Source: Secundilactobacillus hailunensis | GTDB taxonomy: Bacteria > Bacillota > Bacilli > Lactobacillales > Lactobacillaceae | Direction: 5' to 3' | DNA length: 42,420 nt | Assembly: GCF_005405185.1 (NCBI RefSeq) | Contig: NZ_BJDO01000020.1 | Coordinates: forward strand, 1 to 42,420 | Part shown: piece by piece, positions 1 through 42,420 of the stretch | Numbering within the stretch: the first letter of the stretch is position 1 | Layout: each line of letters opens with the position of its first letter | Made by a program: the position numbers and the translations under genes | Notes under the pieces: model-generated | The model's input: the letters and a program-made list of their open reading frames with translations, nothing else | Database searches by the model: none | What the model was told of the DNA's origin: nothing

Positions 1-2
1 CT

Positions 3-77
3 TTCCCAAAAGAAGCGCAATTGGAGGCTTGTTTACCGTGGAATTATGAACCTGATCAGCAATTAGTAACTGAATGA
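3..77 (+). CDS. C-terminal end of an unknown gene (5' truncated by window edge)
   Basis: An open frame enters from the left edge and stops with TGA at 75-77. It gives 24 residues ending ...LPWNYEPDQQLVTE. A strong terminator follows four bases later, which supports this as a genuine gene end. I do not recognise the family from this short tail. Confidence 0.5.
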   Translation, partial: FPKEAQLEACLPWNYEPDQQLVTE

Positions 78-80
78 AAT

Positions 81-123
81 ACAAAAACGGACTAACTCAA
101 ATATGAGGAAGTCCGTTTTGTGT
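81..123 (+). terminator. Rho-independent terminator of the partial gene
   Basis: AAAACGGACT (84-93) pairs with AGTCCGTTTT (110-119), and the flanks (ACAAA/TTTTGTGT) extend the stem. It lies directly after the stop codon of the partial gene and supplies a T-rich 3' side. Confidence 0.75.
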
Positions 124-195
124 TTCAATACGTCCGGTTATAGTGTGCTTACTCTCCTCTTTAATCCAATCTACAATCAGTCACCCTCTATGACA

Positions 196-251
196 ATATA
201 CGAAAAGTACACTGATTCTCCGTTTAGGGAATCAGTGTACTTTTCGTATAT
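196..251. terminator. Long perfect hairpin between convergent genes, probable bidirectional terminator
   Basis: A 23-bp perfect inverted repeat (196-218 against 229-251) with a 10-base loop lies 21 bases downstream of the aminotransferase stop (minus strand). A downstream T-run is weak on both strands, so the stem (TTTTCG side) does most of the work. Position between convergent genes fits a terminator. Confidence 0.65.
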
Positions 252-271
252 GCTTTAAAATATTTTCTTAA

Positions 272-1441
272 TTAAGCCAATACGCCTAATTTCGTTAATT
301 CCTTAGTCAGCGCATCCACCGCAGCGTGCAGGTTTTCATTGCTGGAAGCATAACTGATCCGTAGTGCCTGCGGATCGCCAAATGGTGCTCCTGGCATCAA
401 TCCAACGTGGTAGTCCTTCGCCAATTGACGGGCAAAGGCAAAGCTATCGAGCTGGCACTGTTCTGGAATCTTCATGAAAATGTAGAACGCGCCTTGGGGT
501 TCAACGTAAGTCACGCCTAATTTTGTCAGTTCCCGTTTGAGGTAGTCACAGCGTTTCTCATAGACCTTCCGCATTGCTGCAGCATCATTTTGACCATGCG
601 TTAAAGCCTCAACGGCGGCATATTGCACGATTGATGTCGGTGTCGTAACTTGGAATTGATGGGCCTTAGCAATTTGGTCGATCACGCCAGTTGGGCCAAA
701 CGCAAAGCCGATGCGCCAGCCAGTCATGGCGTGTGATTTCGATAGCCCATTAATGATAATGGTCTGGTCTGGCAACCACCGTGACAATGAGTAATGCTGG
801 ACGCCATAGGTCAGCTCACCATAGATTTCATCACTGATCACCCAAATCTTGTTATCGCGCAATACTGGCACCAAAGCAGCTAACTGGTCTTCAGAATAGA
901 CCACTCCAGTTGGATTGGACGGATCAGTGATCACCACACCTCTGATGTTAATATCCGGGTTAGCCTGAATCGCATCCGCCACCTGCTGTGGTTGAAGTAC
1001 ACAGCCATTTGCGGTGGTATCGATCATAATTGGCTTCAAATGATTAACCAGTGCCATCGCCTTATAAACCGGATAAGCGGGCATCGGAATCAATACGCCA
1101 TCGCCAGGTTTAAATAACGTTTTAAAAGTTGCGGCTAATCCTTCCGTGGCGCCAACCGTGCAGACGATTTGGTCAGCCGAATACTGATAGCCAAATTTTT
1201 CACGGTAATACGTTGAAGCAGCATCCCGTAATTCCTGAATACCCCAGTAGTACGGATAATGCGATTGATCAGCCTTGATAGACGCAATCGCTGCCTGTTT
1301 AATATGTTCCGGCACGTTAAAATCGGGTTCGCCCAACGTTAGCTTAACAATATCAGGATCTGCACTAATCTCATGATCGAACACTCGTAACGCAGATGGT
1401 GCGACTGACACAATATCGGGATTTAATTGATTCATTTCCAT
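272..1441 (-). CDS. Class I/II PLP-dependent aminotransferase (AraT/PatA-like)
   Basis: Fold-type I aminotransferase of 389 residues, the usual length for aromatic or branched amino-acid transaminases (AraT) and PatA-like N-acetyl-diaminopimelate aminotransferases. Visible motifs are KLTLGEPDF near the N-terminus, SNPTG (about 175-179), SDEIYGEL, and the PLP-lysine motif NGLSKSHAMTGWR with Lys235. The start is ATG at 1441: a GGAGGTG ribosome binding site stands 9 bases upstream. A TTG further out (1459) would sit on that site. It is divergent from two amino-acid permeases and shares an upstream sequence element with them, which suggests a linked role in amino-acid uptake and transamination. 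The exact substrate cannot be read from sequence; aromatic amino acids are the best guess. Confidence 0.93.
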   Translation of the reverse strand: MEMNQLNPDIVSVAPSALRVFDHEISADPDIVKLTLGEPDFNVPEHIKQAAIASIKADQSHYPYYWGIQELRDAASTYYREKFGYQYSADQIVCTVGATEGLAATFKTLFKPGDGVLIPMPAYPVYKAMALVNHLKPIMIDTTANGCVLQPQQVADAIQANPDINIRGVVITDPSNPTGVVYSEDQLAALVPVLRDNKIWVISDEIYGELTYGVQHYSLSRWLPDQTIIINGLSKSHAMTGWRIGFAFGPTGVIDQIAKAHQFQVTTPTSIVQYAAVEALTHGQNDAAAMRKVYEKRCDYLKRELTKLGVTYVEPQGAFYIFMKIPEQCQLDSFAFARQLAKDYHVGLMPGAPFGDPQALRISYASSNENLHAAVDALTKELTKLGVLA

Positions 1442-1500
1442 AAAAATGGACACCTCCAAGTGAACTATTCACTATGTTAACGGATATCATGCAAATAAAT

Positions 1501-1540
1501 TAACATAGCAATATAACTATTTATTCAGTTTAATAGCAGG
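1501..1540. promoter_or_regulatory. Conserved upstream element, copy A (aminotransferase side)
   Basis: Begins TAACATAGCAATATAACTAT and continues TTATTCAGTT. Very similar blocks recur at 1851-1890 and 3614-3653, upstream of the two permeases. This copy lies 60-100 bases upstream of the aminotransferase ATG. It could be an operator or part of a leader; the binding factor is unknown. Confidence 0.5.
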
Positions 1541-1850
1541 ACTACTAATCATTAAAATCTAATTAGTCAACTAAAAACAGCTACAATATCCTTTTGTAAA
1601 CTAAATATAGCAGTAATCTTGAATAAATTCCAGTCCCAATTCAAACCGAATTTTAATTTAACGTTTGATTTTTTATTATTAACTGCCCATTTAAAATACG
1701 TGAGTAAATAAACAAACTAGCGGATATTAGTATCAACTGCTCCCAGTATGACTGTTGGTACAGTCATTGAAGGCTTTAATTTATCAATCAAACTGATTTC
1801 AATCGTTATCAACCATTGCTGAAGTAAAAGACCGATTTGAACGCATAAGC

Positions 1851-1890
1851 TCACACGGTTGTGTAACTGTTTATTCAATTATATATTTGC
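1851..1890. promoter_or_regulatory. Conserved upstream element, copy B (permease 1)
   Basis: Begins TCACACGGTTGTGTAACTGT and continues TTATTCAATTATATATTTGC. It aligns to copies A and C without gaps and, like copy C, is preceded by ATAAGC. It lies about 185-220 bases upstream of permease 1. Confidence 0.5.
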
Positions 1891-2001
1891 TTAATTTTAA
1901 ATTAAAATTTAATTAATATAGAAAAATGTATCGTCTTATTCCTACGCAACAGCATATTTAGCTATTTTTTATAATCTTTTATAGACCACTTTCTAATTAA
2001 T

Positions 2002-2046
2002 TTCTAATTAATTGCTTGAATTTTCTATCATTTAGTGATTAAATAC
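2002..2046 (+). promoter_or_regulatory. Promoter block of permease 1 (45 bp identical to the block before permease 2)
   Basis: These 45 bases recur exactly at 3764-3808. Inside, TTGAAT (2016-2021), a 17-base spacer and an extended -10 TGATTAAAT form a plausible sigma-A promoter. The ribosome binding site AAGGAG of permease 1 follows about 15 bases later. Confidence 0.6.
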
Positions 2047-2072
2047 AAGCTAATGAGAGAAGGAGTGAGTCT

Positions 2073-3473
2073 ATGAACAAACAAACCAATATTAATGCTG
2101 ATGGCACAAAACGGGCTTTATCTAACCGACACGTTCAAATGATTGCACTGGGTGGCACGATTGGTACCGGTCTTTTCTTGGGTGCGAGTACTTCCATCAA
2201 AAAAACGGGACCTTCCATCATCTTGGTTTACATTATCATTGGTGCCTTTTTCTTCCTGATGATGAGGGGCATCGGTGAAATGCTATTTGAGGATCCATCA
2301 CAACATACCTTTATTGCTTTTATTAGCCGTTACGTTGGCGACCGGACTGGTTATTTCGCTGGCTGGACTTATTGGATCGGCTTAGTCTGTGTCGGAATGG
2401 CAGAACTGACGGCAACCGCGAATTACGTTCAGTTCTGGTTTCCGCATGCTCCCAGCTGGCTGATTCAAGTCATTTTCTTACTGATTCTCACTAGTGTGAA
2501 CCTAATTGCAGTTCGGTTATTTGGTGAAGCCGAATTCTGGTTTTCAATAATCAAGATCATCGCGATCCTAGCCATGATTGCCACCGGATTTTTCATGTTA
2601 TTTGGTCATTTTAAAACGCCCAACGGCACTGTGAGTCTTTCAAACGTGTTTGCCGATTTCACGCTTTTTCCAAATGGTGTGAATAACTTTATCGGTTCGT
2701 TTCCAATGGTCTTCTTCGCCTTTCTCGGCATGGAGTTTATCGGGATTACCACTGCTGAAACCAAGAATCCCCGAAAGGTCTTACCTAAGTCGATCAATGA
2801 AATCATCTTCCGAATCCTGATTTTTTACGTTGGCGCACTATTCATGATTATGCTGATTTATCCATGGCGCAGCCTTTCAGTTACTCAAAGTCCCTTCGTT
2901 CAGGTCTTTTCACTAGTCGGGCTTCACGCCGCTGCTGCCATCATTAACTTTGTGGTCTTAACAGCCTCCGTCTCAGCACTCAACAGCATGATCTATTCTT
3001 CTGGCCGTCATTTCTTCCAGCTAGCCATTGAATCTCACGGTCCTTTCATGCGACATTTTCAAAAGATTTCGACTCACGGCGTTCCCGCTTTGGCAATTGT
3101 CATTTCCACGGGATGCGTCTTGTTATCGCCATTACTCAGCGTCCTACCCGGTGTGTCAAATGTATTTAGTTTGATTGCATCCGCGACGAGTGACCTTTAT
3201 CTGATCGTTTATGCGCTGACGATCGTTGCCCACTATTGCTACCGCCGTTCTGCAGACTTTCTGCCAAATGGCTTTTTGATACCAGCCTATAAAATTGTGG
3301 ACCCACTATTAATTGTCTTCTTTGGCGTCGTTTACCTCAGCCTGTTCTTTGACCCAAGTAACCGAATCCCGGCAATTTTAGGCATCGTCTGGTGTGTTGC
3401 CTTTGGCTTCTTCGCTTCACGGGAAAAATCGACAGTTCCAAATGTGGCACCGGTCAATCAGAAAAACGTTTAA
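2073..3473 (+). CDS. Amino-acid permease, APC superfamily (AAT type), paralogue 1
   Basis: Integral membrane amino-acid transporter of 466 residues with about 12 hydrophobic segments. The N-terminal signature RALSNRHVQMIALGGTIGTG and the GEAEFWFSIIKI segment are typical of the AAT family of proton-coupled permeases (LysP, AnsP, GabP, ProY relatives). ATG is preceded by AAGGAG at 7 bases. It is highly similar over its whole length to the next gene, so the pair is a tandem duplication. A terminator separates them and each has its own copy of the same promoter, so they are two transcription units under similar control. The amino acid carried cannot be determined by eye; the divergent aminotransferase hints at an amino acid that is transaminated. 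Confidence 0.93.
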   Translation: MNKQTNINADGTKRALSNRHVQMIALGGTIGTGLFLGASTSIKKTGPSIILVYIIIGAFFFLMMRGIGEMLFEDPSQHTFIAFISRYVGDRTGYFAGWTYWIGLVCVGMAELTATANYVQFWFPHAPSWLIQVIFLLILTSVNLIAVRLFGEAEFWFSIIKIIAILAMIATGFFMLFGHFKTPNGTVSLSNVFADFTLFPNGVNNFIGSFPMVFFAFLGMEFIGITTAETKNPRKVLPKSINEIIFRILIFYVGALFMIMLIYPWRSLSVTQSPFVQVFSLVGLHAAAAIINFVVLTASVSALNSMIYSSGRHFFQLAIESHGPFMRHFQKISTHGVPALAIVISTGCVLLSPLLSVLPGVSNVFSLIASATSDLYLIVYALTIVAHYCYRRSADFLPNGFLIPAYKIVDPLLIVFFGVVYLSLFFDPSNRIPAILGIVWCVAFGFFASREKSTVPNVAPVNQKNV

Positions 3474-3512
3474 TGGTTGCAAACCAAATCTAGGATTGAG
3501 TTTGCTATAAGT

Positions 3513-3570
3513 CCCCCTGAGGTTGATTGATGAATTAATATCATTCATCGATCAACCTCAAGGGGATTTT
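3513..3570 (+). terminator. Terminator of permease 1
   Basis: CCCCTGAGGTTGAT(T)GATGAAT pairs with ATTCATCGATCAACCTCAAGG on the far side of a short AT loop, followed by GATTTT. It lies 40 bases after the permease 1 stop. Confidence 0.85.
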
Positions 3571-3613
3571 CTACAGATTTTTTCAAGAACAGCACCAATT
3601 CGGTTGAATAAGC

Positions 3614-3653
3614 TCACATAGCAATGTAACTATTTATGCAGTTATATATTTGC
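3614..3653. promoter_or_regulatory. Conserved upstream element, copy C (permease 2)
   Basis: Begins TCACATAGCAATGTAACTAT and continues TTATGCAGTTATATATTTGC. Third copy of the element; ends with the same ATATATTTGC as copy B. Confidence 0.5.
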
Positions 3654-3763
3654 CCGAATTAAATATTAAAGTTTGATTAGCGTATGTATAAATATTATTT
3701 TTACCTTAACAATGGCTTATTTAATGAATATTAATAACTATCATTTCATCAGTTCAAATCATA

Positions 3764-3808
3764 TTCTAATTAATTGCTTGAATTTTCTATCATTTAGTGA
3801 TTAAATAC
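3764..3808 (+). promoter_or_regulatory. Promoter block of permease 2 (identical to 2002-2046)
   Basis: Exact 45-bp repeat of the permease 1 promoter block, with the same TTGAAT / 17 bp / TTAAAT arrangement. The sequence between elements B or C and this block has diverged, so exact conservation here points to functional constraint or recent conversion. Confidence 0.6.
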
Positions 3809-3835
3809 GAACTAATAAGAAAGGGAAGCGAGTCT

Positions 3836-5233
3836 ATGGACAAACAGACAGATATTAACGCCGATGGCACAAAACGGGCCTTATCTAACCGACATGTTCA
3901 GATGATTGCACTAGGTGGTACGATTGGTACCGCACTGTTTTTAGGGGCGAGCACTTCAATCACTAAAACCGGACCATCGATTATTTTTGTTTATATGATT
4001 ACTGGTATCTTTTTCTTCTTGATGATGCGCGCCATGGGTGAAATGCTGTATGCAGATCCATCTCAGCACACGTTCATCGCTTTTATCAGCCGTTACCTAG
4101 GCAAACGCACGGGTTATTTTGCTGGGTGGACCTACTGGATTAACCTCATCTGTGTTGGTATGGCTGAATTGACCGCGATTGCCAATTACGTTCAGTTCTG
4201 GCTGCCGCACGCCCCTAGCTGGCTGATTCAAGTCATCTTCTTAGCGCTCCTGACTAGTGTCAATCTCATTGCCGTTCGCCTCTTTGGTGAAGCAGAATTC
4301 TGGTTTGCTATGATCAAAATTATCGCTATCTTAGCAATGATTGCCACCGGCTTCTTCCTATTGTTCACTCACTTTAAAACGTCCAGCGGGGCTGTTAGTT
4401 TGACCAACATTACATCCGGATTCACACTATTTCCCAATGGAATCAAAAACTTTATCGGCGCCTTTCCAATGGTTTTCTTTGCCTTTTGCGGCATGGAATT
4501 CGTTGGGATCACCACTGCTGAAACTAAGAACCCCCGTAAGGTACTGCCAAAAGCTATTAACGAAATCATCTTCCGAATCCTGATTTTTTACGTTGGTGCC
4601 CTCTTCGTCATCATGCTGATTTATCCATGGCGCAGCCTTTCGACTAGTCAAAGTCCCTTCGTTCAGGTCTTTTCATTGATTGGCCTACGCGCTGCCGCTG
4701 CGGTGGTTAACTTCGTTGTGTTAACTTCAGCTGCTTCATCAATCAACAGTGTGATCTATTCAGCTGGGCGTCATTTTTACCAGCTGTCACTTGACTCCAA
4801 CAGCTCATTTATGCATCATTTTAAACACATTTCCAGTCATGGCGTGCCAGCACGTGGCATCCTGATTTCGGTCACCCTTTGCTTATTAGCACCGCTTCTC
4901 AGTTTGTTACCCGGAATTTCAAACGTTTTCGCCCTGATTGCGGCTGCTTGCAGTGACCTCTACTTGATCGTTTACGCGCTGACCATTGCGGCCCATTATC
5001 GTTACCGTCGCTCCACTGACTTTTTGCCGAACGGGTTCCTGATGCCGGCCTATAAAATTATTGACCCGGTGCTGATCGTCTTTTTCGGAATTGTTTATCT
5101 CAGCTTATTCTTGGACGCCAATAACCAGATCCCCGCAATTCTAGGCATCGTCTGGTGTGCCGTCTTCGGCTTCTTCGCTTCACGGGAAAAATCAACCGTT
5201 CCAAATATTGCACCTAAACCTTTAAATCAATAG
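3836..5233 (+). CDS. Amino-acid permease, APC superfamily (AAT type), paralogue 2
   Basis: 465-residue paralogue of the preceding permease, nearly collinear (MDKQTDINADGTKRALSN against MNKQTNINADGTKRALSN), with the same 12-segment membrane pattern and AAT signature IALGGTIGT. One visible change is GTALFLG in place of GTGLFLG in the first helix, at the conserved glycine-rich unwound segment that binds the substrate's main chain in this superfamily; it could alter substrate choice. The start is ATG at 3836, which aligns with the paralogue's start and follows an AAAGGGAAG ribosome binding site; an in-frame ATG at 3797 lies inside the promoter block and is rejected. A large hairpin follows the gene. 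Confidence 0.93.
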   Translation: MDKQTDINADGTKRALSNRHVQMIALGGTIGTALFLGASTSITKTGPSIIFVYMITGIFFFLMMRAMGEMLYADPSQHTFIAFISRYLGKRTGYFAGWTYWINLICVGMAELTAIANYVQFWLPHAPSWLIQVIFLALLTSVNLIAVRLFGEAEFWFAMIKIIAILAMIATGFFLLFTHFKTSSGAVSLTNITSGFTLFPNGIKNFIGAFPMVFFAFCGMEFVGITTAETKNPRKVLPKAINEIIFRILIFYVGALFVIMLIYPWRSLSTSQSPFVQVFSLIGLRAAAAVVNFVVLTSAASSINSVIYSAGRHFYQLSLDSNSSFMHHFKHISSHGVPARGILISVTLCLLAPLLSLLPGISNVFALIAAACSDLYLIVYALTIAAHYRYRRSTDFLPNGFLMPAYKIIDPVLIVFFGIVYLSLFLDANNQIPAILGIVWCAVFGFFASREKSTVPNIAPKPLNQ

Positions 5234-5349
5234 TAAAAAAACTGAGACATACGTCTATATTGATAAGTATTTCAACTGACTTCTTAACTGAAAATAGCAA
5301 AAAGGTAATTATTGGTTCAATACTTTAATATAGCCTAATCGTGTTCTAA

Positions 5350-5447
5350 AACTCAGATTCCGGCCATTTAACTCCAAAAAGCCTATTCCGACAAAGGCCG
5401 CCGAAATAGGCTTTTTGGAGTTAAATTCTGGAATCTACCGAGTTTTG
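5350..5447. terminator. Very long bidirectional terminator between convergent genes
   Basis: TTTAACTCCAAAAAGCCTATT (from 5367) pairs with AATAGGCTTTTTGGAGTTAAA (to 5424). Outer bases ACTCAGATTCC and GGAATCTACCGAGT extend the stem imperfectly. It serves permease 2 (plus) and the phosphoribosyltransferase gene (minus). Confidence 0.85.
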
Positions 5448-5456
5448 TCACACATT

Positions 5457-5999
5457 CTAAAATAGCGGTAATGTTCCTAAATAATCAATATCCTGTCGTT
5501 TCTTAGCGGACCCTTCTGCCAAAACCGCTAATCGAGTAACAACGCATGCGCCTGCCTGTCGAAGTAACCGTTCAGCTGCTTGCAGCGAGCCACCCGAACT
5601 GATGACGTCATCCACGATGATCACCCGTTTACCTTTCAACTTAACCGCATCCGTTCCATCCAAGACTAGTCGCTGATCAGCCGAAGTCGTGATGGCTTCA
5701 ACCGGTACACTCAGCGGTGAGACCATGTAGTCCTTCACCGCTTTTCGCAAGACAACATACTGCTTACGGCCGCTTAGCCACGTCATTTCCTGCGCTAACG
5801 GAATTCCCTTACTTTCCACCGTGACAAAATAATCAAACTTAACAGTTTTAACCCGATCAATCAGTCTTTCAGCAGCGTAGTGCGTCAACTCCGCATCTCC
5901 TAATAACACAAACGAGGCAATCGTCACGTCATTGGGTAATTTCATAATCGGCAAACGACGAACAAGTGGTCCCAGTTGCAAACGGTAAGTTTCTGGCAT
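5457..5999 (-). CDS. Phosphoribosyltransferase family protein (adenine-PRT-like)
   Basis: 180 residues. The PRPP-binding loop VIIVDDVISSGGS (about 126-137) with hydrophobic strand plus two acidic residues is the type I PRTase signature. An APRT-like VESKGIPLA segment precedes it. It probably transfers phosphoribose to or from a purine base or acts as a related regulator, but it is not a typical apt or xpt sequence, so the base is uncertain. Start chosen at ATG 5999: AAAGGAG stands 8 bases upstream, whereas a longer TTG frame would place the ribosome binding site inside the gene. It appears monocistronic, ending at the shared terminator. Confidence 0.85.
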   Translation of the reverse strand: MPETYRLQLGPLVRRLPIMKLPNDVTIASFVLLGDAELTHYAAERLIDRVKTVKFDYFVTVESKGIPLAQEMTWLSGRKQYVVLRKAVKDYMVSPLSVPVEAITTSADQRLVLDGTDAVKLKGKRVIIVDDVISSGGSLQAAERLLRQAGACVVTRLAVLAEGSAKKRQDIDYLGTLPLF

Positions 6000-6098
6000 G
6001 GATTTCTCTCCTTTACTATCACCAATTCTGACAGTCAATTCTCACCCATAGAATAGAACAATCACCGCCTAATTGAAATAGTAATTCGTCTTTTAGGC

Positions 6099-6134
6099 AA
6101 CAAAAAGAGGCCGCAAATTGCGAGCCCTTTTTTA
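6099..6134 (-). terminator. Terminator of the amidohydrolase operon
   Basis: On the minus strand GGGCTCGCA pairs with TGCGGCCTC across a short ATT loop, and the stem is followed by TTTTTGTTG. It lies just downstream of the last gene of the operon (stop at 6145). Confidence 0.65.
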
Positions 6135-6144
6135 GTCTTTAAAT

Positions 6145-6741
6145 TTAAGCTAACGGCAACGGCGCTTCCAACTGCGGACCCTGGCCACGACGCGCACGGA
6201 TCCAATCATCGCCGTACCACATCTCAGTCTTTTGACGGCCAGCAGCATAGTCCCAGAAGTTATTCCGTTCGAACTCAACCAGATGACCATTGGGGCCGAA
6301 GCCGACCCATTCATAACTGCCTTCCACCAGCATATTAGCATACTTCGCCCAGATCAATGGAATCGTGACGGTTTTGCCATCTGCATCGATGTAAGTCCGT
6401 TCTTGACCAGCTAAACTTCTCAGCGGCTCAAGCTGTTCCCGATATCCAGGTGCGACTTCCTGCCACAGTTTTTCCGCAATCGCAAAGGCTTGCTTCTCAC
6501 TGGGTACCGCACCTGTCAATGGTTGAGTAAGCGCATTATACGAATAAATACTACCATCGTCACGGTGGATCACCGTCACGTGTTCTCTGCCGAGTGCTTC
6601 TTCTGGCAGATTTGCCGGTTGGTAGCGCAGCAGATGCACCTTTTCATCGTTTCGTGGGACTAATTTATCAACTACGAGTTTGTAACCATCTGGAATCTGT
6701 AAATCTGGATAAGTTTTACCAGCAATCGTTAACGCTGTCAT
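6145..6741 (-). CDS. Conserved hypothetical protein, last gene of the amidohydrolase operon
   Basis: 198 residues, soluble, no signal peptide or membrane segment. I do not recognise the family securely. The central stretch (about 54-100: HVTVIHRDDGSIYSYNALTQ, then a helix AFAIAEKLWQEVAPGY) resembles the alternating strand-helix layout of PepSY/YcdB-type modules, which is only a suggestion. The C-terminal half is rich in Trp and Tyr (YEWVGFGPNGHLVEFERNNF), suggesting a ligand pocket. ATG is preceded by AGAAGG. It follows the quinone oxidoreductase-like gene by 21 bases and ends at a terminator, so it is cotranscribed with the amidohydrolase, MarR and oxidoreductase genes. Confidence 0.8.
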   Translation of the reverse strand: MTALTIAGKTYPDLQIPDGYKLVVDKLVPRNDEKVHLLRYQPANLPEEALGREHVTVIHRDDGSIYSYNALTQPLTGAVPSEKQAFAIAEKLWQEVAPGYREQLEPLRSLAGQERTYIDADGKTVTIPLIWAKYANMLVEGSYEWVGFGPNGHLVEFERNNFWDYAAGRQKTEMWYGDDWIRARRGQGPQLEAPLPLA

Positions 6742-6762
6742 TAGAAACCTTCTTTCATTATG

Positions 6763-7716
6763 TTAGGGAAGAACAACTACCTTGCCAAAGCTATCACTAG
6801 CTTCTAGGAATGCTTGTGCATCACCAGTGTGAGCTAAATCAAACGTCTCGGTAGGCTTGACATCGATATGATGAGTCTCTATCAGACTCAACATATCCTT
6901 AAACGCTGAATCACTGCTGGCAGCTCCAGACTCAAAAACCGTCAGACTGGCACCGTTGGGAAGCACAAACGCGCTAAAATCAGGCACTGTCCACTGATCT
7001 CCAAGGCCGCCAGTCATGCAGCAATAGCCGAATTGGTTAAGATGTGGCAACGAATCATTTAAAGTTGCAGGACCAACTAATTCCAAAATAGCATCAAAAT
7101 GGTCCGCAGTTTGAACCTTTTTATCCTGATCCAAAACCGGCTTGTCACAACCAATGGCCTTTAATTCAGCAAATTTTTCAGCATGGCGGGTACTGCCCGA
7201 AATCGTAATTGATGGGTTGATAGCTTTGGCTAGCTTAATAGCTGCCGTCCCAACGCCACTGGTGGCGCCACGGACCAGCAAACTCTTAGCAGTATCAATA
7301 TGAGCATTCTTCAGTGAGCCATACGCTGTAAAATACGTTTCCGGAACCGCAGCGAGTTCTGGCCACGACAGGTTAGTCGTTACCGGATAGATCTGCTTGT
7401 TAGGCAGTAACGCATATTCGGCGTAGCCACCGTCAAATTCACGTCCCATGCCGCCCATAATGCTGACAACTTTTTGACCAACTGGTAACCGGTCAGATTC
7501 AGTGGTATCGGCGACTTCACCGACACATTCGATGCCTAAGATTCGTGGGAATTTAACAGTTGGTGATTCACCTTTTCGGGTGTAAATTTCGGAGTGGTTA
7601 ATGCCAAAGCCCTTAACGCGAACCAAACTCCAACCCGGTTTAACCTTGGGTGTTGGTACCTCTTTTAACTGTAAGGCTTCTGGCCCGCCGGCTTTTTCAA
7701 TGACAATTGCTTTCAT
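6763..7716 (-). CDS. Zinc-independent MDR oxidoreductase (quinone oxidoreductase-like)
   Basis: 317-residue medium-chain dehydrogenase/reductase. The N-terminal GroES-like part (KAIVIEKAGGPEALQLKEVP, GFGINHSEIYTRKGE, GIECVGEV) and the Rossmann motif RGATSGVGTAAIKLAK (about 149-164) are typical of the NADPH:quinone reductase/enoyl reductase branch. The cysteine cluster of the structural zinc and the catalytic Cys/His zinc ligands are missing, which places it in the zinc-free branch. It lies in a tight minus-strand operon, 18 bases after the MarR gene and 21 before the unknown gene. A role in reducing an electrophilic or quinoid compound linked to the neighbouring amidohydrolase is an inference. 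Confidence 0.9.
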   Translation of the reverse strand: MKAIVIEKAGGPEALQLKEVPTPKVKPGWSLVRVKGFGINHSEIYTRKGESPTVKFPRILGIECVGEVADTTESDRLPVGQKVVSIMGGMGREFDGGYAEYALLPNKQIYPVTTNLSWPELAAVPETYFTAYGSLKNAHIDTAKSLLVRGATSGVGTAAIKLAKAINPSITISGSTRHAEKFAELKAIGCDKPVLDQDKKVQTADHFDAILELVGPATLNDSLPHLNQFGYCCMTGGLGDQWTVPDFSAFVLPNGASLTVFESGAASSDSAFKDMLSLIETHHIDVKPTETFDLAHTGDAQAFLEASDSFGKVVVLP

Positions 7717-7734
7717 TTTGGCAACTTCCTTCCA

Positions 7735-8190
7735 TTAATTTGTTTTATCAGTATCCCCGTGAAGCTGGGCAAATGACTGCAATATTGTAGCCAACTGCTC
7801 AGAATCAAAATTAGGGAACTGTTTTTTAGTTACTTGACGAAATAGGGCCTCTTCTTGATCCAAAATGGCCTTGATCTGAGGATAAACTTGCTGGCCTTCA
7901 GGCGTCAGCTGCAGTACTTGCGCTCGTTTATCCTTGACCGACCTGTGCCGATCTACCAGCCCTTGCTCAACCAACTGTTTAATCGCACGAGTAACATTAC
8001 TGGGATTGATAAATTCAGCTTCAATTAAATCCTTTTGCGTTAGTCCAGGATTATCGTGGATCTTCAGCAAATAATAATACTGACTGGCACTCACATTCAG
8101 ACGGGCCAGCTGCTGACCAAGGTGCTGACTAACTTGACGGCCAGCAATTATAAGCCATTTAACGATTGAATCATCACCGGTATCGATCAC
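7735..8190 (-). CDS. MarR-family transcriptional regulator 1
   Basis: 151 residues with the MarR layout: N-terminal dimerisation helix (SIVKWLIIAGRQVSQHLGQQL), winged helix with recognition region INPSNVTRAIKQLVEQGLVDR, wing HRSVKDKRAQVLQLTPEGQ and a C-terminal helix. MarR proteins usually bind phenolic ligands and repress their own operon. The gene lies 16 bases downstream of the amidohydrolase and 18 upstream of the oxidoreductase. A 24-bp palindrome next to the -10 of the operon (9252-9275) is the obvious candidate operator. It is a paralogue of the MarR at 18529-18969, which is likewise placed directly behind an amidohydrolase. Confidence 0.92.
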   Translation of the reverse strand: MIDTGDDSIVKWLIIAGRQVSQHLGQQLARLNVSASQYYYLLKIHDNPGLTQKDLIEAEFINPSNVTRAIKQLVEQGLVDRHRSVKDKRAQVLQLTPEGQQVYPQIKAILDQEEALFRQVTKKQFPNFDSEQLATILQSFAQLHGDTDKTN

Positions 8191-8206
8191 TTAATCAACC
8201 CCTTCT

Positions 8207-9205
8207 TTAAAGATGTAGTAAGTCGGTCACCGTTTGGCTGCCAATCTGTTCTTGATCAGCTACGGATAGTGCTGAGTCTGCGAGAAAGGTTTGAATCTTA
8301 TCCGTTGGCTCATAGGGATAATCAGTCGAAAACATGACGTGATCCGCGCCAAACTCAGAAACTGCCCAGTTCAGCTGATTTTGATCAAACATCCCACTGG
8401 GTGACACGTACAGGTGCTGATGGAAATAATCAGAAACATCATGTTTGATATTAGGATGTGTCGGCATAATGGTTTCATCCATGCGGTGCATGAAGAAGCT
8501 GACCACCTCGCCCCAGTGACCCATCATGATCTTTAACCTGGGAAATTCATCAAACCGGCCAGCGAGTACCAGTCGCACAAATTCCAAGCCAGTTTCAGCA
8601 TGCCAGCCAAAACCAGGTAGACCTAAAGCACCACCAGTGCCCAATGAGTATTGGTCACTAAGATAGTAAGTCGACATCACTTGCGGGTTAGTAATTGCCG
8701 GGTGAATGTACACGGGCATATCCAGTTCAGTAGCTGCCTGCCACAAGGGCTTAAACACTGGATCATCTAACCATTTACCGCCGACTCGACCGTGAATCAT
8801 CGTGCCGTGCAAGCCCTTTTTAGCTGCCCGGTGCAGTTCCTTCACGGACGCGTCAACGTCTTGCAGCGGTAACGCCGCAAAGCCCGCGAACCGTGTTGGG
8901 TGAGCAGCCACAATTTCCGCCAGCTGATCATTCATCTGCTGGGCCAACGGAATCGCAATATTAACCGGTGTATTTTCCAAGCCAGCATCTGAGAGTACCT
9001 GCATCTGCATGCCGTGCTGGTCCAAGAAACTGATTCGACTTTCAACTGATTCCTGTAGCTGTTCATCAGCTGAATATTGAGCTAAACCGCCACCAATTGC
9101 CTGACCAACTTGAGGATCAATTTTTGTGTGTGCCGGCTTTGACTGCGGTGCCTGCTGTGCTGCCGGACTCGTAAAGTGTTCTTCAACACCAATTAGTTTA
9201 ACCAT
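8207..9205 (-). CDS. ACMSD-type amidohydrolase/decarboxylase 1
   Basis: 332 residues, amidohydrolase_2 family (TIM barrel), the group containing aminocarboxymuconate-semialdehyde, gamma-resorcylate and 5-carboxyvanillate decarboxylases. Expected metal ligands are visible: VEEHF (Glu8, His10), YIHPA (His168) and the C-terminal Asp in STDYPYEP (Asp295); MMGHWGE (His230) is also conserved. Such enzymes decarboxylate hydroxylated aromatic or muconate-type acids without redox cofactors. ATG 9205 is preceded by AGGAGG at 6 bases; an upstream extension to 9253 would run through this site and the -10 region. First gene of a four-gene operon with MarR. Its paralogue is at 18978-19949. Substrate unknown. 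Confidence 0.9.
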   Translation of the reverse strand: MVKLIGVEEHFTSPAAQQAPQSKPAHTKIDPQVGQAIGGGLAQYSADEQLQESVESRISFLDQHGMQMQVLSDAGLENTPVNIAIPLAQQMNDQLAEIVAAHPTRFAGFAALPLQDVDASVKELHRAAKKGLHGTMIHGRVGGKWLDDPVFKPLWQAATELDMPVYIHPAITNPQVMSTYYLSDQYSLGTGGALGLPGFGWHAETGLEFVRLVLAGRFDEFPRLKIMMGHWGEVVSFFMHRMDETIMPTHPNIKHDVSDYFHQHLYVSPSGMFDQNQLNWAVSEFGADHVMFSTDYPYEPTDKIQTFLADSALSVADQEQIGSQTVTDLLHL

Positions 9206-9240
9206 ACCTATCCTCCTATTTCCATCCCAATTACAGCCAC

Positions 9241-9275
9241 ATTCTATCACCATTTAGTTGCGCCCGCAAATAAAT
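9241..9275 (-). promoter_or_regulatory. Promoter and palindromic operator of the amidohydrolase-MarR operon
   Basis: On the minus strand an extended -10 TGATAGAAT (hexamer 9241-9246) stands 36 bases upstream of the amidohydrolase ATG. A palindrome covers the -35 region: plus-strand arms ATTTAGTTGC (9252-9261) and GCAAATAAAT (9266-9275), 9 of 10 bases matching, separated by GCCC. Size and position fit a MarR operator and autoregulation by the second gene of the operon. Confidence 0.65.
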
Positions 9276-9313
9276 AGTATTGGTCTCTAACGAATTTAAA
9301 GTGACGTTGGGTG

Positions 9314-10120
9314 TTAGATAGCGACAGCTCTCATAAACTGCTGCCATTGCTGATCAACTAATTTTGGATCATCGATCAACAGACTGTGCCCAGCGTTATC
9401 GTCGATCACAACATGGCTATTCGGCAGGCGCTTTAATTTTGCTAAATGGTCCTCATAACCGACAATATTGTCGTGCCGTCCCAAGAGAACATAGATCGGT
9501 ATCATGCGTTCAGCAAGCTGATCAAACAACTGCGCTTCATTCGAGATTGCATAATGACCATTTTGCCGGATTGAATCCCAAAATTGACTATTGAACTGTT
9601 GCTGGCCAGGTACGACTTGGTGCTGGTAAGCGGCCCAAGTTTTCAGGCTAATTATGACATTCATAAAGTAATAGCCCTTCATTGCCGCTGAGCCATCATT
9701 AGGAACGGCGTCAACGACCTTCGTCACGTGCTGGGCAACGTGCCGCTGGTCACTGGCTGCAATGACAACTGGACAAGTATTGAAAATTCCAACAACGTTA
9801 CTTAATCGCTGAGCTAAGATAAAGGCCAGGTAGCCACCATAAGAGTGGCCAACTATTATCACCGGTGCGTCCCCAGCCGTCTCCTGAATAAATGCCGCCA
9901 ATAAATCAGCCACATCATCGGCACTCTGGATGCCCGAAACGTTTTGCGAAGCCCCCATTCCGGGAAGATCAACGTAGTACCGCCGAAACTGGCTTTGAGC
10001 CACAATTTTCTCGTAAACGCCACTCATACTGATACCGGATAATGACATCCCGTGTAAAAAGTAGATGGGCTGACCATCACCGAACACTTGATAAGCTAGT
10101 TGCTGTTTATAAAATTTCAT
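9314..10120 (-). CDS. Alpha/beta hydrolase
   Basis: 268 residues. The alpha/beta-hydrolase fold is shown by the oxyanion segment FLHGMSLSG, the nucleophile elbow VGHSYGG (Ser93), the acid in LLGRHDNIVG and the catalytic His in NAGHSLLID. No signal peptide, so cytoplasmic. Start taken as ATG 10120, where GGTGAT matches the 3' part of the Shine-Dalgarno complement at close spacing; an ATG 15 bases upstream has none. It lies 108 bases upstream of the amidohydrolase operon on the same strand, but the operon has its own promoter. Substrate (ester, C-C hydrolase) unknown. Confidence 0.88.
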   Translation of the reverse strand: MKFYKQQLAYQVFGDGQPIYFLHGMSLSGISMSGVYEKIVAQSQFRRYYVDLPGMGASQNVSGIQSADDVADLLAAFIQETAGDAPVIIVGHSYGGYLAFILAQRLSNVVGIFNTCPVVIAASDQRHVAQHVTKVVDAVPNDGSAAMKGYYFMNVIISLKTWAAYQHQVVPGQQQFNSQFWDSIRQNGHYAISNEAQLFDQLAERMIPIYVLLGRHDNIVGYEDHLAKLKRLPNSHVVIDDNAGHSLLIDDPKLVDQQWQQFMRAVAI

Positions 10121-10484
10121 TTTTATCACCCACATAATTATTTTTTAATCTGTTCTTGAAGGATAACTGCTCAGCATAGCGTGAATTCTGCCAGAACACC
10201 ACCAATAAGCTGTTTCACACTTTTCTGCAGCGTTCTCTTGAAACAAACGTAAGCTTCTCTTGACACTTTTATCATAGCGCCATCCTTAGTCCAGCGGTCA
10301 TTCTGTGATAGATTTAGCGGATATCTTAATCTTTTCCTTCGTATTAACATTGCGCTTAATCATCAATTGAATCTTAAAATGGGACTTTTAAGCAGATTCT
10401 GTCCCTCCTTTAACCAGTCAATTTTGTATAAAATAAGTATGAAACATTATTCACAATATTGATTTACCTAAGGAGATCTTCAAA
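10121..10484. other. Intergenic region between divergent hydrolase and SDR genes
   Basis: 364 bases without a gene, holding the divergent control regions of the hydrolase (minus) and the SDR (plus). An extended -10 like TTTTGTATAAAAT precedes the SDR, followed by the AAGGAG ribosome binding site. A loose inverted pair TGTTTCA ... TGAAACA lies near 10210-10245. No further coding sequence is seen. Confidence 0.5.
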
Positions 10485-11231
10485 ATGGCTGATATGAGTA
10501 ACATTACCGCGCTGATTACCGGTGCTGCCAGTGGTATGGGCAAGGCCAGCGCGAAAAAGTTTATTAAAAACGGTGCTAAGGTTATTCTGACTGATTTAAA
10601 CGAAAAAGCTGGTAAAGAGGTTCAAGCCGAATTAGGCGCGAACAGTTTATTCTTGAAGCAGGATGTTGGTAGCTTTGACAACTGGAAACGAGTCGTTGCT
10701 GATGGTGAAGCCAAATTTGGCCCCATTAACGCTTTAGTCAACAATGCCGGTATGGGCATCATGAAGACCATTGATGAGATAACCCCAGAAGAATACGACA
10801 AAGTGATCAAAGTGAATCAGTATTCTGTCTTTTATGGCATGAAAACGATCTTGCCTTCCATGCGCCGAGCTGGTGGTGGCTCGATCGTTAATATTTCCTC
10901 AATTGGCGGACTAGTGGGCATGCCCGACTCCATTGCGTATGGTGCTAGCAAATTTGCCATTCGCGGCATGACCAAGGATGCTTCTTTTGAGTTAGCCCAT
11001 GAAAACATTCGGGTCAACTCCGTTCATCCTGGTGTCATCAACACCCCATTAATTCAAAACAAAGCCAACGCCTCTGCTGACCAGCAGGATATGGCTGCAA
11101 AGGTTATACCAATGCAACGAATCGGTCAGCCTGAAGAAATCGCTAACGTGATTGCCTTCTTAGCTTCCGATGAATCCAGCTATATGACTGGTGCGGAGAT
11201 TGCTGCGGATGGTGGCTATACCGCACAATGA
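10485..11231 (+). CDS. Short-chain dehydrogenase/reductase (R-specific alcohol dehydrogenase-like)
   Basis: 248 residues, classical SDR. Coenzyme motif TGAASGMG (12-19), NNAG (86-89) and catalytic Ser139, Tyr152 and Lys156 (AYGASK). The acidic residue after the second strand (ILTDLNE, Asp37) favours NAD(H). The C-terminus DGGYTAQ matches the Lactobacillus brevis R-alcohol dehydrogenase, where the terminal Gln helps bind a structural Mg2+. Likely a ketone/secondary alcohol or diacetyl/acetoin-type reductase; the substrate is not readable. ATG is preceded by AAGGAG at 9 bases. Monocistronic, with a strong terminator after it. Confidence 0.92.
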   Translation: MADMSNITALITGAASGMGKASAKKFIKNGAKVILTDLNEKAGKEVQAELGANSLFLKQDVGSFDNWKRVVADGEAKFGPINALVNNAGMGIMKTIDEITPEEYDKVIKVNQYSVFYGMKTILPSMRRAGGGSIVNISSIGGLVGMPDSIAYGASKFAIRGMTKDASFELAHENIRVNSVHPGVINTPLIQNKANASADQQDMAAKVIPMQRIGQPEEIANVIAFLASDESSYMTGAEIAADGGYTAQ

Positions 11232-11269
11232 TTATATGTAATTAAACTTGTTAGTTTCAGTTACTTAAC

Positions 11270-11323
11270 CCAAATAAGACCCCTGCCGGCAGACTTGTCG
11301 ACAAGGGTCTTATTTGGATTTTA
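11270..11323. terminator. Terminator of the SDR gene
   Basis: CCAAATAAGACCC (from 11270) pairs with GGGTCTTATTTGG (11305-11317), followed by ATTTTAG. It may also serve the convergent cstR-like gene. Confidence 0.85.
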
Positions 11324-11385
11324 GTACCTATTTTTATTTTGACCTGATAATGATCTGCCTAAAATCAGCAACCAAGTAAACTCAG

Positions 11386-11625
11386 TTATAATTTTTGAAT
11401 CAACTTGAGTGATGACTTCAGTTCTTCGTCAGGATCTTCCGTCATCTTCTGGGAGATGTTTTCGGCAATGATCATGCCCATTACCCGCTTCACACTAGCC
11501 TCAACCGCACTTAACTGAGTAATAACATCAGCACAATCCCGGCATTCGGTCATCATGGTTTGAACGCCACGAAGCTGACCTTCCGCCCGTTTAAGTCGAT
11601 TAATTAATTTCGGATCACAAGCCAT
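11386..11625 (-). CDS. cstR: CsoR/CstR-family repressor, probably sulfur-sensing (CstR-like)
   Basis: 79-residue all-helical CsoR/RcnR/CstR-type protein. The segment DCADVITQLSAVEASVKRVM followed by GMIIAEN closely follows the pattern of Staphylococcus aureus CstR (recalled from memory, not aligned by computer), with the reactive N-terminal Cys retained as Cys31. The second Cys of CstR (around 60) is absent: the stretch reads AENISQKM. Instead there is an extra Cys28, giving CRDC, plus Cys3. The His/Cys copper ligands of CsoR are also missing, which argues against copper sensing. ATG is preceded by GGAGGGA. It lies downstream of the thioredoxin gene on the same strand, opposite a persulfide/CoA-disulfide reductase, a neighbourhood typical of CstR. 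It probably represses both divergent promoters. Confidence 0.87.
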   Translation of the reverse strand: MACDPKLINRLKRAEGQLRGVQTMMTECRDCADVITQLSAVEASVKRVMGMIIAENISQKMTEDPDEELKSSLKLIQKL

Positions 11626-11668
11626 TCGCGTTCCCTCCTAGTATTTACTTGGTACCACTATAGCATAC

Positions 11669-11986
11669 TTAATCAACGTATTGGGATAGCCGAGATTTAA
11701 AGGCTGGTTCTGGGGTGAAGCCAACGATTCGGTCAACGATTTTGCCATCCTTCTTAACGATGAAGGTTGGAATCCCTTGAACTTGCATCTGCATGGCTGT
11801 CTGCTGGTTTTCATCGATATCCAGTGACTTAAAGGCCACTTTATCGCCTAGCTCATCCGCCATTTTTTCTACGATAGGATTCATCATTTTACATGGCGGA
11901 CACCAAGTGGCATTAAAGTCGATCACGACGGTTCCAGAATCCGTTTCTTGGTTAAAGTTTTGATCATTAATTGGTTTTACTGACAT
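11669..11986 (-). CDS. Thioredoxin-like protein with CPPC active site
   Basis: 105 residues, thioredoxin fold: strand VVIDFNATWCPPCKMM, then DIDENQQTAMQMQVQGIPTFIVKKDGK with the cis-Pro segment GIPTF and the final helix. The active site is WCPPC instead of the usual WCGPC, which should shift its redox potential and partner choice. Start is ATG 11986 behind AGCAGGTG; the longer GTG frame begins inside the -10 region and is rejected. First gene of a two-gene unit with the CstR-like repressor, and divergent from the CoA-disulfide reductase fusion. A role in reducing protein or small-molecule persulfides is an inference from context. Confidence 0.9.
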   Translation of the reverse strand: MSVKPINDQNFNQETDSGTVVIDFNATWCPPCKMMNPIVEKMADELGDKVAFKSLDIDENQQTAMQMQVQGIPTFIVKKDGKIVDRIVGFTPEPAFKSRLSQYVD

Positions 11987-12017
11987 CTGAACACCTGCTC
12001 TCTTAATTGTTAAATTT

Positions 12018-12046
12018 ATTATACCCACCTAGGGTACTATATTCAA
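12018..12046 (-). promoter_or_regulatory. Promoter plus CstR/CsoR-type operator of the thioredoxin-cstR unit
   Basis: Minus strand: TTGAAT (12046-12041), a 17-base spacer, TATAAT (12023-12018). On the plus strand the spacer and -10 contain TACCC-ACCTA-GGGTA (12022-12036), a dyad of C and G tracts flanked by AT as in type-2 CsoR/CstR operators. A bound tetramer would block polymerase. Confidence 0.75.
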
Positions 12047-12087
12047 GTAACTTGTTTTTACCGTTAAACTGGTGATTATTAAATATA

Positions 12088-12115
12088 TTGACAATATACC
12101 TGCGTGGGGTATAAT
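12088..12115 (+). promoter_or_regulatory. Promoter plus CstR/CsoR-type operator of the CoA-disulfide reductase gene
   Basis: TTGACA (12088-12093), a 16-base spacer, TATAAT (12110-12115). The dyad TATACC-TGCGTGG-GGTATA (12095-12113) has perfect 6-bp arms and occupies the spacer. It is the counterpart of the dyad in the divergent thioredoxin promoter, so both units should respond to the same repressor. Confidence 0.8.
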
Positions 12116-12157
12116 GAATTCAAGATTAATTACTAATTTCACAAGGAGGAACAAAAT

Positions 12158-14626
12158 ATGTCTGAACGAATTATTATTGTTGGTGGTGTCGCTGGCGGTG
12201 CATCCGTTGCTACCCGGTTAAGACGCCTCAATGAAGACGCTGAAATTGTCATGTACGAAGCCGGTCCCTACATTTCCTTCGCCAACTGCGGCTTGCCCTA
12301 TTACGTTGGCCAAACCATCCCTGATCGCGAGAGTTTATTTGTTTCAACCCCTGAAGATATGCAGGGCGACTTCAATATCGACGTTCACGTTAATAGTAAG
12401 GTCACAAACATCGACGCCGCAGCTAAAACCATCACCGTCCAAACTGCCAATAATACTATGGACGATCACTACGATAAGTTAGTGCTGTCTACCGGTGCTA
12501 ACCCCGTTGTGCCAAAATTTCCGGGTTTAACTGAGGCCGATAACATCTTCACCGTTCGGACAGTTCCTGACGTGGATCAAATAACGAACTACATTGAAAA
12601 GAACTCACCAAAACACGCGACGGTAATCGGCGGTGGGTTCATTGGTCTAGAAATGGTGGAAAACCTGCGCAACCGTGGTCTGGCTGTTACTTTAGTAGAA
12701 GCAACGCCACAGGTCATGCCCAACCTAGACTTTGAAATGGCTCAATTTCTGCATGAACACTTAGCATTAAACGGTATCGATGTTCGCCTTAACACTAAAC
12801 TGGAAGCGCTTTCTAATGGTGGACATATCCTTCAATTTGCTGGTGGTGACAGCATCAGCACTGATTTAGTCATTCTAGCAATCGGCATCAAGCCGAACTC
12901 CCAGTTAGCCCAGGATGCAGGCGTTAAAACCAATGACCGCGGCTTTATTACGGTTAATGACCATTTTGAAACTAATCTACCCGATATTTATGCCATTGGC
13001 GACGTGATCACAGTTCAAAATGCCATCACTAAGCAGACCGTTTCCGTGCCGTTAGCTGGTCCCGCCAACCGTCAAGGCCGTTACTTAGCTGACTACCTAG
13101 CTGGCTTTGACCGTCAGAATCCAGCCGTGCTGGGAACATCAGTTGCTAAAGTATTTGCGCTGACTACCGCTTCAACTGGTGCTAACGAACGCCAGCTCAA
13201 AGCCTTAAAGATCCCGTATCAAGCAATTCATCTGCATCCTAATTCCAGTGCTGGTTACTACCCGGGGGCCGCTCCCATTGAGCTGAAAGTGCTCTTCTCA
13301 ACAGATGGTGAGATTCTGGGCGCTCAAGCAGTCGGCACTAAGGGTGTTGCCAAACGGATCGATATCATTTCAACCGCGATTCGCTTCCACGCCAAAGTCG
13401 CTGAACTAGCTGACGTAGAAGTCGCTTATGCCCCACCATATGCTTCTGCTAAAGATCCGGTTAACTTTGCCGGCTACATGGCAGGCGATATTCAGGATAA
13501 ATTAGTGACTACTATTCAGTGGAACGAAGTGGACGATCTGCTTGCTAAGGGTGCCTACTTCTTAGACGTTCGTAACCCTGATGAACTGTTAGCTGAACCA
13601 GCATTAAAAAACGCGGTTAATATCCCACGAAACCAGATTCGTCAGCGACTGTCAGAATTACCGAAAGATCAACCAATCTACGTTTACTGTGCGGCTGGTC
13701 TGCGGGGATACAACGTTACTCGGGTGCTGACCCAACGCGGATTCAACGCTATTAATTTAGATGGTGGTCTGAAGACTTATCGAACGGCCAAATATCAACT
13801 AACTAAAACTGACCATGCAGCGACTATCCCCACTGCTGATAAGACGGGATCTCAAACACCAGCATCACAACCCGTTTCTCAAGTTGAATTAGATGCCTGC
13901 GGGCTGCAGTGTCCTGGTCCAATCTTAAAAGTTAAAACTGCCATGCAAAAACTCGACGCTGGACAACAGCTAAAAGTCACAGCTTCCGACTTTGGCTTTT
14001 ACAAGGACATCGATGCCTGGGCTAAAGCCACTAACAACACGATTTTAAATAATGAGATTCAGGGAGATAAAGTTGTGGCGACGGTTCAAAAAGGTCAAGC
14101 TGAGGCCTGCCCGACTAATGCCACTGAGACCGCACCAGCCAGTATGACGAAAACCAACGAAGAAGGCACCACCATTGTCGTCTTCGATGGTGATTTCGAT
14201 AAAGCTATTGCCAGTCTGATCATCGCCCAAGGCGCTGCCGCTATGGGCCAGCCGGTGACTATGTTCTTCACCTTCTGGGGCCTGAACGTCATTAAGAAAC
14301 CGGGCGTCAAACTCCGTAAAAAAGGGATGGCGAAAATGTTCGATATTGCACTCCCCCATGGCGCACAAAAGTTACCATTATCCAATCTCAATATGCTGGG
14401 TGCCGGTCGTGGCCTCATGAAGAAGTTAATGCATAACAACAACGTGGACCAGCTCGATACTATGCTGCAAAAAGCGCAGGATGCCGGCGTTAAGATGGTT
14501 GCCTGCACCATGAGCATGGATCTCATGGGTGTTCAAAAAGAAGAACTCATCGACGGTATCGAACTTGGTGGCGTGGCAGCTTACTTAGGCGATGCCCGTC
14601 AACGCAATACGAGTTTATTTATTTAA
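12158..14626 (+). CDS. cdr: CoA-disulfide (persulfide) reductase fused to rhodanese, TusA and DsrE domains
   Basis: 822 residues, cytoplasmic. Residues 1 to about 440: FAD/NAD(P)-dependent reductase with IVGGVAGGASVATRLRR, the CoADR active site SFANCGLPYYVG (Cys44), a second dinucleotide motif VIGGGFIGLEM and the FAD motif YAIGDV. About 450-550: rhodanese domain with active-site loop CAAGLRGY (Cys511). About 575-650: TusA-like domain with CGLQCPGP (Cys581, Cys585). About 665-822: DsrE-type domain with Cys783 in VACTMSMD. All expected catalytic cysteines are present. Such fusions reduce CoA or small-molecule persulfides and relay sulfane sulfur between domains. ATG follows AAGGAGG. It is divergent from thioredoxin-cstR and terminated by hairpins. 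Confidence 0.93.
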   Translation: MSERIIIVGGVAGGASVATRLRRLNEDAEIVMYEAGPYISFANCGLPYYVGQTIPDRESLFVSTPEDMQGDFNIDVHVNSKVTNIDAAAKTITVQTANNTMDDHYDKLVLSTGANPVVPKFPGLTEADNIFTVRTVPDVDQITNYIEKNSPKHATVIGGGFIGLEMVENLRNRGLAVTLVEATPQVMPNLDFEMAQFLHEHLALNGIDVRLNTKLEALSNGGHILQFAGGDSISTDLVILAIGIKPNSQLAQDAGVKTNDRGFITVNDHFETNLPDIYAIGDVITVQNAITKQTVSVPLAGPANRQGRYLADYLAGFDRQNPAVLGTSVAKVFALTTASTGANERQLKALKIPYQAIHLHPNSSAGYYPGAAPIELKVLFSTDGEILGAQAVGTKGVAKRIDIISTAIRFHAKVAELADVEVAYAPPYASAKDPVNFAGYMAGDIQDKLVTTIQWNEVDDLLAKGAYFLDVRNPDELLAEPALKNAVNIPRNQIRQRLSELPKDQPIYVYCAAGLRGYNVTRVLTQRGFNAINLDGGLKTYRTAKYQLTKTDHAATIPTADKTGSQTPASQPVSQVELDACGLQCPGPILKVKTAMQKLDAGQQLKVTASDFGFYKDIDAWAKATNNTILNNEIQGDKVVATVQKGQAEACPTNATETAPASMTKTNEEGTTIVVFDGDFDKAIASLIIAQGAAAMGQPVTMFFTFWGLNVIKKPGVKLRKKGMAKMFDIALPHGAQKLPLSNLNMLGAGRGLMKKLMHNNNVDQLDTMLQKAQDAGVKMVACTMSMDLMGVQKEELIDGIELGGVAAYLGDARQRNTSLFI

Positions 14627-14646
14627 CTGCTAACTGGTTTTATTTT

Positions 14647-14694
14647 AATAGGCAGTCAATGAGCACTTTACCGAGTGGCCATTGGCTACCTATT
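14647..14694. terminator. Imperfect hairpin after the cdr gene
   Basis: AATAGGCAGTCAATGAGCAC pairs with GTGGCCATTGGCTACCTATT apart from a few mismatches, across an 8-base loop, about 20 bases after the cdr stop. Lacks a long T-run; possibly a first terminator or a 3'-end stabilising stem. Confidence 0.45.
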
Positions 14695-14716
14695 GGAGTC
14701 GAATTGATGAAATAAC

Positions 14717-14766
14717 ACTAGGCCACCAATCACTGCTCAGATTTGAGCGGTGATTGGTGGCCTAGT
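14717..14766. terminator. Strong bidirectional terminator between cdr and the second SDR
   Basis: ACTAGGCCACCAATCACTGC (from 14717) pairs with GCGGTGATTGGTGGCCTAGT (to 14766), almost perfectly. Located between convergent genes. Confidence 0.8.
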
Positions 14767-14806
14767 AATTTAAACGATATACTGTAAGTTTTAGATCGTC
14801 ATCTTT

Positions 14807-15679
14807 TTAGTTACTCAAACCCACAGCCTTCATACTAAAGTCCCAGAGTTCTTGTTGAACCTGCTTGTCATAAGACAGCTTAGATGAGGCTACCGGCTTA
14901 TCGCTGCTACGGTCGAAGTACTTCACCGGCCCTTCAGCAAATTTATCGTCACAGATCAGGTTCGTGACCATCGTTGCTGAACCTTTGGCAGTTCCCAGAA
15001 TACCAGCAAATTTAGCAAGGGTCTGCGGTGTGAAACGGGACTTGTTTTTGGCCAGTCCGGTCTCAACCATCAAACCTGGGTTTACTGTATTAACCGCAAT
15101 GTGTTTGCCGGCATCAGTCAGCTGACGATCCAATTCATAGGCGAACAAGATCATGCATAATTTAGAAAATGGATAGCTCATACTGTCCACCCGCGAGTTA
15201 CCGCCATAAGCCAGTGCATCCACTCCAGGCCAGGAAACACCCTTAAGCGGTGTATCGTGGCGTTCGCTGCTGACGGTCACGATTCGGCCATCGTCTGCCA
15301 TCAGTGGCAGTAACAGTTGGGTGAGCAGAAAGTGCCCAAGATAATTGGTTTCAAAAATGTCGCTAAAGCCATCATCCGTTTGGTGCACCGTTCTGCCGGC
15401 AATTCCGGCGTTGCAAACTAAGCCGTAAAGTGGGACGTTTAACTGCTTAAACGCCTTAACGAAGGCTCGCACCTTAGCTAAAGAAGATGTATCTAGCTCA
15501 AGACAGGTAATATTGGCGTCAGGAACCGCCTTTAAAATCTCATCCTTAGCGGCTTGCGCTTTTGCCATATTCCGGCAGGCCATGATCAGTTGATAGTCAC
15601 TGCCCTTTTTTGCAATTTGTTTAGTGGTTTCAAAACCCAATCCGGAATTAGCACCGGTGATAATTACTGTTTTTGTCAT
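14807..15679 (-). CDS. Short-chain dehydrogenase (retinol dehydrogenase/protochlorophyllide reductase-like)
   Basis: 290 residues, extended substrate-loop SDR. TGANSGLG (9-16), CRN after the second strand (Arg36 favours NADPH), CNAG (89-92), catalytic Ser138 in TVSSER, Tyr169 and Lys173 in YPFSK. The long insert between Ser and Tyr (GVSWPGVDALAYGGNSRVDS) is usual in the RDH-like branch. ATG follows AAGGAG. It has the same promoter-operator unit as the amidohydrolase at 18978-19949, so the two are probably controlled by the same regulator. Substrate, perhaps an aldehyde or ketone, unknown. Confidence 0.9.
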   Translation of the reverse strand: MTKTVIITGANSGLGFETTKQIAKKGSDYQLIMACRNMAKAQAAKDEILKAVPDANITCLELDTSSLAKVRAFVKAFKQLNVPLYGLVCNAGIAGRTVHQTDDGFSDIFETNYLGHFLLTQLLLPLMADDGRIVTVSSERHDTPLKGVSWPGVDALAYGGNSRVDSMSYPFSKLCMILFAYELDRQLTDAGKHIAVNTVNPGLMVETGLAKNKSRFTPQTLAKFAGILGTAKGSATMVTNLICDDKFAEGPVKYFDRSSDKPVASSKLSYDKQVQQELWDFSMKAVGLSN

Positions 15680-15734
15680 TATTGTTCTCCTTTGAAGCTG
15701 TTAAAGTTATTCTATTTCACATTGAATGTAAAAC

Positions 15735-15763
15735 AGTGTAGCACAAATATATGCAATCGCATA
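15735..15763 (-). promoter_or_regulatory. Promoter-operator of the second SDR, shared design with 19991-20019
   Basis: Minus strand: palindrome TATGC-N4-GCATA (15750-15763) followed 9 bases on by the extended -10 TGCTACACT (hexamer 15740-15735). The unit GTGTAGCACA-N2-TATATGC-N4-GCATAGTTTAT is repeated with identical spacing before the second amidohydrolase. Confidence 0.7.
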
Positions 15764-15850
15764 GTTTATTTTAAATTTTTTATTCTGTTCGTAAAAACTT
15801 AACAATTTAATCTTAAGCGACCATTTAGATTGGCTGAACCATTCAACCAA

Positions 15851-16387
15851 CTATTTTTTAGAATTCGCTGACCGTAGCCACTCGCAGTACGCAGTTTCTC
15901 GCCGAATGGCATGGTCCAGCACAAGGTAGTGACCATAATCGTTATTATTCTGTCCATTGGGAAACTTACGCGTCATTTGGATTTTTAAATGTGCTAGTTT
16001 CTGTTCATGAAACCCGAGCTGAGCAGCTAACATATGAGCTAGCCTTGGATCATCCGGTGATTTGATAAAGTACATTTTCACCGCAAACTCATCGCGACCG
16101 CCAACAGTTGGTTCAGTTTCAGCAGAAAGCCAGTCATTTAAGGCTGCACGACCATCCGTGGTAACTGTATATCGTTTCCGTGCTAATTTTTCACCACTCA
16201 CTTCTTCTTGATGAGTGATCTGCCCAGACTGTTCTAACCGACGTAATTGCGGGTAGATCTGACTATGGTTAGCCGACCAAAACTCGCCAATATCAGAATC
16301 GAAGGCCTTGGTTAATTCATAACCGGTCAGCGGCTGCTGATCCAGTAAGCCTAAAATGATGAACTGTAATACATTGCGTAAAGCCAT
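15851..16387 (-). CDS. padR: PadR-family regulator of phenolic acid decarboxylase
   Basis: 178 residues. N-terminal winged helix typical of PadR (LQFIILGLLDQQPLTGYELTKAF, then HSQIYPQLRRLEQSGQI) and a C-terminal helical Vir-like dimerisation domain. In Lactiplantibacillus plantarum and Bacillus, PadR represses the phenolic acid decarboxylase gene and is released by p-coumaric or ferulic acid. Here it is divergent from exactly that gene with 101 bases between, and an ATGT-N8-ACAT operator lies in the gap. The start codon overlaps well with AAGGAG on the minus strand. Confidence 0.93.
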   Translation of the reverse strand: MALRNVLQFIILGLLDQQPLTGYELTKAFDSDIGEFWSANHSQIYPQLRRLEQSGQITHQEEVSGEKLARKRYTVTTDGRAALNDWLSAETEPTVGGRDEFAVKMYFIKSPDDPRLAHMLAAQLGFHEQKLAHLKIQMTRKFPNGQNNNDYGHYLVLDHAIRRETAYCEWLRSANSKK

Positions 16388-16446
16388 AATAATTTCTCCT
16401 TGACGTTTGATTAAAGACAGTATATCATAATCAAGTTATCTAAATC

Positions 16447-16462
16447 ATGTATTTAATTACAT
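16447..16462. promoter_or_regulatory. PadR operator (ATGT-N8-ACAT)
   Basis: ATGT (16447-16450), eight bases ATTTAATT, ACAT (16459-16462), within a wider palindrome CATGTA-N6-TACATG. This is the PadR-binding pattern described in lactobacilli and lies 26 bases upstream of the decarboxylase start. Confidence 0.85.
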
Positions 16463-16488
16463 GTATAAAATTACCGTAGGAAAACATT

Positions 16489-17043
16489 ATGACTAATTTA
16501 AACCACATGGACAAACACTTTGAAACACTCGATGACTTTTTAGGCACCCACTTTATTTACACCTATGACAACGGCTGGGAATACGAATGGTACGCTAAGA
16601 ACGATCATACCGTTGACTACCGGATTCACGGCGGTATGGTTGCTGGTCGCTGGGTGGCCGACCAAGAAGCCCACATCAACCTGTTGACTGCAGGTATCTA
16701 TAAGATTGCCTGGACGGAACCAACTGGTACTGACGTCGCTTTAGATTTTGTGCCCAACGAGCATAAACTCAACGGCACCATTTTCTTCCCAAAGTGGGTT
16801 CAGGATCATCCAGAAATCACAGTTACTTATCAAAACGACCACATCGATCTGATGGAAACTTCCCGTGAAAAGTACGAAACTTACCCCAAAATGGTTGTGC
16901 CGGAATTCGCTAATATCACTTACATTGGCGATGCCGGTCAAAACAATGACCAGGTGATTGCTGCCGAACCTTATGAAGGTATGACGGATGACATTCGCAA
17001 CGGCAAGTTTTACGATGACAACTACCGGATGATCAAGCGGTAA
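16489..17043 (+). CDS. padA: Phenolic acid decarboxylase (p-coumarate/ferulate decarboxylase)
   Basis: 184 residues. The beta-barrel family is unmistakable: [20 protein letters not shown], then [28 protein letters not shown] and [15 protein letters not shown], matching the L. plantarum enzyme almost residue for residue in these blocks. The lid tyrosines (YTYDN) and the Arg/Glu of the active site region are present. It converts p-coumaric, caffeic and ferulic acid to 4-vinylphenols plus CO2, a detoxification step. ATG 16489 is preceded by TAGGA; it gives an N-terminus about six residues longer than usual. Monocistronic, with its own terminator, controlled by PadR. Confidence 0.97.
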
Positions 17044-17079
17044 TTCTCCTGAGATAAATTAGAATAAACTTCATTAAAG

Positions 17080-17119
17080 TCGTTGCCAGATTGAAACTAT
17101 CATCTGACAACGATTTTTT
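17080..17119 (+). terminator. Terminator of the phenolic acid decarboxylase gene
   Basis: GTCGTTGCCAGAT pairs with ATCTGACAACGAT with one mismatch, followed by TTTTTT. Confidence 0.85.
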
Positions 17120-17244
17120 GAATTCTAGAATGGTTCAGTCAATCTATTGCCTTATAGTTAACTCGAAGGACTACAATCATTTATAAGAAGTAATAGCAAT
17201 CAAATTGCTAAACTAGCTTCAGCATAGAAAGGAGTATAAAAATA

Positions 17245-18249
17245 ATGCAACAAACTCAACTAGGCAATACAGATATCGAAGTCTCCAAGCTCTGCGTTGG
17301 CGCAATGAGTTTTGGTCAACCAGGCACCATGCACGATTGGACTCTGAACGCTGACGAAACTACTAAAATGGTTAAAACGGCACTTGATCTGGGTATTAAC
17401 TTCTTTGACACCGCCAATGCCTATTCCAAAGGAACCAGTGAAACTTATTTAGGTCAGGCACTGCGTCAAAATGTTTCTCGGGATAAAGTCGTCATTGCTT
17501 CAAAAGTCTACTTTAACCCTGGCCGGCTCAGCCGCAAAGCCATTGAACACGAAATCGATGGTAGTTTAAAGCGGTTAGGTACGGATTATTTGGACTTGTA
17601 TATCATTCACCGATTTGACTACGACACGCCGATTGAAGAAACTATGGGTGCCTTAAACGACCTCGTTGTCAGTGGTAAAGTCCGAGCAATCGGCGCCAGC
17701 GCCATGTATGCCAAACAGTTCAATGCAATGCAGCAAACGGCTAAAGAGCATGACTGGGCCACGTTTCAGACCATGGAAAACCACTATAACCTGCTTTACC
17801 GTGAAGACGAACAAACGTTGATCCCCGCCTGCAAGCAATGGGGAGCCTCCCTGATGCCGTATAGCCCCTTGGCTGCTGGACATCTAAGTCACACCGGCTG
17901 GCAGACTAATACTCTACGTAGTCGCACCGACAAAGTGTCAAAAGGTAAATACGATAATGTGGAAAATATCGACCTGCCGATCATTGATCAGGTCAACACA
18001 ATTGCTCAGAAGCACGATACCACGATGAGTCAGGTTGCTTTAGCTTGGCTGTGGGCTAAAGGCGTCGCAGCACCAATCGTTGGCGCCACGAAAACTGAAC
18101 ACTTGCGAGCAGCGGCAGCAGCACAGCAGCTCACTTTAACCCCCGCCGATATCCAAGCGCTGGAAGCACCGTATCAACCCCATCCAATCGTGGGCGCATT
18201 GGATCAGAATCCACCTGCTGGTACGGTTTTGATCGATGAGAAAAAGTAG
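17245..18249 (+). CDS. Aldo/keto reductase
   Basis: 334 residues, AKR TIM barrel. Catalytic tetrad Asp55, Tyr60, Lys87 and His122 is present (FFDTANAYSKGTSE, IASKV, YIIHRFD). The C-terminal VGATKTEHL is the usual NADP-phosphate binding loop. The overall pattern (GAMSFGQ, SPLAAGHLS) fits the AKR11/YhdN-type general stress or aldehyde reductases. ATG follows AAAGGAG. It stands alone between two terminators. It could reduce aldehydes generated nearby, but there is no operon link. Confidence 0.92.
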   Translation: MQQTQLGNTDIEVSKLCVGAMSFGQPGTMHDWTLNADETTKMVKTALDLGINFFDTANAYSKGTSETYLGQALRQNVSRDKVVIASKVYFNPGRLSRKAIEHEIDGSLKRLGTDYLDLYIIHRFDYDTPIEETMGALNDLVVSGKVRAIGASAMYAKQFNAMQQTAKEHDWATFQTMENHYNLLYREDEQTLIPACKQWGASLMPYSPLAAGHLSHTGWQTNTLRSRTDKVSKGKYDNVENIDLPIIDQVNTIAQKHDTTMSQVALAWLWAKGVAAPIVGATKTEHLRAAAAAQQLTLTPADIQALEAPYQPHPIVGALDQNPPAGTVLIDEKK

Positions 18250-18334
18250 CAATAGTATTCAAAGCATTTAGCAGGAACGTTTTTCTCCAAATCAACGATG
18301 TAATTCATTCATCGCTGTTTTGAATCTGTAATCT

Positions 18335-18380
18335 CTGTTGCTGGTGATAGACTGATCTATTACTGACAACAGTTTTTTTG
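18335..18380 (+). terminator. Terminator of the aldo/keto reductase gene
   Basis: CTGTTGCTGGTGATAG pairs with CTATTACTGACAACAG, with internal mismatches, followed by TTTTTTT. Confidence 0.8.
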
Positions 18381-18396
18381 TCCACATTCTTGAATC

Positions 18397-18460
18397 AAAA
18401 AAGGCATTCCCACCCATTCTTTAAAATCAACCACGATTTCTAGAAAGAAGGAATACCCTT
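18397..18460 (-). terminator. Terminator of the amidohydrolase-MarR unit 2
   Basis: Minus strand: AAGGGTATTCC and TTCTTT pair with AAAGAA and GGGAATGCCTT on the far side, followed by TTTTGATTC. It lies 70 bases downstream of the MarR stop. Confidence 0.7.
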
Positions 18461-18528
18461 ATGAATTATCATACGCTGAAATTACTGCTAAGCTTGGCTG
18501 ACCAGCCTATCACAATCGATACTGGTGG

Positions 18529-18969
18529 TTACCCGTTAAGTTTGGTAATTTGCTCGAGTACCGCTAAGAAATCAGCTTGGCTCACCCGACCATCCGTCAC
18601 CGTTAAACACTTGCTCAAAGCAGCTTCTTGCGCATCAAGAGCAACTTTAACTTGCGGATACAGCGCCTCACCAGCAGCAGTCAGTTTCAGGACGTATTTA
18701 CGCCCATCGGTTGGCAACTTCTGCTTATCAACCAGCCCCATGTCGGCCAACTTCGCAATTTCTCGGTTAACGTTACTTTGGTGGCGGCTGTCTGCCCGTA
18801 CCAGTTGATCTTGAGTGATACCAGGATCATCGTGCAGCTTTAAAATGAAGAAGAATTGGCTGTTGTTGACACCCAACGGTTTTAAGCGCTTTTCAAGTAC
18901 GCGAATCGCAATGTTAGACGCCGTGTGGAGTTGCTTGCTGATCGTCGCGTCGTTCTTATCTGCAATCAT
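18529..18969 (-). CDS. MarR-family transcriptional regulator 2
   Basis: 146 residues, winged-helix MarR architecture: helix ISKQLHTASNIAIRVLEKRL, recognition region RHQSNVNREIAKLADMGLVDK, wing KLPTDGRKYVLKLTAAGE. It is paralogous to the MarR at 7735-8190 and in the same position behind an amidohydrolase, only 8 bases after its stop and without a clear ribosome binding site, so translation is probably coupled. Candidate operators are the TATGC-N4-GCATA palindromes at 20006-20019 (its own operon) and 15750-15763 (second SDR). Ligand unknown; a phenolic acid is plausible. Confidence 0.92.
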   Translation of the reverse strand: MIADKNDATISKQLHTASNIAIRVLEKRLKPLGVNNSQFFFILKLHDDPGITQDQLVRADSRHQSNVNREIAKLADMGLVDKQKLPTDGRKYVLKLTAAGEALYPQVKVALDAQEAALSKCLTVTDGRVSQADFLAVLEQITKLNG

Positions 18970-18977
18970 CGCAACAT

Positions 18978-19949
18978 CTACAGTTTGAACAGTTTTTCAG
19001 CTGTTCCGTGAGCAATTGCTTCACACTGTTCGTCAGTGATATCGGCTTGTTCCAAGAATTTCCGAACAGTGTCACCGGATTGAACGTAAGGGAAATCTTC
19101 TGACCACATGATGTGATCAGCACCCATTTGGGTCAATACCATCTGCATTTGTGGTGCCGTAAACATTCCCGATGGTGATAGGTAAACCTGACGCTTGTAG
19201 TAGTCGGAGAACTTATGTGGCAGGTCGGTCACGATTGGGCTGAAACCATCGATGCGTTCCAAGAACATTGGGATAAATTCACCCCAATGACCGGTAGCGA
19301 GCTTAACGTTGGGATACTTTTCCAGCAAACCGGCAGTGATGATCCGCATGACTTGAATGCCGGCTTCCATGTGCCAGCCCCACATTGCGCCAGCCATCAT
19401 GTTGGCAGCCATCTTAGAGTAAGACTTGCTGTCGTATAGCATGGCTTTTTGATCATTAGAAATGACACCGGGGTGCAGATAAAGTGTTGTTCCCAACTTA
19501 TCGGCTGCGGCAAAAATGGCTTCAAACTTAGGATCATCTAAGAATTGACCATTGATACTGCCGCTAATAATGCCACCCTTTAGGCCCAGCTTAGTCACTG
19601 CATATTCCAGTTCTTCAGCAGCCTTGTCAGGCACGTTGGCTGGTAAAGTGGCTAATCCAGCAAAACGGTCGGGATATTGGCTGATCTTTTCAGCAAGTGT
19701 TTCGTTTTGCGCGTGGGCACCCGGAACGGCATATTCATCAGGCAGCACCTGTGCGGAATTGCCGGCATCGGAAACGACCTGGAAGTCGATACCATGTTCG
19801 TCCATGTAGGCCACCTTGTTACTAAAATCAACTAAATTGGGTTTGAGTTTATCTTGGTAAGGGTTATTATTCTTAACTTTTGAATACTGCTTAAATTGCT
19901 TAATATTTTCATCTGTATCGTAATGTTCTTCAACTGTAATGAGTTTCAT
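18978..19949 (-). CDS. ACMSD-type amidohydrolase/decarboxylase 2
   Basis: 323 residues, amidohydrolase_2 family. Metal ligands are visible as VEEHY (Glu7, His9), YLHPG (His159) and WSEDFPY (Asp285), with ATGHWGE (His221) in between. Length and motifs match gamma-resorcylate-type non-oxidative decarboxylases and relatives. It is paralogous to the enzyme at 8207-9205 but clearly diverged, so not a recent copy. ATG follows AGGAGG at 8 bases. Together with MarR 2 it forms a two-gene unit headed by a palindromic operator. Substrate unknown; hydroxybenzoates or other aromatic acids are the family expectation. Confidence 0.9.
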   Translation of the reverse strand: MKLITVEEHYDTDENIKQFKQYSKVKNNNPYQDKLKPNLVDFSNKVAYMDEHGIDFQVVSDAGNSAQVLPDEYAVPGAHAQNETLAEKISQYPDRFAGLATLPANVPDKAAEELEYAVTKLGLKGGIISGSINGQFLDDPKFEAIFAAADKLGTTLYLHPGVISNDQKAMLYDSKSYSKMAANMMAGAMWGWHMEAGIQVMRIITAGLLEKYPNVKLATGHWGEFIPMFLERIDGFSPIVTDLPHKFSDYYKRQVYLSPSGMFTAPQMQMVLTQMGADHIMWSEDFPYVQSGDTVRKFLEQADITDEQCEAIAHGTAEKLFKL

Positions 19950-19990
19950 TAATACAACCTCCTGTTAATCATACTTTTTGAACCAAAAAT

Positions 19991-20019
19991 AGTGTAGCAC
20001 ATTTATATGCGCATGCATA
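19991..20019 (-). promoter_or_regulatory. Promoter-operator of the amidohydrolase-MarR unit 2
   Basis: Minus strand: TATGC-ATGC-GCATA palindrome (20019-20006), nine bases, extended -10 TGCTACACT (hexamer 19996-19991). Same spacing and flanks as at 15735-15763; the palindrome overlaps the -35 position. Confidence 0.7.
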
Positions 20020-20111
20020 GTTTATCATCTTCAATATTTCAAATACGCCTTGTTTAAATGGATTTGAAGTAAACTAGAGATATCATTTACGAATGAAAGG
20101 ACTTAGTCGAT

Positions 20112-20663
20112 ATGCTTCAAAGCTCACAAAAACTATTAACTGCTTTAGTCACTTTGCTTGATGACAAACCACTAACTAAAATTACCACCTTAGACTTAAT
20201 CCGTACGGCTGGTATTTCTCGTTCGACCTTCTACCGCCACTTTCAGGATAAATTGCGGTTCTTTGACTGGGTGAAATCCTATTTGCTGGATCTATTTCTC
20301 AAAGATGATTTTAGCGATGACACCCCCGCTTCCTATTACACGCGCTTTTTTCAGCACTTCGCTGACTATCGTCCAGCCTTTAAATCATTTATTTTAGACG
20401 GTCATTGGCAAAATTTTGAACGTGAAATTTTAAAATCCGGTATCAATAACTATTCTCACTTACTTACAAACCACCTTGATGAGAGTGCACCGATCAATAC
20501 GATTGCCGCCTACATCGTTTCAGCTCATATTGGTGTCGTCATTGATTGGCTGACAGAAGATGATGGGCATTCACCGGCTCAAATGGCAGTCATTATAACG
20601 CAGTTCACTAATAGCGTTCTAGCTAACTACGATCTTACACTCGACACCTTGATGACAAAATGA
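20112..20663 (+). CDS. TetR/AcrR-family regulator
   Basis: 183 residues. N-terminal helix-turn-helix ITTLDLIRTAGISRSTFYRHF with the usual TetR pattern, then a helical ligand domain. The C-terminal part (AAYIVSAHIGVVIDWL) resembles the TetR_C domain of DhaS-like regulators. ATG is preceded by GAAAGGA. It is the probable regulator of the dehydrogenase gene 122 bases downstream, but no clear palindrome was found, so the target is open. Confidence 0.88.
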   Translation: MLQSSQKLLTALVTLLDDKPLTKITTLDLIRTAGISRSTFYRHFQDKLRFFDWVKSYLLDLFLKDDFSDDTPASYYTRFFQHFADYRPAFKSFILDGHWQNFEREILKSGINNYSHLLTNHLDESAPINTIAAYIVSAHIGVVIDWLTEDDGHSPAQMAVIITQFTNSVLANYDLTLDTLMTK

Positions 20664-20785
20664 CACAGTTTCGCCAATTCTGACTCTCCCACAGTACGCC
20701 AAATTTTGATAAAATCATTTTAACTTGTGATAGTTTTCTCAAAGGACTAAAACACGCGTAATTTTATTAAAAAGGAGTTTTTTAA

Positions 20786-21679
20786 ATGACAATCCAAAAC
20801 GTAACCGTTGCCGGTGGGGGCGTCCTTGGCAGCCAAATTGCTTATCAAATTGCCTTTAGTGGCTTTGCTGTAACCTTATACGGTCGTCGTGACAGTTCCA
20901 TTCAGGCAGCTAAAAAGCGCATTGAACAGTTGCGCCCTGCTTATCAACATGACTTACAGATCAGCGACGCCCAATTTGATGCCGGCTTAGCCAATATCAC
21001 CTATGAAACGGATTTAAATGCCGCCGTAGCTAAGGCTGATCTAGTAATCGAATCACTTCCTGAAGATCTTACAACCAAGCAAAATTTTTACGAAACTATT
21101 GCGGATGCTGCACCAAAAGCCACGATCTTTGCCAGCAATTCTTCAACCATGCTCCCAAGTCAATTTGCTGAATTCACTGGCCGACCAGCGCAATTTCTCA
21201 ATATGCACTTTGCTAATCACATCTGGGTCATGAACACTGCTGAAATCATGGGAACTAAACAAACAAGTACTGACACTTACCAAACAATAGTGCAATTCGC
21301 TCGTGATATCAAAATGGTGCCCATTGAAATTAAGAAAGAGCAACCGGGCTACGTCCTTAACTCGATGCTCACACCACTGATGGTTGCCGGAATGTCGCTT
21401 TGGGCAAAGGGTGTCGCTGATCCCATGACCATTGATAAAACCTGGATGATTGCTACTGGCGCACCGATGGGCCCGTTTGCGATTATCGATATGATTGGTC
21501 TGCGAACTGCTATCAGTGTGCCTTTGGCTCAGGCAGGCGATGAAGATGGTCAAATTGCTGCAGCCATCACTACCAAGCTTAAAGAACGTCTGGGCGAAAA
21601 TAAGCTAGGTGTCGAATCTGGTGAAGGCTTCTATCACTATCCCAATCCAGAGTTTCAGCAGAAGTCATTTTTAAGCTAA
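20786..21679 (+). CDS. 3-hydroxyacyl-CoA dehydrogenase-like protein
   Basis: 297 residues. N-terminal Rossmann motif VAGGGVLGSQIAYQ (8-21), then VIESLPEDLTTKQ, SNSSTM, catalytic His141 in LNMHFAN and the C-terminal helical domain beginning PGYVLNSML. This is the 3-hydroxyacyl-CoA/3-hydroxybutyryl-CoA dehydrogenase fold, also used by L-gulonate and carnitine dehydrogenases. No thiolase, crotonase or acyl-CoA dehydrogenase is nearby, so a beta-oxidation role is unlikely; a non-CoA hydroxy acid is possible. Arg35 after the second strand (YGRRD) where an acidic residue is usual hints at NADP preference. ATG follows AAGGAG. Monocistronic. Confidence 0.88.
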   Translation: MTIQNVTVAGGGVLGSQIAYQIAFSGFAVTLYGRRDSSIQAAKKRIEQLRPAYQHDLQISDAQFDAGLANITYETDLNAAVAKADLVIESLPEDLTTKQNFYETIADAAPKATIFASNSSTMLPSQFAEFTGRPAQFLNMHFANHIWVMNTAEIMGTKQTSTDTYQTIVQFARDIKMVPIEIKKEQPGYVLNSMLTPLMVAGMSLWAKGVADPMTIDKTWMIATGAPMGPFAIIDMIGLRTAISVPLAQAGDEDGQIAAAITTKLKERLGENKLGVESGEGFYHYPNPEFQQKSFLS

Positions 21680-21696
21680 CTTGATTGATAATTTTC

Positions 21697-21725
21697 GGTA
21701 TTGGCAATCGCTAATACCATTTTTT
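21697..21725 (+). terminator. Terminator of the dehydrogenase gene
   Basis: GGTATTGGC and GCTAATACC pair across a short loop and are followed by ATTTTTTG. Confidence 0.8.
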
Positions 21726-21796
21726 GTCGCCACAATCGTATTGCCGAATCCAGCGATTAACTTTATAATCGGTTTTAAATAGAGGTGTGTCGTGTG

Positions 21797-22207
21797 ATGA
21801 AATTATCAAGAATCATTGGCGTTGTCGTCGTTCTAGCAGCTGCCGTAGCTTTAGTCGTTAAATTAACCAGCTTTGGCCTAGGCTCGCCCCGAAGTCTGCA
21901 AGGCAATTACTTTGCGGAATCGGTGCCCGGCCGTTCCGGTGGCGGAATGCTGATCACCGCTCATTCGATCACCTACACACCATCTGGCTACACGGCATTT
22001 AAAGCAAATAATTTAAAGTGGCATAAGTACGGTAAATATTATCGAGTTCAAGGTCACGTCAATCAAAATTCCTATCACGCCGGCTACAAAGAAGATTATA
22101 TGTATTATCGCCAAGGTAACCAACTAAAAGTTCTCACTTACGGTCAATACAAACATAATCGGAGCTTTAAGGGTGTCACCCCATTTAAATTAGTCCATCA
22201 ACGCTAA
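21797..22207 (+). CDS. Small membrane-anchored or secreted protein, unknown function
   Basis: 136 residues. One N-terminal hydrophobic segment (about 5-22, IIGVVVVLAAAVALVV) after MKLSR, with no lipobox Cys, so a signal anchor or uncleaved signal. The rest is extracellular, Gly/Ser/Tyr/His/Lys-rich and basic, probably a small beta-rich domain (SLQGNYFAESVPG, then YYRVQGHVNQNSYHAGY). I do not recognise the family. Start taken as ATG 21797 behind AGAGGTG; an upstream GTG (21785) overlaps the ribosome binding site. Between two terminators, so its own unit. Confidence 0.8.
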   Translation: MKLSRIIGVVVVLAAAVALVVKLTSFGLGSPRSLQGNYFAESVPGRSGGGMLITAHSITYTPSGYTAFKANNLKWHKYGKYYRVQGHVNQNSYHAGYKEDYMYYRQGNQLKVLTYGQYKHNRSFKGVTPFKLVHQR

Positions 22208-22243
22208 AAAGCATCCAACTCAATTTTGAGCTGAATGCTTTTT
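22206..22243. terminator. Bidirectional terminator between the small membrane protein and the NmrA-like gene
   Basis: AAAAAGCAT and CAACTCA pair with TGAGCTG and ATGCTTTTT. Located between convergent stops. Confidence 0.85.
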
Positions 22244-22260
22244 GATTAGCTAAATTTCAG

Positions 22261-23124
22261 TTATTTCTCGGTATAATTACGCTTTAAGAAACTCGTCATA
22301 TCTTCTGGTTTATGTCCAGTAATGGTCTCAAAATCACTCGTTGCGTGACTGAATAAGCCCATTGCGCCGGCAGCGTACATGCTGGCCAGTTCTTCGCCAT
22401 CGCCTTCAGGTGCATAGATCTGACCGAACTCTTTCAAGGTTACTGGTTCATAGCCAATCTCATGACCAGTAACTGCGGTCATGATTTTGCCAAGTTCTGG
22501 CATGGTGAGACTCTTCTCCTGCGTAACCGTATACGTCTGACCTGCGCCCCGTAAATCAACACGGGCAGCCAAGGACGCAATGGCTTCAGCACTATCGTCA
22601 TATGAAATGAAGCTCATGGCTTGCTTGCCAACCGGATAAATCAGGTGCTTGCGTTCAATCAGTTCTGGTAAATATGGCACTAACGGATCAGCGTACAACG
22701 AATTCTTGATCACCGCATAGTGCAGACCACTGCCCGCTAATTTCCGTGGTGCGTACCCATAATATGGTGACATCTGGAACGGATTGTTTTCTTGATCAGC
22801 AAAGAAGCTCACGAAAATCATGTTTTCGACTTTAGCAGCCTTCAGCGCCTCGATTGAATTCTCGAATTCAGTAATCCGTTGCAAAACACTGTAGGTTCGG
22901 CTTGGAATATAAATGACAATGTCTTGGCCGGTGAAGGCTTTGGTCATCGTGTCAACATTCAGATAATCACTGGTAACGACATTAACCCCTTGAGCTTTCA
23001 GATCAGTTGCTTTAGCGGGCGTGTGAACCGCTGCCGTGAGTGATTCAACACCCACCATCTTGATCAAATCCTGCATAACTCTGCTACCAAGGTTGCCGGT
23101 TGCACCGGTCAGTAAGTATTTCAT
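22261..23124 (-). CDS. NmrA-like atypical SDR, NAD(P)H:quinone oxidoreductase QorB/YtfG type
   Basis: 287 residues. Rossmann motif LLTGATGNLGSRVMQDL at the N-terminus, atypical SDR layout (VVTSDYLNVDTM, then IFVSFFADQ and the IKNSLYADPL loop) typical of NmrA/QorB-type quinone reductases. The usual SDR Tyr-Lys pair is not obvious, as in NmrA sensors. ATG is preceded by GGAG. A 14-bp-arm inverted repeat lies 27 bases upstream (23151-23195). Either an NAD(P)H-dependent reductase or a redox sensor; substrate unknown. Confidence 0.88.
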   Translation of the reverse strand: MKYLLTGATGNLGSRVMQDLIKMVGVESLTAAVHTPAKATDLKAQGVNVVTSDYLNVDTMTKAFTGQDIVIYIPSRTYSVLQRITEFENSIEALKAAKVENMIFVSFFADQENNPFQMSPYYGYAPRKLAGSGLHYAVIKNSLYADPLVPYLPELIERKHLIYPVGKQAMSFISYDDSAEAIASLAARVDLRGAGQTYTVTQEKSLTMPELGKIMTAVTGHEIGYEPVTLKEFGQIYAPEGDGEELASMYAAGAMGLFSHATSDFETITGHKPEDMTSFLKRNYTEK

Positions 23125-23150
23125 TAGATAAGTCTCCTTTAAATGGTTAC

Positions 23151-23195
23151 GTGTCTTAGTGGCATTTCAATATTTGCTGAGTGCCACCGAGACAC
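23151..23195. promoter_or_regulatory. Long inverted repeat upstream of the NmrA-like gene
   Basis: GTGTCTTAGTGGCA (23151-23164) and TGCCACCGAGACAC (23182-23195) pair at 12 of 14 positions around a 17-base centre. It sits in the leader or promoter of the NmrA-like gene. No T-run follows on either strand, so an operator or leader structure is more likely than a terminator. Confidence 0.45.
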
Positions 23196-23314
23196 ATCGA
23201 TAATATTAAGTCGTCTGTTACTTTATAAACAACTTGTCGTATTAATCTTACCATTTATCAGGATATTCGCCAGTCTTTTTGGGAAGAACCTGGATATTGA
23301 ATATGCTTTAAATC

Positions 23315-23974
23315 TCAGGCTTCTGGCATTAAAGTCAGTAACCCAAAGTTGAAATTTTTGCTGCTGGCCATTCCGTTCAACGTCATTTTTTCAAATGCCA
23401 GCAAGTCTTTAACCACTAAATCACCTGCAAAGGTCACACGACTAGCCTCGCTATGGCCATTTTGCTGCCGCCCTAAAATTGGTCGATTGGAGCTGGCAAC
23501 GTCAGATACATAAGCATTTTCGTCATTGTTAGAGAGGACCGAAATCTGTCTCAGAATCTGAAAACCGTTCTTGGTTTGCTGATTAAGCAGCCATTCCCGC
23601 TGCTCTGCAACGATTACTTGTGGATCTAACTTCTCGCTTGCTTCACCAGTGCGTGGCGGATTAGCGGTAATCCGGAATCTGATGGGTTGATCTGCCAGTA
23701 AAGAATCCAGCAAATGCTCGTTTGCTTTAGAAGCTAACCCGGTTGACATGCTGGTTGGTCCCACCTTCACACCCTTTGGCGCAACTTCGCTCAGCATATA
23801 TAGGTACCAGTGCTTGTTCATCCGCTCGAATTGCCAGTAGTGCTCCCGCGGAACTGATGGTTGCAGTTCTCCGGGCAAAACGTGTCTATCCCAGTTGTGA
23901 GAAGGTTCTACGGTGGTATACTCTTGGATTTGTTGTAGCTTTTTGTCGGTGATTTTAATTCTTGATAGAAACAT
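23315..23974 (-). CDS. Solitary Cas6e (CasE)-like CRISPR RNA endonuclease homologue
   Basis: 219 residues, the length of type I-E Cas6e. Begins MFLSRIKI as in the family (MYLS). The catalytic-helix region PSHNWDRHVLP carries His26 in the HNW context of lactobacillus Cas6e. FRITANP (100-106) matches the FRxxANP strand, EQREWLL (124-130) the linker, and SRVTFAGDLVVKD plus GMASSKNFNFGLL the C-terminal RAMP domain. The glycine-rich loop is eroded: expected G-x-G-x(5)-G-x-G reads GMASSKNFNFG. AGGAG precedes the ATG, so it has its own translation start. No cas3, cse1, cse2, cas7, cas5, cas1, cas2 or repeat array is visible. It is either a relic of a lost type I-E locus or a repurposed RNA-binding or cleaving protein. 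Confidence 0.85.
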   Translation of the reverse strand: MFLSRIKITDKKLQQIQEYTTVEPSHNWDRHVLPGELQPSVPREHYWQFERMNKHWYLYMLSEVAPKGVKVGPTSMSTGLASKANEHLLDSLLADQPIRFRITANPPRTGEASEKLDPQVIVAEQREWLLNQQTKNGFQILRQISVLSNNDENAYVSDVASSNRPILGRQQNGHSEASRVTFAGDLVVKDLLAFEKMTLNGMASSKNFNFGLLTLMPEA

Positions 23975-24250
23975 TTTTCTCTCCTACTTGAAATGATATT
24001 CTTTATGCTATTAACGGTATAGTAAAACCAATATTAAATTAGTTTGTTTGGTCTGAGGTCTAAACAAGAAAGAGAGGTAATCTGATAGATTTCCTCCCCT
24101 TTAATTATCTAGAAAATTTTGTTAGCAATGGTTTTAGAAACGCTTTGAAACGTGACCATTCAGATAAATATAATAGCATTCGCCGAGTACTGTGACCGTT
24201 ACTATGATACGTCCCCATTACTAATCCATACAAAATAACGACCATGAACG
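23975..24250. other. Non-coding stretch between cas6e-like gene and IS element
   Basis: No gene is seen. It holds the cas6e-like ribosome binding site (near 23980), a partly palindromic block TTGTTTGGTCTGAGGTCTAA followed by ACAA (about 24045-24068), and a hairpin GAGGTAATCT-GAT-AGATTTCCTC (24074-24096). No CRISPR repeats and no cas5 remnant could be found here. Confidence 0.5.
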
Positions 24251-24256
24251 TAATTA
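24251..24256. repeat. Probable target-site duplication, left copy (TAATTA)
   Basis: TAATTA directly abuts the left end of the IS and recurs at 25311-25316 directly after the right end. Its own palindromy slightly weakens the case. Confidence 0.6.
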
Positions 24257-25310
24257 ACGCGTAGTGCTAGTTTCGTAATATAGCTCAGGTAATTCACTAA
24301 TCTATTCTAAGCCCACTTTTTCCTTGAATTAAATTGCTATGAACCTTGATGACATTCCATAAAAACAGGGCCGCTAATCGGCTACCCAAGCCGATTAGCG
24401 TTCGAGTTCTGGGATGCTCAAAATGGCCAACGATGTTTAGATTATTAAAACCAGTTTCAATATGCCGCCGCTGATTTTTCAAAAATGCAGAATTAACCTG
24501 TCCTGACTTTCGCATGTTCTTTCGTAGTGGAAACCAGAAGTTGATCTCTTGCGATTTTAACCGCTTTTGAAGGGTTCGACTTAGGTATCCGCCATCTGCT
24601 AAGACTTGATGAGCAGGAGCTTCTCGTAAAAGTTCTTCGACGGATTTTCGATCGTCAATATTTGCTGGTGTTAGTTCCCAGCTCACAAAATAGCCAGCGT
24701 TGTCCATCACCGCATGCAGTTTGAAACCATAATAATATAGCTGCTTAGTGGCGTTATAACCCTTACAAGCTATCGCGCGTAAAACTTTCGCTTGGTTACT
24801 ACGTCTGGCTGAGACTAGAGTGATTGGAGCACTATCAATGATTTCATAAGTACAATCATGCCGATATCGCTTCAATAAATACTGACGAATCATCTTCATT
24901 ATTTGAAACAGATTACGGCATCTACGATTGTAGCGACTCCGTTCGGGAACAACTATTCCGGAAGCCATCAAAATGTGATGGAAGTGCGTTTCCGAGGGAT
25001 CACGTAAATCTATGCGGGCAAGCATACAAGCAATAATCGTGATGTCACTGACTTTCAATTGCCGGTAATTTTGACGCAAACGAAAATGTTTTGGCAACAG
25101 TTGGTAAATTGGTGTAACTATTTTGACGAATTTTCGAACAGTAGCTTGAATTAAATTGGTTTTTGGGATAGTTTTAAGGTGGCCTTGCATTTACGGTTCT
25201 TCTTTCTGGTTTAGTCACCTTAGAAGCTACCGCAAATGCGGGCTTTTTGCATATAATTTGCTTTACTCAATGAGTTACTCGACGAATGTTACAAAACTAA
25301 CACTACACGT
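24257..25310 (-). mobile_element. Complete IS982-family insertion sequence, 1054 bp
   Basis: Left end begins ACGCGTAGTGCTAGTTTCGT (24257) and the right end, read inward on the minus strand from 25310, begins ACGTGTAGTGTTAGTTTTGT. The terminal repeats match at 21 of 25 positions, all four mismatches being C/T transitions. Both sides are flanked by TAATTA (24251-24256 and 25311-25316), a probable 6-bp target duplication, though TAATTA is itself palindromic. The element holds a single full transposase on the minus strand. Ends beginning AC and a length near 1 kb fit IS982. Confidence 0.88.
24297..25190 (-). CDS. IS982-family transposase
   Basis: 297 residues, full length for the family. IS982 signatures are RYNRRCRNL in the N-terminal third, first catalytic Asp in YEIIDSAPITL, then GYNATKQLYYYGFKLHAV, second Asp in VLADGGYL and the Glu in RRHIETGFNNL. 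All three DDE residues are present and the frame is intact, so it may be active. The only gene of the IS element; about 120 bases separate its start from the right terminal repeat. Confidence 0.93.
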   Translation of the reverse strand: MQGHLKTIPKTNLIQATVRKFVKIVTPIYQLLPKHFRLRQNYRQLKVSDITIIACMLARIDLRDPSETHFHHILMASGIVVPERSRYNRRCRNLFQIMKMIRQYLLKRYRHDCTYEIIDSAPITLVSARRSNQAKVLRAIACKGYNATKQLYYYGFKLHAVMDNAGYFVSWELTPANIDDRKSVEELLREAPAHQVLADGGYLSRTLQKRLKSQEINFWFPLRKNMRKSGQVNSAFLKNQRRHIETGFNNLNIVGHFEHPRTRTLIGLGSRLAALFLWNVIKVHSNLIQGKSGLRID

Positions 25311-25316
25311 TAATTA
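25311..25316. repeat. Probable target-site duplication, right copy (TAATTA)
   Basis: Matches the six bases left of the element exactly. Confidence 0.6.
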
Positions 25317-25490
25317 TCTGTATTTACGAATCACAGCTCTTTCTGCATAATGATAATTATAAATCCAAACACTAGTCTTTGCAGTTGTGGGGCTACTGAC
25401 CGATATTTCCGATAATTTACTGCAGTGAAATCAGCTGTATTTGATTACAACGCCAGATTATCCTCAAAATTTTTCTAATAAGTAATTATT

Positions 25491-26268
25491 TTACCGTCTT
25501 TGCTTAATGATTTGTTGTATAAGGTCATTGATTGATATTAAAGGATTTGGATAATATTGGTCACTTCTTAATTTTTTTATATTTAGCAACCAGCCTTTTG
25601 AAGTCCCTAATTTTGCACTTACTTTTTCTAAATTCGCATTCGTTTTTTTTAAAATTGCATTTTGAATTAGTTTACGTAATTTATTGCGTTCCAAAAAGAT
25701 AGGTTCGTTATCATCAATATTCTTAGAATACGCATACCATTTTGTATTATCCCTTTTTTTTGAGACCACTATCTACAAATTCATGATTGCCTGGATTTGA
25801 TTTTTCTTCTGTTTCAATATATAAATTTCCAGTACGAGCAGATCTTTTATCAAGCTTGACTTCAAGTCCCATAGCGCTTTCTCCACGATACTGATCATCC
25901 AAATTACCATATAATCCCATGGAGACCGAATCTTTTTGCAATAAATCACTTATATAAATCTCGCATCGATGTGATTCAATCAAATTTTTCTATCCAATAA
26001 TCACCTTTATCTCGGAACCTATCTTGAAATATGATGGGTAAGCACACTTCATAATTTCTTTTATTTCCTAAAGTACTAGCCTCTGTTTTATTCTTAGTAC
26101 TATTAATAAATTTTTCCAAATCACGTCTATTTTCAGAACTCTTAATAAATACATTGTAATCAGTTACTAGCTGCTCATTTATATAAAAATTTTCAAAATC
26201 AATGGTTCCCTGTTTATTTAACATATTATTTTTATTATCTGAAAAAAGAAAGTAAAAATATAAGACAA
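25491..26268 (-). pseudogene. Frameshifted gene for a PD-(D/E)XK-like nuclease, downstream of the type III R-M pair
   Basis: Three consecutive minus-strand frames (to 25976, 25983-25747, 25769-25491) read as parts of one protein of about 250 residues. The middle part has ESAMGLEVKLDKRSARTGNL followed by YIETEE, the E-x-K plus TGN-IE pattern of a restriction-endonuclease-like core. The breaks fall in homopolymers: A5 near 25985 and A8 at 25752-25759; removing one A at each joins the frames (IEN-LIESHR, SGLKK-RDNTKW). At the 5' end AAGGAG (26275-26280) leads to a TTG at 26268 whose frame also breaks in a T6 run before MLNKQG. Either decayed, phase variable, or assembly error. AT-rich like the R-M genes upstream. 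Function unproven. Confidence 0.6.
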
Positions 26269-26344
26269 TTGTATCTCCTTTAGTTGGATTTTTTTAAGCG
26301 ATAGGGTCTGAATCTTATACGACATTATTATTTACCTCTATCTT

Positions 26345-28966
26345 TCACTTACCTGATGGTTTAATTGTCATTAATTCCTGCCCAATATTTTCACCATCTC
26401 CGTTCGTAAAAAATTTTAGGCCATAAAGCTTAACGTGGTCATTTTCACCAATAACTTCAATGTTCTCAGGACGAATGCTTTCTAACAAATCTTGCTTCCA
26501 GTGATCCCTATCAAGTAGTTGGGGACCCTTTGGTTCTATATAGATTTGGTAACAAAAGTCCTTATTTTGTAAATAAAGAATGAAATCAGGCATAAATCCT
26601 TCATAATGGCTTATTTGTCCCTTAAACTGATGCAGTTTAAAATTAGTGTTTTGTTCATCATTTCTAAACAAATAAATATATTCATATTTTTCTTGTAATC
26701 TGTTAATAAAATCACCAATAAAATCAATTGCTGACTTCTCTAATCCATCTACAATTGCTTCGTCAAAAACGTACCAAGGCTTATTCTCCATGGGATAAGG
26801 CAAAATTCTTTCACTAATTGGCTTATTAAAGCTCTTTGATACTTTTTTTTGATAATCTTTAATCAAGGATTTTGTTGGCACTGGAATAAACCGATTAGTT
26901 CCACGCTTACGTTGATAATTATTAATAATTTGCTTTTGAACAAAGGTCAAATACTGTTCTACCGCTTTAAGTTGTTGTTCACGATTTAATTCTGGTGAAT
27001 CATTGGCAACTCTAGCATATAATCTAATTTTGCCCAACCAATTATCAGATAAAATGAATTCGTTTAGTGATTTTAAAGTCGGAACATACTGATGTAAAGA
27101 ATTAAAACGATAAAATTTATTGCGCGAAAAAGCTTTTTTTACTAACGATAAGTTATCGCGAAAATTAAATAAGAATCTAGTTTCTGTTAATACATCTTTT
27201 TCAGTAACCTTCGCGTTATAACTAGTTTCCCAAGTACTATCTACTAAATTAACTTCCGCTATCGTTTCTGTATTAATTCCATATCGATCTATCCCATTAA
27301 ATTCTTTATCCGGAATTGATTCAATTTCATTAAAATAAATTTTACCTTGTTGATACACTTTAGATTTCTTAAAAGTGGATTTAACGTTAGCTTCGTAGAC
27401 ATCAAAATCACTATCATCTTCAACCGGAAGATTTAATTTATCCAGTGATTTCTTTAGATTTTCAAGATATTTGGGGTCGTTTATCGTGTGATAATAAATA
27501 CTTTCTAATAATTGATATTTTGTATTCTGTCCGTCAAATCGTCTTGTATAAGAAATTTTTCCCTGATATACAAATGGATAGTACCGCGCACCACGACCAA
27601 TTAATTGAGCTTCACTGTTTGTTTGATTCAGAGTCGTAGGCTGTTCACCAATTCGTACGATATCATAAAGATTTAATACATCCCAACCTTCACTTAGTTT
27701 AGCTACCGCAAAAATGACTCGAAAAGGATTGTCATTATTCTCTAAAGTATTCAAATTGTGTAAATCATTTAAATCTCCCAGAATTCCCTCTTTGGCACTA
27801 TCGTTAACGTTAATAGTATTCAAAGCTTGAAAATCATGTTTTAATTCAACAATTGCAGTTGCTAAATCTTGGGATAGCCAATAGACATAGGCTTGTTTAA
27901 GCGCTTGGCTATGACTAATCTTCTGTTGATACTTAAGAAATTTAGTTAAATCAGTTACATTTAAATGATCAATTAGGTCTAAAAAATTCTTCCTGGCTTC
28001 TTTAGAAATAGCAATCTTATTTGATTTAAATAAAATTACTGGTTTAAAATCAGGAATATTCAAACTTTGTGCAATTCTTTTACGATATTGACTTAATAAA
28101 ACGACATTCATCATCTTATCTTTATCATCATTGTTTGCCTGTAACCGATAAACCCGTTTAGAATAACCTTCATAGATAAATTGACTTAAATCATAACGAT
28201 AAACGATTTTTTCACGATATTTTTGATAAATATCTTCATTTTGTAAATCAAGTGTCGCTGTAAACTCAAATTGACGATTTTTTTTATTACATTGTCGAAT
28301 TCGGTCTAAAATGTTTTCCCAAGAACGATCTTTCTGATCTTGTTTACTTTTAGTTCCAGCACTAAAATGATGTGCTTCGTCAGCTAAAACTATTAATTTC
28401 TGTTTTGTAAAATCATTATAAGTTAACCCGTTCTCCCTAACTGTGCTTAATTCATTAGCCAAAGTCTGGATAGTAGTTAATCGCAAATAAATTACACCTA
28501 ACTCCGGATTTTGAGAAAATTGGGTCACTGGACGAATTTCAATTTTCTGCCCATGAATGTTTATTGGCTGAGAAAATAGATATTTAGACGAATCAATTTT
28601 TAGCAAGTTATCGTAAGTTTTAGCAACAACTGCATTTGTGTTTACTACAAATAAAAAATTATGATAAGAAAACTCGGTATATAAATATAGAATCATTGCA
28701 GCCAACACATCTGTTTTTCCACTGCCAGTGGCCATATCAAATAATAATTGATTATATTGGTAATCTGCTGATGCTTGGTGTTGAGTCCAATCTAAATTAA
28801 CTAACGCTTGTTCCTGATATGGTCGCAATTGATGCTTTAAATTATTCTTAATATATCCTGGAATAATAAAAGGTTCCTCATCACTGAGAAGATCTATTTT
28901 TTGTTTATTCTCTAGCAAATCAACCAATGGTAGCTCAATTTCACGCAAAACTCTCTTTTTGGGCAC
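26345..28966 (-). CDS. res: Type III restriction-modification system, Res (helicase-nuclease) subunit
   Basis: 873 residues. Superfamily 2 helicase motifs: Walker A DMATGSGKT (77-85), DEAHH (196-200), SAT-like FTATLD, and LSEGWDVLNLYDIVRIGEQP with downstream QLIGRGARYYPF. A C-terminal PD-(D/E)XK nuclease follows: MPDF (Asp794) and IEPKG (Glu811, Lys813). This is the complete Res layout, acting with Mod to translocate and cut unmodified DNA between head-to-head sites. GTG start behind AAGGAG at 8 bases, five bases after the mod stop, so mod-res is an operon with coupled translation. AT-rich compared with flanking core genes, which suggests horizontal acquisition. Confidence 0.95.
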   Translation of the reverse strand: MPKKRVLREIELPLVDLLENKQKIDLLSDEEPFIIPGYIKNNLKHQLRPYQEQALVNLDWTQHQASADYQYNQLLFDMATGSGKTDVLAAMILYLYTEFSYHNFLFVVNTNAVVAKTYDNLLKIDSSKYLFSQPINIHGQKIEIRPVTQFSQNPELGVIYLRLTTIQTLANELSTVRENGLTYNDFTKQKLIVLADEAHHFSAGTKSKQDQKDRSWENILDRIRQCNKKNRQFEFTATLDLQNEDIYQKYREKIVYRYDLSQFIYEGYSKRVYRLQANNDDKDKMMNVVLLSQYRKRIAQSLNIPDFKPVILFKSNKIAISKEARKNFLDLIDHLNVTDLTKFLKYQQKISHSQALKQAYVYWLSQDLATAIVELKHDFQALNTINVNDSAKEGILGDLNDLHNLNTLENNDNPFRVIFAVAKLSEGWDVLNLYDIVRIGEQPTTLNQTNSEAQLIGRGARYYPFVYQGKISYTRRFDGQNTKYQLLESIYYHTINDPKYLENLKKSLDKLNLPVEDDSDFDVYEANVKSTFKKSKVYQQGKIYFNEIESIPDKEFNGIDRYGINTETIAEVNLVDSTWETSYNAKVTEKDVLTETRFLFNFRDNLSLVKKAFSRNKFYRFNSLHQYVPTLKSLNEFILSDNWLGKIRLYARVANDSPELNREQQLKAVEQYLTFVQKQIINNYQRKRGTNRFIPVPTKSLIKDYQKKVSKSFNKPISERILPYPMENKPWYVFDEAIVDGLEKSAIDFIGDFINRLQEKYEYIYLFRNDEQNTNFKLHQFKGQISHYEGFMPDFILYLQNKDFCYQIYIEPKGPQLLDRDHWKQDLLESIRPENIEVIGENDHVKLYGLKFFTNGDGENIGQELMTIKPSGK

Positions 28967-28971
28967 AAGTA

Positions 28972-30951
28972 TTACTCCTTCTTCTCATAAAAACTTTTAT
29001 TAAAATGATAGTCACTATCAGTGATTAAGTCACGAACATTCTTATCTTCGATATTAGCTTCATTGTAATAAAGCTGATTTTTATCAAGTAATTTAACCAG
29101 TAACTTTCTCTGTTCTTTAAAAGTTAAGGATTTTCGCTCAGAATCATTTTCATACTTATCTAAATCTACCCTGAAGTCAAAATCAGCACCGGATTTCATA
29201 CGTTGATAAACGGAGTCTAAATCAGTTATATTTTTTGTAGATAAAAGGTCTTTTAGATACCCCTGGTTCTTTTCCATCAGTTCAGCATAAACAAATGAGC
29301 CTCCTCCATGCCAGTCAACGTCTTCAGATATACCGCCTTGTTCACCTGAAATAACCTTTTGAAGGCGAGAAACTGAAACCGTATTAATATAGTCCATTTG
29401 TTCAATACCTATAAATTGGCGATGCATTTTCATAGCTACTGCTTGAGTTGTTGCAGATCCCATGAAGAAATCCATAATTAAATCACCTTTGGAAGAAAAT
29501 ATATCTAAATATTTTTTTATTAATTCTTCAGGCTTTTTCCCATTTCTGAATGAAACCTCCCCTTCCTCATTAACTTGGTTGTATTCTTTTACCAAATCTA
29601 AAAAATTAGCATATGGTTTTAAGGTAACGCTAGAACTCATTGGCATTCCTTGATAATAAGCACCATTTTTTATAGTGCTATTTTTAGGCAATTCAAAGAA
29701 ACGATATCCTAAACCATCATCTCCCATATTAGGAACTTTAAAAATAGTTCTGTCTGGATACTTTTTTCTTAACTTTTCAATATAAGCAACATAAAACCGA
29801 CCACTAGAATTTTTTTCTCTAATAGAACCCCGAATGGTTTCACGATGCAAATTTTCCACAGCTGGCGTTGTCTTCATTATTTTGGTATGCTCCGGTAAAT
29901 ATACTTCCACTTTTTTACCACCGAGATTAATAACTTCATCAGGTTTACTAAATACTTGTACGGTGTGGTCATACTTATCAACTGTTTTTTTCACAGCCTT
30001 TCTAGGCATTTCAAAAGAATTGCTCTTAGAATAAATCAATGTATATTCCATTACATCATTAAATGGCTTATCAGCAGTCAGCGCTCGATCAGGATGCCGA
30101 ACAAGAACATTCATATCGAATATATGCCGTGTTTTGTTAAAAATATTGTCAAGAAGCACTCTTAAATATGGATATTGATGAAAACTAGTCTGAACGAGGA
30201 GAATAACATCATCCGATAATAACTCTTTAGAAATATCTACTCGATTTTTTACAAAAGTAAGCCACGCACTTCTGCTAAATGAATCATTATAACTAAAAGA
30301 GTCTGAACCCGTATTATATGGTGGGTCTAGGTAAATAAGTTTAATTTTCCCTGCATATCTTTGCTTTAAACTATGCAAAGCAATTAAATTATTTCCTTTA
30401 ATAATTAAATTATCCTGATCATCAAAATTAAATGTTTTATGCTCACCATCTTGATCATATTTTTTAACATTTTTAAACACTTTGGGCTCTAATAACTCAT
30501 CAATTTCAGATTTACCAATTATTTCATTCAAAAACGGTTCATCAGCTGTTTCATCATTTTTCAAATCTTCTTTACTCATTCCAGCTTTTAAAACAGTGTC
30601 TTTAAATGGAAAATCTAAGACAACATCTGCAGATTCGTCAATAAATTTTCCACCTGCAGTTAAACCTATCTTGTTTGTGTATTTGGTGTAACTATCTTCC
30701 CAAAATTCTTTATATTCAAACATTTCAACAAATTGGTTAAGTTTAAACACTTTAGTATCCGCAATTTTTTCAACATAATTTTTGCGAATTAAAGGATTTT
30801 CAAATAGTTTTTCCATTAAATCATGATCAAATTTATCTAAATCACTAATTACTTTAACTCTCTTAAGAGTACCATTGGTAGTTATATATTTATTATCGAA
30901 TTCTCTTAAGATACTTTTCACTTGAGACATTATCTTAGGTTCAATTTTCAT
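28972..30951 (-). CDS. mod: Type III restriction-modification system, Mod (N6-adenine methyltransferase) subunit
   Basis: 659 residues, beta-class amino-methyltransferase order: catalytic motif IV LIYLDPPYNTGSDSF (about 206-220), the variable target-recognition region in the middle, then the SAM-binding motif DFFMGSATTQAVAMKM near residue 490 and IGIEQMDYI. GSATT in place of GSGTT is common among Mod proteins. The position normally reading FISIDDNE is LLVQTSFHQYPYL, a divergent variant. Start is ATG 30951 behind GAGGTG at 6 bases; the GTG nine bases upstream is part of that site. Mod gives the specificity of the complex; the recognition sequence cannot be predicted by eye. No simple-sequence tract for phase variation was seen in the gene. 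Confidence 0.95.
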   Translation of the reverse strand: MKIEPKIMSQVKSILREFDNKYITTNGTLKRVKVISDLDKFDHDLMEKLFENPLIRKNYVEKIADTKVFKLNQFVEMFEYKEFWEDSYTKYTNKIGLTAGGKFIDESADVVLDFPFKDTVLKAGMSKEDLKNDETADEPFLNEIIGKSEIDELLEPKVFKNVKKYDQDGEHKTFNFDDQDNLIIKGNNLIALHSLKQRYAGKIKLIYLDPPYNTGSDSFSYNDSFSRSAWLTFVKNRVDISKELLSDDVILLVQTSFHQYPYLRVLLDNIFNKTRHIFDMNVLVRHPDRALTADKPFNDVMEYTLIYSKSNSFEMPRKAVKKTVDKYDHTVQVFSKPDEVINLGGKKVEVYLPEHTKIMKTTPAVENLHRETIRGSIREKNSSGRFYVAYIEKLRKKYPDRTIFKVPNMGDDGLGYRFFELPKNSTIKNGAYYQGMPMSSSVTLKPYANFLDLVKEYNQVNEEGEVSFRNGKKPEELIKKYLDIFSSKGDLIMDFFMGSATTQAVAMKMHRQFIGIEQMDYINTVSVSRLQKVISGEQGGISEDVDWHGGGSFVYAELMEKNQGYLKDLLSTKNITDLDSVYQRMKSGADFDFRVDLDKYENDSERKSLTFKEQRKLLVKLLDKNQLYYNEANIEDKNVRDLITDSDYHFNKSFYEKKE

Positions 30952-31489
30952 TTTTTTCACCTCAAAAAATATTTTTCTTTATATTTCAGCCCAAGTTAAA
31001 TGATTTTGACCTATTCATTGTATGTAATCGTCTAAGTTAAACTATCAATACAATAATACTTTTTTGTTAGAGTAATTTAATATTCAGAGCACCTTCATGA
31101 TGCAGAGTCTAGACAATATTTTAAATTGGATTTTATCATTTTTTAAATATGAACCATAATTTAACTTTAACCTACAACAAATAAGTATTTCAACAGTTTA
31201 TTGAAAAAATATGAATTAATGTTAATAAATATACCTAAAATAATAAAATGGTAATTGAATTATTCTTGTACTTCCATTTGAAAATATCTAAAGCAATATT
31301 TTACATAAAAACTGTCAAAATTTATCACATTGTTTTCGAAAACCTGTACTATATATATATCTGACCAGTTAGCAACGATAACATTCATTTAAATTGTTAA
31401 CTATTCTCTCCCATTTGACCGAAAACGGTTTCTGTGATAGATTAGAAAATAGTTAGAAAATAGGTCAATAATAAATCAACGATAAGAAG
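30952..31489. other. AT-rich intergenic region between mod and the metA leader
   Basis: About 540 bases, very AT-rich, no gene seen. It must contain the mod promoter (minus) and the metA promoter (plus), and probably the right boundary of the acquired restriction island. No tRNA or clear direct repeat was recognised at the boundary. Confidence 0.5.
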
Positions 31490-31721
31490 AGTAATCATAA
31501 TACCTAGAGAAAGAGAGTTCTGGCATTGCTGAAACAGGACCGGATGGCATGACGAAGATGAACTTGGAGACTGACGGGGTCGTGAAGGCTACCGCCACGG
31601 GGCACCGATATCTGCTGAGTATTCGTACTCTTGAGGCAGTAGTTGTGAGACTACTGCAAAGATGGGTGGTACCGCGTAAAAAACGTCCCTAGCTGTTAAA
31701 TATAGCTAAGGACGTTTTTGT
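31490..31721 (+). promoter_or_regulatory. T-box leader (probably methionine-responsive) with terminator, upstream of metA
   Basis: The antiterminator signature GGGTGGTACCGCG (about 31665-31677) is followed by the terminator hairpin AAAACGTCCCTAGC ... GCTAAGGACGTTTTT ending at 31719. Upstream are the K-turn-like AGAGAAAGAGAG (about 31506-31517), a stem-III-like hairpin GCAGTAGT...ACTACTGC (about 31638-31659) and a candidate specifier codon ATG followed by A at 31558-31560. Uncharged tRNA, expected to be Met-tRNA given metA, would allow readthrough. The T-box is certain; the specifier is inferred. Confidence 0.9.
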
Positions 31722-31747
31722 ATTCTATTCAAAGGAGGGCATGACAT

Positions 31748-32578
31748 ATGACAGTGCAATTGAAAAATGGCTTTTTAAAACAACACGTAGACAATACAGT
31801 CTTCACCAATCAACCAGTTAAACTTTTGGTGGTCAACCTGATGCCAAACAAATTGGAAACTGAACGGCAATTTGTGCATTTATTTAGCCATTTATCCATG
31901 GATGTGGAAGTCACTTTTTTGCGGATGGCAACCCATCATAGCAAACACACACCAGAAGCTAAACTGCAGCAATTTTACGCCGTTTTGGCTGACATCTATG
32001 ACCGCCATTTTGATGGCATGGTTGTCACCGGTGCACCGGTAGAAGAACTTCAGTATAAACAAGTTGACTACTGGAATGAATTCAAAACACTTCTAAATTG
32101 GCGTCATGATCATGTTCGCGAATCAATCTTTGAATGTTGGGCCGCCCAAGCCGGTATCTATGCTGATTTTGGTATTAATAAACGAATCATCTCTCAAAAA
32201 TTATTCGGTGTTTATCGCTGCAGAATTGACCAGCAGACTGAACTGACAGCAGGATTCGACCAACTGTCAATGCCACAATCACGTCACACCACCCTTGGCC
32301 ACATTAACGATCCGCAATTGGACGTGTTAGCCAGTGATCCAGAAGCTGGTCCAGTAGTTCTGGCTTCTAAGCAGACTCATTCAACCTACCTTAGTGGTCA
32401 TCCAGAGTACGAAACCAACACTTTGTTTAATGAATTTAATCGCGACCGTGAAAAAGGCCTGCCAATTCAGCTGCCTAAAAACTACTTTTCTGCATCTAAA
32501 CCGACCAATACTTGGCAAAATGACAGCATCCGTTTGTACGATAATTGGGTGCACAGTTTGTTGCGGGTACGAGTTTAA
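31748..32578 (+). CDS. metA: Homoserine O-acyltransferase MetA family
   Basis: 276 residues. MetA (class I glutamine-amidotransferase-like fold) motifs: LVVNLMPNKLETERQFVHL, VVTGAPVE, catalytic Cys130 in ECWAAQAG, and the His/Glu pair in SGHPEYETNTLFNEF. The family acylates homoserine (succinyl or acetyl donor) at the entry to methionine synthesis; in some lactobacilli related proteins act on serine, so the donor and acceptor are not certain. About 25-30 residues shorter at the C-terminus than the E. coli enzyme. Start is ATG 31748, 9 bases after AAAGGAGG; an out-of-frame ATG lies at 31741. Controlled by the T-box leader immediately upstream. Confidence 0.93.
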   Translation: MTVQLKNGFLKQHVDNTVFTNQPVKLLVVNLMPNKLETERQFVHLFSHLSMDVEVTFLRMATHHSKHTPEAKLQQFYAVLADIYDRHFDGMVVTGAPVEELQYKQVDYWNEFKTLLNWRHDHVRESIFECWAAQAGIYADFGINKRIISQKLFGVYRCRIDQQTELTAGFDQLSMPQSRHTTLGHINDPQLDVLASDPEAGPVVLASKQTHSTYLSGHPEYETNTLFNEFNRDREKGLPIQLPKNYFSASKPTNTWQNDSIRLYDNWVHSLLRVRV

Positions 32579-32632
32579 ATACATAGCGGGCTTAACTTTT
32601 GATATGCAATATATTACTGCATGATGCTCTTC

Positions 32633-32662
32633 AGCTACACATTTTTATGCGTAGCTTTTTTA
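32633..32662 (+). terminator. Terminator of metA
   Basis: AGCTACACAT pairs with ATGCGTAGCT (one mismatch) across a TTTT loop, followed by TTTTTAT. Confidence 0.8.
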
Positions 32663-33338
32663 TTAGTTAATGTCGACAAAAATATGTAAGAAATAAAAAT
32701 ATTTTGATCTCCTAATCCCTCTTCTTTAAAGATATAACAACTATCTTAAATAAAAATAAGGTTAACCACTGATGAAATATTAAATACTCGTCCAAAAGTG
32801 CAGTAAGTTTTGCTATACTTATATTTACGTTAATTGTGGATGTGTTAGAGAAAAGCTGAAATGTGTAAAATACATAACAACCAATATTGGCTGATTAACA
32901 TTAGCTTAATTAGGGAAAAATAAACTTAGATTTTTTATGTCAACACTCTTTCAATATTTTCTTTTAATTTCAAAAACCGTTTTCGTACAAATTGACATAT
33001 TGAATTAATATTTAGAAAAATTTGTCTAGCAGTTTACTCGTATTTGAGAATGAGCATACAATTTTCTTAATCTTAATCGTGTCACCAATTACCATCTGAG
33101 TTAACTTTGATCACGGTGAATGGTAATTCATATTTTTCATAAGTCTGGAAGTGATAATAAAAATTTAACTTTAAATCTACGTGTTCAAAATATTTGATCC
33201 TGTTTTAATAGCTTAAATTTATCTAACCCTACCTACAAACCTAGATTCATGTGGGAGACAAGATGAAACGCTCATTAACTGCTACAACTAGTTTGAAGAT
33301 AAGCGCACTTATTTTATTTATATGAAGGGGAATATATA
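32663..33338. other. Long AT-rich intergenic region
   Basis: About 675 bases with no convincing gene. An inverted repeat AATTACCAT / ATGGTAATT brackets about 33094-33128, with GTCACC and CACGGTGA next to its arms. Presumed promoter region of the zinc-ribbon gene; otherwise nothing recognised. Confidence 0.45.
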
Positions 33339-34232
33339 GTGGAAAAACAATTTTGTGTCAAATGTGGTAAGGAGTTACCTAACGAAGCTGAATTTTGTCC
33401 GTACTGTGGCCTCAAGCAACCAGTCTTAAAAAAAGGATCTGTAACACCCGAGAAACAATACGAACGACCAACCGAAGTATTTTATCCTCAAAACAATGAC
33501 ACAAAGATAAATCAAAACGAAACTGGTGCGAAGAACATCGTTACACCTTCTTCTGAAACACCCAAAAAAGAATTTCATAATGAATTTAAACCTTACATTC
33601 CGAAAAAAGTCAAGCCTAAAAAGCCATGGTATAAACATGGACTGGCAATAGTTCTAGTTGCCGCACTCTTTCTTTTTGCCTTCGTATTAGCAAAAGATGC
33701 TATTAATGGTTCTAGTTCCACCACTGAAGCTGCGGGATCGTATGATAACAGCAATTCTAATGATTCAACTTCAGACGATTCAAGTTCTGACGATACAGAA
33801 GATTCGGATGATGACTCAGATTATGAAGATGAGGATTCAGACGATGACGACACTGGTGACTTTACTAATGACTCCGTTGCGGGCATTTCAGCTTCGGATT
33901 ATGATGCTACAGAAGCAGCCGGAAATACTTACTCGTATGGTGAACTGCTTAAATCAGACGATTACAATGGGGAATCATATAACATTACAAATGCCGAAGT
34001 CCTTCAAGCTGACGAAAACGACGGTGCAACTACTTTACTTGTGTATACGGATGAATACGTAGATGAAGTGTTCAAAATCTATTACCCTGATACCACTGAC
34101 GCTGTCAAAGACGACTACGTGACTGTAAAAGGTGTATTAGGCGATCGAGAAGAGTATGATACCCAAGCTGGTGGATCAAATACTGTACCTACAATTGTTG
34201 CTCAAGATGTCAGTATAACTGGCTCTGAATAA
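33339..34232 (+). CDS. Zinc-ribbon membrane protein with acidic linker and C-terminal OB-like domain
   Basis: 297 residues. Residues 1-24: zinc ribbon with Cys6, Cys9, Cys20 and Cys23 (CVKCG, CPYCG). 25-98: hydrophilic, lysine-rich at the end (PKKVKPKKPWYKHG). About 100-117: one transmembrane segment (LAIVLVAALFLFAFVLA). About 125-180: Ser/Asp/Glu low-complexity stretch, extremely acidic. About 195-297: a beta-rich domain (YGELLKSDDYNGESYNITNA, then VKDDYVTVKGVLGD) resembling tRNA_anti/OB-like domains of surface proteins. The ribbon would be cytoplasmic and the C-terminus outside. GTG start behind GAAGGGG. Common as an uncharacterised type in lactobacilli; function not known. Confidence 0.85.
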   Translation: MEKQFCVKCGKELPNEAEFCPYCGLKQPVLKKGSVTPEKQYERPTEVFYPQNNDTKINQNETGAKNIVTPSSETPKKEFHNEFKPYIPKKVKPKKPWYKHGLAIVLVAALFLFAFVLAKDAINGSSSTTEAAGSYDNSNSNDSTSDDSSSDDTEDSDDDSDYEDEDSDDDDTGDFTNDSVAGISASDYDATEAAGNTYSYGELLKSDDYNGESYNITNAEVLQADENDGATTLLVYTDEYVDEVFKIYYPDTTDAVKDDYVTVKGVLGDREEYDTQAGGSNTVPTIVAQDVSITGSE

Positions 34233-34324
34233 ATAACATATATTCATGACATTTTTTATTTTACAAATTAAGAAAAGTTTTGGATATCTCACAAATTACC
34301 AGAACTTTTTACATCATTCCACAA

Positions 34325-34356
34325 AAAAGGAATCCTGAATTCTCAGGATTCCTTTT
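34325..34356. terminator. Bidirectional terminator between the zinc-ribbon gene and guaA
   Basis: AAAAGGAATCCTGA and TCAGGATTCCTTTT form a perfect 14-bp stem with a 4-base loop; A and T tracts serve both strands. Confidence 0.9.
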
Positions 34357-34390
34357 AGTCTAATCTGATTCAATTTACCGAGCAGGAATC

Positions 34391-35941
34391 CTATTCCCAC
34401 TCCACCGTCGACGGCGGCTTGCTCGTAACATCATACACAATCCGGTTTACATGCTTAACTTCATTTACGATTCTAGTAGAAACCTTCGCCAGTACATTAT
34501 ATGGAATGTGCGCAAAGTCTGCGGTCATCCCATCGATAGAGGTTACGGCCCGGATACCGACTGTGTAGTCGTAAGTCCGGCCATCACCCATAACGCCGAC
34601 AGAACGGAAACCTGGTAAGACAGTAAAGTATTGCCAGATGTCGCGGTCTAAGCCGGCTTTTTTGATTTCATCCCGAAGAATGTAATCACTGTCGCGGACG
34701 ATTTCCAATTTTTCAGGCGTAATTTCACCGAGAACACGGATTCCTAGACCAGGGCCTGGGAATGGTTGACGCCAAACGAGGTCGGCAGGCATGCCGAGTT
34801 TCTCACCCAATTCACGGGCTTCATCCTTGAATAAGGTCCGCAATGGTTCGATCAACTGGAAGTGCATGTCCTTTGGCAGGCCACCAACGTTATGGTGCGA
34901 CTTGATGGTTTGTGCCGTATCAGTCCCAGATTCAACCACGTCGGTATACAGCGTCCCTTGTGCTAAGAAGTCGATACCATTCAGCTTTTTGGCTTCATCG
35001 TTAAAGACTTGGATGAACTCGTTACCGATGATTTTCCGCTTCTTTTCAGGGTCACTGACACCCTTCAGCTTGGACAAGAACCGGTCAGCAGCGTTAACTT
35101 CAACGATGTTCAGACCAAATTTACCCTTCAAACTGTTCATCACTTGGGATGCTTCGTTCTTTCGCAGCAGACCGTGGTCCACGAAGATGGAGGTCAGCTG
35201 GTTCCCGATAGCCTTGTGTAACAGCACACCAACAACGGATGAATCTACCCCGCCAGAAAGACCTAATAACACTTTCTTATTACCAACAGTTTTGCGAATA
35301 TGTGCGATCTGCAGATCAATGAAGTCATCCATTGACCAGTTCGCTTCAGCGTGGCACACGTCAAAGGCGAAGTGCTTCAGAATTTCGTTACCGTAATCCG
35401 TGTTACGAACTTCAGCATGGAACTGAATGCCATAGAAGTTACGATCCGTATCCTGCATAGCAGAAATTGGACAGTCACGACTGGTGGCAACATCCGTAAA
35501 GCCTTCAGGCACTTTGGTTACTAAGTCACCATGACTCATCCACACATTTTGTTCCTTAGGCGTGTTGGCAAATAACTTGGCGTCATCGCTGGTCACTGTG
35601 ATGGCTGCCCGACCGTATTGGCCGTTATCAGACTTCACTTGACCGCCAAGTGTGTAAGCCATTAACTGCATTCCGTAACAAATTCCCAGAATGGGGATCC
35701 CTAACTTGAAGATCTCAGGGTCGACTCGTAATGCATCCTCAGCGTAAACACTGTTGGGACCACCAGAGAAGATGATACCCTTGGGATTAAGAGCCTTAAC
35801 CTCGTCTGCCGTGATCGTGTGGGCCATCAATTCAGAATAGACACCCATGTCACGGATCCGACGGGTAATGAGCTGATTGTACTGTGAACCGAAGTCCAGC
35901 ACAATGATCTTATCAAAGGACGATAAATCCACCTTTGCCAA
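34391..35941 (-). CDS. guaA: GMP synthase (glutamine-hydrolysing)
   Basis: 516 residues. N-terminal class I glutaminase: [20 protein letters not shown], catalytic Cys88 in GICYGMQ and His in FHAEV. Then the ATP pyrophosphatase P-loop [11 protein letters not shown] and the C-terminal dimerisation domain ending KPPSTVEWE. It converts XMP, ATP and glutamine to GMP. Start taken as TTG 35941 ([11 protein letters not shown]), 6 bases after AAAGGTGTG and in line with family N-termini; the GTG nine bases upstream overlaps the ribosome binding site and an ATG in between is out of frame. Monocistronic, with its own promoter and PurBox. Confidence 0.97.
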
Positions 35942-35990
35942 TCCATTCACACCTTTCTTATATCAAACAGGGTTTGAAACCATTAGTTAC

Positions 35991-36019
35991 ACTATACAGA
36001 TTGTTCTAATCACGGTCAA
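35991..36019 (-). promoter_or_regulatory. guaA promoter
   Basis: Minus strand: TTGACC (36019-36014), 17-base spacer, TATAGT (35996-35991), 50 bases upstream of the guaA start. Confidence 0.75.
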
Positions 36020-36040
36020 TCAAAATGAGCAAGTTTTAAT

Positions 36041-36060
36041 TGTTCGGCTTCTACCGAACA
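36041..36060. promoter_or_regulatory. PurBox-like PurR site upstream of guaA
   Basis: TGTTCGG-CTTCTA-CCGAACA: two inverted CCGAAC cores with AT flanks, as in PurR boxes of Firmicutes. It lies about 22 bases upstream of the guaA -35, a position compatible with PurR acting as activator as in Lactococcus. Confidence 0.75.
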
Positions 36061-36123
36061 TTTTAATCAAAGCGCCTCGTTCAACTTGTTAACGGTTACG
36101 TTTACCAGACATTTCTGTCAACA

Positions 36124-37047
36124 TTATGACTTTCGCAGCATTACTTGGTCAATAATGTGCTGCTCGCCCTTATGAATGATCATGTTCGCCCGACTGCGAG
36201 TCGGCAAAATATAATCTTCCAGGTTCGGCAGATCCACATTGAACCAAATACTCTTGGCCTCTTCTACCGCGTCTTTTAACGGCATCTTAGTATAGGAATG
36301 ATAGTAGTTATCCGGATCGTTTTCCGCCAGCTTCAGCAGGGCTTTAAACCGCTCCAGATACCATTCCTCAATCAATTTAGGCCGCGCGTCAACGTAAATG
36401 GAAAAGTCGGTAAAGTCCGAGACGTAGATCTGTTCCGAACTGGGTAGTTGCAGCGTGTTGATACCTTCAATGATCAGCACATCCGGCTGCTCGATCTCCT
36501 GCACCTCATTGGGCACGATGTCGTAGATTTTGTGGGAATAAACGGGGACCTCCATCAGCTGCTTGCCTGATTTAACGTCATTTAAAAAGGTAATCAGAGC
36601 CTTCATATCATAGCTTTCCGGAAACCCCTTGCGCGTGATCAGCCCGCGTTTTTTTAATTCTGCCGTGGAATACAGGAACCCATCAGTGGTGAGCATTTCA
36701 ATCCGCTGATCTGAAAAAAAGTGATTCAGCAGTACTTTTAGCAGCCGCGCCGTGGTACTCTTCCCCACCGCCACGCTACCGGCAATGCCAATGATATAGG
36801 GCACGTGCCGGGGCTGCTGGCGTAAAAAGCCGGCCTTAGAATCCTGCCACTCATCGAAGTGCTTGATCAGCAGCCTGAGATAGTGAACTAAGGGAATGTA
36901 AATATCCTGCACATCCTGCAGTGAGATGCGGTCATTAAAAGCCTTGATCTGTCTCAGACTCGCTTGAGTCAACGGTACTGATGCGTCCTGATAAAAGTCG
37001 CGCCATTCGCGTTTGCTAAATACATCGTAATTCATCAAATCCATCAT
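36124..37047 (-). CDS. coaA: Pantothenate kinase, type I (CoaA)
   Basis: 307 residues, the usual length. P-loop GSVAVGKS (90-97), TTDGFLY, IIEGINTLQ and the C-terminal Arg/Asn-rich segment (LPTRSRANMIIHKG) are typical of bacterial type I PanK. It phosphorylates pantothenate, the first step of CoA synthesis. Start is ATG 37047, 9 bases after TGAGG; an ATG 15 bases upstream has no ribosome binding site. Minus-strand gene, separated from guaA by the guaA control region. Confidence 0.95.
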   Translation of the reverse strand: MMDLMNYDVFSKREWRDFYQDASVPLTQASLRQIKAFNDRISLQDVQDIYIPLVHYLRLLIKHFDEWQDSKAGFLRQQPRHVPYIIGIAGSVAVGKSTTARLLKVLLNHFFSDQRIEMLTTDGFLYSTAELKKRGLITRKGFPESYDMKALITFLNDVKSGKQLMEVPVYSHKIYDIVPNEVQEIEQPDVLIIEGINTLQLPSSEQIYVSDFTDFSIYVDARPKLIEEWYLERFKALLKLAENDPDNYYHSYTKMPLKDAVEEAKSIWFNVDLPNLEDYILPTRSRANMIIHKGEQHIIDQVMLRKS

Positions 37048-37148
37048 TCGTGTCAGCCTCATTATATTCCGTAAATACTAAATTGAATCCTATTATACAC
37101 GAGCCATCTGGTAAGCGCTATATCATAAACACAATAACCGCTGATGAT

Positions 37149-37189
37149 TTAAAAGCGACCGGATCACTAACGGATCCAATCGCTTTTTA
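37149..37189. terminator. Terminator of the helD gene
   Basis: AAAAGCGA ... GGATC pairs with GATCC ... TCGCTTTT. Lies directly downstream of helD on the minus strand and upstream of coaA. Confidence 0.8.
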
Positions 37190-37216
37190 AACCTATTTTA
37201 ACGCCTCTGATAAGCC

Positions 37217-39511
37217 CTATTCCCTGACATACTCATCCGTTGGCACCGTGTCAAACAACGGCGATAAAGTCCCCGTTGCCAGCACGGTCAGCTGATGCAT
37301 CGCCCGTGAACAGATGGTGTACAGCAATTGTCGTTCGCCATCGTCATGGTAAGTCTGATCAGAAGCTTCCCAGACGATCACCGCGTCAAATTCCAAGCCT
37401 TTGGCAAGAAAGGATGGCACGACAATAATACCTGGTGCCAGCCGCTGATTTTCCGACTGGATCAAAGTAGCTTTAACGCCGGCATCATGCAGTGCTTTGG
37501 CGAGATTCCGGCATTCCGCTAACGTCTTGCCGATAATCGCTGTAGTCTCTTTTTCATGGTTATTTTCTTTAAGCTGCTTGATCAGCCGGTTTAACGTTGC
37601 TTGGCGGTCTGGCTGCACGCTGATGACTGGCAGCGCGCCGTTACGGTCAAAGGCCTTCACCGCTTCACCGTTGACCAGAATATGGCGGGTAAAGTCGGTG
37701 ATCTGCTCCGTTGACCGGTAGGATTGCGTCAGCTGCACGACCCGGGTCTTTTCCGGATCGAACATGGTACTCAGCTCGCTTAGTAAGGTCTTACTGTTTT
37801 CCTTGGTAAAGATAGCCTGGTTCAGATCCCCTAACAGGGTGAACTTGGCACGTGGAAAGCTAAACTTCAGGTAAGCCAGTTGGAACGGTGTGTAGTCTTG
37901 AATTTCATCAATGAAGACGTAGCGCATCTCTTTTTCACCCTTGTGGCCCGTCATCTTATCGTACAAATAGAGATAGGGTGAAATGTTGCTCAGCGTTAAT
38001 TTAGCCTGCTTAAGTTCTGTAATGGCTCGCTCAACGCTGGCCTTCCAGTCAGCCTTGGTAATGCCATAATCATCCAAATTAATGATGGCCGGAATACTGC
38101 GCAGCATATGGATCATTTGACCGTTGATACTCAAGAAACGGTTACGCACCACCGCTTGGCGAATAGGTGCAAAGGCCTTCATGACGATCTTACGGGCGTA
38201 GAACTTGTATTCCTTGTCGGCGTCTTCGATTTCTTTTGGATCTTCACCCTTCATCTGGTTCATTTCTTCGGTGCTGAGATCTTGAACGGCCTGTTCAACC
38301 CACTTGGCGCGCATTTCAGAACTGATTCGCCGGTTAAGCAGCTTGATCAACTGCTCCCGCGTGCCATCTAAACGGTTGAATAGCCGGTAATTTTCATTAA
38401 AACTGTAATAAATGTCGTGAATCTTTTCCTTAGTAAAGAACGGTTTCCCCTTGAAGTTGATGTTGCGGAAGATCATGTCCTCTTTTTCCAAATGGTTGGC
38501 ATACGCAGTAACGGCATTGTAAAAGGCCAGACTGCCCTTTAGTGAGTCGATGCGTTCTTCAGCCGGACTGTAATCCTCGTTGAAGCGTTGCGCCAGCGTT
38601 TCCACTGACAGCTTAGGGACCCGGTGGCCGGTATATTGATAATAAGTCATCTGAACCATATTTTGCTCACCAAGTTCTGGTAACACTTGGTTGATATAGT
38701 CGTTAAATAATTGGTTAGGTGAGAACAGGATCACTTGGCCAGAAGTTAATTTCCCGCGATAACGGTACAGCAGCCAAGCAACACGCTGCAGTACGGCCGC
38801 GGTCTTCCCAGAACCGGCTGCCCCTTGAACGAACAGCAGGTCGGACTTGGTATCACGAATGATCTGGTTTTGCTCTTTTTGAATGGTGGTCACGATACTC
38901 TTCATCTTAGTATCGGACTTTTCACTCAGCGCATCCAGCAGCATCGCGTCACCCACGGCTTCTTCGGTGTCAAAGACCGTTTTGATCTTCCCGTCTGCGA
39001 TCTGGAACTGACGCTTCAGCTTCAGATTGACCGTTTGCTCGCCATCGGGCGTCTGGTAGGTCACGTTGCCGAGTCCGCCATCGTAATAAACACTAGAAAT
39101 CGGCGCACGCCAGTCATATACTAGAAAACGATCAGGTTCATCCGAAAACGATGCCAATCCAATATAGATCGCCTCAGTTTTGGGTTCGCCCTCTTCATGA
39201 AAATCGATCCGCGCAAAATACGGGGTCTTCTCCATTTTCTTCAACGTATTTAATTCATCGGTGGCATGCTGCCAGCTATTTTGACGCTCGTTTAACTGTT
39301 GCTGCTGCTGATGAACGGACAGGCCGGTTTCCATGATGCCTTCGTAGGAATCGGTCTTTAGCCGCAATTCGTTGACCAGGTTGTTACGAATACCCGATTC
39401 ATCCGACTTTGCGTTGTCGATTCGTTCTTGCGATTTAGCCTGAGCAATTTTAATCTTATCAATGACCACATCTAAATGTGCTTGTTCTTGCTGTTTAATC
39501 GTCTCTGCCAT
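37217..39511 (-). CDS. helD: HelD-type RNA polymerase recycling ATPase (UvrD/Rep-like)
   Basis: 764 residues. N-terminal coiled coil (about 1-95) that in HelD probes the polymerase secondary channel; then YDWRAPISSVYYD, Walker A FVQGAAGSGKT (about 227-237), motif II FIDEIQDYTPFQ, motif III LLGDLNQAIF, QLTQSYRST, and the C-terminal EFDAVIVWEAS and LYTICSRAMHQL. The YDWRAP segment between the coiled coil and the P-loop separates HelD from true UvrD/PcrA. HelD releases stalled RNA polymerase from nucleic acid using ATP. ATG follows GGAGG at 5 bases. Divergent from the antiporter gene. Confidence 0.93.
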   Translation of the reverse strand: MAETIKQQEQAHLDVVIDKIKIAQAKSQERIDNAKSDESGIRNNLVNELRLKTDSYEGIMETGLSVHQQQQQLNERQNSWQHATDELNTLKKMEKTPYFARIDFHEEGEPKTEAIYIGLASFSDEPDRFLVYDWRAPISSVYYDGGLGNVTYQTPDGEQTVNLKLKRQFQIADGKIKTVFDTEEAVGDAMLLDALSEKSDTKMKSIVTTIQKEQNQIIRDTKSDLLFVQGAAGSGKTAAVLQRVAWLLYRYRGKLTSGQVILFSPNQLFNDYINQVLPELGEQNMVQMTYYQYTGHRVPKLSVETLAQRFNEDYSPAEERIDSLKGSLAFYNAVTAYANHLEKEDMIFRNINFKGKPFFTKEKIHDIYYSFNENYRLFNRLDGTREQLIKLLNRRISSEMRAKWVEQAVQDLSTEEMNQMKGEDPKEIEDADKEYKFYARKIVMKAFAPIRQAVVRNRFLSINGQMIHMLRSIPAIINLDDYGITKADWKASVERAITELKQAKLTLSNISPYLYLYDKMTGHKGEKEMRYVFIDEIQDYTPFQLAYLKFSFPRAKFTLLGDLNQAIFTKENSKTLLSELSTMFDPEKTRVVQLTQSYRSTEQITDFTRHILVNGEAVKAFDRNGALPVISVQPDRQATLNRLIKQLKENNHEKETTAIIGKTLAECRNLAKALHDAGVKATLIQSENQRLAPGIIVVPSFLAKGLEFDAVIVWEASDQTYHDDGERQLLYTICSRAMHQLTVLATGTLSPLFDTVPTDEYVRE

Positions 39512-39613
39512 AGCGCCCTCCAGTCATAAATTCGATAGTCTAGTATAGCACTAATTACATCTAATAAGAAACAATCGCGCTTCATTAAAATCCTTTAAAT
39601 TCGAGGTAATATT

Positions 39614-41470
39614 ATGGATCAACTTTCATTAGTCATTATTCTGTTAGCTGCACTGGTTATTCCGCTGATCATGGCCCGGTTTAAATTAACCTTGCTGCCC
39701 ACCGCGGTCATCGAGATCATCGTTGGGGTGATCTTGGGTCCCAGCCTGTTAAACATTATTCACGGCAACGCCACGCTGAGTATGTTGAAAGACGTCGGTG
39801 TGATCGTGCTGTTGTTCTTAAGCGGGCTAGAAATTGACTTTAGCCTGTTTAGCCGCAAGCGCAATGAACTGACCCCGCTGGAACAAAAGCAGTCCGTCAA
39901 TGCGCCCAAGTATTCACCGGTAGCCTTGGCGTTCATGAGTTATGCCACGATCATCGCAATGGCATTCATCCTCGCCGGACTGTTAAAGTTCTCAGGACTG
40001 TTCTCCGACCTGTGGCTGGCCATGATCTTATTTATGACCATTTCACTGGGGATTGTTATTGCAGCCCTGAAGGAAAAGGAACTGCTAAGTAAACCCTTTG
40101 GCCAAACCATTTTACTGATTTCAGCATTAGGTGAAGTGGTACCCATGCTGGGGCTAACGTTCTACGCTTCCGTCTACAGCCCGACTTCTAAGTCACTGTG
40201 GCTCTTGCTGCTGATTTTATTGGCCGCCGCGGTATTAGTTTGGCGGTTTCAACCGTTCTTCAAATTCTTTGACCGCATCAATAAATCCACGACTCAATTG
40301 GACGTCCGGCTGTCGTTTTTCGTCATTGTGTTATTAGTCACCATTGCCGAATCCGTCGGTGCTGAAGGCATCCTGGGGGCGTTCTTAGCCGGGATCGTCA
40401 TCAAGCTGCTGCAGCCTCACGAAGAAACTAAAGTCCGGCTAGACTCCATTGGCTATGGCTTCTTTATCCCGATCTTCTTCATTATGAGCGGTGTGGGATT
40501 GAACCTGCGAACCCTGCTGGCTGATCCGAAAACCTTAATTCTAATTCCCGTTTTCCTAATTGCTTATTTAGTGGCTAAAATTGCCGTGTACCCAGTTCTG
40601 CGGCTCCGGTTCAAAGGTGGTAACGCCTTTGCCGGAACAGCCATGGCCACCACTACACTGACCGTTGTGCTAGCCATTTTGCAAGTCGCTCAGCATTTGC
40701 ATCGCATTACCGCTCAACAATCTGGCGCCTTCCTGTTAGCTGCCATTCTTACCTGCGTGATTGGCCCGTTGATTTTCAACAGCCGTTACAGCGTGGAGCC
40801 CGCCGATGCTAAACCGCTCAACGTGCATTTTATCGGCACCAACCTGCTGACCGTGCCCGTTGCACAGCAGTTAACGGAAAACGGCTACGATATCCATATG
40901 TATACGGATCAGGAACGTAACTACCGGGCCTTTAACAGTGAAATCGACGTGCATTTGCTGGAAAACCTCGTTCCTGACGATTTGGTTGACCAAGACGTGT
41001 TCGACACTGACATTATGGTTCTTGGTCAAAGTAACTCCAAGGAAAACTACCGTTTAGCTAAATCAGCTAAACAATACGGTGTGCCACGAGTAATTGCCAG
41101 ATTCGAAGATCCTAATATTTTGGATGAACGTAAAGATACCTTAACCGAAATGGGCGTGGAAGTTTACAGTACGCCTGACGTGCAGATCAGTATGCTGCGA
41201 AGTTTGATTGAAACGCCATCGACAATCGAACTGCTTACCTCAACCACGGCCTCGGTCTACGAAGTTCAACTGCGTAATCACAAGTACGTTGATATTCAGG
41301 TTCGCAATCTGCCCTTCATTGATGACATCACCATCGCCCAAATTTACCGTGATCAACGTTTCGTTCGGCCTAGTGGTGATACGCCACTGAAACTAAACGA
41401 CCGGATTCTCTTCACCAGTAACAAGCAAGATTCAGCCCGGATTCGCCAAGAACTGGGTAAACTCAACTAA
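39614..41470 (+). CDS. Monovalent cation:proton antiporter (CPA2/KefB-like) with TrkA-N and TrkA-C domains
   Basis: 618 residues. Residues 1 to about 385: 12-13 hydrophobic segments of a CPA2 exchanger (LPTAVIEIIVGVILGPSLL, GVIVLLFLSGLEIDFSLF, GAFLAGIVIKLL). About 398-510: Rossmann-like TrkA-N domain beginning NVHFIGTNLLTVPVAQQL, the place where NAD(H) or nucleotides gate transport. About 530-618: TrkA-C (YEVQLRNHKYVDIQVRNLPF). It exchanges K+ or Na+ for protons. ATG is preceded by GAGGTAA. The following phosphatase gene starts 26 bases later, so the two are probably cotranscribed. Confidence 0.92.
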   Translation: MDQLSLVIILLAALVIPLIMARFKLTLLPTAVIEIIVGVILGPSLLNIIHGNATLSMLKDVGVIVLLFLSGLEIDFSLFSRKRNELTPLEQKQSVNAPKYSPVALAFMSYATIIAMAFILAGLLKFSGLFSDLWLAMILFMTISLGIVIAALKEKELLSKPFGQTILLISALGEVVPMLGLTFYASVYSPTSKSLWLLLLILLAAAVLVWRFQPFFKFFDRINKSTTQLDVRLSFFVIVLLVTIAESVGAEGILGAFLAGIVIKLLQPHEETKVRLDSIGYGFFIPIFFIMSGVGLNLRTLLADPKTLILIPVFLIAYLVAKIAVYPVLRLRFKGGNAFAGTAMATTTLTVVLAILQVAQHLHRITAQQSGAFLLAAILTCVIGPLIFNSRYSVEPADAKPLNVHFIGTNLLTVPVAQQLTENGYDIHMYTDQERNYRAFNSEIDVHLLENLVPDDLVDQDVFDTDIMVLGQSNSKENYRLAKSAKQYGVPRVIARFEDPNILDERKDTLTEMGVEVYSTPDVQISMLRSLIETPSTIELLTSTTASVYEVQLRNHKYVDIQVRNLPFIDDITIAQIYRDQRFVRPSGDTPLKLNDRILFTSNKQDSARIRQELGKLN

Positions 41471-41496
41471 TAATCTATTATCGGAGGCAACAACCA

Positions 41497-42159
41497 TTGG
41501 CTAATTTTGACGTTTACTTTGTCCGTCATGGGCAAACCGTTTTGAACAAATACCACCGGATTCAAGGATGGATCGATTCCGCGCTTACTGACAAGGGTGT
41601 CCACGATGCCCAGGATGCAGGACAACGACTGGCACAGATTCCCTTCACTAAGGCTTATACCAGCGATTCACTCCGGGCGCAACGGACTGCTAAATACATT
41701 TTGGCAGCTAACAGCGGCACGGTTAAGGAAGCGACTATCGAACCGGCTTTTCGGGAAGAAAACTTCGGCTATTTTGAAGGTAACGACGACCTGCAGTCCT
41801 GGCACATGATCGGTGGCCCTGATGGCAACGATACGTTTAATGCCATGATCACGGCTTATACCATTGAAGGCATGAAGGACCGCATTGCCGCTTTAGACCC
41901 CTACCACGACGCTGAGGATAACGCCACGTACTGGGCCCGGTTGCAACCGGGATTTGACCGGCTAATGGCTGAATGCAGCGACGGCGATAAGGTCTTAGTG
42001 GCTAGCCACGGGACAACCATCCGCAGCATCGTGTCCCGGTTTCAGCCCGACATCAACATCGCGGTGTCTGCCTTGAACGGTTCCGTAACCAAGCTGGAAG
42101 TGCGCGGCGACGACATTTCCGTGGCTTACTATAACCGCGTGGATGATCAATTAGACTAA
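41497..42159 (+). CDS. Histidine phosphatase (phosphoglycerate mutase-like)
   Basis: 220 residues. Phosphohistidine motif VRHGQT with His11, SDSLRAQRTA (substrate Arg and helix), acid in EENFGYFEG, second His in LVASHGTTIRS. Family members dephosphorylate small phosphorylated metabolites; without a mutase-type context a broad-specificity phosphatase is more likely than glycolytic phosphoglycerate mutase. TTG start behind CGGAGG. Its downstream terminator appears interrupted by the element at the window's right edge. Confidence 0.9.
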   Translation: MANFDVYFVRHGQTVLNKYHRIQGWIDSALTDKGVHDAQDAGQRLAQIPFTKAYTSDSLRAQRTAKYILAANSGTVKEATIEPAFREENFGYFEGNDDLQSWHMIGGPDGNDTFNAMITAYTIEGMKDRIAALDPYHDAEDNATYWARLQPGFDRLMAECSDGDKVLVASHGTTIRSIVSRFQPDINIAVSALNGSVTKLEVRGDDISVAYYNRVDDQLD

Positions 42160-42191
42160 CCAAACAAAAAGTCCTCATGGCTAAAGCATTT

Positions 42192-42420
42192 GGGTCTTTG
42201 TCAAACGGTGTTGATTAACGACTTGATTATATTTAGAGCTTTCTCTTCGGAGGAAGCTCTTTGTTGCTTACGGGATTTGAGTGGTCGAGATCGGAAATAT
42301 CGGGACTTTGTACCCTTTAAATGGATTTTGGGTACACTAAATAACCCTTTGTTCTAGGGGCATTCGCAATAGGGACTAAGCAGCGATTTGGAAGATTCGG
42401 ATAAACATGTTTTCTTGGTT
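42192..42420 (-). mobile_element. Left part of a probable ISL3-family insertion sequence (continues beyond window)
   Basis: GGGTCTTTGTCAAACGGTGT (from 42192) resembles ISL3-family terminal repeats as I recall them (GGCTCTTTGTCAA...). Then come a hairpin AGAGCTTTCTC-TTCG-GAGGAAGCTCT (about 42235-42260), non-coding DNA and the end of a minus-strand frame. The other end is outside the window, so the exact boundary and duplication cannot be checked. Confidence 0.5.
42376..42420 (-). CDS. C-terminal end of a probable transposase (truncated by window edge)
   Basis: Minus-strand frame ending in TAG at 42376, giving the tail NQENMFIRIFQIAA. The basic, aromatic tail and the position inside an IS-like end suggest a transposase, but 14 residues are not enough to prove it. 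Confidence 0.35.
   Translation of the reverse strand, partial: NQENMFIRIFQIAA

Follow-up and report, generated by a model that had tools for sequence, protein, structure and literature searches.

Cas6 enzymes are usually regarded as parts of CRISPR systems. That a member of a Cas family can be kept outside CRISPR–cas loci is known from solo-Cas4 ('Phylogenomics of Cas4 family nucleases', PMC5704561, in the portion of that paper drawn on here), which belongs to another protein family and often stands outside such loci, whereas the solitary Cas6e form described below was found in two species. Likewise, the isolated cas loci surveyed by Zhang and Ye (2017, PMC5294841) lie away from a CRISPR array, as the present gene does, and are read in the sections of the survey considered here as remnants or as acting together with remote arrays; the survey takes in loci with three or more cas genes, whereas here a single diverged gene is concerned, and the word 'cas6' is absent from its main text. 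Wording of the 'solitary' or 'stand-alone' type occurs in PMC8866350, where the passages concerned apply it to ordinary Cas6, and within the portion of the open-licence PMC literature covered we found no description of a stand-alone Cas6e-derived gene of this kind. For Cas6e itself (that is, Cse3 or CasE, the type I-E endoribonuclease), the relevant passages of one study report that in Escherichia coli the substitution H20A abolishes cutting, and that Cascade was obtained in poor yield once cas6e had been deleted, a result interpreted there as a stabilising effect of Cas6e on crRNA within Cascade (PMC4499155).

A Cas6e homologue outside any cas operon

Within the window (that is, the whole stretch of 42,420 nt of Secundilactobacillus hailunensis DNA that was analysed), one gene resembles Cas6e (Table 1). 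Judged from its sequence, this solitary gene is real, intact and homologous to Cas6e: the protein matches the Pfam family CRISPR_assoc (PF08798) over residues 1–217 of 219 (E 4.7e-27; 96.1 bits against a cut-off of 25), which rules out chance similarity, and it is also matched by the Cas6e and Cas6 models of PADLOC, although its score against NCBIfam TIGR01907 (casE_Cse3; E 1.9e-10, 41.5 bits) lies below the equivalog cut-off of 45.2. A search with the single sequence returned no solved structure at E 0.01, and a profile built from 14 Cas6e rows, one of them the solitary protein, retrieved eight distinct sequences, all of them Cse3/CasE entries. The sequence AGGAGAG, which ends 4 nt ahead of the start codon, recurs in front of the orthologue in Secundilactobacillus silagei (see below). 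The features that the original prediction had read from the letters (an undamaged frame with its own strong ribosome-binding site, the MFLS start, HNW with His26, FRITANP and the loop GMASSKNFNFG) were all confirmed.

The same prediction had stated that the 42 kb hold neither another cas gene nor an array, and the searches bear this out: with eight I-E Cas proteins, tblastn at E 1e-5 found the solitary gene only, four II-A proteins had no match in the window, and no CRISPR-like repeat family was found there. When the I-E search of the window was relaxed to E 5, short fragments only were returned (best E 0.037). We also considered whether the gene is what remains of a more extensive cas cluster in the window and rejected this, given that no other I-E or II-A cas gene is present there.

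Table 1 Features of the window in and around the solitary Cas6e-derived gene
Feature	Position	Strand	Remarks
Block colinear with S. silagei	18538..23998		88.5% nucleotide identity; solitary gene and its downstream neighbours
NmrA-like/NAD(P)-binding gene (nmrA)	22261..23124	(-)	Conserved downstream neighbour; 96% amino acid identity in S. silagei
Solitary Cas6e-derived gene	23315..23974	(-)	219 aa, ATG start, open reading frame intact
Ribosome-binding site and last upstream bases common to S. silagei	23975..23998	(-)	blastn match ends at 23998
IS-like element	24251..25316	(-)	DDE transposase 24297-25190 between 46-nt inverted repeats, 78% complementary
Type III restriction-modification pair	26345..30960	(-)	res 26345-28966, mod 28972-30960
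Zinc-ribbon-like gene and gap before guaA-like gene	33339..34391		Site of the I-E operon stretch in congener G010

Besides the solitary gene, the colinear block contains nmrA, a small open reading frame and genes that resemble 3-hydroxyacyl-CoA dehydrogenase, tetR, amidohydrolase and marR genes; a family search was run for nmrA alone among these, and the other names come from a reading of the sequence. Further along, the zinc-ribbon-like and guaA-like genes are direct neighbours (33339-35950). Rfam models at their gathering thresholds had no match in the window, and a scan for G+C-rich hairpins (perfect 6-bp stems with at least five G/C and loops of 3–6) found none in window positions 22001-26500 or in S. 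silagei L018 4001-10000. Against shuffled sequences, promoter-like sites (10 versus 8.2 ± 3.1) and terminator-like sites (3 versus 2.6 ± 1.9) showed no excess in the window region. Elsewhere in the window (1991-5181), direct repeats spaced by about 1763 bp reach 74–88% identity in the reported pieces, and a unit about the size of a gene has apparently been duplicated in tandem.

Comparison with canonical Cas6e proteins

The solitary protein resembles Cas6e in whole-length homology, in length, in the position of His26, in the FRxxANP region and in the position of motif V. We compared it with 73 other Lactobacillaceae Cas6e, of which 72 adjoin cas5 or cas7 and one (L097) adjoins an array only; the two pieces of a split cas6e (L014 and L017) and a broken copy from G410 (L134) were left out of the alignment and the trees, and L004 was replaced in the alignment by the copy in L019. 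The catalytic His26 is kept, its column being histidine in 73 of 73 comparison sequences and standing opposite His26 of the Thermus thermophilus Cse3 chain 1wj9 in the profile of 14 rows.

Apart from standing outside any Cascade operon and below the equivalog cut-off, the protein differs from Cas6e in much that is otherwise nearly fixed. It keeps 29 of the 53 near-invariant columns (conserved at 95%) and has lost 24, and in a leave-one-out count among the 73 Cas6e the most deviant sequence loses 13 of 58 and the next 5 of 57. Among the 18 conserved basic columns (lysine or arginine in at least 80%), which we infer to contact RNA, six are kept and 12 lost, the lowest of the comparison sequences keeping 12. 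Net charge is 0 (pI 7.0), compared with a mean of +8.5 (pI 9.64) and a minimum of +1 (8.0) in the others. The motif V loop, which according to the relevant passage of PMC3727216 often fits G-phi-G-X5-G-phi-G, reads G-M-A-SSKNF-N-F-G, with two of the usual four glycines replaced and the lysine kept; the original prediction's statement that this glycine-rich loop is altered by the loss of two glycines thus proved correct, and GMASSKNFNFG is identical in the S. silagei orthologue. Judging from these residues, the lost positive charge speaks against strong binding to any RNA, and a role without RNA cutting is also allowed. Because defining features of Cas6e were tested and found wanting, the solitary protein is not to be filed as a functional Cas6e, though by descent it is plainly a member of the family.

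AlphaFold2 models of the solitary protein are of low confidence (mean pLDDT 36.9 with two alignment rows and 52.5 with six). With such a low-confidence model, the 28 best Foldseek matches are all Cas6e/Cse3 or Cascade entries (query TM 0.30–0.38); because ordinary Cas6e rows are part of the six-row alignment, this supports the fold weakly and does not address the surface.

Relationship to the I-E Cas6e of a congener

The best full-length match to the solitary protein is the I-E Cas6e of congener G010 (L005/L022), at 38–39% identity, followed by others at 34–35% or less; a 125-residue piece of the split cas6e of G002 also reaches 38%. The solitary protein and the G010 Cas6e have 14 rare residues (that is, residues found in less than 10% of the other sequences) in common, compared with 7 for the next best sequence and a median of 2. 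In a 75-row LG+G4 tree the two are grouped with a bootstrap of 98, with approximately 3.2 changes per site between them, and a mixture-model tree made by a quick method from 45 of the 75 rows gives the same grouping, with 17.8% SH-aLRT and a saturated path of 10.4 changes per site. The chromosomal neighbourhood is likewise the same: in G010 an I-E operon and other genes stand between the guaA-like and zinc-ribbon-like genes, and the operon ends approximately 12 kb from the G010 nmrA (77% amino acid identity), where cas6e and nmrA are oriented towards each other just as they are in the window. Unlike the solitary gene, the G010 cas6e lies in a cas3-cas8e-cas11-cas7-cas5-cas6e-cas1-cas2 operon with an array, and its product has the full four-glycine loop. 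On these comparisons, we consider an origin of the solitary gene from a G010-type I-E Cas6e likely, and call it no more than that because of the mixture-model support of 17.8% and the saturated path.

An orthologue under selection in S. silagei

A contig scan that finds close relatives only found one orthologue, in S. silagei JCM 19001 (95% amino acid identity), with identical His26 and GMASSKNFNFG, the same downstream genes and the same place beside nmrA. Between the two copies there are 11 nonsynonymous and 47 synonymous differences (binomial p 2e-21), and none of the 11 replacements falls at His26 or in the loop. The dN/dS ratio of 0.066 (NG86) or 0.134 (YN00) lies within the range of six neighbouring genes (0.015–0.090 and 0.016–0.211, respectively). 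The solitary gene is under clear purifying selection since the two species parted, and the original impression that it is not obviously decaying holds, with frame and ribosome-binding site intact in both species; dN/dS would not yet reveal a function lost very recently. Taken with the divergence from Cas6e described above, the pattern suggests rapid change at first and constraint afterwards. It also bears on the view that the gene is a functionless relic of a lost I-E operon. In its favour, the gene lacks I-E cas neighbours, has outlasted what else its presumed parent operon contained and has changed at many near-invariant positions, but the strong purifying selection and the intact frame and ribosome-binding site make this view very doubtful.

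Upstream, the two species part company. The blastn match between them ends 24 bp before the start codon, and forced alignment further upstream is not convincing. Where the window has its IS element and type III restriction genes, S. silagei has a type II-A CRISPR–Cas9 locus composed of cas9 (1365 aa), cas1, cas2, csn2 and an array of 26 exact and two degenerate repeats. The original suggestion of a relic beside a restriction island is not supported: the transposase and the restriction-modification proteins of the window had no match in the S. silagei stretches compared (L018-L021, L136), and the II-A locus takes that position there. The downstream genes are the same in the second species, and the upstream neighbours differ. 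As window positions 31407-32187 match the far side of the S. silagei II-A region, both contents occupy one variable stretch. Near the II-A locus, L019 1322-3076 of S. silagei encodes a Schlafen group 3 helicase domain and a GIY-YIG domain, a possible further defence gene in this hotspot.

The II-A array lies on the same strand as the S. silagei solitary gene, and its last degenerate repeat ends 63 bp before it. This raises the idea that the gene is an accessory of the II-A locus, co-transcribed with the array, and no terminator-like site was found between the two. Promoter-like sites (5 versus 10.5 ± 3.8) and terminator-like sites (0 versus 3.1 ± 2.0) showed no excess over shuffles in the S. 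silagei region, and a weak promoter-like site (9 of 12) lies just before the gene (L019 12675-12704). We nevertheless give this idea almost no credence, given that S. hailunensis has the gene although neither Cas9 nor a II-A array was found there, that the conserved block lies on the nmrA side, and that G014 and G006 (other genomes of the genus with strong Cas9 matches) have no Cas6e match.

In S. silagei, too, the gene has no I-E cas neighbour in L019, and the species' own I-E operon lies approximately 20 kb further on, between two arrays of the same repeat (L020 9848-11190 with 23 exact copies and L021 2378-3700 with 22).

CRISPR systems elsewhere in the genome

When the search for I-E genes was widened to the whole S. 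hailunensis genome, the absence noted in the window stood, but a complete I-E operon with arrays was found on other contigs. Contig C51 contains cas3, cas8e, cas11, cas7, cas5, cas6e, cas1 and cas2 (named by their order and their likeness to other operons) and an array of 43 repeats, the last of them about 110 bp from the contig end. The Cas6e of this operon is intact and 32% identical to the solitary protein. From cas7 to cas2, where the two were compared, the operon is 94.9–99.7% identical by piece at the amino acid level to that of G002 (L014/L017, G002:C78), in which cas6e is split in two frames and the solitary gene is absent; being nearly identical, the C51 operon probably arrived recently by transfer. 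No Cas9 match was found in S. hailunensis and, in a search made without a positive-control genome, no II-A array match.

In all, the genome has 72 I-E repeats: 43 on C51, 21 on C77 and eight of a second variant on C12. The C12 repeats are those of S. silagei, and the sequences to either side of them correspond to the two borders of the I-E locus in that species. They form operon-less array remnants (L147, 278-365 and 2823-3200) of two and six exact repeats and one more degenerate copy, separated by approximately 2.5 kb with other open reading frames, and the first 14 kb of C12 yielded no cas gene. Given these repeats and flanks without cas genes, an S. silagei-type I-E operon has apparently been lost there. 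From the gene order of S. silagei we infer that C12 adjoins the left edge of the window in S. hailunensis, which would put it approximately 23 kb from the solitary gene. S. hailunensis thus carries the solitary gene without an S. silagei-type I-E operon and without any II-A system found. Spacers cut between exact repeats (42 from C51, 42 from the S. silagei I-E arrays and 25 from the II-A array) were compared with the window and the other loci, their own loci being left out, and recovered the II-A array again in L068 only.

These arrays bear on a further role, also raised in the original prediction, in which the solitary protein is an accessory Cas6e acting in trans: it would still process the I-E repeats of distant arrays and so serve as a back-up. 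The 72 repeats all lie outside the window, eight of them in the two C12 remnants that have no operon, and His26 and the motif V lysine are kept. Even so, a back-up function seems distinctly improbable, for the operon on C51 already supplies an intact Cas6e, two-thirds of the conserved basic positions (12 of 18) are gone, and G002, whose near-identical operon has the split cas6e, does without the solitary gene.

The I-E operon present in both carriers is also relevant to a role without cutting, in which the protein would be a partner that binds to Cascade, to another RAMP protein or to the host's I-E Cas6e and tunes or blocks the I-E system. The loss of net charge and basic positions while core columns stay agrees with such a role, as does the position of the gene at the end of the II-A array in S. 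silagei; His26, however, is kept in both species and would be needless for a purely structural function, and we consider this partner role unlikely.

Distribution of the solitary form

The solitary form was found in 2 of 15 genomes of the genus (its own included), with a match of any kind in six of the 15, and a search of the family gave a match in 73 of 397 genomes. Across the 77 loci examined for neighbours, cas5 or cas7 is present in the fetched stretch of 75. The two without either are the solitary gene of S. silagei and, in G254, a cas6e of canonical type that adjoins an I-E array. At the level of the order (395 genomes, E 1e-20), 18 genomes matched, and the 19 places found are the solitary gene and 18 loci of the family search. 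With two species only in the searches made, 'conserved' rests on one comparison.

The G254 case (L097/L137) is a minimal cas6e–array locus: L137 (G254:C22) encodes at 5370-6023 (-) a Cas6e with the canonical loop, without Cascade genes and beside an array of 37 copies of one repeat, and a full I-E operon (L138) lies elsewhere in that genome. We rejected it as a second case of the solitary form on account of its canonical loop and adjoining I-E array.

Carriage by phages or plasmids was rejected for lack of evidence. Among 50,697 phage records, tblastn at E 1e-5 gave no match, and among 72,556 plasmid records it gave 10, all at less than 60% identity; in nine of these a cas6e is annotated under the match, and the remaining one (Nocardia farcinica) has no annotation there. 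Viral contigs scanned with the solitary protein alone gave none, and a scan with the family alignment gave five loci, all with other cas-like genes nearby (cas7 and cas5 in L142, L143, L145 and L146; cas3- and cas1-like matches in L144). On the last of these IMG/VR contigs (L144, 1842-2366), a Cas6e-like protein of 174 aa, corresponding to the later part only, is encoded between the cas3-like and cas1-like genes.

Proposed evolution of the solitary gene

Given that the gene stands apart from a CRISPR operon and encodes a protein with a reduced positive surface, yet is kept intact by selection, the data suggest a changed job. At about an even chance, we propose that it was formerly an I-E Cas6e that changed quickly and then became a stand-alone protein under constraint, with an altered specificity for RNA or for a partner. 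In this scenario, the gene would have arisen as a stand-alone paralogue from an I-E operon Cas6e of the kind that G010 still carries nearby, and the rest of the parent operon would have disappeared from the site in the window. The left-over Cas6e may then have diverged quickly, losing most conserved basic positions and the two motif V glycines while the core residues and the catalytic histidine were kept, and the ordinary purifying selection observed in the S. silagei lineage would have followed. The solitary protein would no longer perform standard processing of I-E repeats and may instead bind, and perhaps cut, a different structured RNA, or act together with a partner protein; the original suggestion of an RNA endonuclease turned to another RNA would fit this scenario. 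By analogy with the E. coli enzyme, either crRNA cutting or crRNA stabilising could be the activity that was taken over.

As both carriers hold a complete I-E system, the protein may have a supporting role in that system or depend on it. A tentative and unlikely elaboration is that the protein is a Cas6e released from its CRISPR system and rebuilt as a stand-alone regulator, acting on a non-CRISPR RNA or linking the I-E system with other defence systems of the hotspot; for example, it may compete with the resident Cas6e for Cascade or for Cascade RNA.

In summary, the gene is a real and mildly surprising object: in two related species, a derivative of Cas6e stands alone, has been altered and is under constraint. 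If the proposed scenario is true, it would clearly exemplify a Cas protein taken over for another job, having outlived its operon, changed its surface and been held by selection, and it would pose a small and defined question, namely which RNA or partner the solitary protein holds. The gene also marks a site in the chromosome at which systems of the I-E, II-A and restriction kinds swap between close species while the solitary gene stays.
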